Source: Flavobacteriales bacterium (GTDB taxonomy: Bacteria; Bacteroidota; Bacteroidia; Flavobacteriales_F; PHOS-HE28). From it: a stretch of 61,538 nt of DNA. The stretch covers positions 1-61,538 of the forward strand of contig JAIOIH010000075.1 of the NCBI GenBank assembly GCA_019912395.1. The letters run 5' to 3'. This document shows, in pieces, positions 1 through 61,538 of this stretch. The position numbers and the translations under genes are program-made. Below the pieces are notes generated by a model. It did not search any database, was not told where the DNA came from, and saw nothing but the letters and a program-made list of their open reading frames with translations. Numbering within the stretch: position 1 is the first letter of the stretch; every line of letters starts with the position of its first letter.

Positions 1-89
1 CTCCAAAACCACCCCCGCCGAGCATCCGGCAGGCCCGATCGAGAATTCGGCGGGAAGGCTGGCAAAGGCCACCCTCCCAATTGATGGGC

Positions 90-132
90 ATGGACTGGAA
101 TGGACGCAGCATCCGTGTCCATTCCAGTCCAT
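90..132 (-). terminator. Perfect 16-bp inverted repeat, possible terminator of the LytTR regulator gene
   Basis: ATGGACTGGAATGGAC at 90-105 is perfectly complementary to GTCCATTCCAGTCCAT at 117-132, leaving an 11-nt loop. It lies about 40 bp beyond the stop codon of the minus-strand response regulator gene, where a terminator is expected. No T-run follows on the minus strand, so it may instead be an mRNA-stabilising hairpin or a protein-binding palindrome. Nothing else is recognisable in 1-169. Confidence 0.45.
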
Positions 133-169
133 TGAAGCCAATTTGGACCTATGCCAAAAACCCAGCGCT

Positions 170-913
170 CTACCACCGCCCCAGCGCCTCCATCAGTTCT
201 CCCTTCTGCCTCCGGCTCACCGGCAGGTTCATGCCGTCGGTCATCACCACCTCGCCACCTTCGCCCTTTACGTAGCGCTTGATGTGCTTGCGGTGTACCA
301 GGTGGCTCTGGTGGATGCGCACGAAGCCTTGCGGCAGCAGGAAGGCCGCAAATTCGCTGAGCGGCCGGCTCACCACCTGCGGCTTCTTCTCGCCGCGCAC
401 GTACACCTCGGTGTAGTTGTTGTCGCTGTTGCAGTAAAGAATGTCGTCCAGCTGTACGATGGAAAGGCCGTCGCCCGTGGGCAGGGCGATCTGGCGGTCG
501 CTGGCCACATTGCCCAGCAAGGAGCCGATATCCCCGGATGTCTTTCCCGTGTCGATCGCGGCAATGGCCTTGTGCATTGCATCGTCCAGTTCCTCGGGCA
601 CGATCGGTTTCAACAGATAATCCAAGGCGCTGAAACGGATGGCGCGAACGGCGTAGCCCTCGTGCGCCGTGGTGAAGACCACGTGCGGCCGTTGCGGTGC
701 GATGGCCTTCAGCAGGTCAAAGCCGGTCATGCTTCCCATTTCCACATCCAGAAATAGCAGGTCCGGACGTTCGTTGCGTACCAAGGACACCCCTCGGGGC
801 ACATCGTCGGCCGTGCCCTTGAGGTGGATGTCCGGGTGCCGCTCCGCCAAAAGTGCGGCAAGGATTCCGCGGCACTGGGCCTCGTCGTCAACGATCACTG
901 CGGTGGTGGCCAT
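170..913 (-). CDS. LytTR-family response regulator
   Basis: A 247-residue cytoplasmic transcription regulator. Residues 1-120 form a receiver domain that starts MATTAVIVDDEAQCRGILAA (acidic pocket DDE) and has its phospho-acceptor Asp in LLFLDVEM. Residues 145-245 form a LytTR DNA-binding domain with the family pattern of a YCNSDNNYTEVY segment, then FVRIHQSHLVH and LPVSRRQK. It sits 77 bp downstream of the LytS-type sensor kinase on the same strand, so the two are almost certainly an operon and a cognate pair. LytTR regulators bind direct-repeat DNA sites; the target genes cannot be told from this window. The length is normal and the ATG start gives a canonical receiver N-terminus. Confidence 0.93.
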   Translation of the reverse strand: MATTAVIVDDEAQCRGILAALLAERHPDIHLKGTADDVPRGVSLVRNERPDLLFLDVEMGSMTGFDLLKAIAPQRPHVVFTTAHEGYAVRAIRFSALDYLLKPIVPEELDDAMHKAIAAIDTGKTSGDIGSLLGNVASDRQIALPTGDGLSIVQLDDILYCNSDNNYTEVYVRGEKKPQVVSRPLSEFAAFLLPQGFVRIHQSHLVHRKHIKRYVKGEGGEVVMTDGMNLPVSRRQKGELMEALGRW

Positions 914-990
914 GGATCATGGGGTTGAAGGGATGAAAGTATACTATCAGGCAAATTCTGCGACCGGCTCCATGTGGTGTTCTGATGATC

Positions 991-3288
991 TTAGATCGGC
1001 ACCTCCACCTCCACGCAGGTTCCCTTCGGGCATTCCAGGTAACGGAATCCCGCAGGACGCCCTTTCTGTTCGGCCAATTGGTCCAAGCGTTCCTTGGTGA
1101 TCACCGTGCCCAGCGAACGTCCTCCGGTGCTTGCCGCCCGGTCTTTCGGCATGCCGATGCCATCGTCGCTGATGGTGGTCACGAGGCCGCCGCCTCGCAT
1201 GCGGATGTCGATCTCCACCTTCCCGCGTCCTTCCTTGCCGAACATCCCGTGCCAGACAGCGTTTTCCACAAAGGGTTGCAGCACCAGCGGAGGTACTAGC
1301 AACTCCTCTTGATCGATGGCGGGGTCAATGGTGATAAGGAAATCGAACATGTCGCCCGAGCGTGCCTGCTCCAGCTCCAAGTAGATGCCGAGCGCTTCGA
1401 GATCGCGGACCAAGGGGACCTCGGCCTTGCGGCTGTTCTCCAGCACCAGGCGCATGAGCCTGCCGAAGCGGGCCACGAAATCGTGGGCCTTTTCCGGCTC
1501 CTGCTGCCGGATGAACGCACTGATGCTGTTGAGCGCGTTGAAGATGAAGTGCGGGTTCATCTGGGAGCGCAGGGCCTTGGTCTCCAACTGGGCGGCCTGC
1601 TTGGCATAGCGCTCGCGGCGGCGCTTGCGGTCCAGCACATAGGCGGCGGTGCCGCCCACGGCCAACAGCAGACCGCCGCCCGCCAATCCAAAGCTGCGCA
1701 AGCGTAGGCGCTGTACGCTCGTTTGGGCCGCTTCCCGTTCTTGGGCCAGTACTTGGGCATGCATTAGGCTGTCCGCGAACTGCTGCTTGGCGAAGGTGTG
1801 CCGCAGCTCGGTCTGCGCGATCTTTTCAGTCACCTGCAGGCCTTCCAACGAATCCTTCAGGTTATACCAACGGTCCTTGTAGTCCAGAGCCTCGGCGTAG
1901 CGCCCCAGCTTCTCATGGGCAAAGGAGAGCCGGTTCAGCGAGAGCAGGCGCAGTTTGTTGTAGTTCCCTTTCTCCGCTTGCGGCAACGCTTTTTCCAACC
2001 AGTCGATGGCGGCACGCCATCGTTGCCTTGAGATCTCGTTCGAGGCGATGCCGATCATGGAGGTCACGGCGAATTGGGCGTTCCCAGCCGCTTGGAATTT
2101 CAGGAGCGCCTTGTGCATCTCGTTAATGGCCTCGTCGAATCGGCCTTCCCAGTTCAGGACTGCGGCTCGCGTGTTCACCACGAGTGCCAATAGTTCCGGG
2201 TCATCCTCTTCAAGGGCCACTTTTTCGGCCTCGTTGATCAACCTGTATGCCGAGGAGAACCGGTCGGCGTAACGGAAGCCCACTTCAAGTGATCCGGCGC
2301 TGTCCAAACTGACCCGGAACTTGGCGAGCTGAAGCCTGATGATGGCGCTGGCACGCGGCATATTGAGGCTGTCGGCGATCTGTATGGCGGGAAGCCAGCG
2401 GTCAAGGACCTCCTGCGGACCTAGCACGTCCCAATAGCAAAAGCCCATCAGTTTCAGGCAGCTTACCCGGTTGCGCAGGTCACCCACGCGGGCAAAGGCC
2501 TCTTCCGCCTTGACCGTAGTGGTGGCGCATTGCTCCGCACGGCCTTGGTCGATCTGCGCATTGGCGACCCCGAGCAGGCACAGCCCTTCCACGTCCGGAT
2601 CACCGTCGATCATGGCGGCTTCAAGCGCCGCCGTGTAGATCTGTTCCGCGCTCTCGGGGTCGCCGCCGACCAAGTGGGCCGAACCCTGGGCCTGTAGCAG
2701 TTCGGCAAGGCGACGCGGGCTTCCATTGGCATCCACCAATGGCCGCAAAGCCATGGCCAGGGAATCGGCTTGGGTCAATTTGCTCCGGTTTCCCACAAGC
2801 CGCACCTGCATGATCTTGGCGCGCAGGTACAGGTCCGGGCCCAAGCGCTCCTCCGGCGGGGCCAGAACCAGCCCCAGCATGCTGTCCGCAAGGTCCCATT
2901 TGCGGTCGGCCTCGTACAGCCGCCCCGTGTAGTACTGCGACCATGCGGTGTACAAGGATCGCTGCTCCGGGCTCGCGCCTTCGGCCATGTTCGCGATCCA
3001 TGCTTTCGCACCGGGCGCGTGATGGAACACCAGGGCCTCCGCCAACAGGCACCGGTTCGCCAATGCGGACGTACGATCCCCATCGGCTTCGGCAGCGCGG
3101 ATCTGCGCCTCAAGGATCTTTTGCGTCCTGTCAAGGTCCGCATAGTACCAACGTTCCAATTCCAAGGGCATCAACAGGCCGTTTACCCCCGGCATGCCGG
3201 GTTGTGCATGCTTGTTTTCCGGTGGCGAACAGGAAGCGCAAGCCGCTGCACCGGCCAAAAGCCAATAAATCGGGGCGCATCTGTTCAT
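991..3288 (-). CDS. LytS-type sensor histidine kinase with N-terminal TPR sensor region
   Basis: A 765-residue kinase. The chosen start (3288) gives a signal-like N-terminus (MNRCAPIYWLLAGAAACASC) that may be a lipoprotein signal; an upstream in-frame start at 3393 adds 35 unlikely residues. A long helical region with TPR-like spacing follows, then one membrane segment (FGLAGGGLLLAVGGTAAYVL). Next is the His_kinase domain with the phospho-acceptor motif SQMNPHFIFNALNSI, and an HATPase domain with N-box PFVENAVWHGMF and G-box DDGIGMP. The periplasmic or surface TPR part presumably senses an envelope signal and passes it to the LytTR regulator encoded next. This TPR-LytS architecture is common in Bacteroidota. 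Confidence 0.9.
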   Translation of the reverse strand: MNRCAPIYWLLAGAAACASCSPPENKHAQPGMPGVNGLLMPLELERWYYADLDRTQKILEAQIRAAEADGDRTSALANRCLLAEALVFHHAPGAKAWIANMAEGASPEQRSLYTAWSQYYTGRLYEADRKWDLADSMLGLVLAPPEERLGPDLYLRAKIMQVRLVGNRSKLTQADSLAMALRPLVDANGSPRRLAELLQAQGSAHLVGGDPESAEQIYTAALEAAMIDGDPDVEGLCLLGVANAQIDQGRAEQCATTTVKAEEAFARVGDLRNRVSCLKLMGFCYWDVLGPQEVLDRWLPAIQIADSLNMPRASAIIRLQLAKFRVSLDSAGSLEVGFRYADRFSSAYRLINEAEKVALEEDDPELLALVVNTRAAVLNWEGRFDEAINEMHKALLKFQAAGNAQFAVTSMIGIASNEISRQRWRAAIDWLEKALPQAEKGNYNKLRLLSLNRLSFAHEKLGRYAEALDYKDRWYNLKDSLEGLQVTEKIAQTELRHTFAKQQFADSLMHAQVLAQEREAAQTSVQRLRLRSFGLAGGGLLLAVGGTAAYVLDRKRRRERYAKQAAQLETKALRSQMNPHFIFNALNSISAFIRQQEPEKAHDFVARFGRLMRLVLENSRKAEVPLVRDLEALGIYLELEQARSGDMFDFLITIDPAIDQEELLVPPLVLQPFVENAVWHGMFGKEGRGKVEIDIRMRGGGLVTTISDDGIGMPKDRAASTGGRSLGTVITKERLDQLAEQKGRPAGFRYLECPKGTCVEVEVPI

Positions 3289-3563
3289 CGGTGGCGGTTC
3301 CGAGCGGCTGAAGATAGTTGGGTCTTCCGGAATCCCTCTGCGCCACCTCCAATAATGTGATGTTCGGTTTGGTCCAATGACCGGTGCTGACATGATCCGG
3401 GGACAAACGTCCGGAAGGTTCTACCGAAAGGAGATGAAACACAAAAAAACAGTGGTCTCTCCGCGCAGCAGGTGGAAACCATTGAACTGCACCGGTCATG
3501 CAACGGGTGGCAGTACGTCCGAATGAACACCCATCCTCATCCCGCCATCGGTTGCGGGGCCCA

Positions 3564-4142
3564 TCACTCCCTCTCCAATACCAAGCTCGTGGAGTTCATG
3601 CAGTAACGCAAGCCCGTAGGCTTTGGGCCATCATCGAACACGTGGCCCAAATGCGCGCCACAACGCGCGCAAACGATCTCCGTGCGCTCCATGCCGTGGC
3701 TGCCATCACTTACGTGCTCCACGCTGGTGGGTGCCAACGGTTGGTAGAAGCTGGGCCAGCCGGTACCGCTGTGGAATCCCGTGGTGGCATCAAAGAGTGG
3801 ATGCCCGCATACCGCGCAAACGAAGATGCCCTTGCCCTTGTAATCGGTGTATTTGCCCGTGAAGGGCGCATCGGTCCCGCTTTCAAAGGCGATGTGGAAC
3901 AGCTCCGGCGAAAGGATCTTCCTCCATTCCGCTGGGGACACGTTAAGCTTGGTGGTGTCCGTGGTGGACCAGTAAGGGTTGTTGGCGTGGTCGTCTCCGT
4001 CGCCTTGTAGCAAGGATGCCTCGGTTTGAGCCGATGCGGGCTGTCCGGTGGTGCCGCCGCACCCGGCCAGCATGAATCCGCCGATCAGGAAGAGGCTGAA
4101 GCCTTTGGAAATGTGCGTGCCGAATTTCAGGGTCTTCATCAT
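3564..4142 (-). CDS. msrB: Peptide-methionine (R)-S-oxide reductase MsrB, lipoprotein form
   Basis: A 192-residue SelR-domain protein that reduces methionine-R-sulfoxide in oxidised proteins. Two zinc-binding CxxC pairs (CAVCGH and CARCGAH) and the C-terminal catalytic segment GLRYCMNSTSLVLE, with nucleophile Cys181, are visible. The N-terminus (MMKTLKFGTHISKG, then FLIGGFMLAGC) is a lipoprotein signal with lipobox LAGC, so this copy probably works in the periplasm or on a membrane. The open frame extends upstream to 4328, but the signal peptide fixes the start at 4142 or 4139. It is divergent from topA and lies 275 bp upstream of the sensor kinase on the same strand; the gap 3289-3563 shows no gene. 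Confidence 0.93.
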   Translation of the reverse strand: MMKTLKFGTHISKGFSLFLIGGFMLAGCGGTTGQPASAQTEASLLQGDGDDHANNPYWSTTDTTKLNVSPAEWRKILSPELFHIAFESGTDAPFTGKYTDYKGKGIFVCAVCGHPLFDATTGFHSGTGWPSFYQPLAPTSVEHVSDGSHGMERTEIVCARCGAHLGHVFDDGPKPTGLRYCMNSTSLVLERE

Positions 4143-4393
4143 GATCGTGTTTTCGGAAGCATCCACGCAAGAATTGGGCCGGTTGGATCGTGCATGCAAG
4201 TTCAACGTTCCCGTTCGTGTGCCATCCAGTAGTTGGCTTGAAGTGATGAACCTGACAGAGGCATGCCGCCATCCGTGACCGGTGGTGGTGTGCTGAAAAA
4301 ATCTTCCCCAAAGGGGAATCCCGCCCAAACCGGTTCCCCGGTTCCAAACCCCGATCGCCTTTCCTTTCTTTGCGCCCCCAAAAACGTTCCCGC

Positions 4394-6955
4394 ATGGCGA
4401 AACAGCCCGACCTGGTGATCGTGGAGTCCCCCGCGAAAGCCAAGACCATTGAGAAGTACCTCGGCCCCGGCTTCATGGTGCTCAGCAGCTTCGGCCATGT
4501 GCGCGACCTGCCGGAACGCGACCTCAGCGTGGATACCGAGAACGGCTTCGAACCGAACTACATCGTGCCGGATGACAAGAAGGGGAAGCTCGCCGAACTC
4601 CGCAAGCAGGCCAACAAGGCCGATATCGTTTGGCTGGCGACTGATGAGGACCGGGAGGGGGAGGCCATCAGCTGGCACTTGAAGGAAGCATTGGAACTGG
4701 CCGACAGCAAGGTGAGGCGCATCACCTTCAATGAGATCACGAAGCAGGCCGTGACCGATGCCATGGCCGCACCGCGCGCCATCGACCTGCATCTGGTGGA
4801 TGCCCAACAGGCCCGCCGCGTGCTGGACCGTCTGGTGGGCTACGAGCTCAGCCCGGTGCTGTGGCGCAAGGTGAAGCCCAGCCTCAGCGCGGGCCGCGTG
4901 CAAAGCGTGGCCGTCCGCCTGATCGTGGACCGCGAGCGCGAGATCATCGGCTTCGATGCCAAGAGCGCCTTCCGCATCACCGCGCAATTCCTCACCCCGG
5001 GCAAAGCTGCGGTGAAGGCCGACCTGCCGCAACGCTTCGCTACCGAATCCGAGGCCCTGGAGTTTTTGAAAAGCTGCGTCGGCGCGGAATTCACCGTGAA
5101 GGCCGTGGAGAAGAAGCCCGCCAAGCGCAGCCCCACAGCGCCCTTCACCACCTCAACGCTTCAGCAGGAGGCCAGCCGCAAGCTCGGCTACGGTGTGGAC
5201 CGCACCATGCGGATCGCTCAAGGACTTTATGAGCAGGGCCACATCACCTACATGCGTACCGACAGCGTACACCTCAGCGAACTCGCCATCGGCGCGGCGG
5301 CGGAGGCCATCACCGCCCAGTACGGTACCCGCTACAGCAAACCCCGCCGCTTCGCCACCAAGAGCAAGGGCGCACAGGAAGCCCACGAGGCGATCCGTCC
5401 CGTGGACATGCGTGTGCGCAACGCCGGCAGCGACCGTGATGCGGAAAAACTCTACGACCTTATTTGGAAGCGCACACTGGCCAGCCAAATGGCCGAGGCC
5501 GAACTGGAGAAGACCGTGGTGGACATCGCCATCAGCACCCGCCCGGGCGACATGCTCCGTGCGCAAGGGGAGGTGATCACCTTCGATGGCTTCCTCAAGG
5601 TCTATCTGGAAGGAAAGGACGACGAGGACGATGCCGAGCAGGAGGGCTTGCTGCCGGAAATGCGCCAGGGCGAGAACCTTGCCTTGCAGGAAATGGCCGC
5701 CACACAACGTTTCGATCGTCCGGCCCCGCGTTACACGGAGGCCAGCTTGGTAAAGAAGCTCGAGGAACTCGGCATCGGCAGGCCGTCCACCTATGCGCCC
5801 ACCATCAGCACCGTGCAAAAGCGCGGCTACGTGGTGAAGGAGAACCGCGACGGCATCCAGCGCCCGTACCGCATCCTCACGCTTGCCGGTGGGAACATCG
5901 GCGACAAGACCGCCATGGAGAACACCGGCGCGGAAAAGCAAAAGTTATTCCCCACCGACATCGGCATGGTGGTGAACGATTTTCTCGTGGAGCACTTTCC
6001 CAACATCGTGGATTTCCACTTCACAGCCAAAGTGGAGGAGGAGTTCGACGTGATCGCGGAGGGTAGGGAGAATTGGCGCGAAATGATCAAGCGGTTCTAC
6101 ACGCCGTTCCACGCCACCATCGGGAATGTGGTGGAAAATGCCGACCGGGCCTCCGGCTCCCGCGTGCTGGGCCAGGACCCCAAGACCGGTAAGGACGTGG
6201 TGGCGCGAATAGGCCGCTTCGGGCCCATGGTGCAGATCGGCAGCGTGGACGATGAGGAGAAGCCGCGGTTCGCCTCCATCCGTAAGGACCAGAGCATAGC
6301 CACGCTCACCTTCGAGGAAGCCATGGACCTCTTCAAATTGCCGCGCACACTGGGCAAGAGCGGGGATGAGGAAATCATTGTGGGCGTTGGACGCTTCGGG
6401 CCTTACGTGAAGTTCGGCTCCCTCTTCGCCAGCCTCACACCGGACGATGACCCCATCACCATTGAACTACCTCGTGCCCTGGAGCTGATCGACCTGAAGA
6501 AAGCGGCCAGCAAGACCCGCGAACTGGGAGAGTACGAAGGCGGTATGCTGGAAGTGGGCCGTGGCCGCTTCGGACCGTTCGTGCGGCATGGAAAGGTGTA
6601 TGCCAACATTCCCAAGGGCACGGAACCGGACACGGTCACCTTGGAGCAAGGCATTGAATTGATCAAGGCGAAGCTGGAAGGTGCCCGAGCGAAGGTGTTG
6701 AAGGAATTCGATGGCTCGGAGATCCAAGTGCTGGCCGGCCGGTACGGACCGTACATCACCGACGGATCCAAGAACGCCAACGTGCCCAAGGAGAAGGAGC
6801 CCGCGGATGTTACCCTTGAAGAAGCCATAAAGCTGTTGGCGGAAGCCCCAGCGCGAAAAGGCGGAAAAAAGAAGGCGGTACCGCGCAAAGCAGCCGTGAA
6901 GAAGGCCGCACCGAGGAAGAAGGCAGCGAAGAAAAAGGCAGCCAAGAAGAAATAG
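4394..6955 (+). CDS. topA: DNA topoisomerase I (type IA)
   Basis: An 853-residue enzyme that relaxes negatively supercoiled DNA. The Toprim domain is at the N-terminus (LVIVESPAKAKTIEKYLG, then WLATDEDREGEAISWHL). The catalytic tyrosine is Tyr286 in ITYMRTDS. Several C-terminal GRFGPxVxxG-type repeats follow (for example GRFGPYVKFG, GRFGPFVRHG, GRYGPYITDG), as usual in Bacteroidota. The last roughly 30 residues are a Lys/Ala-rich tail resembling histone H1 tails, probably a non-specific DNA-binding extension. The start at 4394 (MAKQPDLVIVESP) matches the family; an ATG-proximal extension to 4370 is less likely. A possible promoter box TTTCTTTG lies at 4365-4372 in the 251-bp divergent gap with msrB. 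Confidence 0.97.
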   Translation: MAKQPDLVIVESPAKAKTIEKYLGPGFMVLSSFGHVRDLPERDLSVDTENGFEPNYIVPDDKKGKLAELRKQANKADIVWLATDEDREGEAISWHLKEALELADSKVRRITFNEITKQAVTDAMAAPRAIDLHLVDAQQARRVLDRLVGYELSPVLWRKVKPSLSAGRVQSVAVRLIVDREREIIGFDAKSAFRITAQFLTPGKAAVKADLPQRFATESEALEFLKSCVGAEFTVKAVEKKPAKRSPTAPFTTSTLQQEASRKLGYGVDRTMRIAQGLYEQGHITYMRTDSVHLSELAIGAAAEAITAQYGTRYSKPRRFATKSKGAQEAHEAIRPVDMRVRNAGSDRDAEKLYDLIWKRTLASQMAEAELEKTVVDIAISTRPGDMLRAQGEVITFDGFLKVYLEGKDDEDDAEQEGLLPEMRQGENLALQEMAATQRFDRPAPRYTEASLVKKLEELGIGRPSTYAPTISTVQKRGYVVKENRDGIQRPYRILTLAGGNIGDKTAMENTGAEKQKLFPTDIGMVVNDFLVEHFPNIVDFHFTAKVEEEFDVIAEGRENWREMIKRFYTPFHATIGNVVENADRASGSRVLGQDPKTGKDVVARIGRFGPMVQIGSVDDEEKPRFASIRKDQSIATLTFEEAMDLFKLPRTLGKSGDEEIIVGVGRFGPYVKFGSLFASLTPDDDPITIELPRALELIDLKKAASKTRELGEYEGGMLEVGRGRFGPFVRHGKVYANIPKGTEPDTVTLEQGIELIKAKLEGARAKVLKEFDGSEIQVLAGRYGPYITDGSKNANVPKEKEPADVTLEEAIKLLAEAPARKGGKKKAVPRKAAVKKAAPRKKAAKKKAAKKK

Positions 6956-7107
6956 TACCCTCTCCCTCAGGGACTCGGCCATGCGGCGGAAGACCTTGAA
7001 GGAGGGACTAACAGCGCGCTGTGGGCATTTGGTGCCTGCCCGGCCCCGCCTCTTACAAGGCTACGGCGACCTTCGCCACATCACGTTCTGTAGCGTGCAG
7101 CCCGACC

Positions 7108-8277
7108 ATGGAATCCAGCATCTACTTCACACCATCCAAGGGGTTTGGTGATAGCCGTCCGGAATGGCCCGCCAATTCATTGGGTGACCACACCGTTTTC
7201 CATACCACCAAGGGCTTACCCTCCTTGGAGGGGGTCCAAGTGGCCATTTTCGGCGTGCCCGACGACCCCGGGCACGCAAAGCCCCGTGGTTGCGTGGACG
7301 CTCCCGATGCCGTGCGTGCCCAGTTGTACAAGCTCTACGTGCCGGCGAACGGATTCGGCATTGCCGACCTGGGCAACCTCCATCCGGGCAACACCGCCGA
7401 GGACACCCGGCACGCCTTGGCCGAGACCATCGCCGAACTGGTGCGAATGAACATTGTGCCGGTGATCATCGGTGGTGGTCAAGCGCACACCTTCACCCAA
7501 TATCTGGCGTATGAGAAATTGGAGCGCACAGCCAACTTGGCCTGCGTCGATGGCCGCTTTGACCTGGGGGAGCCCGGGCAGGGACTCGCGGAAACAAGCT
7601 ATTTGAGCCACATCGTTCTTCGCCAGCCCAACTACCTCTTCAATTACAGCAACCTCGGGTTCCAGACCTACCTGGTGGACCAACCCGGCATCGAGCTGAT
7701 GGACAAGCTCTTCTTCGATGCCCATCGGCTGGGGGAGCTCCGGGCGAACCTCACCGAGGCCGAACCGGTACTGCGGAACGCGGATACCGTGAGCGTTGAC
7801 ATGACCAGCATCCGCCGTTCGGACGCCCCGGGCACCACGCGCCCCGGCCCCAACGGTTTTCATGGAGAAGAGATATGCCAGCTCATGCGCTATGCGGGCA
7901 TCAGCGAGAAGGTCACCTCGATCGGTTTCTACGAGATGGACCCGTGGCGTGATCAGGACCACGTTACCGCACAACTGGCCGCGCAGATGATCTGGTGCTT
8001 CCTGGACGGCTTCGGAAGTCGCACCAACGATCTGCCATGGCTGGACCGGAAGCGGTTCACCCGATTCCACGTGCCCATCAAGGGTCACGAACAGGAGCTG
8101 GTGTTCTACAAGAGCACCGTGAGCGACCGCTGGTGGATGGATGTTCCCTATCGCGCCGAGCGGGAGGCCCGCTTCGAGCGGCACCATTTGGTGCCCTGTG
8201 CGTACAGCGACTATACAGCGGCCTGCCGGGAGGAGGTGCCGGACAGGTGGTGGCGAACCTTCCAGAAGCTGGCGTGA
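7108..8277 (+). CDS. Arginase/agmatinase-fold protein with degenerate metal site
   Basis: A 389-residue protein of the ureohydrolase superfamily, the type often labelled formimidoylglutamase in Bacteroidota. The fold motifs are recognisable but the manganese ligands are not conserved. GGGQAH at 122-127 has Gln125 where GG-D/G-H has His. DGRFD at 148-152 has Arg where DAHxD has His. SVDMTS around 229-234 keeps Asp231 but has Thr in place of the second Asp. Three of six expected ligands are therefore changed, and hydrolase activity is doubtful. It lies between topA and porP/gldKLMN, a neighbourhood I recall as conserved in flavobacteria. The frame is intact over the full length, so this looks like a repurposed protein and not a pseudogene. 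Confidence 0.8.
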   Translation: MESSIYFTPSKGFGDSRPEWPANSLGDHTVFHTTKGLPSLEGVQVAIFGVPDDPGHAKPRGCVDAPDAVRAQLYKLYVPANGFGIADLGNLHPGNTAEDTRHALAETIAELVRMNIVPVIIGGGQAHTFTQYLAYEKLERTANLACVDGRFDLGEPGQGLAETSYLSHIVLRQPNYLFNYSNLGFQTYLVDQPGIELMDKLFFDAHRLGELRANLTEAEPVLRNADTVSVDMTSIRRSDAPGTTRPGPNGFHGEEICQLMRYAGISEKVTSIGFYEMDPWRDQDHVTAQLAAQMIWCFLDGFGSRTNDLPWLDRKRFTRFHVPIKGHEQELVFYKSTVSDRWWMDVPYRAEREARFERHHLVPCAYSDYTAACREEVPDRWWRTFQKLA

Positions 8278-8421
8278 TCCCAACTTTCAGGGTAGACTGG
8301 AACGAACTGATTTCCGCGAAAAGATCGGACCGTATGCTTTTTTGCTATTTTGGCGGCTGTTAACCCGGTCCGGGTTTCGGCCGAAGCTCTCCGAAACCCG
8401 CGTCAAACAAGAAGAAACCGC

Positions 8422-9357
8422 ATGAGGTGGATAATTACTGCAGGGGTCTGTGCGTTGGTCGGGAGCGTTTCTTACGCTCAGCAGGACCCGCAATTCACCC
8501 AGTATATGTTCGATCGCCTGTCCGTGAACCCGGCGGTAGCAGGCGGTACCGGCAATATCTGTGCCACGGCCCTGATGCGCCAGCAATGGACAGGTTTCGA
8601 CGGCGCGCCGAAAACCGGCCTGATCAATCTGCAAGGGCCGATCAACAAGATCAATAGCGGTTTGGGTCTCTCCGTGTATTTCGACAAACTGGGCCAGGAA
8701 AAGAGCACCATCGCCAGATTGCATTATGCCTATCACTTCAAGGTGGGCAGCCAGAGCACCTTCAGCGCGGGGATCTATGCGGGCATGTCCGGTCGGGCCT
8801 TGGACGGGCGATGGATCGCAATTGATCCCGTGACGGACGATAACGCCATACCAACCAGCGGAAAGAGTGCAAGCGGCTTCGACCTTGGCGCCGGCCTCTA
8901 CTATAAGTCGCCCAAAATGTGGTTGGGCATCTCCAGTACCCAGCTTCCCGAGACCGAGCTCAGCGATGTGAGCATCAAGAACAAGCGGCACTATTATGTA
9001 CAGGCGGGCTATGACTGGGCCATGGGGGGCAACAACAAGTATACCCTCCAGCCAAGCATCCTCCTGAAGAGTGATGCCAGTTCCACGCAGTTGGACATCG
9101 GCGCCCTGTTCCTTTACGATGACATGTTGTGGATCGGGGCGAGCTACCGGACCGAGGATGCCATCGCCCCCATGATCGGCTACCAGCACAAGTTCCCCAA
9201 GGGGGATAGCATGTTGCGCTTGGGCTATAGCTACGATGTGACGACCTCTGAACTGAAGAATTACAGCAGTGGCAGCCATGAAGTGATGTTAAGCTACTGC
9301 TTCAAGATCGTGAAACCGGTGGTGAACGAGATCTACCATCACCCCCGTTTCTTGTAG
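8422..9357 (+). CDS. PorP/SprF family type IX secretion membrane protein
   Basis: A 311-residue outer-membrane protein with a cleavable signal peptide (MRWIITAGVCALVGSVSYAQ). The family hallmark QQDPQFTQYMFDRLSVNPA follows immediately, and the rest is alternating beta-strand sequence typical of a barrel. PorP/SprF proteins work with the T9SS in secretion or surface attachment of cargo, especially type B CTD proteins. Here the gene sits directly upstream of gldK, as porP does in the porPKLMN cluster of Porphyromonas gingivalis, which suggests it is the core PorP rather than an accessory SprF. The start was chosen for the signal peptide; the reading frame is open back to 8350. Confidence 0.9.
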   Translation: MRWIITAGVCALVGSVSYAQQDPQFTQYMFDRLSVNPAVAGGTGNICATALMRQQWTGFDGAPKTGLINLQGPINKINSGLGLSVYFDKLGQEKSTIARLHYAYHFKVGSQSTFSAGIYAGMSGRALDGRWIAIDPVTDDNAIPTSGKSASGFDLGAGLYYKSPKMWLGISSTQLPETELSDVSIKNKRHYYVQAGYDWAMGGNNKYTLQPSILLKSDASSTQLDIGALFLYDDMLWIGASYRTEDAIAPMIGYQHKFPKGDSMLRLGYSYDVTTSELKNYSSGSHEVMLSYCFKIVKPVVNEIYHHPRFL

Positions 9358-9483
9358 AGGAGCGTAACAAAAGGACCAGAACGCCGTTGCATATCTGTCT
9401 GCGGGAACCCCGGCTCCGGGGTGGACCAAAAGGAACCCTGCAAGGAACCTGGACAGATCAGGAGCGGTAAAACAAGGAAGACC

Positions 9484-10836
9484 ATGGAACGACGTCCCAT
9501 CCTTTATCTCTGCGGCATAGCCGTGATGGCCAGTTGCGGCAAGGGCGGCCAAGGGCAGCTCATTGGCGCCCAGAACCGACCGTCATGGTACCAAGTGGAC
9601 CCTTACGGGATGAACTACATCCCGCTGGGCAGCTATACCATGGGTCCAAGTGACCAGGACGCGCCCTATGCGCAGGTGGCCACCTCGAAGACCGTTTCCA
9701 TCCAAGCGTTCTACATGGACCAGACGGAGATCAGCAACAACGAGTATCGCCAGTTCGTGGAGTACGTGATCGACTCCACGGCCAAGCAGATCCTGGGCGA
9801 TGAGGATATCGGAGAACACGTGATCACCGAGGATGAGTTCGGGGAGGAGATCGATCCGCCGGTGATCAACTGGAGGGAGCGCATTTTCTGGGAAGGAGAA
9901 GAGGAGAGAGAGGCACTAGCCGATATGTACTATCCGGAAAGCGAGCGCTTCTACCGCCGCAAGGTGATCGATACGCGCAAGCTGATGTTCGAGTACTACT
10001 GGATCGACCTGAAGGAGGCCGCCCGCAAGAGCGGTAAGGACCTTGACCTGGGCTACACCAACGTGAAGGGAGGGAAGACCAGCATACAAGGTCATAGCGA
10101 CCGCAGCAAGTTCATCATCAAGGAAGTGATCAACGTCTACCCGGACACGCTGTCCTGGGTACACGACTTCACGTACTCCTACAACGAGCCGATGACGGAG
10201 AACTACTTCTGGCATCCGGCCTATGATGATTACCCGGTTGTGGGCGTTACCTGGAGCCAGGCCAAGGCATTCAACGTATGGCGTACGCAGAACATGATGA
10301 ACGCATGGTTGGAGAGAGGAGGCGAACCCTTCATCAACCACTTCCGCTTGCCCACTGAGGCTGAATGGGAGTATGGAGCGCGGGGAGGGCTGGACCTTTC
10401 ACCGTTCCCTTGGGGTGGACCTTACGTCCGCAATCGCTCCGGCTGCTTCCTGGCCAACTTCAAACCATTGCATGGCAACTACACCGATGATGGAGGCTTC
10501 CATACGGTGCCCGTGGACTCCTACTCGCCCAATGACTACGGCCTCTACAACATGAGCGGGAACGTGGCGGAATGGACCAGCACGGCGTTCGATGAGAGCG
10601 TTTATGATTTCGACCATGACATGAACCCGGAGTACTCCTTCGATGCCTTGGCGAACGACCCGCCGTCCATGAAACGCAAAGTGGTGCGTGGAGGCTCGTT
10701 CAAGGACGTGGGCCTTTACCTGCAGACGGGAACACGGGCCTTTGAGTACCAGGATACGGCCAAATGCTACGTCGGCTTCCGTAGTGCATTGACCTATCTC
10801 GGCCGCGGCAAGGCGGTGAGAGCGGAAGAACTATAA
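9484..10836 (+). CDS. gldK: Gliding motility / T9SS lipoprotein GldK (PorK)
   Basis: A 450-residue outer-membrane lipoprotein. MERRPILYLCGIAVMASCGK carries a lipobox ending in Cys18. Residues ~45-440 are an FGE-sulfatase (SUMF1-like) domain: MNYIPLGSYTMG near the start, YPVVGVTWSQAKAFNVWR, FRLPTEAEWEYGARGG, the GNVAEWTST segment and KVVRGGSF near the end. GldK forms the periplasmic ring with GldN on the inner face of the outer membrane in the T9SS. It is the first gene of gldKLMN. The alternative paralogue GldJ shares this domain, but the adjacency to gldL identifies GldK. Confidence 0.94.
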   Translation: MERRPILYLCGIAVMASCGKGGQGQLIGAQNRPSWYQVDPYGMNYIPLGSYTMGPSDQDAPYAQVATSKTVSIQAFYMDQTEISNNEYRQFVEYVIDSTAKQILGDEDIGEHVITEDEFGEEIDPPVINWRERIFWEGEEEREALADMYYPESERFYRRKVIDTRKLMFEYYWIDLKEAARKSGKDLDLGYTNVKGGKTSIQGHSDRSKFIIKEVINVYPDTLSWVHDFTYSYNEPMTENYFWHPAYDDYPVVGVTWSQAKAFNVWRTQNMMNAWLERGGEPFINHFRLPTEAEWEYGARGGLDLSPFPWGGPYVRNRSGCFLANFKPLHGNYTDDGGFHTVPVDSYSPNDYGLYNMSGNVAEWTSTAFDESVYDFDHDMNPEYSFDALANDPPSMKRKVVRGGSFKDVGLYLQTGTRAFEYQDTAKCYVGFRSALTYLGRGKAVRAEEL

Positions 10837-10934
10837 GCAAAGACCAGGATCATTGGGGCTCGGCAAGCGAACCAGCCAGCCCCTCACATGAAACAAGGAA
10901 GAACCCCGATCAACACAAAAGCAAGGAAAATAAG

Positions 10935-11723
10935 ATGAAACCAGGCAGCAAGAGGTGGAAGAATTTCATGGCGAAACTGTATGGATTGGGTGCTTCCGTA
11001 GTGCTCATCGGTGCATTGTTCAAGATCCAGCACTGGCCCATGGCCGACTTCTTCCTGATCATCGGCCTGACCACCGAGGCGATCATCTTCGCGTTCTCAG
11101 CTTTCGAGCCCCCACACGAAGAACCCGATTGGAGCTTGGTATATCCGGAGTTGGCCTCCGCGGACCATGCCATCGGCCAGGATTTCAAGACCGAGGACCA
11201 ACGCTCGATCACGGAGCAGTTGGACGATATGCTCGAGAGTGCGAAGATCGAGCCCGAGCTGATCGAGAGCTTGGGTGCCGGCATGCGCAGCCTCAGCGAT
11301 CAGGCCCGTGCCATGGGTGAGATCACCGGTGCCGCTGCGGCAACCAGTGAGTATGCCGAAAGCTTGAAGGGGGCTTCGAGCAAGGTGAGCGAGCTGAGCG
11401 AGAACTACGCGAAGGCCAGTGAGAGCCTATCCGGCCTCACGGAGAACATGGACGCGGGTCGCAATGCCGGCGAGAACCTCGGTCGGATGGGCAAGAACCT
11501 GAGCGACCTCAATGAAATGTACGAACTCCAGCTCCGCACAAGCCGCGAGAAGCTGGAGGCCGCAAACCAGATGTTCGCCGGCATGGGTGAAATGCTCGCA
11601 CACCTCAACGATAGTGTGAACGATACCAAGCGATACAAGGAGAACATCTCCGAACTCAGCGAGAACTTGGCGAAACTCAACACCGTCTATGGCAACATGT
11701 TGAATGCCATGACCATTCGCTGA
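10935..11723 (+). CDS. gldL: Gliding motility / T9SS motor protein GldL (PorL)
   Basis: A 262-residue inner-membrane protein and stator part of the proton-driven T9SS motor. Two transmembrane helices lie within residues ~15-57, with the family signature GALFKIQHWPMADFFLIIGL between them. The protonatable residues Tyr16, Lys30, His33, Glu48 and Glu58 are in positions resembling those reported for GldL of Flavobacterium johnsoniae. The remaining ~200 residues are a cytoplasmic, Ser/Glu/Asn-rich coiled-coil-like region with repeated LSE(N) motifs. It lies between gldK and gldM with short gaps, consistent with one operon. Confidence 0.95.
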   Translation: MKPGSKRWKNFMAKLYGLGASVVLIGALFKIQHWPMADFFLIIGLTTEAIIFAFSAFEPPHEEPDWSLVYPELASADHAIGQDFKTEDQRSITEQLDDMLESAKIEPELIESLGAGMRSLSDQARAMGEITGAAAATSEYAESLKGASSKVSELSENYAKASESLSGLTENMDAGRNAGENLGRMGKNLSDLNEMYELQLRTSREKLEAANQMFAGMGEMLAHLNDSVNDTKRYKENISELSENLAKLNTVYGNMLNAMTIR

Positions 11724-11774
11724 TCGACCACGACCTGATAGGAATAAACCAACCGACCAAATCCCAAGCCCAAT

Positions 11775-13430
11775 ATGGCAGGCGGCAATCTGTCCCCGAG
11801 ACAGAAAATGATCAATCTGATGTACTTGGTGCTGACCGCGCTTCTGGCGTTGAACGTATCCAAGGAGATCCTCGATAGTTTCATCATCGTGAACGAGGGC
11901 TTGGAGAACACCAAGTCCACCTTCAAGGACAAGATGGACGCTACGTATGCCCAGTTCGGGCAGTTGGCCAAGGAGAACCAGGCCAAGTATGGTGCGGCGT
12001 GGAACGATGCCCAGCAGGTGCAACAGCTCGCCACCAAACTTGTTTCCCACATCGATACCCTGAAAGGGATGTTGATCTCCAAAACGGACGGAATCCCATT
12101 GGATCAAGTGATGGGCATGGAAAACGGCGTGGACACGGTGCTCAACCTCGAGTACGTGAGCAGCAAGGACAACAATACCCACATCACGGAGATGATGGTG
12201 GGGTCGGAGCCGGGCAAGCCCAGGGAAGGTCCGTATACGGCGCGTGAACTGAGGAGCATGCTGGAGAGCTTCCGGGACAAGGTGAAGGTTGCCGCAGCGG
12301 GTGATGAGAAACTTCAGGCCAGTGCGGACCGGATGTTCAATTTCGAGGACCGTCGCGATGCCAGCGGCACCATGAACAACTGGTCCTCGATGAACTTCTA
12401 TCACGTTCCCGTGGTGGCCGGTATCACCACGCTCTCGAAGATACAGACCGATATCCGGACCATGGAGAGCGAACTGGTGAGCCGCATGATGAGCGGCGTG
12501 GAATCCAAGACCTTCAAGTTCAACACCCTGGAGGCCATCATCAAGCCGCAAAGCAGTTATGTGACCGCAGGTGGAACTTACCGTGCCAACATCTTTTTAG
12601 GAGCCTACGATAACCAGAACGCCCCGGAGGTATACGTGGCCGGGCCGGGAGCCTATGTGGACACCACCGTATCCCCGCCCGTGATCGTGGGTGATTCCAG
12701 AAAGCTGGATATGGATGGAGCGAAAGCCATCCTGGAAGAACCAGCAACGAGCGCCGGTCTGAAAGTGGTGACAGGGATCATCAAGTTCAAGCCGGTTGGT
12801 GGTGAGCTTCAGACCGAGAAGTTCAGGGCTGAATACGAAGTGGCGGCCCCGAGCCTCGTGGTGAGCCCTACCAAGATGAACGTCTTCTATCGCGGAGTGG
12901 AGAACCCCGTGAGCATCAGCGTGGCAGGTTACAGCGCCACCAATATCCAGCCCAGCATGACCAATGGTACATTGGGAAAGGACAGGGATGGCTACGTGGT
13001 GAAGCCCGGTTCAGGCCCCACTGCGGTAATAAGCGTGACCGTGACCAACCCCGACGGCACCAAAAAGAGCATGCCCGGAGTGGAATTCCGCGTGAAGAAC
13101 GTACCGAACCCCACTCCGTATTTCGCGGGCAAGGGCGTGAACGACAACACGGTGAGAAAGAACGAGATCGTTGCCGCGCAAGGGGTGCTTGCCAAGATGG
13201 AGAACTTCGAGTTCGACCTTCGGTTCGACATCGTGAGCTATACCGTGACCACCACCATCGCGGGCAACGTGCTGGAGAAGCCCTGCGTCGGGCCGGCGCT
13301 CAGCGCTGATGCCAAGGCCGTTCTGGAGAGGGTCAGGTCCGGCCAGAAAATATTCATCGAGAACATCAAGGCCAAGGGTCCGGACGGTACGGTCAGGAAC
13401 CTCGGTGCGCTCTCGTTCAAAGTGATCTGA
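11775..13430 (+). CDS. gldM: Gliding motility / T9SS motor shaft protein GldM (PorM)
   Basis: A 551-residue protein with one N-terminal membrane helix (MAGGNLSPRQKMINLMYLVL) and a long periplasmic part. GldM dimers form the shaft that couples the GldL motor to the GldK/GldN ring. A helical D1-like region follows the membrane helix and the rest is beta-domain sequence. The N-terminal motif LSPRQKMINLMYLVLTALLA is diagnostic. The length is slightly above that of GldM proteins I know, with no visible insertion or frame problem. Confidence 0.95.
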   Translation: MAGGNLSPRQKMINLMYLVLTALLALNVSKEILDSFIIVNEGLENTKSTFKDKMDATYAQFGQLAKENQAKYGAAWNDAQQVQQLATKLVSHIDTLKGMLISKTDGIPLDQVMGMENGVDTVLNLEYVSSKDNNTHITEMMVGSEPGKPREGPYTARELRSMLESFRDKVKVAAAGDEKLQASADRMFNFEDRRDASGTMNNWSSMNFYHVPVVAGITTLSKIQTDIRTMESELVSRMMSGVESKTFKFNTLEAIIKPQSSYVTAGGTYRANIFLGAYDNQNAPEVYVAGPGAYVDTTVSPPVIVGDSRKLDMDGAKAILEEPATSAGLKVVTGIIKFKPVGGELQTEKFRAEYEVAAPSLVVSPTKMNVFYRGVENPVSISVAGYSATNIQPSMTNGTLGKDRDGYVVKPGSGPTAVISVTVTNPDGTKKSMPGVEFRVKNVPNPTPYFAGKGVNDNTVRKNEIVAAQGVLAKMENFEFDLRFDIVSYTVTTTIAGNVLEKPCVGPALSADAKAVLERVRSGQKIFIENIKAKGPDGTVRNLGALSFKVI

Positions 13431-13451
13431 TCACGCTAAAAAACGCATCCC

Positions 13452-14309
13452 ATGAGGACCTTCAAAAGCATTCTGTTCGGTGCCTTGCTCTGTGCAGGCA
13501 TCGGCATGGCCCAAACGAGCCAGGCACAGACGGTGCTCGATGGTGCCTACATCAAGGAGCACACAAAGACCCAACGCGTTGTACCCTACCCCTATATCCG
13601 CGAGGCGGATGTGATGTGGTACCGGCGTGTGTGGCGCGAGATCGACCTGCGGGAGAAGATCAACCTGCCGCTGTACTACCCCACCGAACCGATCAATGAT
13701 CGCAAGAGCCTCTTCGACGTGATCAAGCAAGGGGTGCTGGAGGATGGTTCCATCACGGCGTATGATGTGGGACCCGTCGGCCTGGACGACGAGTTCACCA
13801 AACCGCTGTTGCCCTCGGAGGTGAAGGCCATGCTCTCCAAGACGGACACCACGATGACGGACAACATCTACACGGGTGAACTGGATACCGTGTACACCAC
13901 CAGCGAGGTGACCAGCGAGAAGGTGAGGAAGTACTTGATCAAGGAGGACTGGATCTTCGATCGCCAGCGTTCCGTGATGGACATCCGCATCATCGGCCTC
14001 TGTCCGTTGCGGGAGAACATCGGCGAGGACGGTGAGATGCGCGGATATTCCAAAATGTTCTGGCTCTACTTCCCGGAACTGCGATACGTGCTGGTGAACT
14101 GGGACGTGTTCAATCGGGAGAACGATGCCGAACGCCGGTCCTTCGATCATGTGTTCTGGGCACGCCAGTTCAATAGCACCATTACCAAGGTGGGCAATGT
14201 GTACGATCGCAACATCGCGCAATACAAGACCGGAATAGATGCGCTGTTGGAAGGGGAAGCGATCAAGGAAGACCTCTTCAACTTCGAGCACGATCTTTGG
14301 AATTTCTGA
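13452..14309 (+). CDS. gldN: Gliding motility / T9SS ring protein GldN (PorN)
   Basis: A 285-residue periplasmic protein with a signal peptide (MRTFKSILFGALLCAGIGMA, then QTSQAQ). The family pattern is clear: VVPYPYIREADVMWYRRVWR near residue 40, and LREKINLPLYYP directly after it. IGLCPLREN and a FWLYFPELRYVLVNWDVFN segment follow in the second half. GldN binds GldK to form the outer ring of the secretion machine. It is the last gene of the gldKLMN block, 21 bp after gldM, and is followed by a strong hairpin. Confidence 0.94.
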   Translation: MRTFKSILFGALLCAGIGMAQTSQAQTVLDGAYIKEHTKTQRVVPYPYIREADVMWYRRVWREIDLREKINLPLYYPTEPINDRKSLFDVIKQGVLEDGSITAYDVGPVGLDDEFTKPLLPSEVKAMLSKTDTTMTDNIYTGELDTVYTTSEVTSEKVRKYLIKEDWIFDRQRSVMDIRIIGLCPLRENIGEDGEMRGYSKMFWLYFPELRYVLVNWDVFNRENDAERRSFDHVFWARQFNSTITKVGNVYDRNIAQYKTGIDALLEGEAIKEDLFNFEHDLWNF

Positions 14310-14332
14310 GGAGGACCGGCTCATTGTACTTC

Positions 14333-14373
14333 AAGGCCCCGCAGTTCCGGCATACCGCCGGGAGCGGGGCCTT
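14333..14373 (+). terminator. Hairpin terminator after gldN
   Basis: AAGGCCCCGC (14333-14342) pairs perfectly with GCGGGGCCTT (14364-14373); an inner CCGGC/GCCGG pairing extends the stem. It lies 24 bp after the gldN stop and is followed by a modest T-rich stretch. This fits an intrinsic terminator of the porP-gldKLMN operon. Confidence 0.75.
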
Positions 14374-14478
14374 CGGCCTTTCCCCGAGGCTGCATGGCAC
14401 AAGCCCTTGCTGAGCACTTCGCATCCTCCTTCAGCCATGTCCCTTTCTTGTTCATGGATCTTCCTGGGAGGATCCGCG

Positions 14479-14486
14479 TACCTTTG
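14479..14486 (+). promoter_or_regulatory. TAnnTTTG promoter-like box before the ABC-F gene
   Basis: TACCTTTG matches the Bacteroidota -7 consensus TAnnTTTG exactly, 12 bp upstream of the ATG at 14499. No TTG lies at the optimal distance upstream (the nearest is at 14448-14450, 28 bp away), so this is only a candidate. Confidence 0.4.
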
Positions 14487-14498
14487 CCGCCCGAAAAA

Positions 14499-16424
14499 AT
14501 GATCAGTGTCAACGATCTTCTTCTGCATTTTGGCGAGCGGCCGATGTTCGACCATGTTTCCTTCTTCATCGGAAGCGATGACCGCATCGGTCTGGTAGGC
14601 CGTAACGGTGCGGGAAAGAGCACGTTATTGAAGATCCTTGCCGACCAGCAACCCTTCGACAAGGGGACCATCGGAAGACCCAAGGGACTTACGATGGGAT
14701 ACCTGCCCCAGCAGATGGACCATGACCTGGAGCTCAGTCCGTGGCAGGTGGCGGAGAAGGCCTTTGCGGAAGCCCAGGAGCTGAATGCCAGCATTGATCA
14801 GATCGCGGACGACCTGGAGCAGGCCAAGACCGATGAAGAGGCCATGGAACTGGCCACCCTGCTCGCGCATGCCCATGAGCGGCTCAATACGCTGGGCGTA
14901 TCCGACCACGACATGAAGATCGAGCGCATGCTCAAGGGCATCGGCTTCGTGGACCAGGACATGCACCGGAGCATGAAGGAGCTCAGTGGAGGCTGGCGCA
15001 TGCGCGCTGAACTGGCACGCATCCTCCTGGTGCAGCCGGACCTGCTGTTGCTGGACGAACCCACCAACCACTTGGACCTCCCGGCCATCCAATGGTTGGA
15101 GGACCTGCTGCGCAGTTATCCCGCCGCGTTGGTGCTTATCAGCCACGACAAGACCTTTTTGGACAAGCTCACCAAGCGCACCTTGGAAGTGACCGGAGGC
15201 TCGATCATCGACCGGAAAGTGCCGTGGAGCCAGTACGTTGAGCTTCGCAAGGTGGAGCGCGAGCAGCAATCCGCCGCAGCCAAGGAGCAGCAGCGCTATA
15301 TCAAGGAGACCGAGGCACTGATCAACAAGTTCCGCGCGAAGGCGAGCAAGGCCGCGTTCGCCCAAAGCCTCATCACCAAGCTGGACAAGCTGGACCGCAT
15401 TGAAGTGGAGGATGAGGACCTGCGCAAGATGCTGGTGAAATTCCCCCCGGCCCCCAGCAGCGGTAAACTGGTGTGCGAGGTGATGGGGGTATCCAAGGCG
15501 TACGGGCCAAAGCGCATCTTCAGCAATGCCGAGCTCACCATTGCCAAGGGCGAACATTTGGCCTTGGTAGGCGCCAACGGCACGGGCAAGAGCACCTTGG
15601 TGCGCATGATCATGCGGGAGGAACCCTTCGAGGGCGAGATCCGCTTGGGCCACAATGTGATCACAGGCTACTACGCCCAGGACATGCCTGAGCGCATGGC
15701 CCCGCAACGCACCGTGATCGAGACCGCCGAGGATGCGGCAAGCGAGGAAAACCGTACTCGGGTGAGGGCGATGTTGGGTGCCTTCATGTTCAGTGGCGAG
15801 GATGTGGAAAAGAAGGTAAAGGTCCTCAGTGGGGGGGAACGCGCCCGGCTGGCCTTGTGCTGCATGTTGTTGAAACCCTTGAACTTCCTCCTATTGGACG
15901 AACCCACGCACCATTTGGACATTCAGAGCAAGGATGTGCTCAAGGAAGCATTGAAGAATTACGATGGTACATTCCTGCTGGTGAGCCACGACCGGGATTT
16001 CCTCACCGGCCTGACCGACCGCTTGCTGGAACTGGATGATCTCCGGATCCGTGATCAGCACATGGACATCCTGGAACTGATCGAAAAGCGCAAGGAACTC
16101 CAAGGAGCTGACATTGGAAAGAGCTCCGCCCGTGTGAAGGAAGTGAAGGCTGCCAAGAAAGGGAAGGACCAGCGTGCCGGGAAGGACCGTGAAAAGGAGC
16201 TGCGCAAGGCCAGGAATGCCGTGGAGCGTCTGGAAAAGCAATTGACGCAGCTGGAGCAGGAGGAGAAAGACCTCCAGGCCAAGGTGATGAAAGGGGATCT
16301 ACCGGCGGACGAGGTGCAGGCCGGGTACGAGAAAATGGGCGCTCTGGCCAAGCGGATCGCTACGGTGATGGAAGAATGGGAAACAGCTTCCGCGCAGGCA
16401 GAGGAGTTGGCTGAGGAGGCGTGA
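14499..16424 (+). CDS. ABC-F family ATPase (ribosome-associated, Uup-like)
   Basis: A 641-residue soluble protein with two ATP-binding cassettes and no membrane segment, the ABC-F translation-factor arrangement. The first cassette has Walker A GRNGAGKST, signature LSGGWRMR and Walker B LLLLDEPTNHLD. The second has GANGTGKST, LSGGERARLAL and LLLDEPTHHLD. A charged linker of ~80 residues lies between them. The last ~100 residues are a Lys/Glu-rich coiled coil resembling the Uup C-terminal domain, which binds DNA or RNA. ABC-F proteins bind the ribosomal E site; the exact subgroup cannot be fixed by eye. The start at 14499 (MISVNDLLLHFGERPMFDHV) fits the first cassette; the open frame reaches back to 14394. 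Confidence 0.92.
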   Translation: MISVNDLLLHFGERPMFDHVSFFIGSDDRIGLVGRNGAGKSTLLKILADQQPFDKGTIGRPKGLTMGYLPQQMDHDLELSPWQVAEKAFAEAQELNASIDQIADDLEQAKTDEEAMELATLLAHAHERLNTLGVSDHDMKIERMLKGIGFVDQDMHRSMKELSGGWRMRAELARILLVQPDLLLLDEPTNHLDLPAIQWLEDLLRSYPAALVLISHDKTFLDKLTKRTLEVTGGSIIDRKVPWSQYVELRKVEREQQSAAAKEQQRYIKETEALINKFRAKASKAAFAQSLITKLDKLDRIEVEDEDLRKMLVKFPPAPSSGKLVCEVMGVSKAYGPKRIFSNAELTIAKGEHLALVGANGTGKSTLVRMIMREEPFEGEIRLGHNVITGYYAQDMPERMAPQRTVIETAEDAASEENRTRVRAMLGAFMFSGEDVEKKVKVLSGGERARLALCCMLLKPLNFLLLDEPTHHLDIQSKDVLKEALKNYDGTFLLVSHDRDFLTGLTDRLLELDDLRIRDQHMDILELIEKRKELQGADIGKSSARVKEVKAAKKGKDQRAGKDREKELRKARNAVERLEKQLTQLEQEEKDLQAKVMKGDLPADEVQAGYEKMGALAKRIATVMEEWETASAQAEELAEEA

Positions 16425-16450
16425 TCGAGGACAATTGTGCCCCTGAAAGG

Positions 16451-16482
16451 AAAACGGGCCATCGGTAAGGACGGCCCGTTTT
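16451..16482. terminator. Bidirectional intrinsic terminator
   Basis: AAAACGGGCC (16451-16460) and GGCCCGTTTT (16473-16482) form a perfect 10-bp stem with a 12-nt loop, A-run on one side and T-run on the other. It can terminate the ABC-F gene on the plus strand and the tRNA gene on the minus strand, whose 3' CCA ends at 16485. Confidence 0.88.
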
Positions 16483-16484
16483 CT

Positions 16485-16560
16485 TGGTAGCGGGGGTAGG
16501 ACTCGAACCTACGGCCTTCGGGTTATGAGCCCGACGAGCTACCATCTGCTCCACCCCGCA
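16485..16560 (-). tRNA. Initiator tRNA-fMet (CAU)
   Basis: The minus strand folds into a complete tRNA: acceptor TGCGGGG/CCCCGCT, D-stem GAGC/GCTC, anticodon stem TCGGG/CCCGA around loop CTCATAA (anticodon CAT), T-stem GTAGG/CCTAC, discriminator A and encoded CCA (16487-16485). Initiator features are present: three consecutive G:C pairs below the anticodon loop, A11:U24 in the D-stem, and no Watson-Crick pair at 1:72 (U1 opposite U72). It therefore starts translation and is not an elongator tRNA-Met. Confidence 0.95.
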
Positions 16561-16569
16561 ATAGGGGCG

Positions 16570-16577
16570 CAAAGATA
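16570..16577 (-). promoter_or_regulatory. TAnnTTTG promoter box of the tRNA-fMet gene
   Basis: TATCTTTG on the minus strand is an exact match to the -7 consensus TAnnTTTG, 9 bp upstream of the tRNA 5' end at 16560, the right distance for transcription to begin just before the mature tRNA. No TTG is visible 20 bp upstream. Confidence 0.65.
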
Positions 16578-16694
16578 GTGTTTTCCATTCACATGCGAAT
16601 TGAGCTTCAACTCCCCTATGAGCGTGATGCGCGGCGAATTGGGAGCACTGCCATTTCCCAGGTCCTTTATCCCGACCTTCGCAGCCAGGAAAAC

Positions 16695-17570
16695 ATGACA
16701 CACCGTGCGGGATACGTCAACATTATCGGGAGGCCGAACGTGGGCAAGAGCACGCTGTTGAACGCCCTGCTCGGCGAGAAGCTCGTGATCGTGAACCCCA
16801 AGGCGCAGACCACGCGCCACAGGATCCTCGGCATCCTCAATGGAGAGGACCACCAGCTGATCCTTTCCGATACGCCGGGCATTCTGGAGCCGGTGTACAA
16901 GCTGCAGGAGAGCATGATGCAGGCCGTGGACGAGGCGCTGCGGGACGCCGACGTGCTGATCGTGATGGTGGAGCTCGGCGAAACACCGGAGAAGTCCGAG
17001 GAGCTCCTGAGGCGGGCACGTCGGTTCAAGGGCCGTACACTGGTGCTGATCAACAAGGTGGACCTCGGGGATGAAGGGAAACTGAACATCGCCTTTGACC
17101 AATGGCACGCGGCCTTTCCCGATGCGGTGGTACTGCCCATCTCCGCGCTCCATGGCCTGCACATCAAGGAACTGCGCACCAAGTTGATCGCGATGTTGCC
17201 GCTTCATCCGCCGTACTTCCCCAAGGATGAAATGAGCGATCGGGACATGCGCTTCTTCATCAGTGAGATGATCCGGGAGAAGATCCTCAGCCTCTACAAG
17301 CAGGAGATCCCCTACAGCGCGCAGGTGGTGGTGAACAGCTACGAGGAAAGTCCGGAGATCGTAAAGGTGCAAGCGGATGTGATCGTAATGCGCGACAGTC
17401 AGAAGGGCATCATCATCGGAAAGGGGGGCGGGGCGCTACGGCAGCTTGGCACGGAGGCCCGGAAGGCCATTGAGAAGTTCGTGTCCAACAAGGTGTTCCT
17501 GGACTTGAAAGTAAAGGTGGACGAGGACTGGCGCGGGGACGACAGAAAACTGAGGCGGTACGGGTATTGA
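16695..17570 (+). CDS. era: GTPase Era
   Basis: A 291-residue GTPase that binds 16S rRNA and assists 30S subunit maturation. The G1 motif is GRPNVGKSTL, G2 is around TTRHRILG, G3 is DTPGI and G4 is NKVD. The C-terminal KH RNA-binding domain carries GIIIGKGGGALRQLG. The length matches the family. The start at 16695 (MTHRAGYVNIIGRPNVGKST) was chosen because the GTPase domain begins at once; the frame is open back to 16578 across the tRNA promoter. It is followed 101 bp later by der, another ribosome-assembly GTPase. Confidence 0.96.
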   Translation: MTHRAGYVNIIGRPNVGKSTLLNALLGEKLVIVNPKAQTTRHRILGILNGEDHQLILSDTPGILEPVYKLQESMMQAVDEALRDADVLIVMVELGETPEKSEELLRRARRFKGRTLVLINKVDLGDEGKLNIAFDQWHAAFPDAVVLPISALHGLHIKELRTKLIAMLPLHPPYFPKDEMSDRDMRFFISEMIREKILSLYKQEIPYSAQVVVNSYEESPEIVKVQADVIVMRDSQKGIIIGKGGGALRQLGTEARKAIEKFVSNKVFLDLKVKVDEDWRGDDRKLRRYGY

Positions 17571-17671
17571 TCCGTAACGATTTGAGGCGACGAGGTCCCA
17601 ACTCGCTGACCACTGCCCGATGACGGGAGCAAACGAAAGATCGAAAACGGCCGCTTGACGGCATACAGGAA

Positions 17672-18976
17672 ATGGTAAACATCGTCGCCATCGTAGGCCG
17701 CCCCAACGTGGGCAAGAGCACCCTCTTCAACCGATTGGTGGAGAGCCGCATCGCCATTACGGACCCCACTTCCGGCACCACGCGGGACCGCCACTATGGC
17801 GAAGCCCAGTGGAACGGCAAGCACTTCACCGTGATCGATACCGGAGGTTATGTTCAAGGGAGCGACGATGTGTTCGAGCCCGAGATCCGCAAGCAGGTGG
17901 AACTGGCCATCCAAGAGGCGGACAGCATCCTCTTTCTCGTGGATACCCAGCAAGGCATCACCGGCATGGACCAGACCGTGGCCAATATGTTGCGCCGCGT
18001 GGACAAGCCGGTGTTCCTCGTGGCGAACAAAGTGGACACCAACGAAAAGGAGGTCTATGCCGCGGAATTCTACAAACTGGGGCTGGGAGAGGTGTTCTCC
18101 CTGAGCGCACAGAGCGGCGCGGGAACCGGCGATCTCCTGGACAAGGTGGTGGAGACCTTTGCGAAGCCGACCGAACCCATCCCGGATGACCGACCGAAGA
18201 TCGCCATCGTGGGAAAGCCCAACGTGGGCAAATCCTCCTTGGTGAACACCTTGCTCGGTACCGATCGCACCATCGTCACCCCGGTGGCAGGAACCACTCG
18301 CGACAACATCAACTCCCATTTCACCGGATTCGGTTTTGACGTCACCCTGTTGGACACGGCCGGGATCCGTCGCAAGAGCAAGGTGGACGAGGACATCGAG
18401 TTCTACAGCGTGCTGCGGAGCGTCCGTGCCATCGAGGAGAGTGATGTGTGCATGTTGCTGATCGATGCGCAGGATGGCGTCCAGCACCAGGACCTGCATA
18501 TTTTCTCCTTGATCGTGAAGGGAGGGAAGGGCGTGGTGGTGGTGGTGAACAAGTGGGACCTGATCGAAAAGGACACCATGACCACCAAGAACTATGAGGA
18601 GGAGATCCGCCGCAAGCTGGCACCGTTCACGGACCTGCCGATCGTCTTCACCTCAGTCACCGAAAAACAACGTATCCATAAGGCCCTGGAGCTGGCCATG
18701 ATGGTCCATGCCAACCGTGCGAAGCGCATACCCACCCGCAAGCTCAACGACGTGATGCTCCCCGAGATCACGCACAGGCCACCCCCCATGGTGAAGGACA
18801 AGGCCATCCGTATCAAGTATGTAACGCAGCTACCCGGTGTGGTTCCTGCGTTCGCGTTCTTCTGCAATCTTCCGCAGTATGTCACGGAGAGCTACACCCG
18901 TTTCCTGGAGAATAAACTGCGCGAGCATTTCGATTTCACGGGGGTGCCCATACGGGTGTTCTTCCGGAAGAAGTGA
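17672..18976 (+). CDS. der: Ribosome biogenesis GTPase Der (EngA)
   Basis: A 434-residue protein with two tandem GTPase domains and a C-terminal KH-like domain, the hallmark of Der, which acts in 50S subunit assembly. Domain 1 has GRPNVGKST, DTGGY and NKVD. Domain 2 has GKPNVGKSS, DTAGIRRKSK and NKWD. The C-terminus ends with FTGVPIRVFFRKK, typical of the family. The start at 17672 puts the first P-loop at residue 8, as in homologues. It is co-oriented with era. Confidence 0.97.
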   Translation: MVNIVAIVGRPNVGKSTLFNRLVESRIAITDPTSGTTRDRHYGEAQWNGKHFTVIDTGGYVQGSDDVFEPEIRKQVELAIQEADSILFLVDTQQGITGMDQTVANMLRRVDKPVFLVANKVDTNEKEVYAAEFYKLGLGEVFSLSAQSGAGTGDLLDKVVETFAKPTEPIPDDRPKIAIVGKPNVGKSSLVNTLLGTDRTIVTPVAGTTRDNINSHFTGFGFDVTLLDTAGIRRKSKVDEDIEFYSVLRSVRAIEESDVCMLLIDAQDGVQHQDLHIFSLIVKGGKGVVVVVNKWDLIEKDTMTTKNYEEEIRRKLAPFTDLPIVFTSVTEKQRIHKALELAMMVHANRAKRIPTRKLNDVMLPEITHRPPPMVKDKAIRIKYVTQLPGVVPAFAFFCNLPQYVTESYTRFLENKLREHFDFTGVPIRVFFRKK

Positions 18977-19156
18977 GGATGGAGCGTTAGCTGGGCATGC
19001 CCGCCGAGGTCAGAGGCACGCCTCGGATCTTCCGAGCTCGAGAGCACGCCATGTTCGCGGTGCGAAGGCAGATCGGTTGCCGACCATGCCCGTAGAAAGT
19101 CCGCCTCCCATCGATCGCTCGATCCCGTCACCTACTTGCTCGATCGGTGGACTGGA

Positions 19157-22100
19157 ATGGGATCCAAGGACGAACTTCGATCCGTGAACCATTGGAGATC
19201 CCTCTTGCGCGGATATATCCGTACCGGGCTTTCGGTAGCGGTTGCCGTGATCGCGATCAGCGCGTCGGCCCAACCCTTCCCTGAAGGGACCCCGTTCAGG
19301 ATGGTCACGTCCATGCCCCAGCTGCAGGACCGGCGGCTTGGCGTGATGGAGGAGGACGGTTTCGGGCGGGTCTGGATCGCGAGCTGGGAAGGGCTCTTCA
19401 CCTTGAACGGCACTACGGTCCAACGCATCATTTCCGATCCAGCGGATAGTACCACGATCCCCAGCCAGGTCATCCGTTGGTTGGTGCTGCAAGGCGATAC
19501 CACGCTCTGGTTGGCCACGCAGAACGGCGTTTGCGCATGGGACATCGCCAACGGGAAAGCGGTGCATCCGGCGTGGGCGGCCCCTTTCAAGGAGCGGAAT
19601 GTGGTCCATATCACCCTCATCGACGAGGCGCTCTGGTTCGGTGTGGACAGCGAAATGGTCCGGGTGCAATTGACAACGGGCCAGGTCGATCGGTATGCAC
19701 TGCCGAGAAGTGGTTCCAGCATGGTGCGCGCGGTCTCCGTTGCCGCTTTCCCGGGTCGATCGGACCGGGTCATCGTCACCACCTCCCAATACATCGCGGA
19801 ACTCTTTCCCGCCGAGGAACGCTTCGAGATCTATGCGGATGCGAACGGTTCCAAGCAATACGCCACGGTGCCCGCGCTGGTCCATGCGGGATGGATCTGG
19901 GCCGGGTCATGGGGCCAGGGTGTCCGCCGGTTCAAACTGGATCACAGCAAGGCGGAACACCTCCGGATCCAGCAGATGAACGATGTGCCGGGCGGCTATA
20001 CCACAAGCGTGTGGGCGAAGGATGACAGCACGCTCTGGGTGGCTTCGGAATACGGCATACTCGAACTGGATGCGCGAAGCGGATCCTTCGGGAAGGCACA
20101 TCCGATCGTGCATGCGTTCCATGCCAAGAAGCAATACTTCATCACCACGGTCCATGGACTTCGCGACGGCACTGCGCTGGCCGGTACCGACGATGGTCTG
20201 GCCCGCCTGACGGGCAGCCCGCATCCGTTCAAGCTGGTCGATCTTCCGGACGATGGCCACATCGGGCTGACCCCGTTCTGGGTGATGGCAATGGCACAGG
20301 ACAAGGACGGCGACCTGGTGATCGGCACGTACGACGGGCTTGGGGTCATGCGTCAGCGAGCGGGGAAATGGGAAGTGATCCCGACGCCGCCGAGCGCGGA
20401 TGATGGCCGCGCAGCACGCGTGAACAACATCCTGTGCGCTCGGGATGGATCGCTTTGGATCGCCACGCGTGACGGGCCCATGGTGATGCCTGCTGGAGGA
20501 ACACGCTTCCAGGCGCTCTATCCCGAGGAGCGCTTCTGGACCGCCGGGCTTTGCGAGGACAAGGATGGCCGCATCTGGATCGGTACCGGCAATGCGGGCG
20601 TGATCATCCATGACCCGCGCACGGGCAAGGACCTTCGCTTGAAGCACGACGATGCCGATGCGAACTCGCTCGTGAGCAATAACACGGTACGCGCATTTTG
20701 TGAGGATACGTTGGGCCGCATGTGGATCGGCATGCGCGAAGGACTGAGCGTGTACGATCCCGCCACGGAGCGTTTTTTGAATTTCGGCCAAGATCGCAGC
20801 GAGCGCATCGGGTTTCAAACGCCATTCGTGTACAGCATTGTTCGGGACAGCAAGGGAGCCATGTGGATCAGCTTGTCCAACACAGGGATACGCCAGGTGA
20901 ACGTTTCGCCCGATGGTGCCTTTTCGCAGCGGGCCTTCGATCACCGGTCGGGGATCGACCCGTCGCGGACGCTCGCCATGCGGATCGATGGACAGGACAG
21001 GATCTGGGCCGTGGACAAAGGCGTGCTGATGCTGGACACGCGCACCGGTGCATACCGCCACTTCAACCGGGACGATGGCCTGCTCGATCTTCCCGATGGC
21101 GATTCACCCTTGCTCCCCACCGGGGATGGGAGGCTGGTGCTGGGCATCGAGGGCGAGCCCCTCCTGCAGGTGTTCGAGGTCGAGGAGCTTCTGGGGCCGT
21201 CGCCCTCCGCACCCATCGAATTCATCTCCATCGCGACAGCGAAGGGCGAGCTATTGAGCGGACGGGACGTGATGCGCCCCCTTGATCTGCGGATCCCCTA
21301 CGCCGATCTGCCGCTCTATTTCGAGTTCGCCGCGATCGATCAGAGCCGGGCCCATGCGCACCGCTACGCGTACCGGCTGGAGGGGCTGGACGCAAGCTGG
21401 CGATCCCTGGGCACCGATCGCGGCATTCGCTTCGCCGTGCTGGATCCCGGTGACTATGTGCTGCACGTGCGGTCCGGCATTGGTGGCGGCACATTGGCGA
21501 ATGAACGCGTGCTGCGCTTCACGATCGTGCCACCGTGGTACCGCACTACCCTGGCCCGTGTCCTCGGCTTGCTGTCCATCGCAGGCATCGTTCTGTTCAT
21601 CTTCCTGTTGCGCGTCCGTGCGATCCGTCGCGAAGAGCAACGGAAGACGGCGTTCCAGAAGAAGCTGGCGGAAGTGGAGATGCATGCCCTGCGTGCGCAG
21701 ATGAACCCGCACTTCCTGTTCAACAGCCTCAACAGCATCAAGTATTACGCGATGACCAAGACCCCGCGGGAGACCGCGGACTACCTGGGGAAGTTCGCGA
21801 TGCTCATCCGGCGCATCCTGCAGAATTCGCGCGAGGACCTCGTGCCGTTGCACGATGAACTGGAGGCCCTGCGGCTCTATGTCGAGATCGAATCGATGCG
21901 GCTCGAGGACAAGTTCGACCATGCGATCACGATCGCCGACAGCATCGATGCGGAGATGGTGCGGATCCCGCCCATGCTGATGCAACCCTACGTGGAGAAC
22001 GCCATCTGGCACGGCCTGATGAACAAGGAGGAGCGTGGCGCGCTGCGCGTGGCGATCACCCAGGAAGGCGAGGAGCTGCGCGTGGTGATCGAGGACAACG

Positions 22101-22318
22101 GCGTGGGCCGGAAGAAGGCGGAAGAGATCAAGAGCGCCCAAGGGCAGCGCGAACGTTCCTTCGGCATGCGCATCACCGCCGAACGAATGGAACTTAGCGC
22201 ACGTACGCTCGGCATCGACCTGCGCTCCGATATCGAGGACCTGATGGACGAGAACGGCCGACCTTGTGGGACCCGGGTGGTGCTGCACATCCCGATCGTT
22301 CATGAGACCATTACCTGA
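19157..22318 (+). CDS. Beta-propeller (Reg_prop/Y_Y_Y) LytS-type sensor histidine kinase
   Basis: A 1053-residue membrane sensor kinase. After a signal-anchor (GLSVAVAVIAISASAQPFPEG) come about 650 residues of repeated strands with motifs such as GRIWIGT, GRMWIGM, GSLWIAT and GDLVIGTYDGLGV, that is, regulator-propeller repeats forming a periplasmic sensor. A Y_Y_Y-like domain follows (YAYRLEGLDASWRSLGTDRG), then one membrane helix (VLGLLSIAGIVLFIFLL). The His_kinase motif AQMNPHFLFNSLNSI and an HATPase domain with PYVENAIWHGLMNKEERG and EDNGVGR complete it. The response regulator gene starts 10 bp after its stop. The first in-frame ATG is 19157; a TTG at 19136 is possible. Confidence 0.92.
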   Translation: MGSKDELRSVNHWRSLLRGYIRTGLSVAVAVIAISASAQPFPEGTPFRMVTSMPQLQDRRLGVMEEDGFGRVWIASWEGLFTLNGTTVQRIISDPADSTTIPSQVIRWLVLQGDTTLWLATQNGVCAWDIANGKAVHPAWAAPFKERNVVHITLIDEALWFGVDSEMVRVQLTTGQVDRYALPRSGSSMVRAVSVAAFPGRSDRVIVTTSQYIAELFPAEERFEIYADANGSKQYATVPALVHAGWIWAGSWGQGVRRFKLDHSKAEHLRIQQMNDVPGGYTTSVWAKDDSTLWVASEYGILELDARSGSFGKAHPIVHAFHAKKQYFITTVHGLRDGTALAGTDDGLARLTGSPHPFKLVDLPDDGHIGLTPFWVMAMAQDKDGDLVIGTYDGLGVMRQRAGKWEVIPTPPSADDGRAARVNNILCARDGSLWIATRDGPMVMPAGGTRFQALYPEERFWTAGLCEDKDGRIWIGTGNAGVIIHDPRTGKDLRLKHDDADANSLVSNNTVRAFCEDTLGRMWIGMREGLSVYDPATERFLNFGQDRSERIGFQTPFVYSIVRDSKGAMWISLSNTGIRQVNVSPDGAFSQRAFDHRSGIDPSRTLAMRIDGQDRIWAVDKGVLMLDTRTGAYRHFNRDDGLLDLPDGDSPLLPTGDGRLVLGIEGEPLLQVFEVEELLGPSPSAPIEFISIATAKGELLSGRDVMRPLDLRIPYADLPLYFEFAAIDQSRAHAHRYAYRLEGLDASWRSLGTDRGIRFAVLDPGDYVLHVRSGIGGGTLANERVLRFTIVPPWYRTTLARVLGLLSIAGIVLFIFLLRVRAIRREEQRKTAFQKKLAEVEMHALRAQMNPHFLFNSLNSIKYYAMTKTPRETADYLGKFAMLIRRILQNSREDLVPLHDELEALRLYVEIESMRLEDKFDHAITIADSIDAEMVRIPPMLMQPYVENAIWHGLMNKEERGALRVAITQEGEELRVVIEDNGVGRKKAEEIKSAQGQRERSFGMRITAERMELSARTLGIDLRSDIEDLMDENGRPCGTRVVLHIPIVHETIT

Positions 22319-22328
22319 AACACGCGAA

Positions 22329-23078
22329 ATGTCCTACACTGCGATCATCACCGACGACGAGAAGCACAGCCGCGAGACGCTGCGCCTGGAACTGGAACAA
22401 CACTGCCCGGAGGTGGAGGTGGTGGCCATGTGCAGCACCGGAGCTGAAGCCGTCCAGGCCGTGAAGGAGCATGATCCGGACCTGCTCTTCCTCGATGTGC
22501 AGATGCCGCGCATGGACGGTTTTCAGGTGCTGGAGAAGCTCGGCGAGATCAAGGGCCAGGTGATCTTTGTGACAGCCTTCGATCAATACGCCATCCGTGC
22601 TTTCCGGTTCAGCGCGGTGGATTACCTGCTGAAACCCGTGCAACCGGCCGAACTCCAGGAAGCCGTACACCGTGCCCTGGAAAAGGCCGCCCGTACGGGT
22701 GCGGGACAGCAGATGCGGGTGCTGATGCACAACCTCGGGCCGGACGGCAGTAGACATCCGCGCATTGCACTGCCCACGGGCGACGGTGTGGAGTTCTTCG
22801 GCGTGGACCAGATCGTGCGTTGCGAAGCGGACAGCAATTACACGCATGTCCATTTGCAGGATGCCCGCAAGATGCTGCTCTCCCGTACGCTGAAGGATGT
22901 GGACGAGATGCTCTCACCGCACGGCTTCTTCCGCTGCCACCAATCGCACTTGATCAACCCGGTACACCTGAGCAAGTTCGTGCGCAGCGAGGGAGGCTAC
23001 CTAGTGATGGACGATGGCGCCAATGTGCCGCTGGCCAAGAGCAAACGGGATGCTTTTCACGAGAAATTCCAGGTCTGA
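22329..23078 (+). CDS. LytTR-family response regulator, partner of the propeller kinase
   Basis: A 249-residue regulator. The receiver domain begins MSYTAIITDDEKHSRETLRL and has phospho-acceptor Asp in LLFLDVQMPRMDGF; the switch Thr/Lys region reads VTAFDQYAIRAFRFSAVDYLLKP. The LytTR DNA-binding domain covers ~145-245, with EADSNYTHVHL, FFRCHQSHLINP and VPLAKSKRDAF. It lies 10 bp after the kinase gene and 111 bp before the three-gene surface locus, which is a plausible target. An upstream ATG at 22302 overlaps the kinase and is less likely because it precedes the receiver strand. Confidence 0.93.
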   Translation: MSYTAIITDDEKHSRETLRLELEQHCPEVEVVAMCSTGAEAVQAVKEHDPDLLFLDVQMPRMDGFQVLEKLGEIKGQVIFVTAFDQYAIRAFRFSAVDYLLKPVQPAELQEAVHRALEKAARTGAGQQMRVLMHNLGPDGSRHPRIALPTGDGVEFFGVDQIVRCEADSNYTHVHLQDARKMLLSRTLKDVDEMLSPHGFFRCHQSHLINPVHLSKFVRSEGGYLVMDDGANVPLAKSKRDAFHEKFQV

Positions 23079-23189
23079 TATGCACTGGCCAGAGCAGTCC
23101 AGGCGACGCACGCTCCCGGATACTCGATCGGAATGGTCGCAGGCTTGATCACCCCTATAGCGGGTAAAAACCTGCGGTAGTTTCATCGC

Positions 23190-24896
23190 GTGGAACTCCG
23201 CAAGGCCATACGACTTCCCTTCCTGATCCTGCTGCTGCACGCCGCACCCTGTGCGGGGCAGGACATCGGGCAGATCGGACAACAGAGCCCGGTGCAGTTC
23301 AACGCGGGCTTGCAGGCACAGGCCGGTTTTTATAGCGTCAGCGGGATCGACCCGCGCCGCACGCCCTTCTTCTGGGCCATCAGCGGTACGCCAACAGCCA
23401 CGATCCAAGGTGTTCAGTTGCCCTTCATGGTGATGATCAGCGATCAGCAGCGCGATTTCCAGCAGCCCTTCAACCAGTTCGGGTTGAGCCCCTATTACAA
23501 GTGGGCGAAGGTGCATCTGGGCTACCGCGATGTGAGTTTCTCGAAATTCTCGCTCGCCGGTTACCGGGCGCTCATGGCCGGGGTGGAGCTGAACCCCGGC
23601 AAGTTCCGCTTCGGCTTCGTGTACGCGCGCTTCCGCAAGGCGGTGGAAGAGGATACGCTGGCGACGTACGATCCGACGCACTACATCAGCAGTGTCCCGG
23701 TGCCCTCGTACAAGCGCACCGGCTATGCGGTGAAGATCGGGGTGGGCACCGAGGATGAACACGTGGACCTCGTGCTCCTGCGCGCACAGGACGATGAGAG
23801 TTCCATCCGCCGACCTGTGAAGGCCCGGTTGGCCCCGGAGGAGAACCTGGTGCTAGGCTTGGTGGGCAAGGTGAAGGTTACCGAGAAGTTGCGCTGGGAA
23901 TTCGATCTGGCGGGCAGCGCGTTCACCCGCGATATGACCTCCCCCGAAACGCTGGGCGACCAGAGCACGATCACCAACGCGGTGAACTCCGTGTTCATTC
24001 CGCGCACCAGTACGCAGGGCCTCATGGCCTTGGAGACCGGACTGGCGTTCCGCAGCAAGCGGGCGCGCTACAAGCTGGTCTACCGCAGGGTGGATCCCGA
24101 TTTCAAGAGCATGGGCGCCTACTACTTCCAGACCGATGTGGAACAGATCACCGGTACGGCGGCGAGCACCTTCTTCAAGAACAAGCTGAGCGCCAACCTT
24201 ACGCTGGGCTGGCAGCACAACAACCTGAAAAAGCTGCGCACCGCCACCGCGCGCCGCATCATCGGCAACCTCGGCCTCAACTACACCAGTGCCAAGGTCT
24301 TCGGCTTCATGGTGAACTACACCAACTTCGGGATCACACAGCAACCGATACGCCCCAGTCTCGGCGATACGGCCTTGCTGGAGCAGGTGAGCCAGAACCT
24401 GCTGCTCCAGCCGCGGCTGCAGTTCACCCGGGCCAACGGTGGCCACCTCGTCAGCTACACCTTCAACTACTTCGCGCTGAGCGACCGCAGCGAGAACGCG
24501 TTCGCCAACGCACAGCTCACCGGCATGCACAACGATCTGGCTTACACCCGCAACTGGAAGCAACGCAACACGCGGCTGGGTGGCGGGTTCATCTACCGCC
24601 GCACCGAAAGCCTCATCGGCCATACGGACAGTCGTGGTGTTCACCTGGAGGCCGGCCGTGCATGGCTCAAGGAGAACAAGCTCGGCTCCACCCTGCGCTG
24701 CAACTTCCTCAGCAACGACCTGCCTTCGGGCGGTGTCGGATCCACTTGGCAACTGAACCTCGACCTGAACTTCCAAGTGAGCAAGCGCTTCGGCCTGACG
24801 CTGCAAGTGAGCCATCAGGACAACCGCAGCGACGATCCCTTCATTCCTGCCTTCACCGAGGACACCGGTATTGTCGGTGTCGATATACGCTTCTGA
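23190..24896 (+). CDS. Predicted outer-membrane beta-barrel protein of the TANFOR locus
   Basis: A 568-residue protein with a GTG start and a clear signal peptide (MELRKAIRLPFLILLLHAAP, then CAGQ). The mature part is alternating amphipathic strands with many aromatic residues, short charged turns and a terminal strand ending GIVGVDIRF, the C-terminal Phe typical of outer-membrane barrels. I do not recognise a named family. It is packed 2 bp before the giant TANFOR-like gene, so the two are cotranscribed and the barrel may export, anchor or display the giant protein. No ATG is available near the start. Confidence 0.72.
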   Translation: MELRKAIRLPFLILLLHAAPCAGQDIGQIGQQSPVQFNAGLQAQAGFYSVSGIDPRRTPFFWAISGTPTATIQGVQLPFMVMISDQQRDFQQPFNQFGLSPYYKWAKVHLGYRDVSFSKFSLAGYRALMAGVELNPGKFRFGFVYARFRKAVEEDTLATYDPTHYISSVPVPSYKRTGYAVKIGVGTEDEHVDLVLLRAQDDESSIRRPVKARLAPEENLVLGLVGKVKVTEKLRWEFDLAGSAFTRDMTSPETLGDQSTITNAVNSVFIPRTSTQGLMALETGLAFRSKRARYKLVYRRVDPDFKSMGAYYFQTDVEQITGTAASTFFKNKLSANLTLGWQHNNLKKLRTATARRIIGNLGLNYTSAKVFGFMVNYTNFGITQQPIRPSLGDTALLEQVSQNLLLQPRLQFTRANGGHLVSYTFNYFALSDRSENAFANAQLTGMHNDLAYTRNWKQRNTRLGGGFIYRRTESLIGHTDSRGVHLEAGRAWLKENKLGSTLRCNFLSNDLPSGGVGSTWQLNLDLNFQVSKRFGLTLQVSHQDNRSDDPFIPAFTEDTGIVGVDIRF

Positions 24897-24898
24897 CC

Positions 24899-27800
24899 AT
24901 GAACACACGCCACCTCCTCCTGCTTGTTGCGCTGATGTCCTCCGCTGCGGTCCAGGCGCAGAACGAAGTGTCCGTCACTCCGGTACTGGTGCCGCCGTAC
25001 AGTTCCTACCTCAGCGATTACCAGGGCGCGCTCACCGTGAACCTGGTGAACCTCACCGGGAACCCGCAACAGGTGAAGCTCATCGGCTCCTTGACCGGTG
25101 ACAACGGATACCGCGGTTACACGCGGTCCACCTACCAACCGGCACAAGCCATCCAACTGGCAGCGTTCGAAACGCGGCTGCTGTACGCCAACTCGCCGGC
25201 ATTGTCCTTCATCGACCGGAACAACTTCCAGATCAACGCGCCCTCGCAGATCCAGGATGCGGTGATGCAAACGGGCATCCTGCCGGAGGGCAACTACGAG
25301 CTCTGCGTCCAGGCCGTCGACTACACCACGAACGAACCGCTCTCGCCGGAGGCTCCGATCGGTTGCATCTTCTTCACCCTCAGTTATGCGCAACCGCCGG
25401 TTCTCACCTTCCCGTGGTGCGGCGAGAATATCGCAACGGCGTGGCCGGTGTTCACCTGGAGCCCGCCCATCGGTAATTTCAACCTGAGCAACATCCGCTA
25501 CGACCTCTACCTGCTGGAACTGCTTCCGGGCCAGAATCCGACGAACGCGCTCTGGCTGGCGATCGATGGCGTGGCGGGCAATCCGATCACGCGCAAGGAC
25601 CTCATGGTGCCGTCCTACCCTTGGCAGCCCTACGATCCCGCGCTGAAGACCAACACGACATACGCGGTGGGCGTGGTGGCGCGCGACATCTCCAACACCA
25701 TCGTGATCGAGAACCAGGGGCGAAGCGAGGTGTGTACCTTCAAGATCGAAAGCGGGCCGACCCCAACAACCGCTTCAGTTGCCGGAAACATCCTTACCCC
25801 TCCTTCCGCACTTCCCATCGGCTCCATCCCCAATACGCGCATCAAGGGACGGTTGGTCCATGTTTTCAAGGATAGCGGCCGCACGGCTTGCACCGATGGC
25901 TCGGGCGTGGGAATGGTGAATTTGCTGGAAGGAGCGGTCGCGGTCGCCAACGTACCGATGATGCCCGTGCAGGGATCGGCAACGACCGGTAGTGCCAGTG
26001 TTAGCGCACAACCCTTGGCCGGGAGCGTGGTGATGGGCGCCTTCAACTACTTCGGTGGCACAGGGAACACCAACTACATGGACTTGAGCAATGGCATACA
26101 GTTGGACGTATCCAACATTGCGAGCCTCTTCCCCACAGAGAAATGGATCGATCGCTTCCCTGTGAGCACTGCGGGCGGCAAGCCGATGAAGAACATCCCC
26201 ATCAAACTGGTGGAACGGGTGGTATTGGAGGGCGTGGTAACGCGTGATGCAGGGCAACAGGTCCTGTCCGAAGATGACCGTATGATCCTGGGGATCAATG
26301 ACAGCCCCAGCACGCTCGGTTTTGGTGGTAACCTCGGGGCCGCTCAATGGCATATGGGCAAGGTGATCGCCACGGGAAGCACGGACAGCAATGGCAACTT
26401 CGACCTGTTCTACCATCAACCCGGCTTTACGGGTATTCCCTTGGGACAGGAGGTGTTGCACGGTTTCACTCCCACAGGTGTCATTGGTTACACCACCACG
26501 GCGAACCGCGCTTATAAGGTGCTCCTGCTCGAAGTGGCATCGCCCTATTACTGCAGCCCCGATATCGAATTGTATCCGCAGCCCGGTGATGTGCTGGAAC
26601 TGCCCGACCAAGCCTGCTACGTGCGCAGCTACGACCTGAAGGTGAAGGTGACCCAGGGCGCGTGCGATCAACAGATGGGTGGTGTCGGCGGGCCGATGGG
26701 TAACGTGCGGGTGCAAGTGCTGCGGCCCACCGACCATACGACCGAAGGCCTGCCGGAGAACGAAGGCCAGGACCGGGAGGAGACGGTAAACATCACCGGG
26801 ATGGGCGCCGTTCCGCTGGTCTCCACCTGTGCATCGAAAGGCAGTGATGGCACGGCACTCTTCCGCAATTTGGTGATGCACTACCAGCAGACGCCGGACG
26901 AGTATCTGGTGCGTTGCAGTACCAACAACGATCGTGGCCTGTACACCTATCACACCTGGCAGAAGCCGTATCCCAACCTGGAAGCCAATGGTCCGCTTGT
27001 TACACAATGGAACCACGGCGATCCCGGCGAGCGTATGTACGTACGCAACAGTGGGTTCGACGTGAAGTTGTGGGAACTTCCGGTGGCGCTGACACCGCGG
27101 CCCCCGCGTGTGATCGGCCGCGTGATGGTGAGCGTGACGCAGCCCCTGCAGGATGCCACCGTGAAACTGCGCCTGTACTACGATAGGGCACCGGACAAGG
27201 TATCACCGGTCGTTGTCGGTTGTACCCAGAGCACGCAGAGCTATGATTTCGAATACATGGAGTTCACCCGGAAGACCGATGCGAACGGTTTCTTCGAATT
27301 CTCCAACATACTCGTGAAAGGAACGACGGACGGTACGTTCTTCCTAGGTCCGCATGCCAGCATCGTGGTGAGCAAACCGGGCTACATGAGCACCATCCGG
27401 CCCTTGGCCGCCGGGAACAAGCCGGGGACCTTGCCAAGTCCGTTGAACACCAGCGATCCGCAGAACCCGAGGGTGGACCTGAAGATGGGCCTTCAATGGG
27501 ACATGACCAGTGGCCTGCTATTAGAGCCCTACGGCCTTGCCAGCGGCAATGTGGTGAACGAGAGCGGTGCGCCCGTGCGCTGCGATGTGCAGGTGGGCGA
27601 TGGTCCCTGGGGTCGTACCGAAGCTGTGTTCCTTGCGGCCGGTGGTGGCGGTGGAGGACCCAGCGGTTGGAGTGAGGTGCAATTCACGGCACAAGAGCGT
27701 TTCAGCGTGCCGGGACCTCCGGGCTTCCGACCGATCAAGTTGATCCCGCTCAGCGACCAGTACTTCCCGCTCACCGAGCAGCGCAACGTGCCCTTCAATG

Positions 27801-30800
27801 TGAGCGGAACACCCAGCGATCTGGGCACCTTCGTGGTGAAGGAGAAGCGCCATCGCCTGAAGGTGAAGCTGAGCTCGTTCGATGGCCCGGTGGTGGGAGC
27901 GATCGTGAAAGTGGACGACCTGCAACGTACCTCGGATCAGGCGGGCATCGCCTTCTTCGAATTCCTTTCCCCTGAGACCGAGTTCCGTTTGAAGGTGGAT
28001 CCGCCGGGCGACATGATGCCCGTGGACCGGATCATCGTGAACCAAGTATCGCCGGAGCCGGTGGTGCTGGAGCAGATGATCGAGACGGGCACCAAGCTCA
28101 CCGGTCGCGTCCGCGCCATGCCGGGCGATGTACCGGTGCCCAATGCCCGCGTTTGGGTACAGATCGGTTCGGACCAGTACGGCCCGCAGCTCAACCAGGT
28201 CTTCAGCGACGAGAACGGTGAGTTCATCCTTCCCGGTGTGCCGATGGGTCCCTTCACGGTGTTCGCGGCCAAGGCCGATCCGCAGACCACCTATATCGGC
28301 ACCTCGCAGGCGATCACCTACGGCATGGTCCCTGGGCCGCCTCCAGGGTTCAAAATGATCCCCGCACTGCCCTACGCGGAACTCACGCTGCAACGCGTGG
28401 ATGACATGGACATCACCCACCTGCTCGGCTTCCCGGTGGAAGTGACCGCATTGGTGAAGAACAACGATGGCAGCTCCACCATCGGCGGCGCCTTCGTACA
28501 ACTACCGGGCAATGCCAACTTCCGACTGGAGGATCCCGCGCAGCGCATTCCCTTCGCCAATGTGAAGGTGACGCCCGGCACGCCCAATGAACAAGGCAAG
28601 CCCATCGCCTTGCCCGCCAACGATCGGGTGACCACCGACATGACGCATGTGTCCATGAAGCTGTACACCGACCTGGACGTGACCCTGTGTGGCATGCCCG
28701 GAAGGCTCTTCCCGGGGCGTGTGAAAGTGCAGGGCACGCCACGGGGCGGCGAGGTGCTCGGAACGGTGAGCACGGAGCTTTCCTCGTTCAACTTCTCCTA
28801 CGATTTCAGCGGGCGATTCTACCTCGGGGACGGTGCCGACCAACCGCTGTTCGATGTGTTCCGGAGCACTGCGCCCTATCCGCAGCGCAGCTTCAACCTG
28901 ATGACCCTGAACTACACGGGCAACCAGTGGGCACCCGCCAACGCACGCTTCTCGCTCCGTGGGTTTGAGGCGCACAGTGACCGCAGCCGCTCCGTGGTGG
29001 AGCCCGAGGTGTTCAAGATCGCGACCGTCATCGAGGTGAAGGACGTACCGGACATCACACCCGAGGTGTTGCAGTTGGACGTAGGCAACATCCGGGTGAA
29101 CGCCACCTCCATCGAAGGCATACAAGGTGGTGGGCAGGAGCTCAGCTTCGAACTGAACGACTGGACCTTCAAGTCCACCGCACCGTGGGTCTTCGACAAC
29201 AGCTTGGCCGCGATCGTGATACCGAAAGGGATCCTCGACATGGAGTTGGTGAAGGCGGACATGACTCAGATCCTGATCCGCCCGAACGGGATCGAGATGA
29301 AGGCGAATAACCTGGGCGAGGTGCGCCTGGGTGGTGTTGCCCCGTTGATCCCGGAACCGAACACGCTATGGACCTTCGGCTACGATCCGGGCTATGTGCT
29401 CGATGGCAAGACGGGCGTATGGCGGTATGGCGCGCTCACCGGAGGAAACGCCACGGTGGCCACGGTGCAAGGCCCCGCCGAACTGGCCCCGAGCAAGCTG
29501 CAGTTCTCGAGCTTCTCCCTGGTGAGCCGTGGTGCGCCGCTGGCGGAAGTGCGCGCGATCAAGTACCGCTACTACGACATCATGGATGTGACACCCGTGG
29601 GAAGCATGCAGTTCACACCCGATGCCGTGGACCTGCTGGTGAATTGCTCCATGCAGATCAAGGGGCTGCCGACCACCACGGGCTTCTTCTCCTTCTTCAA
29701 GGAGGGCGGTAAGACGGTGAGCCGATTGAAACCCCTGGGTGCCACGGTGACCACCGGGCGTGGCAACGTGTACTTCAAACTGGGCGATCACATGGAGGAC
29801 CAAGAGATCAAACCCGGTCAGTTCACTTGCTACGGCAGGTTCCGCATCGATCCGGAGGATGGCGCCGCAGGTGATCCGGTGTATGCCTACGGTTACCTCG
29901 ATCACAAGCTGAACAACACCTACATCGATGTGATCCGTGTGGATGCGCAGAACCACAAGGGCAACACGCGCCAGGAGATCCGCTTCGGTGGTTCGCCGGA
30001 CAAGAAAATGCTGCTGAACAGCGGCCGGCAGACCATGGCCAGCACGCAGTGGAACGAACTCGCCTTCAAAGGGAACCTGCTGAACATGGGCGGCATCAAT
30101 GATGCCCCGGAGAACGAGCTCACCTTCGTTGTGAAAGGCGCTGTGGCCCTGAGTGACGGCAAGATCTCCATGTCGCAGCTCGGCACGCCCTTCGGGAACA
30201 TGAGCCTGTCCTACGATTTCGAACACGCACGTCTCGTGGGCGGCATGTCGATCAGCAATGTCACCTTCGGCGCGGTGAACATCCTGCAGGCCACCGTGGG
30301 CATGTTGGTGGACAAGGACGGCTTCCTCGTATCCGTCCCTAAATCGCACGTCCTGGTGCCGGCCGCGCCCTGGCCCTTGCAGGACCATCATCCGGCGTTC
30401 ATGCTCGGTGCGCACAACGCGATCCCGGACACGCTGCTCACCAACATGATGAAGGGCTACCGCCTGAAGACCTTGCCCGGACACATGGCCGGCAAGAAGA
30501 TCTCCGGCTTATACCTTCAGAACCGGCTCGACCTCCTCGACTTCTCAGTGCCGAGCATCAACCTGTTGGTGCTCGGCGTGGAAGGCCACGCCAGTTGCAA
30601 GGTGGAAGGACGAACCTGGGTGGACCTGAGCGGCGGCCTCGGCATGGGCGGCATGGCCTACGCCGATCTCGGCATGGAGTTCTGGTTGCTCAGCCCCATC
30701 CCGAACTGTTCCTCGGCCAGCGTTTCCGCCGGTGTCGAATTCCTTTTCGAGGCGGCATACCAGAACAGCCAACTCACCATGACCGCCTGCGGATCTGCCT

Positions 30801-30919
30801 CCGCCAGTGCATCGATCTGCGGGGTCGGGGACAGCGTGGACCTCACCGTGAAGGGCAGCGTGAACTCCAGTGGCAAGATCACCCTGGAACGGATCAGTGG
30901 ATCATGCGGTGGACAATGA
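24899..30919 (+). CDS. Giant TANFOR-like secreted protein (2006 aa) with carboxypeptidase-regulatory-like modules
   Basis: The signal peptide is MNTRHLLLLVALMSSAAVQA. Residues ~25-240 resemble the TANFOR (Tannerella forsythia 147-residue) domain: PPYSSYLSDYQG, GSLTGDNGYRGYT, ILPEGNYELCVQAVDY and FTLSYAQPPVLTFPWCGENI. The middle carries several CarboxypepD_reg-like beta-sandwich modules (for example VPVPNARVWVQIGSDQYG, then FSDENGEFILPGVPMGPF). The C-terminal third is long amphipathic beta-sequence ending in a Cys-containing Ser/Ala-rich segment. No type A or B T9SS sorting domain is visible at the C-terminus, so export and anchoring are unexplained. The gene is 2 bp after the barrel gene and overlaps the next gene by ATGA. 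The frame is open back to 24662 inside the barrel gene, but the signal peptide fixes the start. Confidence 0.8.
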   Translation: MNTRHLLLLVALMSSAAVQAQNEVSVTPVLVPPYSSYLSDYQGALTVNLVNLTGNPQQVKLIGSLTGDNGYRGYTRSTYQPAQAIQLAAFETRLLYANSPALSFIDRNNFQINAPSQIQDAVMQTGILPEGNYELCVQAVDYTTNEPLSPEAPIGCIFFTLSYAQPPVLTFPWCGENIATAWPVFTWSPPIGNFNLSNIRYDLYLLELLPGQNPTNALWLAIDGVAGNPITRKDLMVPSYPWQPYDPALKTNTTYAVGVVARDISNTIVIENQGRSEVCTFKIESGPTPTTASVAGNILTPPSALPIGSIPNTRIKGRLVHVFKDSGRTACTDGSGVGMVNLLEGAVAVANVPMMPVQGSATTGSASVSAQPLAGSVVMGAFNYFGGTGNTNYMDLSNGIQLDVSNIASLFPTEKWIDRFPVSTAGGKPMKNIPIKLVERVVLEGVVTRDAGQQVLSEDDRMILGINDSPSTLGFGGNLGAAQWHMGKVIATGSTDSNGNFDLFYHQPGFTGIPLGQEVLHGFTPTGVIGYTTTANRAYKVLLLEVASPYYCSPDIELYPQPGDVLELPDQACYVRSYDLKVKVTQGACDQQMGGVGGPMGNVRVQVLRPTDHTTEGLPENEGQDREETVNITGMGAVPLVSTCASKGSDGTALFRNLVMHYQQTPDEYLVRCSTNNDRGLYTYHTWQKPYPNLEANGPLVTQWNHGDPGERMYVRNSGFDVKLWELPVALTPRPPRVIGRVMVSVTQPLQDATVKLRLYYDRAPDKVSPVVVGCTQSTQSYDFEYMEFTRKTDANGFFEFSNILVKGTTDGTFFLGPHASIVVSKPGYMSTIRPLAAGNKPGTLPSPLNTSDPQNPRVDLKMGLQWDMTSGLLLEPYGLASGNVVNESGAPVRCDVQVGDGPWGRTEAVFLAAGGGGGGPSGWSEVQFTAQERFSVPGPPGFRPIKLIPLSDQYFPLTEQRNVPFNVSGTPSDLGTFVVKEKRHRLKVKLSSFDGPVVGAIVKVDDLQRTSDQAGIAFFEFLSPETEFRLKVDPPGDMMPVDRIIVNQVSPEPVVLEQMIETGTKLTGRVRAMPGDVPVPNARVWVQIGSDQYGPQLNQVFSDENGEFILPGVPMGPFTVFAAKADPQTTYIGTSQAITYGMVPGPPPGFKMIPALPYAELTLQRVDDMDITHLLGFPVEVTALVKNNDGSSTIGGAFVQLPGNANFRLEDPAQRIPFANVKVTPGTPNEQGKPIALPANDRVTTDMTHVSMKLYTDLDVTLCGMPGRLFPGRVKVQGTPRGGEVLGTVSTELSSFNFSYDFSGRFYLGDGADQPLFDVFRSTAPYPQRSFNLMTLNYTGNQWAPANARFSLRGFEAHSDRSRSVVEPEVFKIATVIEVKDVPDITPEVLQLDVGNIRVNATSIEGIQGGGQELSFELNDWTFKSTAPWVFDNSLAAIVIPKGILDMELVKADMTQILIRPNGIEMKANNLGEVRLGGVAPLIPEPNTLWTFGYDPGYVLDGKTGVWRYGALTGGNATVATVQGPAELAPSKLQFSSFSLVSRGAPLAEVRAIKYRYYDIMDVTPVGSMQFTPDAVDLLVNCSMQIKGLPTTTGFFSFFKEGGKTVSRLKPLGATVTTGRGNVYFKLGDHMEDQEIKPGQFTCYGRFRIDPEDGAAGDPVYAYGYLDHKLNNTYIDVIRVDAQNHKGNTRQEIRFGGSPDKKMLLNSGRQTMASTQWNELAFKGNLLNMGGINDAPENELTFVVKGAVALSDGKISMSQLGTPFGNMSLSYDFEHARLVGGMSISNVTFGAVNILQATVGMLVDKDGFLVSVPKSHVLVPAAPWPLQDHHPAFMLGAHNAIPDTLLTNMMKGYRLKTLPGHMAGKKISGLYLQNRLDLLDFSVPSINLLVLGVEGHASCKVEGRTWVDLSGGLGMGGMAYADLGMEFWLLSPIPNCSSASVSAGVEFLFEAAYQNSQLTMTACGSASASASICGVGDSVDLTVKGSVNSSGKITLERISGSCGGQ

Positions 30920-32502
30920 AAAAGCGAACGACCATGAGAACCTTGAGCCTCCTTCCGGTGATCCTCGCGATCCCCTGCCTCGCTCAACAACCCGCGACAG
31001 GCACTTCGACCGGTGGAACGAAAACCCCTTCGGTCCAGGCCTGCAAGCTGACCCCGCTATCCGCTGCCACGGAAGGTGAACGCATCCGCGTGGGCTGGTG
31101 GTCGCCGGCCTGCGCTGTGGCCAAGGTGCGCGTGTACCGCCGCCGCCAGCACATCGGTGAGGAAGCGGAGATCCATCCGGTGATCGTTTCGGGAACACGC
31201 AACGACACGACCATCGTGTTGTGCTGGGACAGTGCGTTCACCGAGCTGGGGATCTATGAGTACCGCATCGTGCCCATGGACAGCCTTGGTGCGGAAGGCC
31301 CTTCATCGGCATGGATCGCGGCGCACAACCTCAACAGCGAGGCACAGCCCTGGATGCATTCCATCCATGCGCAGGACCTGCCCGGCGAACGCGCGATCAA
31401 GCTCACTTGGCACCTGGAGAACGCGGTGCGCGCACGTGGGATCGTGGTGCATCGCGCCGTGCGCTACGACGGCCCGTACGAGCGTCTGGCCGCATTGCCC
31501 GCTTCCGATAGCAGCTACACCGATCGTGTGCAGCGGGTGAAGGAGACCTGGTTCTATCGCCTCGAGGTGATCGATGTCGTGGGCCTTTCCACCGTGAGCA
31601 TGCCGGTGCAGGGCCTGAGCGACGCGGAACCCGCAGCGGCCGCACCGGCCGCACTGATGGTCCGTGCCGATGGCAAGGGGGTGCATTTGAACTGGCTGCA
31701 CGTCGGGCCGGACGCGGCGTACTACCAGGTGGAGCGCGGGCTTCCGGGATCCGATGCCTTCGTGCTGGTGGGCGATGGGATCCGTGCGGATAGCAGTGGG
31801 GCCGTGTCCTGGAACGACAGCACGACGGCCGGTAATACGGTGTTGAGCTACCGGGTGCGAACGGTGAGCATCGGGGGCATCATCAGTGAGCCCTCGGAAC
31901 GTGTCGAGGTGCAGACCCTCGACCGGCGCACCCCCACTTCACCAACGGAGCTTGCCGTGCGGCGCATGGGAGCGCAGGGCGTCATCATCTCCTGGCGCGA
32001 TCCCTGGGCCGGTGAGCCGGGTGCCTTCCATGCCGTGGTGGAACGCGCCGATGAAGGAAGCGAGGCGTTCACCGCGCTGCACAAGACCGCATTGGATCCA
32101 GGCGTGACGGTGTTCACGGACTCCACCGCAACACCGGAGCACGCCTACCGCTACCGCGTTGTGGGGGTGACGCTTGATGGCACGCGGGGTGTACCATCCG
32201 CTGCGGCTGTGCTCGCCGCGGACGCATCCATGCAGCGAGCACCGCGCATGCTTCTGGCCCGCAGCACACCGAAGGGCATTCAGCTGGAATGGGCCGCAGC
32301 CGCACGCCAAGGCAAGGGCTTGAACGTGTACCGCGCTGTGGATGAAGGCGAGCCCACCTTGTTGGGCACGGTGAAAGTGGACGCGGACGGTCACTTGGAT
32401 CCATCACCAAGGTCTGGTGCGCTGAACACCTATGTGGTACGGCTGGTACTGCGCGATGGCAGCGAGAGTGAACCCAGTGCGCCGGTGAGCGTGCGGTGGT
32501 GA
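30916..32502 (+). CDS. Fibronectin type III-like secreted protein of the TANFOR locus
   Basis: A 528-residue protein starting at an ATGA overlap with the giant gene, with signal peptide MKKRTTMRTLSLLPVILAIP, then CLAQQ. The rest reads as about five FnIII-like beta-sandwiches. They show recurring patterns such as IKLTWHLENAVRARGIVVHR, SYTDRVQRVKETWFYRLEVI, GVHLNWLHVGPDAAYYQVER and GVIISWRDPW, each with the W...Y.V/Y.YRV spacing of FnIII modules. No catalytic motif, membrane segment or T9SS sorting domain is seen. It is most likely a structural or adhesive partner of the two preceding proteins. A second in-frame ATG at 30934 would also leave a usable signal peptide. Confidence 0.75.
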   Translation: MKKRTTMRTLSLLPVILAIPCLAQQPATGTSTGGTKTPSVQACKLTPLSAATEGERIRVGWWSPACAVAKVRVYRRRQHIGEEAEIHPVIVSGTRNDTTIVLCWDSAFTELGIYEYRIVPMDSLGAEGPSSAWIAAHNLNSEAQPWMHSIHAQDLPGERAIKLTWHLENAVRARGIVVHRAVRYDGPYERLAALPASDSSYTDRVQRVKETWFYRLEVIDVVGLSTVSMPVQGLSDAEPAAAAPAALMVRADGKGVHLNWLHVGPDAAYYQVERGLPGSDAFVLVGDGIRADSSGAVSWNDSTTAGNTVLSYRVRTVSIGGIISEPSERVEVQTLDRRTPTSPTELAVRRMGAQGVIISWRDPWAGEPGAFHAVVERADEGSEAFTALHKTALDPGVTVFTDSTATPEHAYRYRVVGVTLDGTRGVPSAAAVLAADASMQRAPRMLLARSTPKGIQLEWAAAARQGKGLNVYRAVDEGEPTLLGTVKVDADGHLDPSPRSGALNTYVVRLVLRDGSESEPSAPVSVRW

Positions 32503-32634
32503 AGAACAGCGCAACCGGGGGGCATTGCCCGGCCTGGTATCCAAGCTGGCAGCTACCACCACGTCCCGCCCGGCGCTTGGATCTTATTAACGCCAGGTCG
32601 GGATGGCGCGGCGGTCTTCACTTGGTGAAGCGGT

Positions 32635-32642
32635 TACATTTG
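32635..32642 (+). promoter_or_regulatory. TAnnTTTG promoter-like box before the PPIase operon
   Basis: TACATTTG matches the -7 consensus exactly and lies about 25-30 bp upstream of the preferred start codon (32666/32669), before a four-gene run. A TTG at 32622-32624 is too close (10 bp) to be the -33 element. Confidence 0.45.
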
Positions 32643-32665
32643 TCGCCCTTTCAATGCAACCCATC

Positions 32666-34816
32666 ATGATGAAGCGTATTTTGTTCGGAGCGATCCTGGG
32701 CATCCTTACCCTTGGAGCGTATGCCCAGACCGCTGCCAACGACCCCACGCTAATGACGGTTGACGGCCAGCCGGTCTCCCGCAGCGAGTTCGAGTCCATT
32801 TACAAGAAGAACAATAAGGATGCTCCCGTGACCAAGGAGGCACTGGACGAGTACTTGGACCTCTTCATCAACTACAAGCTGAAGGTTCGGGCCGCCGAAG
32901 TGGCGGGCATGGACACGGCTTCCAAATTCAAGAGCGAACTGGCAGGATATCGTGCGCAATTGGCCCGTCCCTACCTGATCGATCGGGGCCTGAACGACCA
33001 GTTGATGCAGGAGGCATACAACCGCAAGACCGAAGAGATCCGCGCCAGCCATATCCTGGTGACATTACCCGAGAATGCATCCCCGGAGGACACCGCTGCG
33101 GCATGGAAACGCATCATGGCGCTGCGGGCGAGGGTGGAAGGCGGGGAGGACTTCGCCAAGGTGGCGGAAGGCATTGGTGGCAGCGATGATCCCAGCGCAA
33201 AGACCAATGGCGGGGACTTGGGCTATTTCAGCGTGCTGCAGATGGTCTATCCCTTTGAAACGGCAGCCTACAATACCCCATTGGGACAGGTGAGCCAACC
33301 TGTGCGCACCAAGTTCGGCTACCATATCATCAAGGTGACCGATCGCCGGCCCGCGCAAGGTGAATTGAAGGTGGCCCATATCATGATACGCTCCGTGGAT
33401 GGTGACAGCCCTGAGAAAAAGGCGGCGGCCGAGACCAAGATCAGTGAAGCGTACGCCAGGATCGAAAGTGGCGAGCTGAGCTTCGGTGATGCCGCGCTCA
33501 AGTACAGTGACGATGCGGCCACCAGCACCAAGGGCGGAGAATTGCCACCGTTCAGCACGGGCAAGATGATTCCCGAGTTCGAGGCGAAAGCATTCGGGCT
33601 GAAGAACGATGGCGATATCAGCAAACCATTCAAAACGCCCTATGGATGGCACATTGTGAAACGCTTGAGCCATGTGCCCCCACCGAGCTATGAGGAGGCG
33701 AAGGCCGAACTGAAGACCAAGATCTCCCATGACAGCAGGGCCGAGATCACGCGCAAGAAGTTCCTGGACAACCGGCGGGCGGAATATCATTACAAGGCAT
33801 TTCCGAAAAACGTGACCGCGGTGGAGAAGGCGTTGGACACCACCGTGTTCAAGAAGGGCACCATGGTAATGGACACGCTCCTGCGGAAGGATGCCGATCA
33901 AAAGGTGGTGACGCGCAAGGGGCTGAAGTACGACCGGACGATCAATGGAGCGTTGAAGGGTGGAAAGCTCGTCAGCCCCTATGCGAAGACCGGGGAGAAT
34001 TCGGAACCATCACCCAGCGATACCGTGGTGGTCCGCGACATGCTGCAAGGTTGGAAGAACGACAAGGCACGCAATGCCAAGCTGACCAAGCCGGTCTTTT
34101 CCATCGATGGCAAGAGCTACAGCCAGCTGGACCTCCTGGACTACATCGAGCAGAAGCAACGTCGTGAAGCGGTGCAGCCCATGGGTGAATTCGTGAAGAA
34201 GCAGTTCAACTCCTTCGTGGATGACCGTCTGTTGGCCTTTGAGGATTCGCAACTGGAGGAGAAGTATCCCGAATTCCGCATGCTCATGAAGGAATATCGG
34301 GATGGTATCCTGCTCTTCGAGCTCACCGACGAGAAAGTGTGGAGCAAGGCGGTGAAGGACACCGTGGGATTGGAGCAGTACTACGAACAGCACAAGACCG
34401 ACTTCATGTACCCCGTGCGCTATGATGTGGACGTGTACACCTGCGCCGACGCCGCCGTGGCGAAGAAGGTTCGTGCACTGGTGAACAAGGGAAGATCGGG
34501 TGAAGCGCTGCTGAAGGTCGTGAACAAGGCCGATACCAGCGCGTTGAGCATCGGAAGCGGGGTGTTCTCCAAGGAAGAGAAGCCCCTGCTGAAGGATGTG
34601 GGCACGATCGGCCTTACGCCGAACATGCCCGTGGACGGCAAGGTGGTCTTTGCGAACGTGAAGAAGGTGGTACAGCCAACACCAAAGCCATTGGATGAGG
34701 CGCGGGGTTTGGTGACCGCAGCCTTCCAGGACCAACTGGAGAAGGATTGGATCAAGGAACTGCGTGCGAAATATCCCGTGACCGTTGAACGCGAAGTGCT
34801 ATACAGCATCAAGTAA
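32666..34816 (+). CDS. Periplasmic peptidyl-prolyl isomerase / chaperone (PpiC/SurA type)
   Basis: A 716-residue protein with signal peptide MMKRILFGAILGILTLGAYA, then Q. A SurA-N-like helical region (LTMVDGQPVSRSEFESIYKK is close to its start) is followed by two parvulin domains. The first has ASHILVTLPENASPED, GDLGYFSVLQMVYPFE and FGYHIIKVTDRRP. The second has VAHIMIRS, FGDAALKYSDD, GELPPFSTGKMIPEFE and YGWHIVKRL. The C-terminal ~300 residues are a helical chaperone-like part. It should help outer-membrane protein folding in the periplasm. Alternative starts at 32654 and 32669 exist. The next gene begins within its TAA stop (TAATG). Confidence 0.88.
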   Translation: MMKRILFGAILGILTLGAYAQTAANDPTLMTVDGQPVSRSEFESIYKKNNKDAPVTKEALDEYLDLFINYKLKVRAAEVAGMDTASKFKSELAGYRAQLARPYLIDRGLNDQLMQEAYNRKTEEIRASHILVTLPENASPEDTAAAWKRIMALRARVEGGEDFAKVAEGIGGSDDPSAKTNGGDLGYFSVLQMVYPFETAAYNTPLGQVSQPVRTKFGYHIIKVTDRRPAQGELKVAHIMIRSVDGDSPEKKAAAETKISEAYARIESGELSFGDAALKYSDDAATSTKGGELPPFSTGKMIPEFEAKAFGLKNDGDISKPFKTPYGWHIVKRLSHVPPPSYEEAKAELKTKISHDSRAEITRKKFLDNRRAEYHYKAFPKNVTAVEKALDTTVFKKGTMVMDTLLRKDADQKVVTRKGLKYDRTINGALKGGKLVSPYAKTGENSEPSPSDTVVVRDMLQGWKNDKARNAKLTKPVFSIDGKSYSQLDLLDYIEQKQRREAVQPMGEFVKKQFNSFVDDRLLAFEDSQLEEKYPEFRMLMKEYRDGILLFELTDEKVWSKAVKDTVGLEQYYEQHKTDFMYPVRYDVDVYTCADAAVAKKVRALVNKGRSGEALLKVVNKADTSALSIGSGVFSKEEKPLLKDVGTIGLTPNMPVDGKVVFANVKKVVQPTPKPLDEARGLVTAAFQDQLEKDWIKELRAKYPVTVEREVLYSIK

Positions 34817-35688
34817 TGCGAACTGCGGGCATTCAGCCTCGAACGGGCAGGGGAAGGGCGGCGATCATCGCCGCCCTTCTCCTTGCGGCATGCACTTCCG
34901 GGCACAATGCTTCGGACAAGGTGGTGGCCGAGGCCTATGATGACAAGCTCTATTGGAGCGACCTGCGCCTGGTGGTGCCCTTGACCGCCAGCCCCGAGGA
35001 CAGTGCGGCCATCGCCCGGCGCTTCCTGGACAATTGGGCGAGGAACCGCGTGATCCTGCACATGGCGGAACAGAACCTGGACAAGGACCAGATCAATGTG
35101 GAAGCCCAGTTGAAGTCCTATCGTGAATCCCTCCTCACCTTCGCGTATGAGCAGGCGCTGGTGTTGCAGAACCTGGACACGGTTGTGACCGGAACCCAGG
35201 TGCAGGAGTATTATGACAAGAACATCGCCAACTTCCAGCTGAAGGACAATATCGTCCGCGTACGTTGGTTCAAGCTGCGTGGGGACGACAAAAAGCTGGT
35301 GAAGCGCGTGGAACAGCTCTGGAGGAGCAACGACAAGGAGGAGCTCCACAAGCTGGAAGTGCTCCTGGCACGCCAGGGGACGGCCATAGTGGATACCCAT
35401 GAAGAGTGGATGGAGTTCAGCGCCTTGCAGCAACAAGTGCCCCTGCGGCCTGAGAATCCGACCGATTGGCTCCAGCGGCAGCAGAAAGTGACCGTGGATG
35501 ATCCCAATGGTACTTACTTCGTGAACTTTCTGGACCATCGCCTCAAGGACAGTACCTCACCCATAGACCTGGTGGAAGCCCAGATCCGCGCCATCATCAT
35601 CAACCAGCGCAAGCTCAAGCTCGTGGAACGCATGCGCGAAGAACTCTATACCAATGCCGTGGCCAACAAGGATGTCCGTTTCCCGTAA
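34816..35688 (+). CDS. SurA-N-like lipoprotein without a parvulin domain
   Basis: A 290-residue lipoprotein (signal RGRAAIIAALLLAAC with lipobox LAAC). The remainder is charged helical sequence resembling the N-terminal chaperone part of SurA/PpiC proteins, for example LDNWARNRVILHMAEQNLDK and ALVLQNLDTVVTGTQVQEYY. No parvulin catalytic pattern (GGDLG...F.P.F) is seen, so it is probably a chaperone only. It starts inside the stop codon of the upstream PPIase gene and overlaps the downstream one by 17 bp, so the three are translationally coupled and likely work together on outer-membrane proteins. Confidence 0.75.
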   Translation: MRTAGIQPRTGRGRAAIIAALLLAACTSGHNASDKVVAEAYDDKLYWSDLRLVVPLTASPEDSAAIARRFLDNWARNRVILHMAEQNLDKDQINVEAQLKSYRESLLTFAYEQALVLQNLDTVVTGTQVQEYYDKNIANFQLKDNIVRVRWFKLRGDDKKLVKRVEQLWRSNDKEELHKLEVLLARQGTAIVDTHEEWMEFSALQQQVPLRPENPTDWLQRQQKVTVDDPNGTYFVNFLDHRLKDSTSPIDLVEAQIRAIIINQRKLKLVERMREELYTNAVANKDVRFP

Positions 35689-37072
35689 AGCCGCAGCGGC
35701 GCTCCTTGGCCTGCTGGGCTGTGCCGGGCCGTTGCAGGCCATTGCGCAGGCACAGGAACAGAAGCCCGCCCCGCCGGGCCGCTACATCGATGGTGTCATC
35801 GCCAACGTGGCCGGGCGCATCATCCTGTACAGCGATCTGGCAGGCCGCTTGGAACAAGCGCGACAGAACGGCGAGGCCGTTACCGATACGATGGCCTGCA
35901 ATGAGCTGGAAGACCTGCTCTACCAACAGCTCCTACTGGAACAGGCACGCATCGACAGTGTGATACCCGATGAAGCCCAGATCGGTGCGGAACTGGACAG
36001 GCGTATCAGCTACTTCGAACAACAGATCGGAGGGCGTGACAAGCTGGAGAAGTTCTATGGGAAAAGCGTCACCGAGATCAAGGCTGATTTCCACGACCAA
36101 GTGGCCGACCAGCTCCTGAGCCAGCAGATGCAGCAGACGATCATCGGGGACGCACGCGTGACCCCGAAGGAGGTGGAGCGCTTTTTCAAGGAGATCCCCG
36201 CGGACAGCTTGCCCTTCATCAACGCCGGCGTGGAATTCGCACGGATCTCCATCTATGCCAAGCCCACCGATGAAGAGGACCGCCGGGTTAAGTTGAAGCT
36301 GGAAGAATACCGGAACGCCATCGTGAAGGGCGAAAAGGACTTTTGCACCATGGCCATCCTCTACAGTGAGGACCCCGGCTCGGCCGCGCAGTGCGGCGAA
36401 CTGGGCATGGTTCCGCAAGGCGTCATGGTACCGGAGTTCGATGCCGTGGCCATGAGCTTGAAGGACGGGGAGATCTCACCTGTTTTCCGTACCAAGTACG
36501 GCTACCACATCATGGAGATGATCGATCGCAAGGGCGACCAGTACAATGCGCGCCACATCCTGCTGACGCCAAAACCTTCCCCGGCGGATGTAACGGCCGC
36601 GAAGAACCGCCTGGACAGCCTGATGACACAGGTGCGGGACGGCAAGCTCGACTTCAGCAAGGCTGCCAGCGAATACAATGAGGACGAGGAGACCAAGGGC
36701 ACCAACGGACTGGTCCTGGAGCCGAACAGCAACAGCGCCCACTGGGCCATCGGCGATCTGGACCAACGAACCTTCCTCGTGATCGATAAATTAGCGACAG
36801 GCCAGATCAGCGAGCCAATGGCCTTTGAGGACCCGGACGGTAAAAAGGGGTACAGGGTCCTGCGCCTCCTGAAACACACCGAACCCCACCGGATGGACCT
36901 TGTGCATGACTACCCCCTTGTACAGCAAGCGGCCGAGGCCAAGCTTCGGCAGCGGAGCGTGGATTCCTGGGTGAAGGAAAAGCTCGCCAGCACCTACGTG
37001 AACATCATACCGGCCTACCATGGCTGCGCGTTTGAGCACCCTTGGCTGGGTGCTTCCGTGCAGCAACCCTAA
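35672..37072 (+). CDS. SurA-like periplasmic peptidyl-prolyl isomerase
   Basis: A 466-residue protein. The signal peptide is MSVSRKAAAALLGLLGCAGP, then LQAIAQAQ. The SurA N-domain follows (DGVIANVAGRIILYSDLAGR, then ELEDLLYQQLLLEQARID). Two parvulin domains follow. The first has VEFARISIYAKPTDEED, ILYSEDPGSAAQCGELGMVP and KYGYHIMEMIDRKGDQ. The second has NARHILLTPKPSPADV and AASEYNEDEETKGTNGL and is more divergent. This is the classical SurA arrangement for outer-membrane protein biogenesis. It overlaps the preceding lipoprotein gene by 17 bp. The open frame reaches to 35654, but 35672 gives a normal signal peptide. Confidence 0.88.
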   Translation: MSVSRKAAAALLGLLGCAGPLQAIAQAQEQKPAPPGRYIDGVIANVAGRIILYSDLAGRLEQARQNGEAVTDTMACNELEDLLYQQLLLEQARIDSVIPDEAQIGAELDRRISYFEQQIGGRDKLEKFYGKSVTEIKADFHDQVADQLLSQQMQQTIIGDARVTPKEVERFFKEIPADSLPFINAGVEFARISIYAKPTDEEDRRVKLKLEEYRNAIVKGEKDFCTMAILYSEDPGSAAQCGELGMVPQGVMVPEFDAVAMSLKDGEISPVFRTKYGYHIMEMIDRKGDQYNARHILLTPKPSPADVTAAKNRLDSLMTQVRDGKLDFSKAASEYNEDEETKGTNGLVLEPNSNSAHWAIGDLDQRTFLVIDKLATGQISEPMAFEDPDGKKGYRVLRLLKHTEPHRMDLVHDYPLVQQAAEAKLRQRSVDSWVKEKLASTYVNIIPAYHGCAFEHPWLGASVQQP

Positions 37073-37094
37073 ATTCAGCACCAATACGAACAGA

Positions 37095-38060
37095 ATGAGC
37101 GGAGAGAACAGCGACGTGCGCGCAGTGGAGGAGTTCGGCGCGGATTACCGGAAGTTGAAAGCGGAGATCGGGAAGGTGATCATTGGCCAGGAAAAAGTGG
37201 TGGATGATGTGCTCATCGCCATCTTCAGCAAGGGACATTGCCTGCTGGTGGGCGTTCCGGGACTGGCCAAGACGTTGCTGGTGAATACCGTAGGCGGTGC
37301 GCTGGGTCTTTCATTCAACCGGATCCAGTTCACCCCGGACCTGATGCCCAGCGACATCATCGGTTCCGAGATCCTCGACCAGGACAGGCAGTTCCGTTTT
37401 GTGAAAGGTCCCCTCTTCGCGAACATCATCCTGGCCGATGAGATCAACCGCACACCGCCAAAAACGCAGGCGGCGCTCCTGGAGGCCATGCAGGAGAAAG
37501 CCGTGACCGCAGCGGGCAAAACGTTCGAGTTGCCGGATCCATTCTTCGTGCTCGCAACACAGAACCCCATTGAGCAGGAGGGGACCTACCCCCTTCCGGA
37601 AGCCCAACTGGACCGCTTCATGTTCAACATCTGGGTGGACTACCCGTCCTATCAGGAGGAGTTGGCCGTGGTGAAAGCCACTACCGGCGGCTTGTCGGCC
37701 ACGGTACAGCCGGTGATGAGCCAGGAGCAGATCCTCTTCTACCAAGGCTTGGTGCGGCGCCTGCCCGTGCCGGACAATGTGATGGAATATGCCGTGAAGT
37801 TGGCCACGAGCACTCGACCCGGACTGCCCGGAACGCCGAAGGTGATCCAGGACCATGTGAGCTGGGGGGCAGGGCCCAGAGCCAGTCAGTACCTGGTGAT
37901 CGGGGCTAAATGCCACGCCTTGGCCCGGGGGCGGTACAGCCCGGACATCGAGGATGTGCAAGCCGTCGCGGAACCGATTCTCAGGCATCGATTGGTCCGA
38001 AACTACAAGGCGGAGGCCGAAGGGGTCACCGTGGAGCGGATCATTCGGGAGCTGATGTGA
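37095..38060 (+). CDS. MoxR-family AAA+ ATPase
   Basis: A 321-residue cytoplasmic AAA+ ATPase. Walker A is GVPGLAKT (53-60), Walker B is IILADEINRTPPKTQAALLE, and ATQNPIEQEGTYPLPEAQLD is the MoxR sensor region. MoxR ATPases act as chaperones in cofactor insertion, stress response or surface complex assembly. They are usually followed by DUF58 and von Willebrand A genes, but none follows here; the next gene is a secreted metalloprotease preceded by its own promoter-like box. It lies 22 bp after the surA-like gene and probably belongs to that operon. The frame is open back to 37020, but MSGENSDVRAVEEFGADYRK is a typical family N-terminus. Confidence 0.92.
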   Translation: MSGENSDVRAVEEFGADYRKLKAEIGKVIIGQEKVVDDVLIAIFSKGHCLLVGVPGLAKTLLVNTVGGALGLSFNRIQFTPDLMPSDIIGSEILDQDRQFRFVKGPLFANIILADEINRTPPKTQAALLEAMQEKAVTAAGKTFELPDPFFVLATQNPIEQEGTYPLPEAQLDRFMFNIWVDYPSYQEELAVVKATTGGLSATVQPVMSQEQILFYQGLVRRLPVPDNVMEYAVKLATSTRPGLPGTPKVIQDHVSWGAGPRASQYLVIGAKCHALARGRYSPDIEDVQAVAEPILRHRLVRNYKAEAEGVTVERIIRELM

Positions 38061-38185
38061 GCCTGGGCCGATGGCCATCCCAAGCGGTCCTGGCATTTTA
38101 CAGGTCGGAGGCACTGCTTTTTTTCGCAATTTGCGGGTCCTGAACGGCCTTGCTCCAAGGCCACGACCGAGCATTCGCCCGTGCG

Positions 38186-38193
38186 TATCTTCG
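38186..38193 (+). promoter_or_regulatory. TAnnTTCG promoter-like box before the metalloprotease gene
   Basis: TATCTTCG is a one-mismatch match to TAnnTTTG, 18 bp upstream of the ATG at 38212. No well-spaced TTG is found, so it is a candidate only. The 151-bp gap after moxR also holds a small CCTTGCTCCAAGG palindrome near 38149-38161. Confidence 0.35.
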
Positions 38194-38211
38194 TACTTGC
38201 CCCAATGGACC

Positions 38212-40914
38212 ATGCGTAATAGCCTTCTGTTTCTTGCTCTTTTCGCCTCCGCCGTCACCGCGACCTCCCAAACCGCCAGCTTATGGCATGCCGGCCCGAT
38301 GACCTCCTCGGAACGTGGGGAGCGGTTCATCGTCCCTGAACGGGCGCTGTACCTCCAATTGGATACCACTGGAATGCGTTCCTACTTGATGCAGGCTACC
38401 CGGGGGAGCGTGCTGGACCTGGCCGGTTCCTCGGCTATAGTGGAACTTCCTCTTCCCGATGGGGAGTTCCTGAACTTCCGCTTTCTGGAAACCCCGCTGA
38501 TGCACCCGGATATGGGAGCGCGCTACCCCTACATCCGCACCTATTCGGGCATTGCCGTTGACGATCCGCGGATCAGCCTGAAATTCGACCTCACCCCCAG
38601 TGGTTTCCATGCCATGGTGATGGGTTTGCCCGGAGGGGACGTGTTCATCGATCCCGTGGCCATGGGTAATAGTGTTCAGCACCAGGTGTATTGGAAGCGT
38701 GATCTGCGGCCTTCCCCGGGGAGAAGCTCGATGACCTGTACGTATGACGAAGTGAACGACCTGCCGCACGAGATGGCCCGAACGGCTCAGTGGATCGAGC
38801 AGGCAGGTGATGCCCGTGCCGGTGATTGCCAGTTCCGTACCTATCGACTGGCCTTGGCCTGTACGGGTGATTACGCCAATTTTTTCGGGGCGACCGGAAG
38901 CAACAAGGCACCGGCCATCGCGGCCATGGCCACCTCGCTGAACCGGGTGAACGGGATCTTCGAACGCGATGCCGCATTGACCATGGTGCTCGTGGCCAAC
39001 AACGACCAGCTGGTCTTCACCAACCCCGCCACCGATGGCTATACCAACTATGATGGCGGCACCATGCTCGATGAGAACCAGACGAAATGCGACGCCGTGA
39101 TCGGTAGTTCCAACTACGATATCGGGCACGTGTTCAGTACTGGTGGCGGTGGTGTTGCCTATCTCAATTCACCCTGCATGGGATATAAAGCCGGCGGTGT
39201 TACCGGGCGATCATCCCCTGTTGGAGATCCTTTCGACATTGACTATGTCGCGCATGAGATGGGCCATCAGTATGGCGGCAACCATACGCAGAACAACAAT
39301 TGCAATCGGGCCGGTTCTGCGGCCGTGGAGGTGGGCAGCGGCATCACCATCATGGGCTATGCCGGCGTTTGTGCACCGGACGTGGAACCCCACAGCATCG
39401 CCATGTTCGGAGGATACAGCCTACAGGAGATCCATGCCAACATCACCACGGGCAACAGCAGTACCTGTCCGCAAACGGTGGCGTTGATCAACTCGCCGCC
39501 GACGGTGAGCGCAGGGTCGGACCGCACGATCCCGCGCAATACACCCTTTGTGCTTTCCGCCGTGGCGTCCGACCCTGATGCCGGTGACCTCCTTACCTAC
39601 AGCTGGGAACAAATGGACTCGCAGTCCTCCACACAACCTCCTTCCGCGAACAGCAACAGGGGGCCCAACTTCCGGCCTTGGCTTCCCGTGCCCGAGCCCC
39701 AGCGCTGGTTCCCCAAGCTTTCCACCGTGGCCTCAGGTACCAACCCCACCCCGAACTGGGAGGTGCTGGCGAATGTCGCCCGGACCTATTCCTTCAGGGT
39801 TACCGTGCGTGACAATGCCGCTGGAGGTGGGTGCAACGTGCAGGACAACGTGACCATCACCGTAAGCGGCACCACCGGACCGTTCCTGGTCACTCAGCCC
39901 AATACGGCCGTCACTTGGGCGGGTGGTAGTGCCCAAACGGTCACTTGGGACCCCGCCGGCACGTCCGGATCACCCGTGAACTGCGCGAACGTGGATATTC
40001 TGTTGAGCGTGGACGGTGGCCTTACGTACCCCTACACGCTGGCCACTGCGACCCCGAACGACGGGAGCCACTCGGTGACCCTGCCGAACACGGCGACCAC
40101 GAACGCCCGCGTGATGGTGCGTGCGAACGGCAATGTCTTTTACGACATGAGTGATCAGGACTTCACCATCACGGCACCCGAACAGGTGTTGGTGAATGCG
40201 AAGGTCTGGTTGGAAGGTCCCTTTTCCGGAGGTCAGATGAACGACGACCTGCGTATCGCGGGGTTGATTCCAACCTCCGAACCCTATACGGCCCTAGGGT
40301 TCACGCAGGTCGGCAACGGGGGCGGCGAAAGTTGCGCCCCTTCGGTACTGAACGCAACAGGCGCGAACGCCATCGTGGACTGGGTCCGATTGGAGCTACG
40401 CGCAGCCGGGTCCTCATCCGCGATCGTAGCCACACGTCAAGCCCTGCTTCAACGGGATGGTGATATCGTGGATGTGGACGGCACTTCCCCTGTCGCCTTC
40501 GTGGTCCCGGCAGGAAATTATCATGTCGCGGTCAGGCATAGGAACCACTTGGGCTGTATGACGGTAAATGCGATATCCATGGGGGCTGTAGCAACGACCG
40601 TGGACCTTGCCGCTCCGGCAACCGCCACTTTTGGTACGGATGCGCGGAAATCCCTGAATGGGGAGCGACTACTTTGGATGGGAAATGCACATGTTGACAA
40701 TAAGCTCAGTTACACTGGAGCCCAGAACGATCGGGACCCGATCATAAATCGGATAGGAACCGATCCCACCATAAGCATGCCCGGCTACTATACGGAGGAT
40801 TGCAACATGGACGGTGTTGTCCGCTATACCGGGTCGCTCAATGACCGTGATCCGATCCTCGTTAACTTGGGCGGGTCCATACCGACCACCATCCGCCTGG
40901 AACAGTTGCCGTGA
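38212..40914 (+). CDS. Secreted M12B/reprolysin-like zinc metalloprotease with C-terminal dockerin-like EQLP module
   Basis: A 900-residue secreted protein (signal MRNSLLFLALFASAVTATSQ). A propeptide-like beta region (~20-210) precedes the metzincin domain. The zinc site HExxHxxGxxH is HEMGHQYGGNH at 348-358, followed by the Met-turn region TIMGYAG. Beta-sandwich modules follow, first RTIPRNTPFVLSAVASDPDA, then a PKD-like region with VTWAGGSAQTVTWDPAGTSG. The last ~240 residues (from ~40185) are a module shared with the next protein. It contains YHVAVRHRNHLG and two tandem dockerin-like motifs beginning at 40681 (GNAHVDNKLSYTGAQNDRDP) and 40795 (EDCNMDGVVRYTGSLNDRDP), and ends RLEQLP. No type A or B T9SS sorting domain is present. 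The start is the ATG before the signal peptide; the frame is open to 38071. Confidence 0.87.
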   Translation: MRNSLLFLALFASAVTATSQTASLWHAGPMTSSERGERFIVPERALYLQLDTTGMRSYLMQATRGSVLDLAGSSAIVELPLPDGEFLNFRFLETPLMHPDMGARYPYIRTYSGIAVDDPRISLKFDLTPSGFHAMVMGLPGGDVFIDPVAMGNSVQHQVYWKRDLRPSPGRSSMTCTYDEVNDLPHEMARTAQWIEQAGDARAGDCQFRTYRLALACTGDYANFFGATGSNKAPAIAAMATSLNRVNGIFERDAALTMVLVANNDQLVFTNPATDGYTNYDGGTMLDENQTKCDAVIGSSNYDIGHVFSTGGGGVAYLNSPCMGYKAGGVTGRSSPVGDPFDIDYVAHEMGHQYGGNHTQNNNCNRAGSAAVEVGSGITIMGYAGVCAPDVEPHSIAMFGGYSLQEIHANITTGNSSTCPQTVALINSPPTVSAGSDRTIPRNTPFVLSAVASDPDAGDLLTYSWEQMDSQSSTQPPSANSNRGPNFRPWLPVPEPQRWFPKLSTVASGTNPTPNWEVLANVARTYSFRVTVRDNAAGGGCNVQDNVTITVSGTTGPFLVTQPNTAVTWAGGSAQTVTWDPAGTSGSPVNCANVDILLSVDGGLTYPYTLATATPNDGSHSVTLPNTATTNARVMVRANGNVFYDMSDQDFTITAPEQVLVNAKVWLEGPFSGGQMNDDLRIAGLIPTSEPYTALGFTQVGNGGGESCAPSVLNATGANAIVDWVRLELRAAGSSSAIVATRQALLQRDGDIVDVDGTSPVAFVVPAGNYHVAVRHRNHLGCMTVNAISMGAVATTVDLAAPATATFGTDARKSLNGERLLWMGNAHVDNKLSYTGAQNDRDPIINRIGTDPTISMPGYYTEDCNMDGVVRYTGSLNDRDPILVNLGGSIPTTIRLEQLP

Positions 40915-40999
40915 CCTGTTCTTCGCTCCTTTGTCAAGCGCGAATTCTCGATGGACTTCGTTTTATTGCCGCCTAATCGTGCAATAGCTTCGCTGAAGG

Positions 41000-41030
41000 T
41001 TGACCGGGCTCAGCATTAGGTGTAGGTTTG
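41000..41030 (+). promoter_or_regulatory. Promoter TTG-N20-TAGGTTTG before the FG-GAP protein gene
   Basis: TTG at 41000-41002 and TAGGTTTG at 41023-41030 are separated by exactly 20 bp. This is a full match to the Bacteroidota promoter pattern (TTG near -33, TAnnTTTG near -7). The start codon at 41054 is 23 bp further downstream, giving a short leader. Confidence 0.75.
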
Positions 41031-41053
41031 CATTTCCACATTTCATTGAACGC

Positions 41054-43261
41054 ATGAAACGATCACGTACCCTGCTTGCCCTTCTCGTGCTTGCACCGGC
41101 TGTAGCCTTCGGGCAAACGTTCACATTGAGCACGGGCATCCTTTCCGATCAAAGTGCACATTCCGGGGGGTGCGTGGGCATCGCTGATATGGACGGCGAT
41201 GGCTACGACGATCTGATCCTGTTGGACCAGAGCAAGAACCTCTATATCGACTATCAAGGAGCGAATGGCACCTTCACCTCTTTCTACATGGGGCAGGCCT
41301 CTTCATCCTCACAATGGGGCATGGCCGCAGGGGACGTGGACAATGACGGGCATAAGGACTTCTTCAGCGGCGGAAATGGCGATGGTGTCCATTTCCTGAG
41401 GATGAGCGGAAGGGGAGCGGGGTCATGGAGCAACTTGAACAATGGAAGCATTTTCATGCAATGCGCCAACATGGCCGACATCAACAATGATGGTTGGCTG
41501 GACGCCTTCGGTTGCCACGACAACGCGGCACCCAAGATCTGGATGAATGATGGCGCGGGCAACCTGTCCTACAACGACTATATCGATTTCGCCACCAACC
41601 CGTCCAGCGATGCGAGCGGCAATTACGGCAGTGTGTTCATCGACTTCGACAATGACGGGGACCTGGACTTTTTCATTGCCCATTGCAGGCAGGGCGTCAA
41701 CAACCCCGCCGACCCCCGTAGATGGAACCGCCTGTTCGTCAATGATGGAACCAACCATTATACCGACCAAGCGTTGACCTACGGCGTTCAGAACCGGGAG
41801 CAGTCCTGGACCACCGACTTTGGCGACATTGACAATGATGGCGATCTGGACATGGTGGTAACCAACCACAGTCGCAGCATGCAGCTGTTCCTGAACGACG
41901 GCACAGGGCATTACACGGAGGCCACTACTGGAAGTGGATTGGAAGTGACTGCGGCTTTCCTGCAGTCCAAGTTCGAGGACCTGGACAACGACGGATTCCT
42001 GGACCTGATCACCAGCGGAAACCTGGGCGGCAGTGCGGAGTTCTACTTTCATGGCAACGGTGATGGCACCTTCACCCAAATGCCGAACATGCTGCCCGAA
42101 CCGTCCTCGCGCAACCTCCACACCTTCGCATTGGGGGACATGAACCACGACGGCTTCATTGATGTGTACGCGGGCTATGGTTCGGGTTATATCAGCCCCA
42201 GCAGCAGTCGGCGCGACGAGCTGTACCTGAACGACGGGAACAGCAACCACTTCCTGAACTTCAACTTGGAGGGCGTAGCCAGCAACCGCGATGGCGTGGG
42301 GGCACGGGTCACCTTGTACGGGGCTTGGGGAACGCAGATCCGTGAAGTGCGAGCCGGGGAAAGCTATGGCATCGTCTGTTCGTTCACCTGCCACTTCGGA
42401 ATGGGAGCAAGCACGATGGCGGATTCCGCCATCGTGCGTTGGCCCTCTGGCACGGTCGATAAGTACTACGGTCTGGAGGCCGATCAATGGATCACGGTGG
42501 AAGAGGGCGAGACGCGCACCTCGATGGTGGCGGCCAAGGTGCTATTGGACGGCCCCTACGTGCAAGCCACCGGGCTGATGAGCGACAATTTGCGCACCTT
42601 GGGCTTGATACCCGGCTTGGACCCCTATACGACCCAGATGGGTTTCGTGGCCATCGATAACGGTGTTTCTCAACGCATGATCCCCGGTGTGATGGCAACA
42701 ACGGGTTCCAATGCCATTGTGGATTGGGTCTGGTTGGAGCTGCGGTCCGCGGCAAACTCGGCCAATGTGGTAGCGGCCCGTGCGGCACTGGTGCAGCGGG
42801 ATGGCGATGTGGTGGACCTGGACGGAAAGAGTCCCGTGAGCATGTACGCCCCGAACGGCTCATACCACTTGGCCGTGAGGCATCGGAACCATTTGGGCGT
42901 GATGACGGCGAACAACTACACCTTGAACGGCACGGCCACCTCCATTGATCTCAGGTCTCCTTCCACGGCAACATGGGGAACCAATGCCAGGAAATCGGTG
43001 GGGTCCACCCGCACGTTGTGGTCCGGAGAGGTCCATGTGGATGGGAAGGTGAAGTTCACCGGTGCGGCCAACGATCGTGACGCAGTGGTGGTCGCCATGG
43101 GTGGAATGATACCGACAGCTACCGTCGCGGGATACCTCGCGGCAGACGTGAACCTGGACGGATCGGTGAAGTTGACCGGACCAGCGAACGATAGAGATCC
43201 CATCCTGCTGAACGTCGGTGGGACTTCGCCAACGGTGGTGGTGGTGGAGCAACTCCCTTGA
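41054..43261 (+). CDS. Secreted FG-GAP/VCBS repeat protein with ASPIC/UnbV domain and dockerin-like EQLP module
   Basis: A 735-residue protein with signal MKRSRTLLALLVLAPAVAFG, then Q. Residues ~20-400 are FG-GAP/VCBS repeats with calcium-loop patterns such as DMDGDGYDDLILLD, DVDNDGHKDFF, DINNDGWLDAFG, DFDNDGDLDFFI and DLDNDGFLDLI, which form a beta-propeller. An ASPIC/UnbV-type segment follows (NRDGVGARVTLYGAWGTQIR, then CHFGMG and VRWPSG), as in CRTAC1-like proteins. From ~42524 to the end it carries the module shared with the preceding metalloprotease, with two dockerin-like motifs at 43025 (GEVHVDGKVKFTGAANDRD) and 43142 (ADVNLDGSVKLTGPANDRDP), and ends VVEQLP. The true start is the ATG at 41054; upstream in-frame TTG at 41000 is part of the promoter. 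Confidence 0.88.
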   Translation: MKRSRTLLALLVLAPAVAFGQTFTLSTGILSDQSAHSGGCVGIADMDGDGYDDLILLDQSKNLYIDYQGANGTFTSFYMGQASSSSQWGMAAGDVDNDGHKDFFSGGNGDGVHFLRMSGRGAGSWSNLNNGSIFMQCANMADINNDGWLDAFGCHDNAAPKIWMNDGAGNLSYNDYIDFATNPSSDASGNYGSVFIDFDNDGDLDFFIAHCRQGVNNPADPRRWNRLFVNDGTNHYTDQALTYGVQNREQSWTTDFGDIDNDGDLDMVVTNHSRSMQLFLNDGTGHYTEATTGSGLEVTAAFLQSKFEDLDNDGFLDLITSGNLGGSAEFYFHGNGDGTFTQMPNMLPEPSSRNLHTFALGDMNHDGFIDVYAGYGSGYISPSSSRRDELYLNDGNSNHFLNFNLEGVASNRDGVGARVTLYGAWGTQIREVRAGESYGIVCSFTCHFGMGASTMADSAIVRWPSGTVDKYYGLEADQWITVEEGETRTSMVAAKVLLDGPYVQATGLMSDNLRTLGLIPGLDPYTTQMGFVAIDNGVSQRMIPGVMATTGSNAIVDWVWLELRSAANSANVVAARAALVQRDGDVVDLDGKSPVSMYAPNGSYHLAVRHRNHLGVMTANNYTLNGTATSIDLRSPSTATWGTNARKSVGSTRTLWSGEVHVDGKVKFTGAANDRDAVVVAMGGMIPTATVAGYLAADVNLDGSVKLTGPANDRDPILLNVGGTSPTVVVVEQLP

Positions 43262-43314
43262 CCACCGCTGCCTTGACCTGAACCGACCTGCTTGATCCTT
43301 GCATCCAATCCACT

Positions 43315-46300
43315 ATGCTGATGGCATCTGCCCGACTTCTCCTGACCAAACAACTCATTCGCATCGGCTTCTTCAGTGCCATGCTCCTTGCAGTGGCGCT
43401 GCCAGCCTCCGCGCAAAGCGATGTGATCCCCTCGTCCGTAGATATTCGATTGGTGCAAGGCTCCACTGCGGATGATCTCCTGGTGCAGGTGAAGTTGAAC
43501 AGTACTGCGTCTTTCGGCGGGATCTTCAGCGCGTTGACCGTCACGATCCGCTATGATGCGGCTTCCGGAGCGTCCCTGGGTGCGGGAACCAGCTTTTGCA
43601 ACGCATGGAGCGCCTTCACCCCTTCGCCTGTGGTCACGGACAACGGCATGGCCTATCGGACGTACAATGGTTTCGGCATCAACCGATTGGAAGACCCTCC
43701 CTTCGACGGCGGTTGCGGGGTCAGCATTCCGGCGGGTACCTGGTTCACCATTACGACCATCCCGGTGAGCGGTGGTTCCTGCACTGCGTTCACGATGGGC
43801 AACGATGCCTATACGGGTGCCGAGAACCGGGATTACTACATCTCCATGGCGGGAACTGATGTCACCGGCCTGGTGACGGGCGGTCCTGTGAATGGGGGCA
43901 ATTGTCTTCCCGATTGCCTTGGTGTTATTGGGGGTACGGCACTTCCGGGCACGGCTTGCGATGATGGCGATCCAGGCACCACGAATGATACGTGGAGTGC
44001 TGGTTGTGAATGCGCCGGCACGCCCATTTGTATCCCTCCGGCGATAACCGGCACCACAAGCAATTCACCCCTCTGTTCGTCCTCTTCGCTCAACTTGGGC
44101 GTCACCGCCAGTGGTACCGGTCCGTTGAGCTATGCATGGACGGGAACGGGCACTTTCAGTCCGAATGCGTCCTCCCAGAACGTTACCGTTTCAGGAGCGG
44201 CTTCGGGCAACTATCAGGTGGTGGTGACGAATGCTTGCGGCACGGCTTCTTCCAGTGTTCCTGTTGTGGTGAACACGGCCCCCTCGGCGACGATCTCCTA
44301 TAGTGGCTCACCCTTCTGCACTTCGGGCGGCACGGCGAGCGTGACGCGCACGGGCAGTGCTGGCGGCACCTATAGCGCCACCCCTGCTGGCTTGTCGATC
44401 AGCTCGAGCACGGGCGCGATCACCTTGGGAACGAGCAGTGCGGGCACGTACACGGTGACCTACAGCATCGCTGCCTCCGGCGGATGCACGGCGTTCAGCA
44501 CCACGGCCTCGGTGGTGATCGGCGCGGCCCCCTCGGCGACGATCTCCTACAGCGGTTCACCCTTCTGCACCTCGGGCGGCACGGCGAACGTAACGCGCAC
44601 GGGCACCACGGGCGGCACGTACAGCGCAACACCTTCGGGCCTTTCGATCAGCTCCAGCACGGGTGCGATCACCTTGGGAACGAGCAGTGCGGGCACGTAC
44701 ACGGTGACCTACAGCATCGCTGCCTCCGGCGGATGCACGGCGTTCAGCACCACGGCCTCTGTGGTGATCGGCACGGCCCCCTCTGCGACGATCTCCTACA
44801 GCGGTTCACCCTTCTGCACTTCGGGCGGCACGGCGAGCGTGACGCGCACGGGCAGCACGGGCGGCACGTACAGTGCAACACCCTCAGGCCTTTCGATCAG
44901 CTCCAGCACGGGTGCGATCACCTTGGGAACGAGCAGTGCGGGCACGTACACGGTGACGTACAGCATCGCGGCATCGGGTGGATGCGCGGCGTTCAGTACC
45001 ACGGCCTCGGTGGTGATCGGCGCGGCCCCCTCGGCGACGATCTCCTACAGCGGCTCACCCTTCTGCACCTCGGGCGGCACGGCGAACGTGACGCGCACGG
45101 GCAGCACGGGCGGCACGTACAGTGCAACACCCTCAGGCCTTTCGATCAGCTCCAGCACGGGTGCGATCACCTTGGGTTCGAGCAACGCAGGCACGTACAC
45201 GGTGACGTACAGCATCGCTGCCTCGGGAGGATGCGCGGCGTTCAGCACCACGGCGGCTGTCGTGGTCAATGCCGCTCCAACTGCAACCATCTCCTATACG
45301 GAAGCTCCGTATTGCACTTCAGGCGGTACGGCAGCTGTGACACGCACCGGGAATACCGGCGGGACCTATAGTGCCACACCTGCCGGACTGGTCATCGATC
45401 CCAACAGTGGCACGGTCAACCTGGGCACGAGCGTTGCTGCTTCGTACACGGTCACCTATTCGATCGCAGCTTCAGGCGGGTGTTCCACGTTCAGCACCAC
45501 GGCAGTGATCGTGATCGGTCAGGCACCAACAGCCTCGATCGCATACCCCGGTTCGCCATACTGTACCTCGGGTACCACGGCCACCGTATCCTTGACGGGC
45601 GCAGGTGGAGGAAGCTTCACAGCGGCCCCGGCCGGACTGGCGATCAACGCGGGGTCCGGAACCGTCGACCTGGGTGCAAGCGCGATCGGGACCTATACGG
45701 TCACGTATTCCATCGCGCCCAATGGAGGCTGTGCCGCTTATTCCACCACGGCCCAAATTTCGATCGGTGCGGCACCTTCGGCGAGCATTGTGTACAGCGG
45801 TTCGCCCTACTGCTCGTCGCTGGGGCAGGCGGATGTGACCCGCACCGGTTCCTCGGGTGGCGTGTTCAGCGCCACGCCTGTCGGCCTGGTGATCGACGAC
45901 GCGACGGGTAGCATCAACCTGTCGGCCAGTACAGCGGGCAACTATACGGTGACATACGCCATTGCGGCTGCGGGAGGATGCTCCGCGTTCAGTACCACCA
46001 CCCCGGTGTCCATCGGTGCCGCACCTTCCGCAACGATCTCCTACCTCGGTTCACCGTATTGCACTTCCGGAGGCAGCGCGAGCGTCACGCGCACGGGCAC
46101 CCCGGGCGGATCCTTCAGCGCTACCCCTGCCGGGCTGTCCATCAACTCGGTGTCGGGTACCATCGATCCGGGCAATAGCACGGCAGGAACATACACGGTC
46201 ACCTATGCCATTGCTGCGGGAGGCGGTTGCACGGCGTACAGCACCACGGCCGATGTAGTGATCGATCAGGCACCGTCCGCCGGTATCTTCTATGGCGGTT

Positions 46301-49300
46301 CACCCTATTGCACGGATGGTGGTACGGCAACAGTTTCGCTTTCAGGGACCAGCGGGGGATCGTTCAGCGCGGTTCCTTCGGGATTGTCGATCAATGCCGG
46401 CACCGGTGCCATCACCTTGGCGAGCAGCACGGCAGGTACCTATACCGTGACGTACAGCATTGCTGCGGCAGGCGGTTGCGCGGCATTCACCACCACGGCC
46501 TCCCTGGTGGTCGGTGCAGCTCCTTCCGCAACCATTGAATATGCCGGTTCGCCCTATTGTTCCGGCGGCGGCACCGTGAACGTTACGCGCACCGGTACGG
46601 CCGGTGGCACGTATGCGGCTGTTCCCGGAGGGCTATCCCTGAATGCAAGCAATGGGTCGGTCAACATCGGAACGAGCACTCCGGGTTCATATACGGTCAC
46701 GTACAGCGTGGCTGCCACGGGAGGTTGCGCAGCATTCTCCACTACGGCGCCCTTGGTGATCGGCACGGCGCCTTCTGCTACCATCGAGTATCCAGGCTCT
46801 CCTTTCTGCACCACGGACGGTCCTGCCAGTGTGTCGAGGTCGGGCAGTGGAGGTGGAACGTATGGTTCCGATCCAGCGGGCTTGTCCTTGAACGCATCCA
46901 CTGGTACGATCGACCCGGGGGCGAGCTCCGCCGGTTCCTACACGGTGACGTACAGTATTGCGGCTTCCGGAGGTTGCAGCGCTTTCTCAACCACGGCGCA
47001 GGTCGTCATTGAAACGGCCTCAACGTGGTATGCGGACACGGATGGTGACGGTGCCGGTGATCCCGGAGTCATCTTGCTCGCTTGCGAGCAACCTACCGGT
47101 TACGTAGCAGTCGCGGGTGATGATTGTCCGACCGATCCGAACAAGACAGAACCCGGTGCTTGTGGTTGCGGGGTTGCGGATACCGACACGGACCTGGACG
47201 GTGTGCCCGATTGCATCGATAGTTGCCCCTTGTTGGCTGGCGGGATCGGCGATGCCTGCGACGACGGCGATCCGAACACGACGAACGACGTGGTCACTGC
47301 CGATTGCGAATGCCTGGGCACGGTGGTCTACGACTGCCCGGCTCTGATGGCGAACATCGGCGATGCCTGCGACGACGGTGATCCGAACACGACGAACGAC
47401 GTGGTCACTGCCGATTGCGAATGCCTGGGCACGGTGGTCTATGATTGTCCGGTGCTAATGGCGAACATCGGCGACTCCTGCGACGATGGCGATCCGAACA
47501 CGACGAACGATATGGTCACGGCCGATTGCGTTTGTTTGGGTACACCGCTCTGTGAACCACCGACCATTGACTCGACGACAAGTGATTCACCTGTCTGTTC
47601 CGGATCTGCGCTCAGTTTGGGTGTGTCCGCGAGCGGCACCGGACCGCTCAGTTATGCATGGTCGGGCACGGGATTGTTCGACCCAAGCGCCCTCTCCCAG
47701 GATGTGAGCGTTACGAACGCGGCCACGGGTGATTACCAAGTGACGGTAACGAATGCTTGCGGCTCGGTCTCCTCAACGGTTTCCGTGGTGGTGACCCCTG
47801 CTCCGTCCGCGACGATCACCTATGAGGATTCGCCCTATTGCAACACGGGTGGCAATGCGAACGTGACGCGCATTGGTACGGCGGGAGGCACCTATAGCGC
47901 CCTTCCTGCGGGAGCGACCATCGACGCGGGATCAGGCACGATCGATCTGGATGTGAGCGAGGTGGGTGTCTACACCGTGAGCTACACCATTGCTGCAAAC
48001 GGTGGCTGTGCATCATTCACCACAACCACGGATGTCACCATCCAGGCCGCCACGGTCTGGTATGCGGATGTGGACGGTGATGGAGTGGGTTCGGATGATG
48101 GCAGTGTGATCGCCTGCGAACAACCGACGGGCTATGTGGCCATCAACGGGGATGACTGCCCCAACGACCCGGACAAGTTGTCGCCCGGAATCTGTGGCTG
48201 CGGAATACCCGACACGGACACGGATAGCGACGGCACTGCGGACTGCATCGACGGTTGCCCCACCGACCCGGACAAGATCGCTCCGGGGGACTGTGGATGC
48301 GGTGTTCCGGATACCGACTCGGACGGGGACGGCATTGCCGATTGCATCGACAGCTGCCCATCGCTGCCCGGCCAGATAGGGGATGCTTGCGACGACAACG
48401 ATCCGGGGACCGAAGATGATGTGATCACGGCCGATTGCGTCTGTGTCGGAACCATCATTTACGATTGCCCGGACCTGATGGCGAACATCGGTGATGCCTG
48501 CGACGACGGCGATCCGAACACGACGAACGATATGATCACGGCGGATTGCGAATGCTTGGGCACGGTGGTCTACGACTGCCCGGTGCTGATGGCGAACATC
48601 GGCGATGCCTGCGACGACGGCGACCCGAACACGACGAACGACGTGGTCACTGCCGATTGCGAATGCCTGGGCACGGTGGTCTATGACTGTCCGGTGCTGA
48701 TGGCGAACATCGGCGATGCCTGCGACGATGGCGATCCGAACACGACGAACGATATGGTCACGGTCGATTGCGAATGCGTGGGCACGGTGGTCTACGACTG
48801 TCCGGTGCTGATGGCGAACATTGGCGATGCCTGCGACGATGGTGACCCGAACACGACGAACGATGTGGTCACGGCCGATTGCGAATGCCTGGGCACGGTG
48901 GTCTATGATTGCCCGGACCTGATGGCGAACATCGGGGATGCCTGCGACGACGGTGATACATTGACCGTGGACGACATGATCACCGAGGACTGCATTTGTC
49001 TAGGTGACATCCCTGACGGCATAAATGATCCGGAAGGAGCTTCAGGGGTGTCGATCGCCTTGTTCCCGAACCCCAACCGAACCGGTCTGGTGACCCTGCA
49101 CATCGAAGGTTTGGCCAAGGACGCAAGCGCGGTGTTGATAGAGGTGCACGATGCTGCAGGAAGACGTGTTTACCAAGGGACTGCCTTGGCCCTAGGCGGC
49201 ATTCTCGACCATCGCATGGATCTTTCCAACCAAGTCTCCCAAGGTCTTTACATGGTAAAAGCCATCGCCGGGGATCAACGCTACCTCCAACGATTGGTGA

Positions 49301-49308
49301 TCCAATAG
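43315..49308 (+). CDS. Giant T9SS-secreted repeat protein (1997 aa) with cohesin-like N-terminal domain
   Basis: Signal peptide within residues 1-34 (FFSAMLLAVALPASAQ). Residues ~35-200 form a beta-rich domain, LLVQVKLNSTASFGGIFSAL through TIRYDAASGASLGAG, that resembles a cohesin fold. An Ig-like module follows. Eleven tandem 83-residue repeats cover 44278-47016, each with SPYC/SPFC, TRTG, GTYTVTYSIA and GGC...FSTTA. Three Cys-rich CDDGDPNTTND repeats follow, then an Ig-like module, a twelfth 83-residue repeat, TSP3-like calcium segments (DTDTDSDGTADCIDGCPTDP) and five more CDDGDP repeats. The C-terminal ~80 residues are a type A T9SS sorting domain (ALFPNPNRTG..., ending GLYMVKAIAGDQRYLQRLVI), so the protein is probably exported and attached to the surface. 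ATGs at 43315 and 43321 are both possible. Confidence 0.9.
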   Translation: MLMASARLLLTKQLIRIGFFSAMLLAVALPASAQSDVIPSSVDIRLVQGSTADDLLVQVKLNSTASFGGIFSALTVTIRYDAASGASLGAGTSFCNAWSAFTPSPVVTDNGMAYRTYNGFGINRLEDPPFDGGCGVSIPAGTWFTITTIPVSGGSCTAFTMGNDAYTGAENRDYYISMAGTDVTGLVTGGPVNGGNCLPDCLGVIGGTALPGTACDDGDPGTTNDTWSAGCECAGTPICIPPAITGTTSNSPLCSSSSLNLGVTASGTGPLSYAWTGTGTFSPNASSQNVTVSGAASGNYQVVVTNACGTASSSVPVVVNTAPSATISYSGSPFCTSGGTASVTRTGSAGGTYSATPAGLSISSSTGAITLGTSSAGTYTVTYSIAASGGCTAFSTTASVVIGAAPSATISYSGSPFCTSGGTANVTRTGTTGGTYSATPSGLSISSSTGAITLGTSSAGTYTVTYSIAASGGCTAFSTTASVVIGTAPSATISYSGSPFCTSGGTASVTRTGSTGGTYSATPSGLSISSSTGAITLGTSSAGTYTVTYSIAASGGCAAFSTTASVVIGAAPSATISYSGSPFCTSGGTANVTRTGSTGGTYSATPSGLSISSSTGAITLGSSNAGTYTVTYSIAASGGCAAFSTTAAVVVNAAPTATISYTEAPYCTSGGTAAVTRTGNTGGTYSATPAGLVIDPNSGTVNLGTSVAASYTVTYSIAASGGCSTFSTTAVIVIGQAPTASIAYPGSPYCTSGTTATVSLTGAGGGSFTAAPAGLAINAGSGTVDLGASAIGTYTVTYSIAPNGGCAAYSTTAQISIGAAPSASIVYSGSPYCSSLGQADVTRTGSSGGVFSATPVGLVIDDATGSINLSASTAGNYTVTYAIAAAGGCSAFSTTTPVSIGAAPSATISYLGSPYCTSGGSASVTRTGTPGGSFSATPAGLSINSVSGTIDPGNSTAGTYTVTYAIAAGGGCTAYSTTADVVIDQAPSAGIFYGGSPYCTDGGTATVSLSGTSGGSFSAVPSGLSINAGTGAITLASSTAGTYTVTYSIAAAGGCAAFTTTASLVVGAAPSATIEYAGSPYCSGGGTVNVTRTGTAGGTYAAVPGGLSLNASNGSVNIGTSTPGSYTVTYSVAATGGCAAFSTTAPLVIGTAPSATIEYPGSPFCTTDGPASVSRSGSGGGTYGSDPAGLSLNASTGTIDPGASSAGSYTVTYSIAASGGCSAFSTTAQVVIETASTWYADTDGDGAGDPGVILLACEQPTGYVAVAGDDCPTDPNKTEPGACGCGVADTDTDLDGVPDCIDSCPLLAGGIGDACDDGDPNTTNDVVTADCECLGTVVYDCPALMANIGDACDDGDPNTTNDVVTADCECLGTVVYDCPVLMANIGDSCDDGDPNTTNDMVTADCVCLGTPLCEPPTIDSTTSDSPVCSGSALSLGVSASGTGPLSYAWSGTGLFDPSALSQDVSVTNAATGDYQVTVTNACGSVSSTVSVVVTPAPSATITYEDSPYCNTGGNANVTRIGTAGGTYSALPAGATIDAGSGTIDLDVSEVGVYTVSYTIAANGGCASFTTTTDVTIQAATVWYADVDGDGVGSDDGSVIACEQPTGYVAINGDDCPNDPDKLSPGICGCGIPDTDTDSDGTADCIDGCPTDPDKIAPGDCGCGVPDTDSDGDGIADCIDSCPSLPGQIGDACDDNDPGTEDDVITADCVCVGTIIYDCPDLMANIGDACDDGDPNTTNDMITADCECLGTVVYDCPVLMANIGDACDDGDPNTTNDVVTADCECLGTVVYDCPVLMANIGDACDDGDPNTTNDMVTVDCECVGTVVYDCPVLMANIGDACDDGDPNTTNDVVTADCECLGTVVYDCPDLMANIGDACDDGDTLTVDDMITEDCICLGDIPDGINDPEGASGVSIALFPNPNRTGLVTLHIEGLAKDASAVLIEVHDAAGRRVYQGTALALGGILDHRMDLSNQVSQGLYMVKAIAGDQRYLQRLVIQ
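44278..47016 (+). repeat. Eleven tandem 249-bp coding repeats (83 aa each)
   Basis: Repeat units start at 44278, 44527, 44776, 45025, 45274 and so on every 249 bp. The first four are nearly identical at the DNA level (for example CTCGGCGACGATCTCC recurs at exact 249-bp spacing, with TCTGCGACGATCTCC in unit 3). Units 5-11 have diverged in DNA but keep the protein pattern and exact length. All unit boundaries stay in frame. Confidence 0.95.
47218..47550 (+). repeat. 111-bp Cys-rich coding repeats, first cluster (about three units)
   Basis: Units of 37 residues with consensus YDCPxLMANIGDACDDGDPN, TTNDVVTADCECLGTVV. Full units begin at 47329 and 47440 (111 bp apart), preceded by a partial unit SCPLLAGGIGDACDDGDPN. 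Four to five Cys and many Asp per unit suggest disulphide-linked or calcium-binding loops. Confidence 0.9.
48460..49014 (+). repeat. 111-bp Cys-rich coding repeats, second cluster (five units)
   Basis: Units start at 48460, 48571, 48682, 48793 and 48904, exactly 111 bp apart, and are very similar in DNA to the first cluster. The last unit diverges (TLTVDDMITEDCICLG) where it joins the linker to the sorting domain. A degenerate copy (CPSLPGQIGDACDDNDPGTE) precedes the cluster. Confidence 0.92.
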
Positions 49309-49328
49309 GGACCATCCGGAATGATCGG

Positions 49329-49360
49329 GCAGGCTCCGTACCGAAAGGAACGGAGCCTGC
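49329..49360 (+). terminator. Intrinsic terminator after the 1997-aa protein gene
   Basis: GCAGGCTCCGT (49329-49339) pairs perfectly with ACGGAGCCTGC (49350-49360), an 11-bp stem with a 10-nt loop. TGTTTCTGG follows. It begins 20 bp after the stop codon. Confidence 0.85.
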
Positions 49361-49415
49361 TGTTTCTGGTCCCGTGCTTCTTGAGGCGGGTGCGATCCGG
49401 ATTTTCGAAAACCTG

Positions 49416-49446
49416 TTGCCCCGGAGACTTTCGGGTGTTATTTTCG
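49416..49446 (+). promoter_or_regulatory. Promoter TTG-N20-TATTTTCG before the 799-aa repeat protein gene
   Basis: TTG at 49416-49418 is followed after exactly 20 bp by TATTTTCG at 49439-49446 (one mismatch to TAnnTTTG). The start codon is about 150 bp further on, so this would give a leader longer than usual; no small ORF is convincing in it. The 49309-49603 gap holds only this and the terminator. Confidence 0.6.
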
Positions 49447-49603
49447 TACTCCTCACGAATCAGGTGGGCGAGAGAGCTGGAATGAGTGCGGTCATGGCTG
49501 GTCTTCGAGGAACGGAGCAGCCCCATGCGGCCCCCGCCGATGTGCATGCGTATTTTGGGCCATGCTTGCCACGGTTCGGGGAAGACCAAGAGAGCGAAAT
49601 CCA

Positions 49604-52003
49604 ATGATGGGATCCAGATCATTTTCAGGACGAGTCCTTCGGGCCGCGAGCCTTCTTGCACTTGTATTGACATTCGGCCTTGCGCGGGCCCAAACGGATA
49701 TCATTCCCTCCTCGGTCGATGCCAGATTGGTCCATGGAGCTTCCACTGACCAGCTGCTCGTACAGTTGAAGATCCACAGTACGGATGATTTCGGCGGGAT
49801 CCTCAGCGCGCTCACCATCACCATACATTATGATGCTGCCTCGGGTTCATCATTGGGTGCTGGTACCAGCTTTTGCAATGCGTGGAGCGCCTTCACCCCC
49901 ACACCGGTGGTGCTCAATGGGGGCATCGCCTACCGGACCTACAATGGCTTCGGTGTCAATCGATTGGAAGACCCTGTATTCGATGGAGGTTGCGCCACTT
50001 CCCTGGTCCCCGAACAGTGGTTCACAATTACCACGATCCCGGTGGCTGGAAGCGGATGCACCACGTTCTCGTTGGACAATGATGCCTTCACCCAACAGTC
50101 GAACCGCAACTTCTATGTGTCCATGGGCGGTCATGATGTGACCGGGCAAGTGGTTGGTGGTTCCTTGAACGGAGGCGCATGCACACCGGACTGCCTCGGT
50201 ACGATCGGGGGCACTGCCTTGCCCGGGACGCCTTGCGATGACAATGACCCGAACACCAGCGATGACACTTGGACCGCTGATTGCGTTTGCATAGGAACCG
50301 GATGCGTTGCTCCTGCCATCACCGGGACATCGAACAATGGCCCGATCTGTTCCGACAATGACCTGAACTTGTCCGTATCGGCCACGGGTTCCGGGCCGTT
50401 GACCTATGCGTGGACCGGTCCGGGCACCTTTTCCCCCGATGCCGCCTCGGCAAGTGTAACCGTGGGCGGGGCGGCATCGGGTACGTACCAAGTCTCGGTA
50501 ACGAACTCCTGCGGGAATGCGGCGGCCTCCATTCCCGTGGTGGTGCAACAGGCCCCAGTGGCGGCGATCTCCTATGACGGGTCACCCTATTGCACCACCG
50601 GAGGCACGGTAAACGTCACCCGGACGGGCACCCCCGGTGGCACGTACAGTTCCGCCCCAAACGGTCTGTCGATCAGCTCCGGCACGGGCGCGATCACCTT
50701 GAGCGCGAGCAGCGCGGGCACATACACGGTGACCTATAGCATCGCGGCTTCCGGAGGTTGTGCAGCGTTCAGCACTACGGCTGGTGTCGTCATCAACCCG
50801 GCCCCTTCAGCGACGATCGCCTACAGCGGTTCGCCTTACTGCAATTCGGGAGGCACGGTGAACGTGACACGCACGGGCAGCTCTGGCGGAACCTATAGCG
50901 CCACCCCTGCCGGCTTGTCGATAAGCGGCAGCACTGGCGCGATCAACCTCGGAGCGAGCACGGCTGGCAGCTACACGGTGACGTACAGCATCGCGACTTC
51001 CGGAGGTTGTGCGGCGTTCAGTACGACAGCCAATGTGGTCATCAATTCGGGGCCCTCGGCCACCATCTCGTACAGCGGCTCACCTTATTGCACCAACGGC
51101 GGCACGGCTTCGGTCACACGTACCGGCAGCAGTGGGGGAGCTTATACTGCGGCTCCCGGTGGCTTGTCGATCAATGGGAACACCGGGGCGATCAACTTGG
51201 GGAACAGCACAGCGGGCACGTATACGGTGACCTATGGTATTGCGACCAGCGGCGGTTGCATGGCGTTCACTACCACGGCCACGGTGGTGATCAACAGCGC
51301 GACAACATGGTATGCGGACGCGGACAACGATGGCGTAGGGGACGATGCAAGCACGGTACAGGCCTGTACCCAACCTGCGGGATATGTAGCGGTGGGCGGT
51401 GATCTGTGCCCGGATGACCCCGCCAAGGTTTCACCAGGGACGTGCGGCTGTGGAATTCCGGACACGGACACGGACAATGATGGAACTGCGGATTGTGTGG
51501 ATGGATGCCCCACCGACCCGAACAAGGTCGCACCCGGAATTTGTGGTTGCGGCATTCCGGATACCGATACGGACCTGGACGGATCGGCGGACTGCATTGA
51601 CAATTGCCCTTCGCTCGAGGGTGTCATTGGGGACCCATGTGACGACGGCGATAACACGACCACCAACGACGTCATTACCCCGGATTGCGTTTGCGAAGGC
51701 ACGATCACTGTTGGCATTGCGGAATCGGAGGGAACTCCGGAGGCCACTATGAACGTGTATCCGAATCCCAATGCCACGGGAACTGTATTCCTGGATCTGG
51801 ACGGGCTTTCCATGGGTGATGGGCCCGCGTTGATCGAGATCCACGATGTCTCCGGACGCCTTGTGCATCAAGCATCCGCCTTGCAAGTTGGAGGAAAGGT
51901 CCACCTCGCCATGGATCTTTCGACGGGAGTGGGCCGGGGCCTCTACTTGGTACGGGTGACGACGAACGGACACCGCTATTTGCGGCAGTTGGTCATGCAA
52001 TAG
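49604..52003 (+). CDS. T9SS-secreted repeat protein (799 aa), paralogue of the upstream giant protein
   Basis: Signal peptide MMGSRSFSGRVLRAASLLAL, then VLTFGLARAQ. The N-terminal cohesin-like domain (TDIIPSSVDARLVHGASTDQ, ILSALTITIHYDAASGSSLG, SFCNAWSAFTPTPVV) is strongly similar to that of the preceding protein, so the two genes arose by tandem duplication. An Ig-like module follows, then three 83-residue repeats (50552-51298), TSP3-like calcium segments (GIPDTDTDNDGTADCVDGCP and GIPDTDTDLDGSADCIDNCP), one CDDGD segment and a type A T9SS sorting domain (NVYPNPNATG..., ending GLYLVRVTTNGHRYLRQLVM). Starts at 49604 or 49607 both fit; the frame is open to 49562. Confidence 0.9.
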   Translation: MMGSRSFSGRVLRAASLLALVLTFGLARAQTDIIPSSVDARLVHGASTDQLLVQLKIHSTDDFGGILSALTITIHYDAASGSSLGAGTSFCNAWSAFTPTPVVLNGGIAYRTYNGFGVNRLEDPVFDGGCATSLVPEQWFTITTIPVAGSGCTTFSLDNDAFTQQSNRNFYVSMGGHDVTGQVVGGSLNGGACTPDCLGTIGGTALPGTPCDDNDPNTSDDTWTADCVCIGTGCVAPAITGTSNNGPICSDNDLNLSVSATGSGPLTYAWTGPGTFSPDAASASVTVGGAASGTYQVSVTNSCGNAAASIPVVVQQAPVAAISYDGSPYCTTGGTVNVTRTGTPGGTYSSAPNGLSISSGTGAITLSASSAGTYTVTYSIAASGGCAAFSTTAGVVINPAPSATIAYSGSPYCNSGGTVNVTRTGSSGGTYSATPAGLSISGSTGAINLGASTAGSYTVTYSIATSGGCAAFSTTANVVINSGPSATISYSGSPYCTNGGTASVTRTGSSGGAYTAAPGGLSINGNTGAINLGNSTAGTYTVTYGIATSGGCMAFTTTATVVINSATTWYADADNDGVGDDASTVQACTQPAGYVAVGGDLCPDDPAKVSPGTCGCGIPDTDTDNDGTADCVDGCPTDPNKVAPGICGCGIPDTDTDLDGSADCIDNCPSLEGVIGDPCDDGDNTTTNDVITPDCVCEGTITVGIAESEGTPEATMNVYPNPNATGTVFLDLDGLSMGDGPALIEIHDVSGRLVHQASALQVGGKVHLAMDLSTGVGRGLYLVRVTTNGHRYLRQLVMQ
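50552..51298 (+). repeat. Three tandem 249-bp coding repeats (83 aa each)
   Basis: Units begin at 50552, 50801 and 51050 and have the same 83-residue pattern and length as the eleven repeats of the upstream gene (SPYC, TRTG, GTYTVTYSIA, GGCAAFSTTA). DNA identity between units is lower than among the first four units of the upstream array. Confidence 0.93.
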
Positions 52004-52058
52004 CACATGGCCACCCGGAGATGTTGGATGGCCCTTTCTCATGCATGTCCGGCAAAGC

Positions 52059-53513
52059 TCAGTAGTAGACCAAGCGGCGCACTTTCGCGATGTGCTTCGC
52101 CAAGCGGATCACCTGCTTGGTATAACCGAATTCATTGTCGTACCACGTGTATAGCACCACGTTGCGCTTATCGTTGCTCACAATGGTGGCGTTGCTGTCG
52201 AACACGCTGCAGCAGGTGTCACCGATAATATCACTGCTCACCAGTTCGGGGTCGATCTGGTAGTGGATCTGGTTCACCAGATCTCCGTTCAATGCAGCGT
52301 GGCGGATCAGTTCGTTCATCTCCTCCAGCGTCACGTCCTTCTTCACCGTGAGGTTCATGATGGCCAGTGAACCATTGGGCGTGGGTACGCGCACCGCATT
52401 CGCGGTCAGCTTGTCCTTCAGGCTGGGGATGGCCTTGCTCACTGCGGTGCCGGCACCGGTACTGGTGATCACCATGTTGATCGCGGCACTGCGACCGCGG
52501 CGAGGGCCTTTGTGGTAATTGTCCAGCAGGTTCTGGTCGTTCGTGTAGGCATGCACCGTTTCGATGTGCCCCTTTTCGATGCCCAATCCATCCTCCACCA
52601 CCTTCAGGATCGGGGCAATGGCATTGGTGGTGCAGCTGGCTGCGCTGAATATGTTTTCCGTCTCAATGTCGAACTCCTTCTGGTTGATGCCATATACGAT
52701 GTTCGGGATCTCCTTGCCCGGGGCCGTGAGCAGCACCTTCCTCACTCCCTTGGCCTTGAGATGCCGCTCCAGGGCGGTCCTGTTCGTGAAGGCACCGGTG
52801 TTGTCGATCACCAGCGCATCGTGGATGTCATAGATGGTATAGTCAATATCCTCCGGGTTGGAGGCGGCGATCAACTGTACCTGCTGCCCGTTGATGGTGA
52901 GGGTCTTGTTCTCCACGTCCTCTTCCACTGTGCCCTTGAAGGCACCATGCACACTGTCGTTGCGCAGCAGGGCGGCACGCTTCACGATCTCCGCGTCCGT
53001 GAGGCTGCGCGTAACAATGGCGCGAAGGCGAAGCTGCTGGCCCTTGCCGGCCTGCTTCACCAGCTCCCGTGCGGCGATGCGACCGATGCGACCGAAACCG
53101 TACAGCACCACGTCCTGAGGCTTGAACGTGTGCTTGTCCAAGCCGATGAAGTTGACCAATTGGTTCTTCAGGAAATCCGGTGCGGACTTGGATCCGGATT
53201 CCTTGAATTCATGTGAAAGGCGCCCTATATCGATCTTGCTGGGCGCAAGGCCCAAATTGAGCAGTGCGCGGGCCAGCTCGGCCGTGGTCTTGATATCGAT
53301 CGGCTTGTGTACCACCGTTTCGGCATAGTTGAACAGCTTGATGACCTCCGAGGTGTTGATGTCCAGCAGGTGGTTGCGGAAAAAGACCAGTTCAACCCCA
53401 TGTTCGAACATCAATTGACCCACCGAGTTGAGCAGGTCCACCGCGGACTTTTCACGGTCCACATAATCTTTTAGCCCAGCCTCATAGCCGGCCTTTTTGG
53501 TCAAGGTCTCCAT
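52059..53513 (-). CDS. gap: Glyceraldehyde-3-phosphate dehydrogenase, long form with N-terminal extension
   Basis: A 484-residue enzyme. Residues ~130-484 are GAPDH: NAD-binding GFGRIGR (139-145), catalytic SAASCTTNAIAP with nucleophile Cys294, and the C-terminal WYDNEFGYTKQV. It converts glyceraldehyde-3-phosphate, NAD(P) and phosphate to 1,3-bisphosphoglycerate. The first ~130 residues are a helical extension absent from the standard ~335-residue enzyme but known in long GAPDH forms of Bacteroidota and some Proteobacteria; its role is unclear. It is convergent with the 799-aa gene (55-bp gap) and co-oriented with rpoD, which lies 42 bp upstream. Confidence 0.94.
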   Translation of the reverse strand: METLTKKAGYEAGLKDYVDREKSAVDLLNSVGQLMFEHGVELVFFRNHLLDINTSEVIKLFNYAETVVHKPIDIKTTAELARALLNLGLAPSKIDIGRLSHEFKESGSKSAPDFLKNQLVNFIGLDKHTFKPQDVVLYGFGRIGRIAARELVKQAGKGQQLRLRAIVTRSLTDAEIVKRAALLRNDSVHGAFKGTVEEDVENKTLTINGQQVQLIAASNPEDIDYTIYDIHDALVIDNTGAFTNRTALERHLKAKGVRKVLLTAPGKEIPNIVYGINQKEFDIETENIFSAASCTTNAIAPILKVVEDGLGIEKGHIETVHAYTNDQNLLDNYHKGPRRGRSAAINMVITSTGAGTAVSKAIPSLKDKLTANAVRVPTPNGSLAIMNLTVKKDVTLEEMNELIRHAALNGDLVNQIHYQIDPELVSSDIIGDTCCSVFDSNATIVSNDKRNVVLYTWYDNEFGYTKQVIRLAKHIAKVRRLVYY

Positions 53514-53555
53514 GTTGGAAATAGAATAGGAGGGACGATCACTTCACGGAACGGG

Positions 53556-54419
53556 TCAGCCCAAGTATGCCTTGAGCAATTTGCTTCTGCTGGTATGGCG
53601 CAGTCGACGGATGGCTTTTTCCTTGATCTGGCGCACGCGCTCCCGGGTGAGGTCGAACTTCGCGCCGATCTCTTCCAGGGTAAGGCCATGGTTGATGTTG
53701 ATCCCGAAGAAGAGCTTCACCACGTCCCGCTCGCGCTCGGTAAGTGTGCTCAGGGCGCGGTCGATCTCCTTGGAGAGGCTCTCGTTGATCAGCACCCGGT
53801 CGGCCGGCATGCTGTCGTTGTTCGGAAGCACGTCCAGGAGGCTGTTGCTCTCGCCTTCCACGAAGGGGGCGTCCATGCTGATGTGGCGACCGCTCACCTT
53901 CATGGTGTCGGCCACTTTCTCAGGCGGAAGTTCCAACAGCGTAGCGAGTTCATCCGCACTGGGCGGGCGCTCAAACTCCTGTTCCAGCTTGGCGAAGGCC
54001 TTGTTGATCTTGTTCAGCGAGCCCACCTGGTTCAGCGGCAGGCGCACGATGCGGCTCTGCTCGGCCAGCGCCTGCAGGATGCTTTGGCGGATCCACCACA
54101 CCGCATAGCTGATGAACTTGAAGCCGCGGGTCTCGTCGAAGCGCTGCGCCGCCTTGATCAGTCCGAGGTTGCCCTCGTTGATCAGGTCGGGAAGGCTCAA
54201 CCCTTGGTTCTGGTATTGCTTGGCCACGGAGACCACAAAGCGCAGGTTGGCTTTCACCAACTTGTCCAAGGCCGCGCCGTCACCCTTCTTGATCTTGCGG
54301 GCGAGCTCGACCTCCATTTCAGCATTGATCAAACCCTCTTTGCCGATCTCCTGGAGATACTTGTCCAACGACTGGCTCTCCCGATTGGTGATCGACTTGG
54401 TGATCTTGAGTTGGCGCAT
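53556..54419 (-). CDS. rpoD: Primary RNA polymerase sigma factor RpoD (SigA), short Bacteroidota type
   Basis: A 287-residue sigma-70 factor lacking the long region 1.1 of Proteobacteria, as in all Bacteroidota. Region 1.2/2 starts [20 protein letters not shown]; region 2.3-2.4 has [20 protein letters not shown]; region 3 has the [20 protein letters not shown] segment; region 4.2 has [20 protein letters not shown]. The N-terminus [20 protein letters not shown] is diagnostic and fixes the start at 54419; an ATG at 54431 adds only four residues. A well-formed TTG-N20-TACCTTCG promoter lies about 100-130 bp upstream. The 186-bp gap to the protease gene contains only that. Confidence 0.97.
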
Positions 54420-54520
54420 TCTGCTAGTCACGGGGGCGGGGGTGTTAGTTGGTGGAGGTGGATGGCTGAACGGCGCCGGTCCGAATGATAACGCTCGGGG
54501 CGGTCGGATCGTTCAGGCCG

Positions 54521-54551
54521 CGAAGGTACATCCCCCCCATGCTCGCGGCAA
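54521..54551 (-). promoter_or_regulatory. Promoter TTG-N20-TACCTTCG of rpoD
   Basis: On the minus strand TTG (54551-54549) is followed after exactly 20 bp by TACCTTCG (54528-54521), one mismatch from TAnnTTTG. It is oriented towards rpoD, whose ATG is at 54419. The layout matches the pattern that RpoD of this phylum recognises, consistent with autoregulation. Confidence 0.65.
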
Positions 54552-54605
54552 GGGGGGGCGGCAAGGTGGCTGGGTGGGCGATGTAAGTTTTTGGAACTGT
54601 GTTGG

Positions 54606-56051
54606 TTATATGCCAAGCCCATAATAGGCGCGCATGCCGTTCGGGTAGACGCCCTCGATCAAAACCCCTCCCTGCTTTCCGTCCAGGGCCTTCTCAATGT
54701 CCTTCGGGTCCTGCATGGGTTGCTGGTCGATCTTCGTAATGATGAAGCCTTCGCGGATACCGATGCTGCGGAGCTTACCTCCGTTGAGTCGCGTCACCTT
54801 CACGCCGTTCGCGAGCTTCAGGGCCTTGAGTTCCTCACTGCTGGCCGGGGCAAGCTCCGCTCCAAGCGAGGGCAGTACGAGCTCCCGCTTCGCCGCTACG
54901 CGCTCTTCGCCACTGCGTGCCAACAAGGTCAGGTCCCGCACTTGTTCCTTTCCGCCGCGAACCAATGTCACGGCCACTTTGTCACCAGGGCTGAACTTGC
55001 CGATCTGCTCCTGTAGTTCAGGCACGTTGTCAACCGACATGGCACCCACCTTTATGATCACATCCCCGTTCTTCATGCCGGCCGCCTTGGCCGCACCATT
55101 GTCCATCACCTCCTTCACATACACGCCCTTCAGGCGAGTGAGGGAAAGGCTCTGGGCCATGTCCTGGTCGATATCACTGATGGTGACGCCCAAGTAGGCG
55201 CGGCGCACGCTGCCGAACGCCATCAGGTCACTGGTCACCTTGCTCACAATGTTCGAAGGGATGGCGAAGGAATACCCCGTGTAGCTGCCCGTGGTGCTGG
55301 CAATGGCGCTGTTGATGCCCACGAGGTCCCCATTGGTGTTCACCAGGGCCCCTCCACTGTTGCCGGGGTTCACGGCCGCATCCGTTTGGATGAAGCTCTC
55401 GATGGGGAAGATGTCCTTGCTCGGATCGTACTGCAGGATGTTGATGTTGCGCGCCTTCGCGCTCACGATCCCGGCGGTCACCGTGCTGGTGAGGTTCATG
55501 GGGTTGCCCACGGCCAGTACCCATTGGCCCACCTTCACATTGTCGCTATTGCCGAAGGCCAGCGTGGGCAACTGGTCCGCGTCGATCTTGATCAGCGCGA
55601 TGTCCGTGCTCGGGTCGCGACCGATGACGGTCGCATCATACTTGCGCTTATCATTCAGGTGTACCTGGATCTTGTCCGCATTCTCCACCACATGGTTATT
55701 GGTCACGATGTAACCATCATCGGTGATGATCACGCCGCTGCCCGCCCCGCGAACCTGTTGCGGTGCGCGTTGCTGGTAACCCCAGAAGAAACTGGAGATG
55801 GGAGCTTGTTGGACCGTGGCCTGCGTGGTCACGTGTACCACTGCGTCAATGCTCTTGGCTGCTGCTCCGGTAAAGTCCGCCGCCTCCACCACGGTGCCGC
55901 TCGGACCGGGCATGCTCACGTAATGCACGGGTGCGGTGGTGCTGTCGGTGGAATTGAAGGATGCCTCGTCCTTGCTGAAACCATCGTGCAGGCCCAGTGC
56001 CAAAAGCCCGCCGGCCAATGCCATCCCGAAATACCCGAGTACCCGTTTCAT
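54606..56051 (-). CDS. HtrA/DegP-type periplasmic serine protease (Do family)
   Basis: A 481-residue protease from the start at 56051, with an N-terminal signal-anchor (MKRVLGYFGMALAGGLLALG). The trypsin-like domain carries the catalytic triad His120 (TNNHVV), Asp150 (STDIALIKID) and Ser232 (NPGNSGGAL). Two PDZ domains follow: LGVTISDIDQDMAQSLSL, then GAAKAAGMKNGDVIIKV, and a second near residue 400 ending in the C-terminus. It degrades or refolds misfolded envelope proteins, complementing the PPIase genes upstream in the window. In-frame ATGs at 56090 and 56072 would add Asn-rich leaders. It is divergent from dapF (125-bp gap). Confidence 0.94.
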   Translation of the reverse strand: MKRVLGYFGMALAGGLLALGLHDGFSKDEASFNSTDSTTAPVHYVSMPGPSGTVVEAADFTGAAAKSIDAVVHVTTQATVQQAPISSFFWGYQQRAPQQVRGAGSGVIITDDGYIVTNNHVVENADKIQVHLNDKRKYDATVIGRDPSTDIALIKIDADQLPTLAFGNSDNVKVGQWVLAVGNPMNLTSTVTAGIVSAKARNINILQYDPSKDIFPIESFIQTDAAVNPGNSGGALVNTNGDLVGINSAIASTTGSYTGYSFAIPSNIVSKVTSDLMAFGSVRRAYLGVTISDIDQDMAQSLSLTRLKGVYVKEVMDNGAAKAAGMKNGDVIIKVGAMSVDNVPELQEQIGKFSPGDKVAVTLVRGGKEQVRDLTLLARSGEERVAAKRELVLPSLGAELAPASSEELKALKLANGVKVTRLNGGKLRSIGIREGFIITKIDQQPMQDPKDIEKALDGKQGGVLIEGVYPNGMRAYYGLGI

Positions 56052-56215
56052 GGTGTTGCTGTTGTTGTTCATTGTGTTGTTGGACGTCATGGAAACGCAG
56101 GTGCCGGAGGCATGTTCATCGTTCCGCTGTTAACATCTGTTGATCGCAAAAAATCCGCTTTCCTGCGTCAGTCGTGGCCTGCGACTAGCGTGCCAAGCCG
56201 ATATTTGCGGTCGTT

Positions 56216-57004
56216 ATGGCAGTTCTTGAATTCTCCAAATGGCATGGCACCGGCAACGATTTCATCCTCGTGGATGATCGCCAAGGCCTGTTGCCCACTG
56301 ATGCGAAGCCCCTCGCACTACGGCTCTGCGACCGGCATTTCGGAATCGGCAGCGATGGCCTTATCCTGTTGCGCAGGCCCGAAGTGGAAGGCACGGACTA
56401 TCACATGGAGTTCCTCAATCCCGACGGCAGCAAGAGCTTCTGCGGGAACGGTAGCCGCTGCGCCTTCGCCTTTCGGAGCACACTTCTCGGGGAGCGTTCC
56501 CCGGCGAAGTTCACGGCGATCGATGGACTGCACGAAGCACGATGGACGGATGGCGAGGTGGAGGTCTCCATGGGCGACGTCAGTGGTGTGGAGCGGCTGG
56601 CGGAGGACATGGACCTGCTCAACACGGGGTCGCCCCACCTGGTGATCTGGGTTCAAGATCCCGCTGCGGTGGACATCGTGCCGGAAGCGCGTACCCATCG
56701 CTATGGCGCTCGCTTCGCGAAGGAAGGCGTGAACGTGAATTTCGCTCGGTGGCGGAACGGGCAGTTGGAAATGCGCACTTACGAACGCGGCGTGGAGGCT
56801 GAAACATTGAGCTGCGGCACGGGCGTAACGGCGGCGGCGCTCAGCGCGATGGCACGTGGGCATGCACAAGGGAGTTGCGCGGTACGGACCTCCGGAGGCA
56901 ATTTGCTGGTGACGGCGGAACAAAAGGAAGATTCGTTCACACACATCCTGTTGCGCGGCCCGGTACAGGAAGTGTTCAAGGGAGTCATTACCATCCGGCC
57001 ATGA
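56216..57004 (+). CDS. dapF: Diaminopimelate epimerase
   Basis: A 262-residue enzyme that interconverts LL- and meso-diaminopimelate for lysine and peptidoglycan synthesis. The two catalytic cysteines are visible: Cys76 in FCGNGSRC and Cys200 in SCGTGVTA. The N-terminal WHGTGNDFILVDD is typical. The start is the ATG at 56216. The stop TGA overlaps the ATG of mltG (ATGA), so the two genes are translationally coupled. A weak GATATTTG box lies just upstream at 56200-56207. Confidence 0.96.
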   Translation: MAVLEFSKWHGTGNDFILVDDRQGLLPTDAKPLALRLCDRHFGIGSDGLILLRRPEVEGTDYHMEFLNPDGSKSFCGNGSRCAFAFRSTLLGERSPAKFTAIDGLHEARWTDGEVEVSMGDVSGVERLAEDMDLLNTGSPHLVIWVQDPAAVDIVPEARTHRYGARFAKEGVNVNFARWRNGQLEMRTYERGVEAETLSCGTGVTAAALSAMARGHAQGSCAVRTSGGNLLVTAEQKEDSFTHILLRGPVQEVFKGVITIRP

Positions 57005-58029
57005 AGAAGCTCTTGCTTTTCCTCGTTCTGCTGGCGATCGCAATTGGCGGCTTCCTTGCGTGGCGGATGTGGAAGGAGGTATTCGGACCCGGTGTGAAGT
57101 TCAGTGTGGAGGAGAAGGTGCTGTTGATCCCCGGCGGCGCTGACCTGGACCAAGTGCTGGACAGCTTGATCGGCGAGGGGATCATCAATGACGACAAGAC
57201 CTTCCGTTGGATCGCGGAGCGCAAGAAATACGCGGACCGCGTGCGTCCCGGCCGGTACGTGGTGCCCAGCGGCATGTCCATGAACGCATTGGTGAACAAA
57301 CTCCGCAACGGCGAACAGGATCCCGTGCGGATCACCTTCACGAACATCAGGAACATACCCGAGCTGGCCGGGCAGATCGCCAAGTACATCGAGGCGGATT
57401 CCCTGGCGGTGATCGACGAGATCCTGGCGCCCGCCACGGCAAAGCGCCTTGGCTTCACGCGCGAGACCATCATCTCCTTGTTCCTGCCCAACACCTACGA
57501 AGTGTGGTGGACGGTGAAGCCGGACGAGTTGATCGACCGCTTCGCGAAAGAGTACAAGCGCTTCTGGAACCCGGAACGGCAGGCGGCGGCGCGTGCGTTG
57601 GGATTGTCCCGGAGCGAGGTGAGCACCTTGGCCAGCATCGTGCAGGCCGAGACCGGAAAAGCCGCCGACGCCCCCATGATCGCGAGCGTTTACCTCAACC
57701 GCCTGCGCATCGGTATGCCGCTCCAGGCCGATCCCACATTGAAGTATGCCTTGGGCATGGATACCCTGAACCGCGTGCTGCACGTGGACAAGCAGGTGGA
57801 TTCGCCTTACAACACCTATACCCGTACGGGCCTGCCTCCGGGCCCCATCAACCTGCCGGAACCGCGATACATCGATGCCGTGCTGCATCCCGCCAAGAGC
57901 AACTACCTCTACTTCTGCGCTCGTGAGGACCTCAGCGGCTACAGCAATTTCAGCACCACTTACCAGCAGCACATGGTGAATGCGCGGCGCTACCAGCAGG
58001 CGCTGAACAAGCGGGGGATATTCCGTTGA
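57001..58029 (+). CDS. mltG: Endolytic murein transglycosylase MltG (YceG)
   Basis: A 342-residue inner-membrane lytic transglycosylase thought to cut nascent glycan strands and set their length. There is one N-terminal membrane helix (KKLLLFLVLLAIAIGGFLAW) and a LysM-like region. The YceG catalytic domain contains LFLPNTYEVWW, the presumed catalytic Glu217 in SIVQAETGKAADAPMIASVY, LNRLRIGMPLQADPTLKYAL and the terminal SNYLYFCAREDLSGYSNFS. It starts within the dapF stop codon. The pairing makes sense since both genes serve peptidoglycan. Confidence 0.95.
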   Translation: MKKLLLFLVLLAIAIGGFLAWRMWKEVFGPGVKFSVEEKVLLIPGGADLDQVLDSLIGEGIINDDKTFRWIAERKKYADRVRPGRYVVPSGMSMNALVNKLRNGEQDPVRITFTNIRNIPELAGQIAKYIEADSLAVIDEILAPATAKRLGFTRETIISLFLPNTYEVWWTVKPDELIDRFAKEYKRFWNPERQAAARALGLSRSEVSTLASIVQAETGKAADAPMIASVYLNRLRIGMPLQADPTLKYALGMDTLNRVLHVDKQVDSPYNTYTRTGLPPGPINLPEPRYIDAVLHPAKSNYLYFCAREDLSGYSNFSTTYQQHMVNARRYQQALNKRGIFR

Positions 58030-58101
58030 GTTAGTTGTCAGTTTTTAGTTGTCGGACTGCCCCGGACTTGAGCGGGGTTGTCAGGTGTGCTGACATCGCG
58101 C

Positions 58102-58270
58102 GCAGTGCCGCTTGGCACATCTGTGTCACGCCATAGTTCCTCTTTAAGCTGCGCCGTCAGGCGATCGTACTCCCAGTGCATTCATCTGTGTCATCGGCGG
58201 TTTTTCCTCTTCATCCCTGGTCTCCCGCATTTCGTAGCGTTCTCATTGCGTCCGATATGTATCGGACCGT
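58102..58270 (+). repeat. Intergenic repeat element, copy A
   Basis: This region shares blocks with 59813-59950: GCAGTGCCG with GGCACATC, CATCTGTGT followed by TCGGCGGTT, a TTC-rich stretch, and the 16-nt palindrome TCCGATATGTATCGGA (58251-58266), in the same order. The palindrome's arms extend by a G-C pair here and by a C-G pair in copy B. The 306-bp gap 58030-58335 otherwise holds a doubled TAGTTGTC and a weak CCCCG/CGGGG hairpin after mltG. No gene is seen. Confidence 0.65.
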
Positions 58271-58308
58271 TGCGTCGTTGCGGTTCAACCCCACTACCCC
58301 CGAATCCC

Positions 58309-58316
58309 TATTTTCG
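58309..58316 (+). promoter_or_regulatory. TAnnTTCG promoter-like box before the phosphohexomutase gene
   Basis: TATTTTCG is one mismatch from TAnnTTTG and lies 19 bp upstream of the ATG at 58336. Spacing to the nearest TTG (58278-58280) is 28 bp, longer than the 20 bp of the stronger promoters in the window. Confidence 0.4.
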
Positions 58317-58335
58317 CGCCCCTTTCAGTTCTAGC

Positions 58336-59742
58336 ATGAGCAAGATCAAGTTCGGTACCGACGGCTGGCGTGCCATCATCGCACAGGAATTCACCGTGGA
58401 CAATGTTGCCCGGGTATCCGTGGGCGTAGCCCTGTGGCTGAAGAAGAATTTCCCCGACAACCCCAGCGTGGTCGTGGGACACGACTGCCGCTTCGCCGGC
58501 GAACTCTTTGCGGAGGTCACCACGAAAGTGCTGGTGAGCCATGGCATCAAAGTACACTTGGCCAAGGACTTCGTGAGCACCCCGATGGTATCCCTCGGCA
58601 CCCTGCGTGAGGAGGCCAGCATGGGTGTGGTCATCACCGCCAGCCACAACCCACCGAGCTACAATGGCTACAAGCTGAAAGGTTCGCATGGTGGCCCGCT
58701 CATCCCCGAGCAGGTGCAGGAGGTGGAGGACCTGATCCCCGATGCACATGGCGTGGACCTCGCCAACGTCAACTTCGAAAAAGCCGTGGCCGATGGCCTG
58801 CTCAAGGGGATCGATCTGGAAGGCATGTACGTGGAGCACGTGGAGAAGAGCTTCGATCTCGCCGCCATCCGCAAGAGCGGCCTGAAGCTCGGGTACGACG
58901 CCATGTACGGAGCGGGCCAGAACGTGGTCCCCCGCATCCTGCCGGAGGCCACCCTCCTGCACTGTGACTACAACCCGTCCTTCAAGGGTCAGGCGCCGGA
59001 GCCGATCCACAAGAACCTGATCGAATTCTCCAAGCTGATCAAAAGTGAGAAGCTGGATTGCGGCCTGGCCACCGATGGTGATGCCGACCGCATCGGCCTC
59101 TACAATTCCAAGGGCGAGTTCGTGGATTCGCACCACATCATCCTGCTGCTGATCCACTACCTGGTGAAGTACAAGAAATTCACCGGCAAGGTGGTAGTGG
59201 CCACCAGCACCACGCCGAAAGTGGAGAAGATGTGCCAACACTACGGCCTTGAGTACCAAGTGACCAAGATCGGGTTCAAGTGGATCGCGGGGATCATGAT
59301 CACCGACGATGTGCTGCTGGGCGGGGAGGAGAGCGGTGGCATTGCGATCAAGGGCCACATCCCCGAGCGCGATGGCATCTGGATGGGCCTCACCATCTGG
59401 GAGTTCATGGCCAAGAGCGGCAAGAGCCTCGATGACCTCGTGCAAGAGGTCTATGCCATCACGGGGCCGTTCGCCTATGAGCGCAACGACCTGCACATCA
59501 CCGAGTCACTGAAGCAGGAAGTGCTGAAGGCCTGTGCAGCGGATGAGTACAAGAGCTTCGGGCCATACCAAGTGCGCAAGGTGGACACGCTCGACGGCTA
59601 CAAGTACTTCTTCGACAACGAGGAATGGCTGATGATCCGCGCCAGCGGAACGGAACCCGTGCTGCGACTGTACGCCGGTGGGGCCACCATGGATGATGCC
59701 CGGAAGATCCTCGCCGCCTGCCGCAAGACCATCGGGGCATAG
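58336..59742 (+). CDS. Phosphoglucomutase/phosphomannomutase-family enzyme (possibly GlmM)
   Basis: A 468-residue alpha-D-phosphohexomutase. The phosphoserine loop is TASHNPPSYNGYK with Ser103, the metal loop is DGDADRIG, the sugar loop is GGEESGGIAIKGHIPERDG and the phosphate-binding loop is RASGTEPVLRLY. The start at 58336 (MSKIKFGTDGWRAIIAQEFT) is typical. This Bacteroidota subgroup is annotated as phosphoglucomutase, phosphomannomutase or GlmM; the substrate cannot be told by sequence. The position after dapF-mltG favours a cell-wall precursor role. The open frame runs back to 58078 through the intergenic repeat. Confidence 0.9.
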   Translation: MSKIKFGTDGWRAIIAQEFTVDNVARVSVGVALWLKKNFPDNPSVVVGHDCRFAGELFAEVTTKVLVSHGIKVHLAKDFVSTPMVSLGTLREEASMGVVITASHNPPSYNGYKLKGSHGGPLIPEQVQEVEDLIPDAHGVDLANVNFEKAVADGLLKGIDLEGMYVEHVEKSFDLAAIRKSGLKLGYDAMYGAGQNVVPRILPEATLLHCDYNPSFKGQAPEPIHKNLIEFSKLIKSEKLDCGLATDGDADRIGLYNSKGEFVDSHHIILLLIHYLVKYKKFTGKVVVATSTTPKVEKMCQHYGLEYQVTKIGFKWIAGIMITDDVLLGGEESGGIAIKGHIPERDGIWMGLTIWEFMAKSGKSLDDLVQEVYAITGPFAYERNDLHITESLKQEVLKACAADEYKSFGPYQVRKVDTLDGYKYFFDNEEWLMIRASGTEPVLRLYAGGATMDDARKILAACRKTIGA

Positions 59743-59812
59743 AACCAAACGGCGCGAAGAACACAAGCGCCATGGCCGATGTTTGCAGGGACCACACCTC
59801 TGACGCATGATC

Positions 59813-59950
59813 CGCAGTGCCGTCAGGCACATCGGTGGCCCTCCTCGCATCCAAGGCATTATCTGCGCCATCTGTGTAGTCGGCGGTTATTCACTTTTCC
59901 GCTGGTATCATCCGTGTCTCTCCGTGTGACTCCGATATGTATCGGAGCGT
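59813..59950 (+). repeat. Intergenic repeat element, copy B
   Basis: Second copy of the element described at 58102-58270, with the palindrome TCCGATATGTATCGGA at 59931-59946 and a flanking C-G pair where copy A has G-C. It lies just before the DUF2279-like gene and overlaps that gene's only conventional upstream start codons. Confidence 0.65.
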
Positions 59951-60885
59951 GGTTCAATTCGGCAGCCGTCAGCAGGCCGTCAGGCCGCCTCTTCGGAAAT
60001 CTCCTCACCGCCAAGCATCATCTGCGGTTCAAAACCACCGCGATAGCCGTCCTCAGCGGAGTGATCCTGAGCGCCACGGCCCAAACACCTCCGGACAGCC
60101 TTCGTCCCGGACGTGCCTGGCTCGTTGCCGGCGGCACAGTGGCGTTCACCGCAGGCTCACTGATCGCATTGGACAAGGCATGGTACCAAGGGCACGAGCG
60201 TACCGAGTTCCACGGCTTCAACGATGGGGATGAATGGTACCAGATGGACAAGCTGGGCCATGCCAACAGTGCCTACCAGCTGGGCCGGGCAGGCCATGCA
60301 GCCTTTCGCTGGGCCGGGTTCAAGCCGGGAATCTCCACATGGGTGGGCGGCTCGGTCGGCCTTCTCTACCTCACGGGCGTCGAGTATTTGGACGGCTATT
60401 CTTCGGAATGGGGTTTCAGTGGCTGGGACATGGCCGCCAATGCCGCAGGCACCGCGCTCTTCATCGGGCAGCAGCTGGGTTGGCACGATCAGCGCATCCT
60501 GCTGAAATGGTCCGCGCACCTCACCGACTATGCGCCGCAACGCCCGGATGTGCTCGGCTCCACCGTGCCCGAGCGTTTGCTCAAGGACTACAACGGCACC
60601 ACGGTCTGGCTCAGCGCCAATCCACATGCGTTCGGCTGGAAGAAGATGCCCGTCTGGCTGAACTTCTCCGCAGGCATGAGCGCGGATGGCATGCTCAACG
60701 CACGGGACAACCCCGGCTCGTATCGCCAGTTCCTCTTCGCGCCGGACATCTCCTTCTCACGCATCCCCACGCGCAGCAAGGCCGTGCGCACCTTCCTCTT
60801 CCTATTGGATGCCTTGAAGATGCCCGCACCCACCCTCGAGTTCCGCAGCAATGGAGGCGTGAAGGGGCATTGGCTCTACTTCTGA
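59926..60885 (+). CDS. DUF2279-like predicted periplasmic or membrane protein
   Basis: The conserved part begins after a signal-like stretch LRFKTTAIAVLSGVILSATA (residues from ~60022) and matches my memory of Bacteroidota DUF2279: RAWLVAGGTVAFTAGSLIAL, then KAWY, WYQMDKLGHANSAYQLGR, YSSEWGFSGWDMAANAAG, and a terminal NGGVKGHWLYF. The function is unknown. The start is uncertain: the only in-frame ATG (59779) gives an ~80-residue leader before the signal sequence. The nearest conventional starts are GTG at 59914 and 59926, inside the intergenic repeat, and a CTG at 60022 sits at the ideal place. The given start is the nearest GTG. Confidence 0.7.
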   Translation: MTPICIGAWFNSAAVSRPSGRLFGNLLTAKHHLRFKTTAIAVLSGVILSATAQTPPDSLRPGRAWLVAGGTVAFTAGSLIALDKAWYQGHERTEFHGFNDGDEWYQMDKLGHANSAYQLGRAGHAAFRWAGFKPGISTWVGGSVGLLYLTGVEYLDGYSSEWGFSGWDMAANAAGTALFIGQQLGWHDQRILLKWSAHLTDYAPQRPDVLGSTVPERLLKDYNGTTVWLSANPHAFGWKKMPVWLNFSAGMSADGMLNARDNPGSYRQFLFAPDISFSRIPTRSKAVRTFLFLLDALKMPAPTLEFRSNGGVKGHWLYF

Positions 60886-60949
60886 GGAATCGAACCGGTG
60901 AACACTGAAGGTCGTTCTTTTCCAAAGAGGATCACGAAAGATCATCGCC

Positions 60950-61159
60950 ATGGAAACGAAATTCAAAGTGGGGGACCATGTGAAATGGAACTCCGAAGCA
61001 GGACACGTGAGCGGGAAGATCATCAAGGTGCATCACAGCGACTTCCAGTACAAGGGACATACGCATCACGCCAGCAGCGATGATCCACAATACGAGATCA
61101 AGAGCGACAAGACCGATCACATCGCAGCGCACAAAGGCAGCGCGTTGACCAAAGTGTGA
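60950..61159 (+). CDS. Small DUF2945 (HVA1/TUDOR-like) family protein
   Basis: A 69-residue cytoplasmic protein, METKFKVGDHVKWNSEAGHV at the N-terminus and YEIKSDKTDHIAAHKGSALT near the C-terminus. This matches the DUF2945 family, a small SH3-like fold protein found widely in bacteria and fungi with no established function. Length and pattern are complete. It stands alone, 64 bp after the DUF2279-like gene and before the intergenic region with the intron. Confidence 0.85.
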   Translation: METKFKVGDHVKWNSEAGHVSGKIIKVHHSDFQYKGHTHHASSDDPQYEIKSDKTDHIAAHKGSALTKV

Positions 61160-61314
61160 GGATGATCGGGCTGTAGTGGCCGACTTGGTCAAAGACCGAG
61201 GATATGGACTCCGCGAGGGTCTTGAACAGCGTAGTCATTCATTGTTGGTCACCGTTCCGCGCTTTGGCGGAATGGGGATCAACGGTTTGCGTGTATGAGC
61301 AGTAGCGGATTAGA

Positions 61315-61368
61315 AGCACTTCCTGTCCGTTTAGCACAAAGTTTCTAAGAAGCACAAACCTTCGGTTA
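61315..61368. repeat. Three 18-bp direct repeats starting AGCAC
   Basis: AGCAC begins at 61315, 61333 and 61351, exactly 18 bp apart; the second and third units share AGCACAAA. The rest of 61160-61402 contains a TTCCGC/GCGGAA hairpin (61255-61272) and no gene. The whole stretch resembles a mobile or repeated intergenic element of Bacteroidota. Confidence 0.6.
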
Positions 61369-61402
61369 ACCACTTCACCCGCTATTGCCACATACACGCT
61401 GT

Positions 61403-61538
61403 GTGTGCCCGGCATGGGTCAAGAGTACTACCGCAAGGTAGCATCGTTCTTTGAATATCCAGAGGGTGCAAGTCCCTTACCGGCGAGTTGTCGAAGCCGG
61501 TCAGCAAGGCGCAAGGTGGTAGGGGGCGACCCCTGCAC
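61403..61538 (+). mobile_element. 5' end of a group II intron (cut by the window edge)
   Basis: GTGTGCCCGGCATGGGT matches the group II 5' consensus (GUGYG followed by a GCCC...GGGU pairing). Hairpins fit intron domain I: CTACC-GCAA-GGTAG with a GNRA-type tetraloop, AGGG...TCCCT around TGCAAG, and CCGGC...GCCGG. The phrase GAGGGTGCAAGTCCCTTA is common in bacterial group II introns. The intron-encoded reverse transcriptase would lie beyond the window. Confidence 0.65.

Follow-up and report, generated by a model that had tools for sequence, protein, structure and literature searches.

A C-terminal module with the predicted fold of X-module-dockerin dyads and its cohesin-like neighbours suggest plug-and-socket protein attachment in Bacteroidota

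Introduction

In the clostridia C. thermocellum and A. cellulolyticus, cellulosomes are anchored by the pairing of a type II cohesin with an X-dockerin, as set out in PMC5141474. In the Cloacimonadota, a cellulosome-like complex, in which a T9SS-anchored cohesin scaffoldin would be combined with dockerin-bearing enzymes, has been proposed for Ca. Stygibacter (PMC8542988). Here we describe a locus of a Flavobacteriales bacterium, lying in a window of 61,538 nucleotides (the whole stretch of DNA that was analysed; contig JAIOIH010000075.1, assembly GCA_019912395.1), that suggests, by predicted folds, an undescribed plug-and-socket means of fixing many different proteins on the Bacteroidota surface. 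Two plug genes are directly followed on the same strand by two candidate socket genes, which lie past the coordinates given for the module in the first-pass annotation (Table 1). The C-terminal module shared by the former is probably a docking plug of the X-module-dockerin (XDoc) type, and the latter encode its candidate sockets, namely T9SS type A proteins with cohesin-like domains.

Table 1. Coordinates of plug and candidate socket features in the window
Feature	Position	Strand	Basis or remark
Plug protein 1: secreted M12B reprolysin-like metalloprotease, PKD, module at C-terminus	38212..40914	+	
X-module-like beta domain, plug protein 1 (module residues 1-165)	40183..40677	+	AF2, fold matches
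Dockerin-like loop 1, plug protein 1 (+4 insertion), NAHVDNKLSYTGAQND	40684..40731	+	
Dockerin-like loop 2, plug protein 1 (+4 insertion), DCNMDGVVRYTGSLND	40798..40845	+	
C-terminal EQLP, plug protein 1	40900..40911	+	
Plug protein 2: secreted FG-GAP, ASPIC/UnbV protein, module at C-terminus	41054..43261	+	
X-module-like beta domain, plug protein 2	42518..43021	+	Homology to plug protein 1
Dockerin-like loop 1, plug protein 2	43028..43075	+	
Dockerin-like loop 2, plug protein 2	43145..43192	+	
C-terminal EQLP, plug protein 2	43247..43258	+	
Candidate socket 1: large repeat protein, N-terminal cohesin-like and C-terminal T9SS type A domain	43315..49308	+	
Cohesin-like domain, socket 1	43420..43896	+	AF2, Foldseek, VIA
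T9SS type A sorting domain (TIGR04183), socket 1	49060..49305	+	39.9 bits, over cut-off
Candidate socket 2: cohesin-like and type A sorting domain	49604..52003	+	
Cohesin-like domain, socket 2	49700..50173	+	68% identity to socket 1 domain
T9SS type A sorting domain, socket 2	51755..51994	+	39.6 bits, over cut-off

The shared module

The first-pass annotation had proposed that the metalloprotease and the FG-GAP protein end in one common module, and the last 243-247 residues of both are indeed homologous (54% identity, E 4e-81). This module of about 243 residues has no Pfam or NCBIfam match. The 4.13-Mb assembly contains nine full-length copies, all nine at the extreme C-terminus, plus one broken tail piece. 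A lack of C-terminal conservation had been named as evidence against the proposal; conservation proved strong across the module relatives, 79 of 80 having a stop codon, which in all 79 coincides with the module end. Among distant relatives, L013 and L038 carry about 30 residues beyond the terminal motif, showing that the C-terminal position is not absolute, and L018 has a stop codon inside the module. In the genus survey the module was found in 45 of 45 genomes, with 4 to at least 28 copies per genome. A search of 72,556 plasmid records gave no module match at E 0.001, and a scan for promoters and terminators returned sites no more numerous than in shuffles. The passengers are diverse: 57 proteins include PKD, M12B, GSDH, peptidyl-arginine deiminase, lysyl oxidase, metallophosphatase and M36.

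The twin dockerin-like motifs that had been read from the sequence are borne out for motif 2, which fits the pattern D-x-N-x-D-G-x-V...T-G-x-x-N-D-R-D and has D206, N220 and D221 in all 88 modules of the alignment; motif 1 departs from it at positions 1 (N or D) and 3 (variable). The terminal EQLP is less fixed than the "invariant" ending first described, since seven of the nine own-genome copies end in EQLP or EQLPD and the remaining ones in GTIP and EAMP; among 88 modules, 82 have the Q and 87 the last P. By loose patterns, 84 of 88 window-clade modules contain two loops, each 4 residues longer than the 12-residue dockerin loop. Among 29 distant relatives scored with loose patterns, at least one loop of canonical length occurs in 19, the longer form in 6 and neither in 4. 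Dockerin_1 (PF00404) matched none of 81 modules (2 from the window, 79 relatives) at E<=0.1, and 8 of 29 distant relatives at the same threshold (best E 0.001).

The module of plug protein 1 was modelled by AlphaFold2 with a pLDDT of 97.5 and a pTM of 0.93, and the closest solved folds to this predicted structure are type II X-module-dockerin dyads. In Foldseek, XDoc chains or chains that include XDoc occupy ranks 1-4, 6, 8, 10 and 11, among them 2b59_B (E 0.014, prob 0.94); no match reached E 0.001 and the TM by query length was 0.34, that is, a moderate fold match. In VIA, ranks 1-8 are all type II XDoc entries with Z 8.2-9.7, the next Z being 5.4, where guidance for the structure aligner holds that a best Z of 7 to 8 is frequent for models without a clear match. 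The alignments of these entries span residues 1-243 of the model (1-238 for the eighth). Rank 10 is 1qmu (Z 4.7), a protein that PMC5141474 sets beside the X-module for comparison. As modelled, the module consists of an Ig-like X-module followed by a dockerin of two loop-helix motifs, which is the composition of an XDoc dyad.

The candidate sockets

Candidate socket 1 starts 53 nt past plug protein 2. The AF2 model of its N-terminal domain (pLDDT 87.4, pTM 0.84) has, judged by fold matches, the nine-stranded flattened beta-sandwich of cohesins. Each of the 50 Foldseek matches listed is a cohesin or a chain that contains one (E 6e-5 to 2e-3, prob 0.99-1.00), with TM 0.34-0.51 by query length and rmsd of at least 5.5. 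VIA placed cohesin or cohesin-like entries at ranks 1-39 (Z 8.2-10.3), with unrelated beta folds close behind cohesins (8.2, 7.6). This cohesin-like family is new and was detected via the neighbours of module genes. Comparison by hhalign with seven PF00963 hits gave about 2% probability, and the family is called cohesin-like by its predicted fold. A Pfam Cohesin was rejected as the own-genome partner; the best PF00963 hit (E 0.57, 11.8 bits vs a cut-off of 24.1) lies outside the socket genes. All three own-genome cohesin-like proteins carry a C-terminal type A domain (TIGR04183) over the cut-off. The two window socket proteins do not show the tandem cohesins of a cellulosomal scaffoldin, one cohesin-like domain having been detected in each.

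The module and T9SS sorting

The two window plug proteins had been described as lacking type A and B sorting domains; this was confirmed, and neither A, B nor C was found at E<=1. TIGR04183, TIGR04131, NF033708 and PF18962/PF13585 had no match in the two window proteins, in 81 modules or in 29 diverse module tails, and on this basis a type A, B or C sorting domain was rejected for the module. None of the nine own-genome plug genes coincides with the type A places scored (150 of 271 candidates).

It is improbable that the module is itself a further T9SS sorting signal beside A, B and C, read by the translocon or a shuttle, with a purely structural likeness to XDoc. Such a signal would account for the extreme C-terminal position and strict conservation of the module, and it would explain how plugs cross the outer membrane. 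It would also fit the M36 proteases, in which the module occupies the place expected for a type A domain: against NF038113, the model for T9SS type A dependent M36 (cut-off 885), three module-bearing proteins reach 778.7-783.5 bits, their best-matching stretch stops at position 777 of the 869-position model, and the module forms their C-terminus. SprA is present in 51 of 51 module-positive genomes among 395 Bacteroidota, and the module in 0 of 91 SprA-negative ones, so that the wide occurrence without T9SS which the first-pass annotation would have counted against its proposal was not seen; the genome lists were matched by hand, and coverage beyond Bacteroidota consisted of one scan of limited size plus the plasmid search. 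This association is confounded with phylogeny: 15 of the 20 SprA-negative genomes listed belong to one family. Against a sorting signal also stand the Z of 9.7 for XDoc vs 3.4 for 8qb1 (mirolase C-terminal domain), the one T9SS sorting domain in the list, and the fact that the cohesin-like partners next door carry type A domains of their own. Of the "sorting or docking signal" first envisaged, the docking half is favoured by the predicted XDoc fold and the predicted cohesin next door, and the T9SS sorting role of the module is not.

Gene linkage and neighbours

In related as well as distant Bacteroidota, module genes repeatedly lie close to cohesin-like genes on the same strand. With flanks of up to 5 kb considered, cohesin-like genes were found at 8 of the 80 related loci. 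Of 145 cohesin places, 25 (in 17 genomes) have a module among those listed no more than 6 kb away, always on the same strand, vs 1.7 expected under uniform placement. The new cohesin family occurs in 44 of 45 genomes of the genus survey and in 6 of 395 genomes of the phylum; four of the six also have the module, which occurs in 51 of 395 (P 0.003), and in these four both families share contig and strand. The other 47 of the 51 module-positive genomes are without the new family. PF00963 (E<=1e-4) was detected in 27 of 51 module-positive vs 82 of 344 module-negative genomes (Fisher P 4e-5, phylogeny uncorrected), the latter count meaning that cohesins without the module are common. Outside the own genome, only 6 of 94 module places (4 of 50 genomes) are within 6 kb of a typed cohesin, two of them in the same frame; the 70 typed places comprise 66 of PF00963, from which weaker ones were excluded, and 4 from the new family.

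In addition, 29 diverse loci (L012-L040) were inspected for downstream neighbours. In 25 of them an ORF of 200 aa or more on the same strand starts -37 to +309 nt from the end of the module gene, and a type A domain (E<=0.01) was detected in 18 of these 25 neighbours; by a rough estimate (about one gene per kb), chance would yield only a few in 29. By sequence, membership of the new cohesin family is limited to two of the 25, L012 and L025. For a profile test of cohesin relationship, L020 and L038 (by eye LRR-like and TPR-like, respectively) were dropped; the remaining 23 together, L012 and L025 included, gave 95%, and the 21 without these two gave 46%. Three neighbour subgroups gave 1.2, 0.1 and 34%, vs 0.05-0.16% in ten column shuffles of one subgroup.

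Another alternative, which is very unlikely, is that the module serves as a calcium-stabilised terminal cap or adhesion domain, lacks any cohesin partner and is set in an island of surface-protein genes. In its favour, a cohesin neighbour was not detected for seven of the nine own-genome plug genes, and T9SS cargo genes are so plentiful (in the 29 genomes, 52 to at least 137 type A places each) that type A neighbours are not rare. Against it, both halves match partner chains in 2b59, 4u3s, 4wi0, 5g5d, 5m0y, 5k39, 3kcp and 4fl4, module-cohesin linkage exceeds uniform placement, and the small number of cohesins relative to modules in a genome is what sockets and plugs would lead one to expect.

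Proposed docking and its implications

Under the docking explanation, Sec would export plug and socket proteins alike, and T9SS would display the cohesin protein at the cell surface. The X-module, together with calcium in the two loops, may keep the dockerin half of the plug rigid, and this half would grip a face of the cohesin. In this way, enzymes and binding proteins that have no T9SS signal themselves could be kept at the surface. Binding, calcium dependence, surface location and passage of the plug through the outer membrane are what we infer here. One tentative route, which we hold to be rather doubtful, is that plug and partner are already joined in the periplasm, and that the type A domain of the partner then takes the two, folded and bound, through the SprA pore. 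The idea arises because plugs have a signal peptide and no detected T9SS signal, and because the next same-strand gene encodes a type A protein in 18 of 29 loci. If true, one T9SS signal would serve two proteins, which would constitute a co-secretion route in T9SS.

If docking is correct, a surface location could be assigned to module-bearing secreted proteins, in which a sorting signal was not found where tested, and both the module and the new cohesin family would gain a function. Cohesin-X-dockerin anchoring would then extend to T9SS-bearing Bacteroidota, and the route by which proteins without a T9SS signal reach the surface would become directly testable.

Comparison with known systems

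Like the T9SS type A, B and C domains (TIGR04183, TIGR04131, NF033708), the module is C-terminal, modular and borne by secreted proteins of SprA-positive Bacteroidota; unlike them, it lacks a sequence match to these families and finds its best fold matches among XDoc structures. With the clostridial type II system it shares, by predicted fold, an X-module plus dockerin at the C-terminus and a cohesin that sits on a partner with a surface-anchoring signal. Moreover, two relatives (G078, G014) carry Pfam cohesins and the module in one reading frame, in the same cohesin/X-dockerin order as the scaffoldin CipA. It differs in that the host is Gram-negative and the socket bears a T9SS signal, the commonest client families are not cellulases, and the loops in this clade are 4 residues longer.

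The complex proposed for Ca. Stygibacter (PMC8542988) likewise combines a cohesin protein, whose C-terminal domain is of a conserved T9SS type, with enzymes that have a signal peptide and a C-terminal dockerin. There, a single scaffoldin of 3,755 residues with tandem cohesins and CBMs is described, and domains were recognised via InterProScan. The present system, in contrast, has one detected, unrecognised cohesin-like domain per window protein and a predicted XDoc dyad as its counterpart, with linkage of the genes and an occurrence that extends across Bacteroidota.

The shared C-terminal module and its predicted fold

The metalloprotease and the FG-GAP protein were claimed in the first-pass annotation to end in a common module of about 240 residues, and their C-terminal 243–247 residues are indeed homologous, with 54% identity. 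This module was recognised by neither Pfam nor NCBIfam in the two proteins, and a Pfam search of 81 modules at E≤0.1 yielded scattered families only, with at most two members each. The genome that carries them (4.13 Mb, 99% complete) contains the module nine times in full, plus a fragment of one further tail. This broken tail lies in two frames (L121:4194-4488, or contig C6:18196-18348), is by eye nearly identical to the tail of an intact module gene found on that contig at a distance of about 4 kb, and is probably the remnant of a duplication. Alignment of these nine modules with 79 related ones (88 in all) revealed invariant or near-invariant positions including VDW, HRNH, the final P and the loop residues D206, G211, N220 and D221.

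Module genes and neighbouring cohesin-like genes of the window
Feature	Position	Strand	Remarks
M12B reprolysin-like protease with PKD	38212-40914	+	module at C-terminus
FG-GAP and ASPIC/UnbV protein	41054-43261	+	module at C-terminus
Cohesin-like domain protein 1	43315-49308	+	directly behind the two module genes, 53 nt gap
Cohesin-like domain protein 2	49604-52003	+	member of the neighbour family, 295 nt gap

Upstream, three consecutive genes (32603-37072) look by eye like periplasmic PpiC/SurA-type foldases.

The AlphaFold2 model of the module (81 sequences) reached pLDDT 97.5 and pTM 0.93. Foldseek against the PDB gave no match at E 0.001 or below; its first four rows were X-module-dockerin (XDoc) chains from type II cohesin complexes (2b59_B, E 0.014). 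With VIA-align, eight XDoc entries came on top at Z 8.2-9.7, followed by 5.4, and as best Z values of 7 to 8 are common without true kinship according to the tool's own note, the gap beneath the XDoc rows is a better argument for this fold than Z itself. These alignments covered 142-147 residues of targets of at least 153 residues and ran from end to end of the model, except for the eighth (1-238). According to PMC5141474, the X-module resembles 1qmu and is built of two sheets with seven strands in all, a small helix separating strand 1 from strand 2; in the model, a helix at 22-25 follows strand 1, and VIA-align places 1qmu tenth (Z 4.7).

Judged by loose patterns, at least one loop with the canonical 12-residue dockerin spacing occurs in 19 of 29 distant relatives, four extra loop residues in 6/29, and neither form fits the other 4/29, while in the clade of the window 84 of 88 modules have two loops with four extra residues each. 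Pfam Dockerin_1 was the commonest weak match of the distant relatives (8/29 at E≤0.1, best 0.001).

Position of the module and its passengers

The best 80 matches from a scan of one genome per species (84,980 species) are all Bacteroidota by title. An in-frame stop was found in 79 of them, and each of these 79 proteins terminates with the module; at L117 the alignment stopped early, yet the protein ends in EQIP. Among 29 diverse loci across the phylum, the proteins of L013 and L038 continue for about 30 residues more, and that of L018 is shortened by a stop. A start with a signal-peptide-like stretch was detected by a crude rule of our own in 62/65 complete proteins. Among the 25 commonest of the 50 passenger families in 57 of these proteins are PKD, M12B, glucose/sorbosone dehydrogenase, peptidyl-arginine deiminase, lysyl oxidase, metallophosphatase and M36. 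Three M36 module proteins score 778.7-783.5 bits against NF038113 ('T9SS-dependent M36', cut-off 885), and their best stretch ends at position 777 of 869. The last 92 model positions presumably represent the type A domain; that of another protein matches positions 791-867 of this model. On this reading, the module occupies the place of their relatives' sorting domain.

Candidate partner proteins with cohesin-like domains

Comparison of neighbours at 80 module loci revealed secreted proteins that share an N-terminal domain and make up one family. The model of this domain from cohesin-like protein 1 (AlphaFold2, 12 sequences) has pLDDT 87.4 and pTM 0.84. Every one of the 50 Foldseek matches listed is a cohesin or a chain containing one (E 6e-5 to 2e-3, probability 0.99-1.00, TM 0.34-0.51 by query length), and in VIA, cohesin or cohesin-like entries fill ranks 1-39 at Z 8.2-10.3, the first unrelated row also standing at Z 8.2. 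No link between the new cohesin family and PF00963 emerged from sequence profiles. PDB entries 2b59, 4u3s, 4wi0, 5g5d, 5m0y, 5k39, 3kcp and 4fl4 were matched by both module and domain. Between its cohesin-like and sorting domains, protein 1 carries by eye a long array of Cys-rich repeats (IGDACDDGDPNTTNDVVTADCECLGT...) and ~84-residue repeats.

Linkage and spread of the pair

With genomes paired by hand, the module was found in 45/45 genomes of the genus (from 4 copies up to 28 or more in each) and the cohesin in 44/45 (1-6 places each). Among 53 further relatives of the class, four carry the module and one the cohesin, the latter having both. In G439, a 7.2-Mb genome from another family of the class, the module was scored at 15 places and the cohesin-like domain at one. 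Within 6 kb of a listed module lie 25 of 145 cohesin places (17 genomes), a lower bound from comparison with 150 listed module places, against 1.7 expected under uniform placement; all 25 share the strand, and in nine of them 139-185 nt separate the module from the start of the cohesin domain behind it. The window's gene order (protease-module, FG-GAP-module, cohesin) recurs at L041 and L058, whose first passengers are 67% identical, and its last two genes at L075 (FG-GAP assigned by eye).

Across 395 Bacteroidota genomes, the module occurs in 51, the new cohesin family in six and both in four (P 0.003, kinship ignored). In all four, cohesin domain and module share contig and strand, the cohesin lying 89-168 nt behind the module in three and 2.6 kb behind it in G078. 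Pfam Cohesin (E≤1e-4) was detected in 27/51 module-positive versus 82/344 module-negative genomes (Fisher P 4e-5, kinship ignored).

Against the pairing, the new family is absent from 47/51 module-positive genomes, and no cohesin was detected beside 7/9 module genes of the window's genome. Outside it, only 6/94 module places (4/50 genomes) lie within 6 kb of one of 70 cohesin places, a list that omits weaker PF00963 hits; two of the six share a reading frame with the cohesin. An ORF directly follows the module gene at 25 of the 29 diverse loci; 18/25 carry a type A domain and only two belong to the new family. Profile comparison of the others gave mixed probabilities, from 0.1 to 46% depending on the set, and more cohesins are possible among their N-terminal domains.

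Proposed docking, sorting and export

The first-pass annotation had left the choice between a sorting and a docking signal. Docking through the XDoc tail is fairly probable and best supported, given the predicted fold and the cohesin-like neighbours: T9SS would display the cohesin protein, to which module-bearing proteins would attach. The many module proteins and few cohesin proteins per genome agree with this. Export is its weak step, as a T9SS signal was undetected in the module proteins. Possibly, though doubtfully, module protein and partner would form a pair in the periplasm and exit together; the order of module gene then partner gene suggests co-production and decides nothing.

Sorting survives as a rival only. 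The other export route, that the module itself is read by T9SS, is improbable. TIGR04183 exceeds its cut-off at the C-terminus of both cohesin-like proteins of the window and of a third member in its genome (contig C28), and in none of the nine module genes of that genome (150 of 271 candidates scored). As to co-occurrence with T9SS genes, a check proposed in the first-pass annotation, SprA is present in 304/395 genomes and 51/51 module-positive ones (P 5e-7, kinship ignored).

The FG-GAP gene is preceded by 139 nt of intergenic DNA (40915-41053) containing TTGACC...TAGGTTTG, which is near the Bacteroidetes promoter consensus; owing to this promoter-like stretch, the FG-GAP gene and cohesin-like gene 1 may form a unit separate from the protease gene.

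Comparison with known systems

Pfam cohesins and a C-terminal module stand in one reading frame at L141:148-2508 (G078) and L138:7660-9039 (G014). This domain order is that of cellulosomal scaffoldin CipA. Known T9SS signals include types A and B (PMC12618676) and type C (PMC10202324), besides short and long CTDs in P. intermedia (PMC11969387). Searches of the open-licence literature, at the level of listings and selected passages, turned up no account of this module or of the module-cohesin pair. The general idea of a T9SS-linked cohesin/dockerin system is not new, since dockerin enzymes together with a cohesin scaffoldin whose C-terminal domain is of the T9SS type have been proposed for Ca. 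Stygibacter (PMC8542988).
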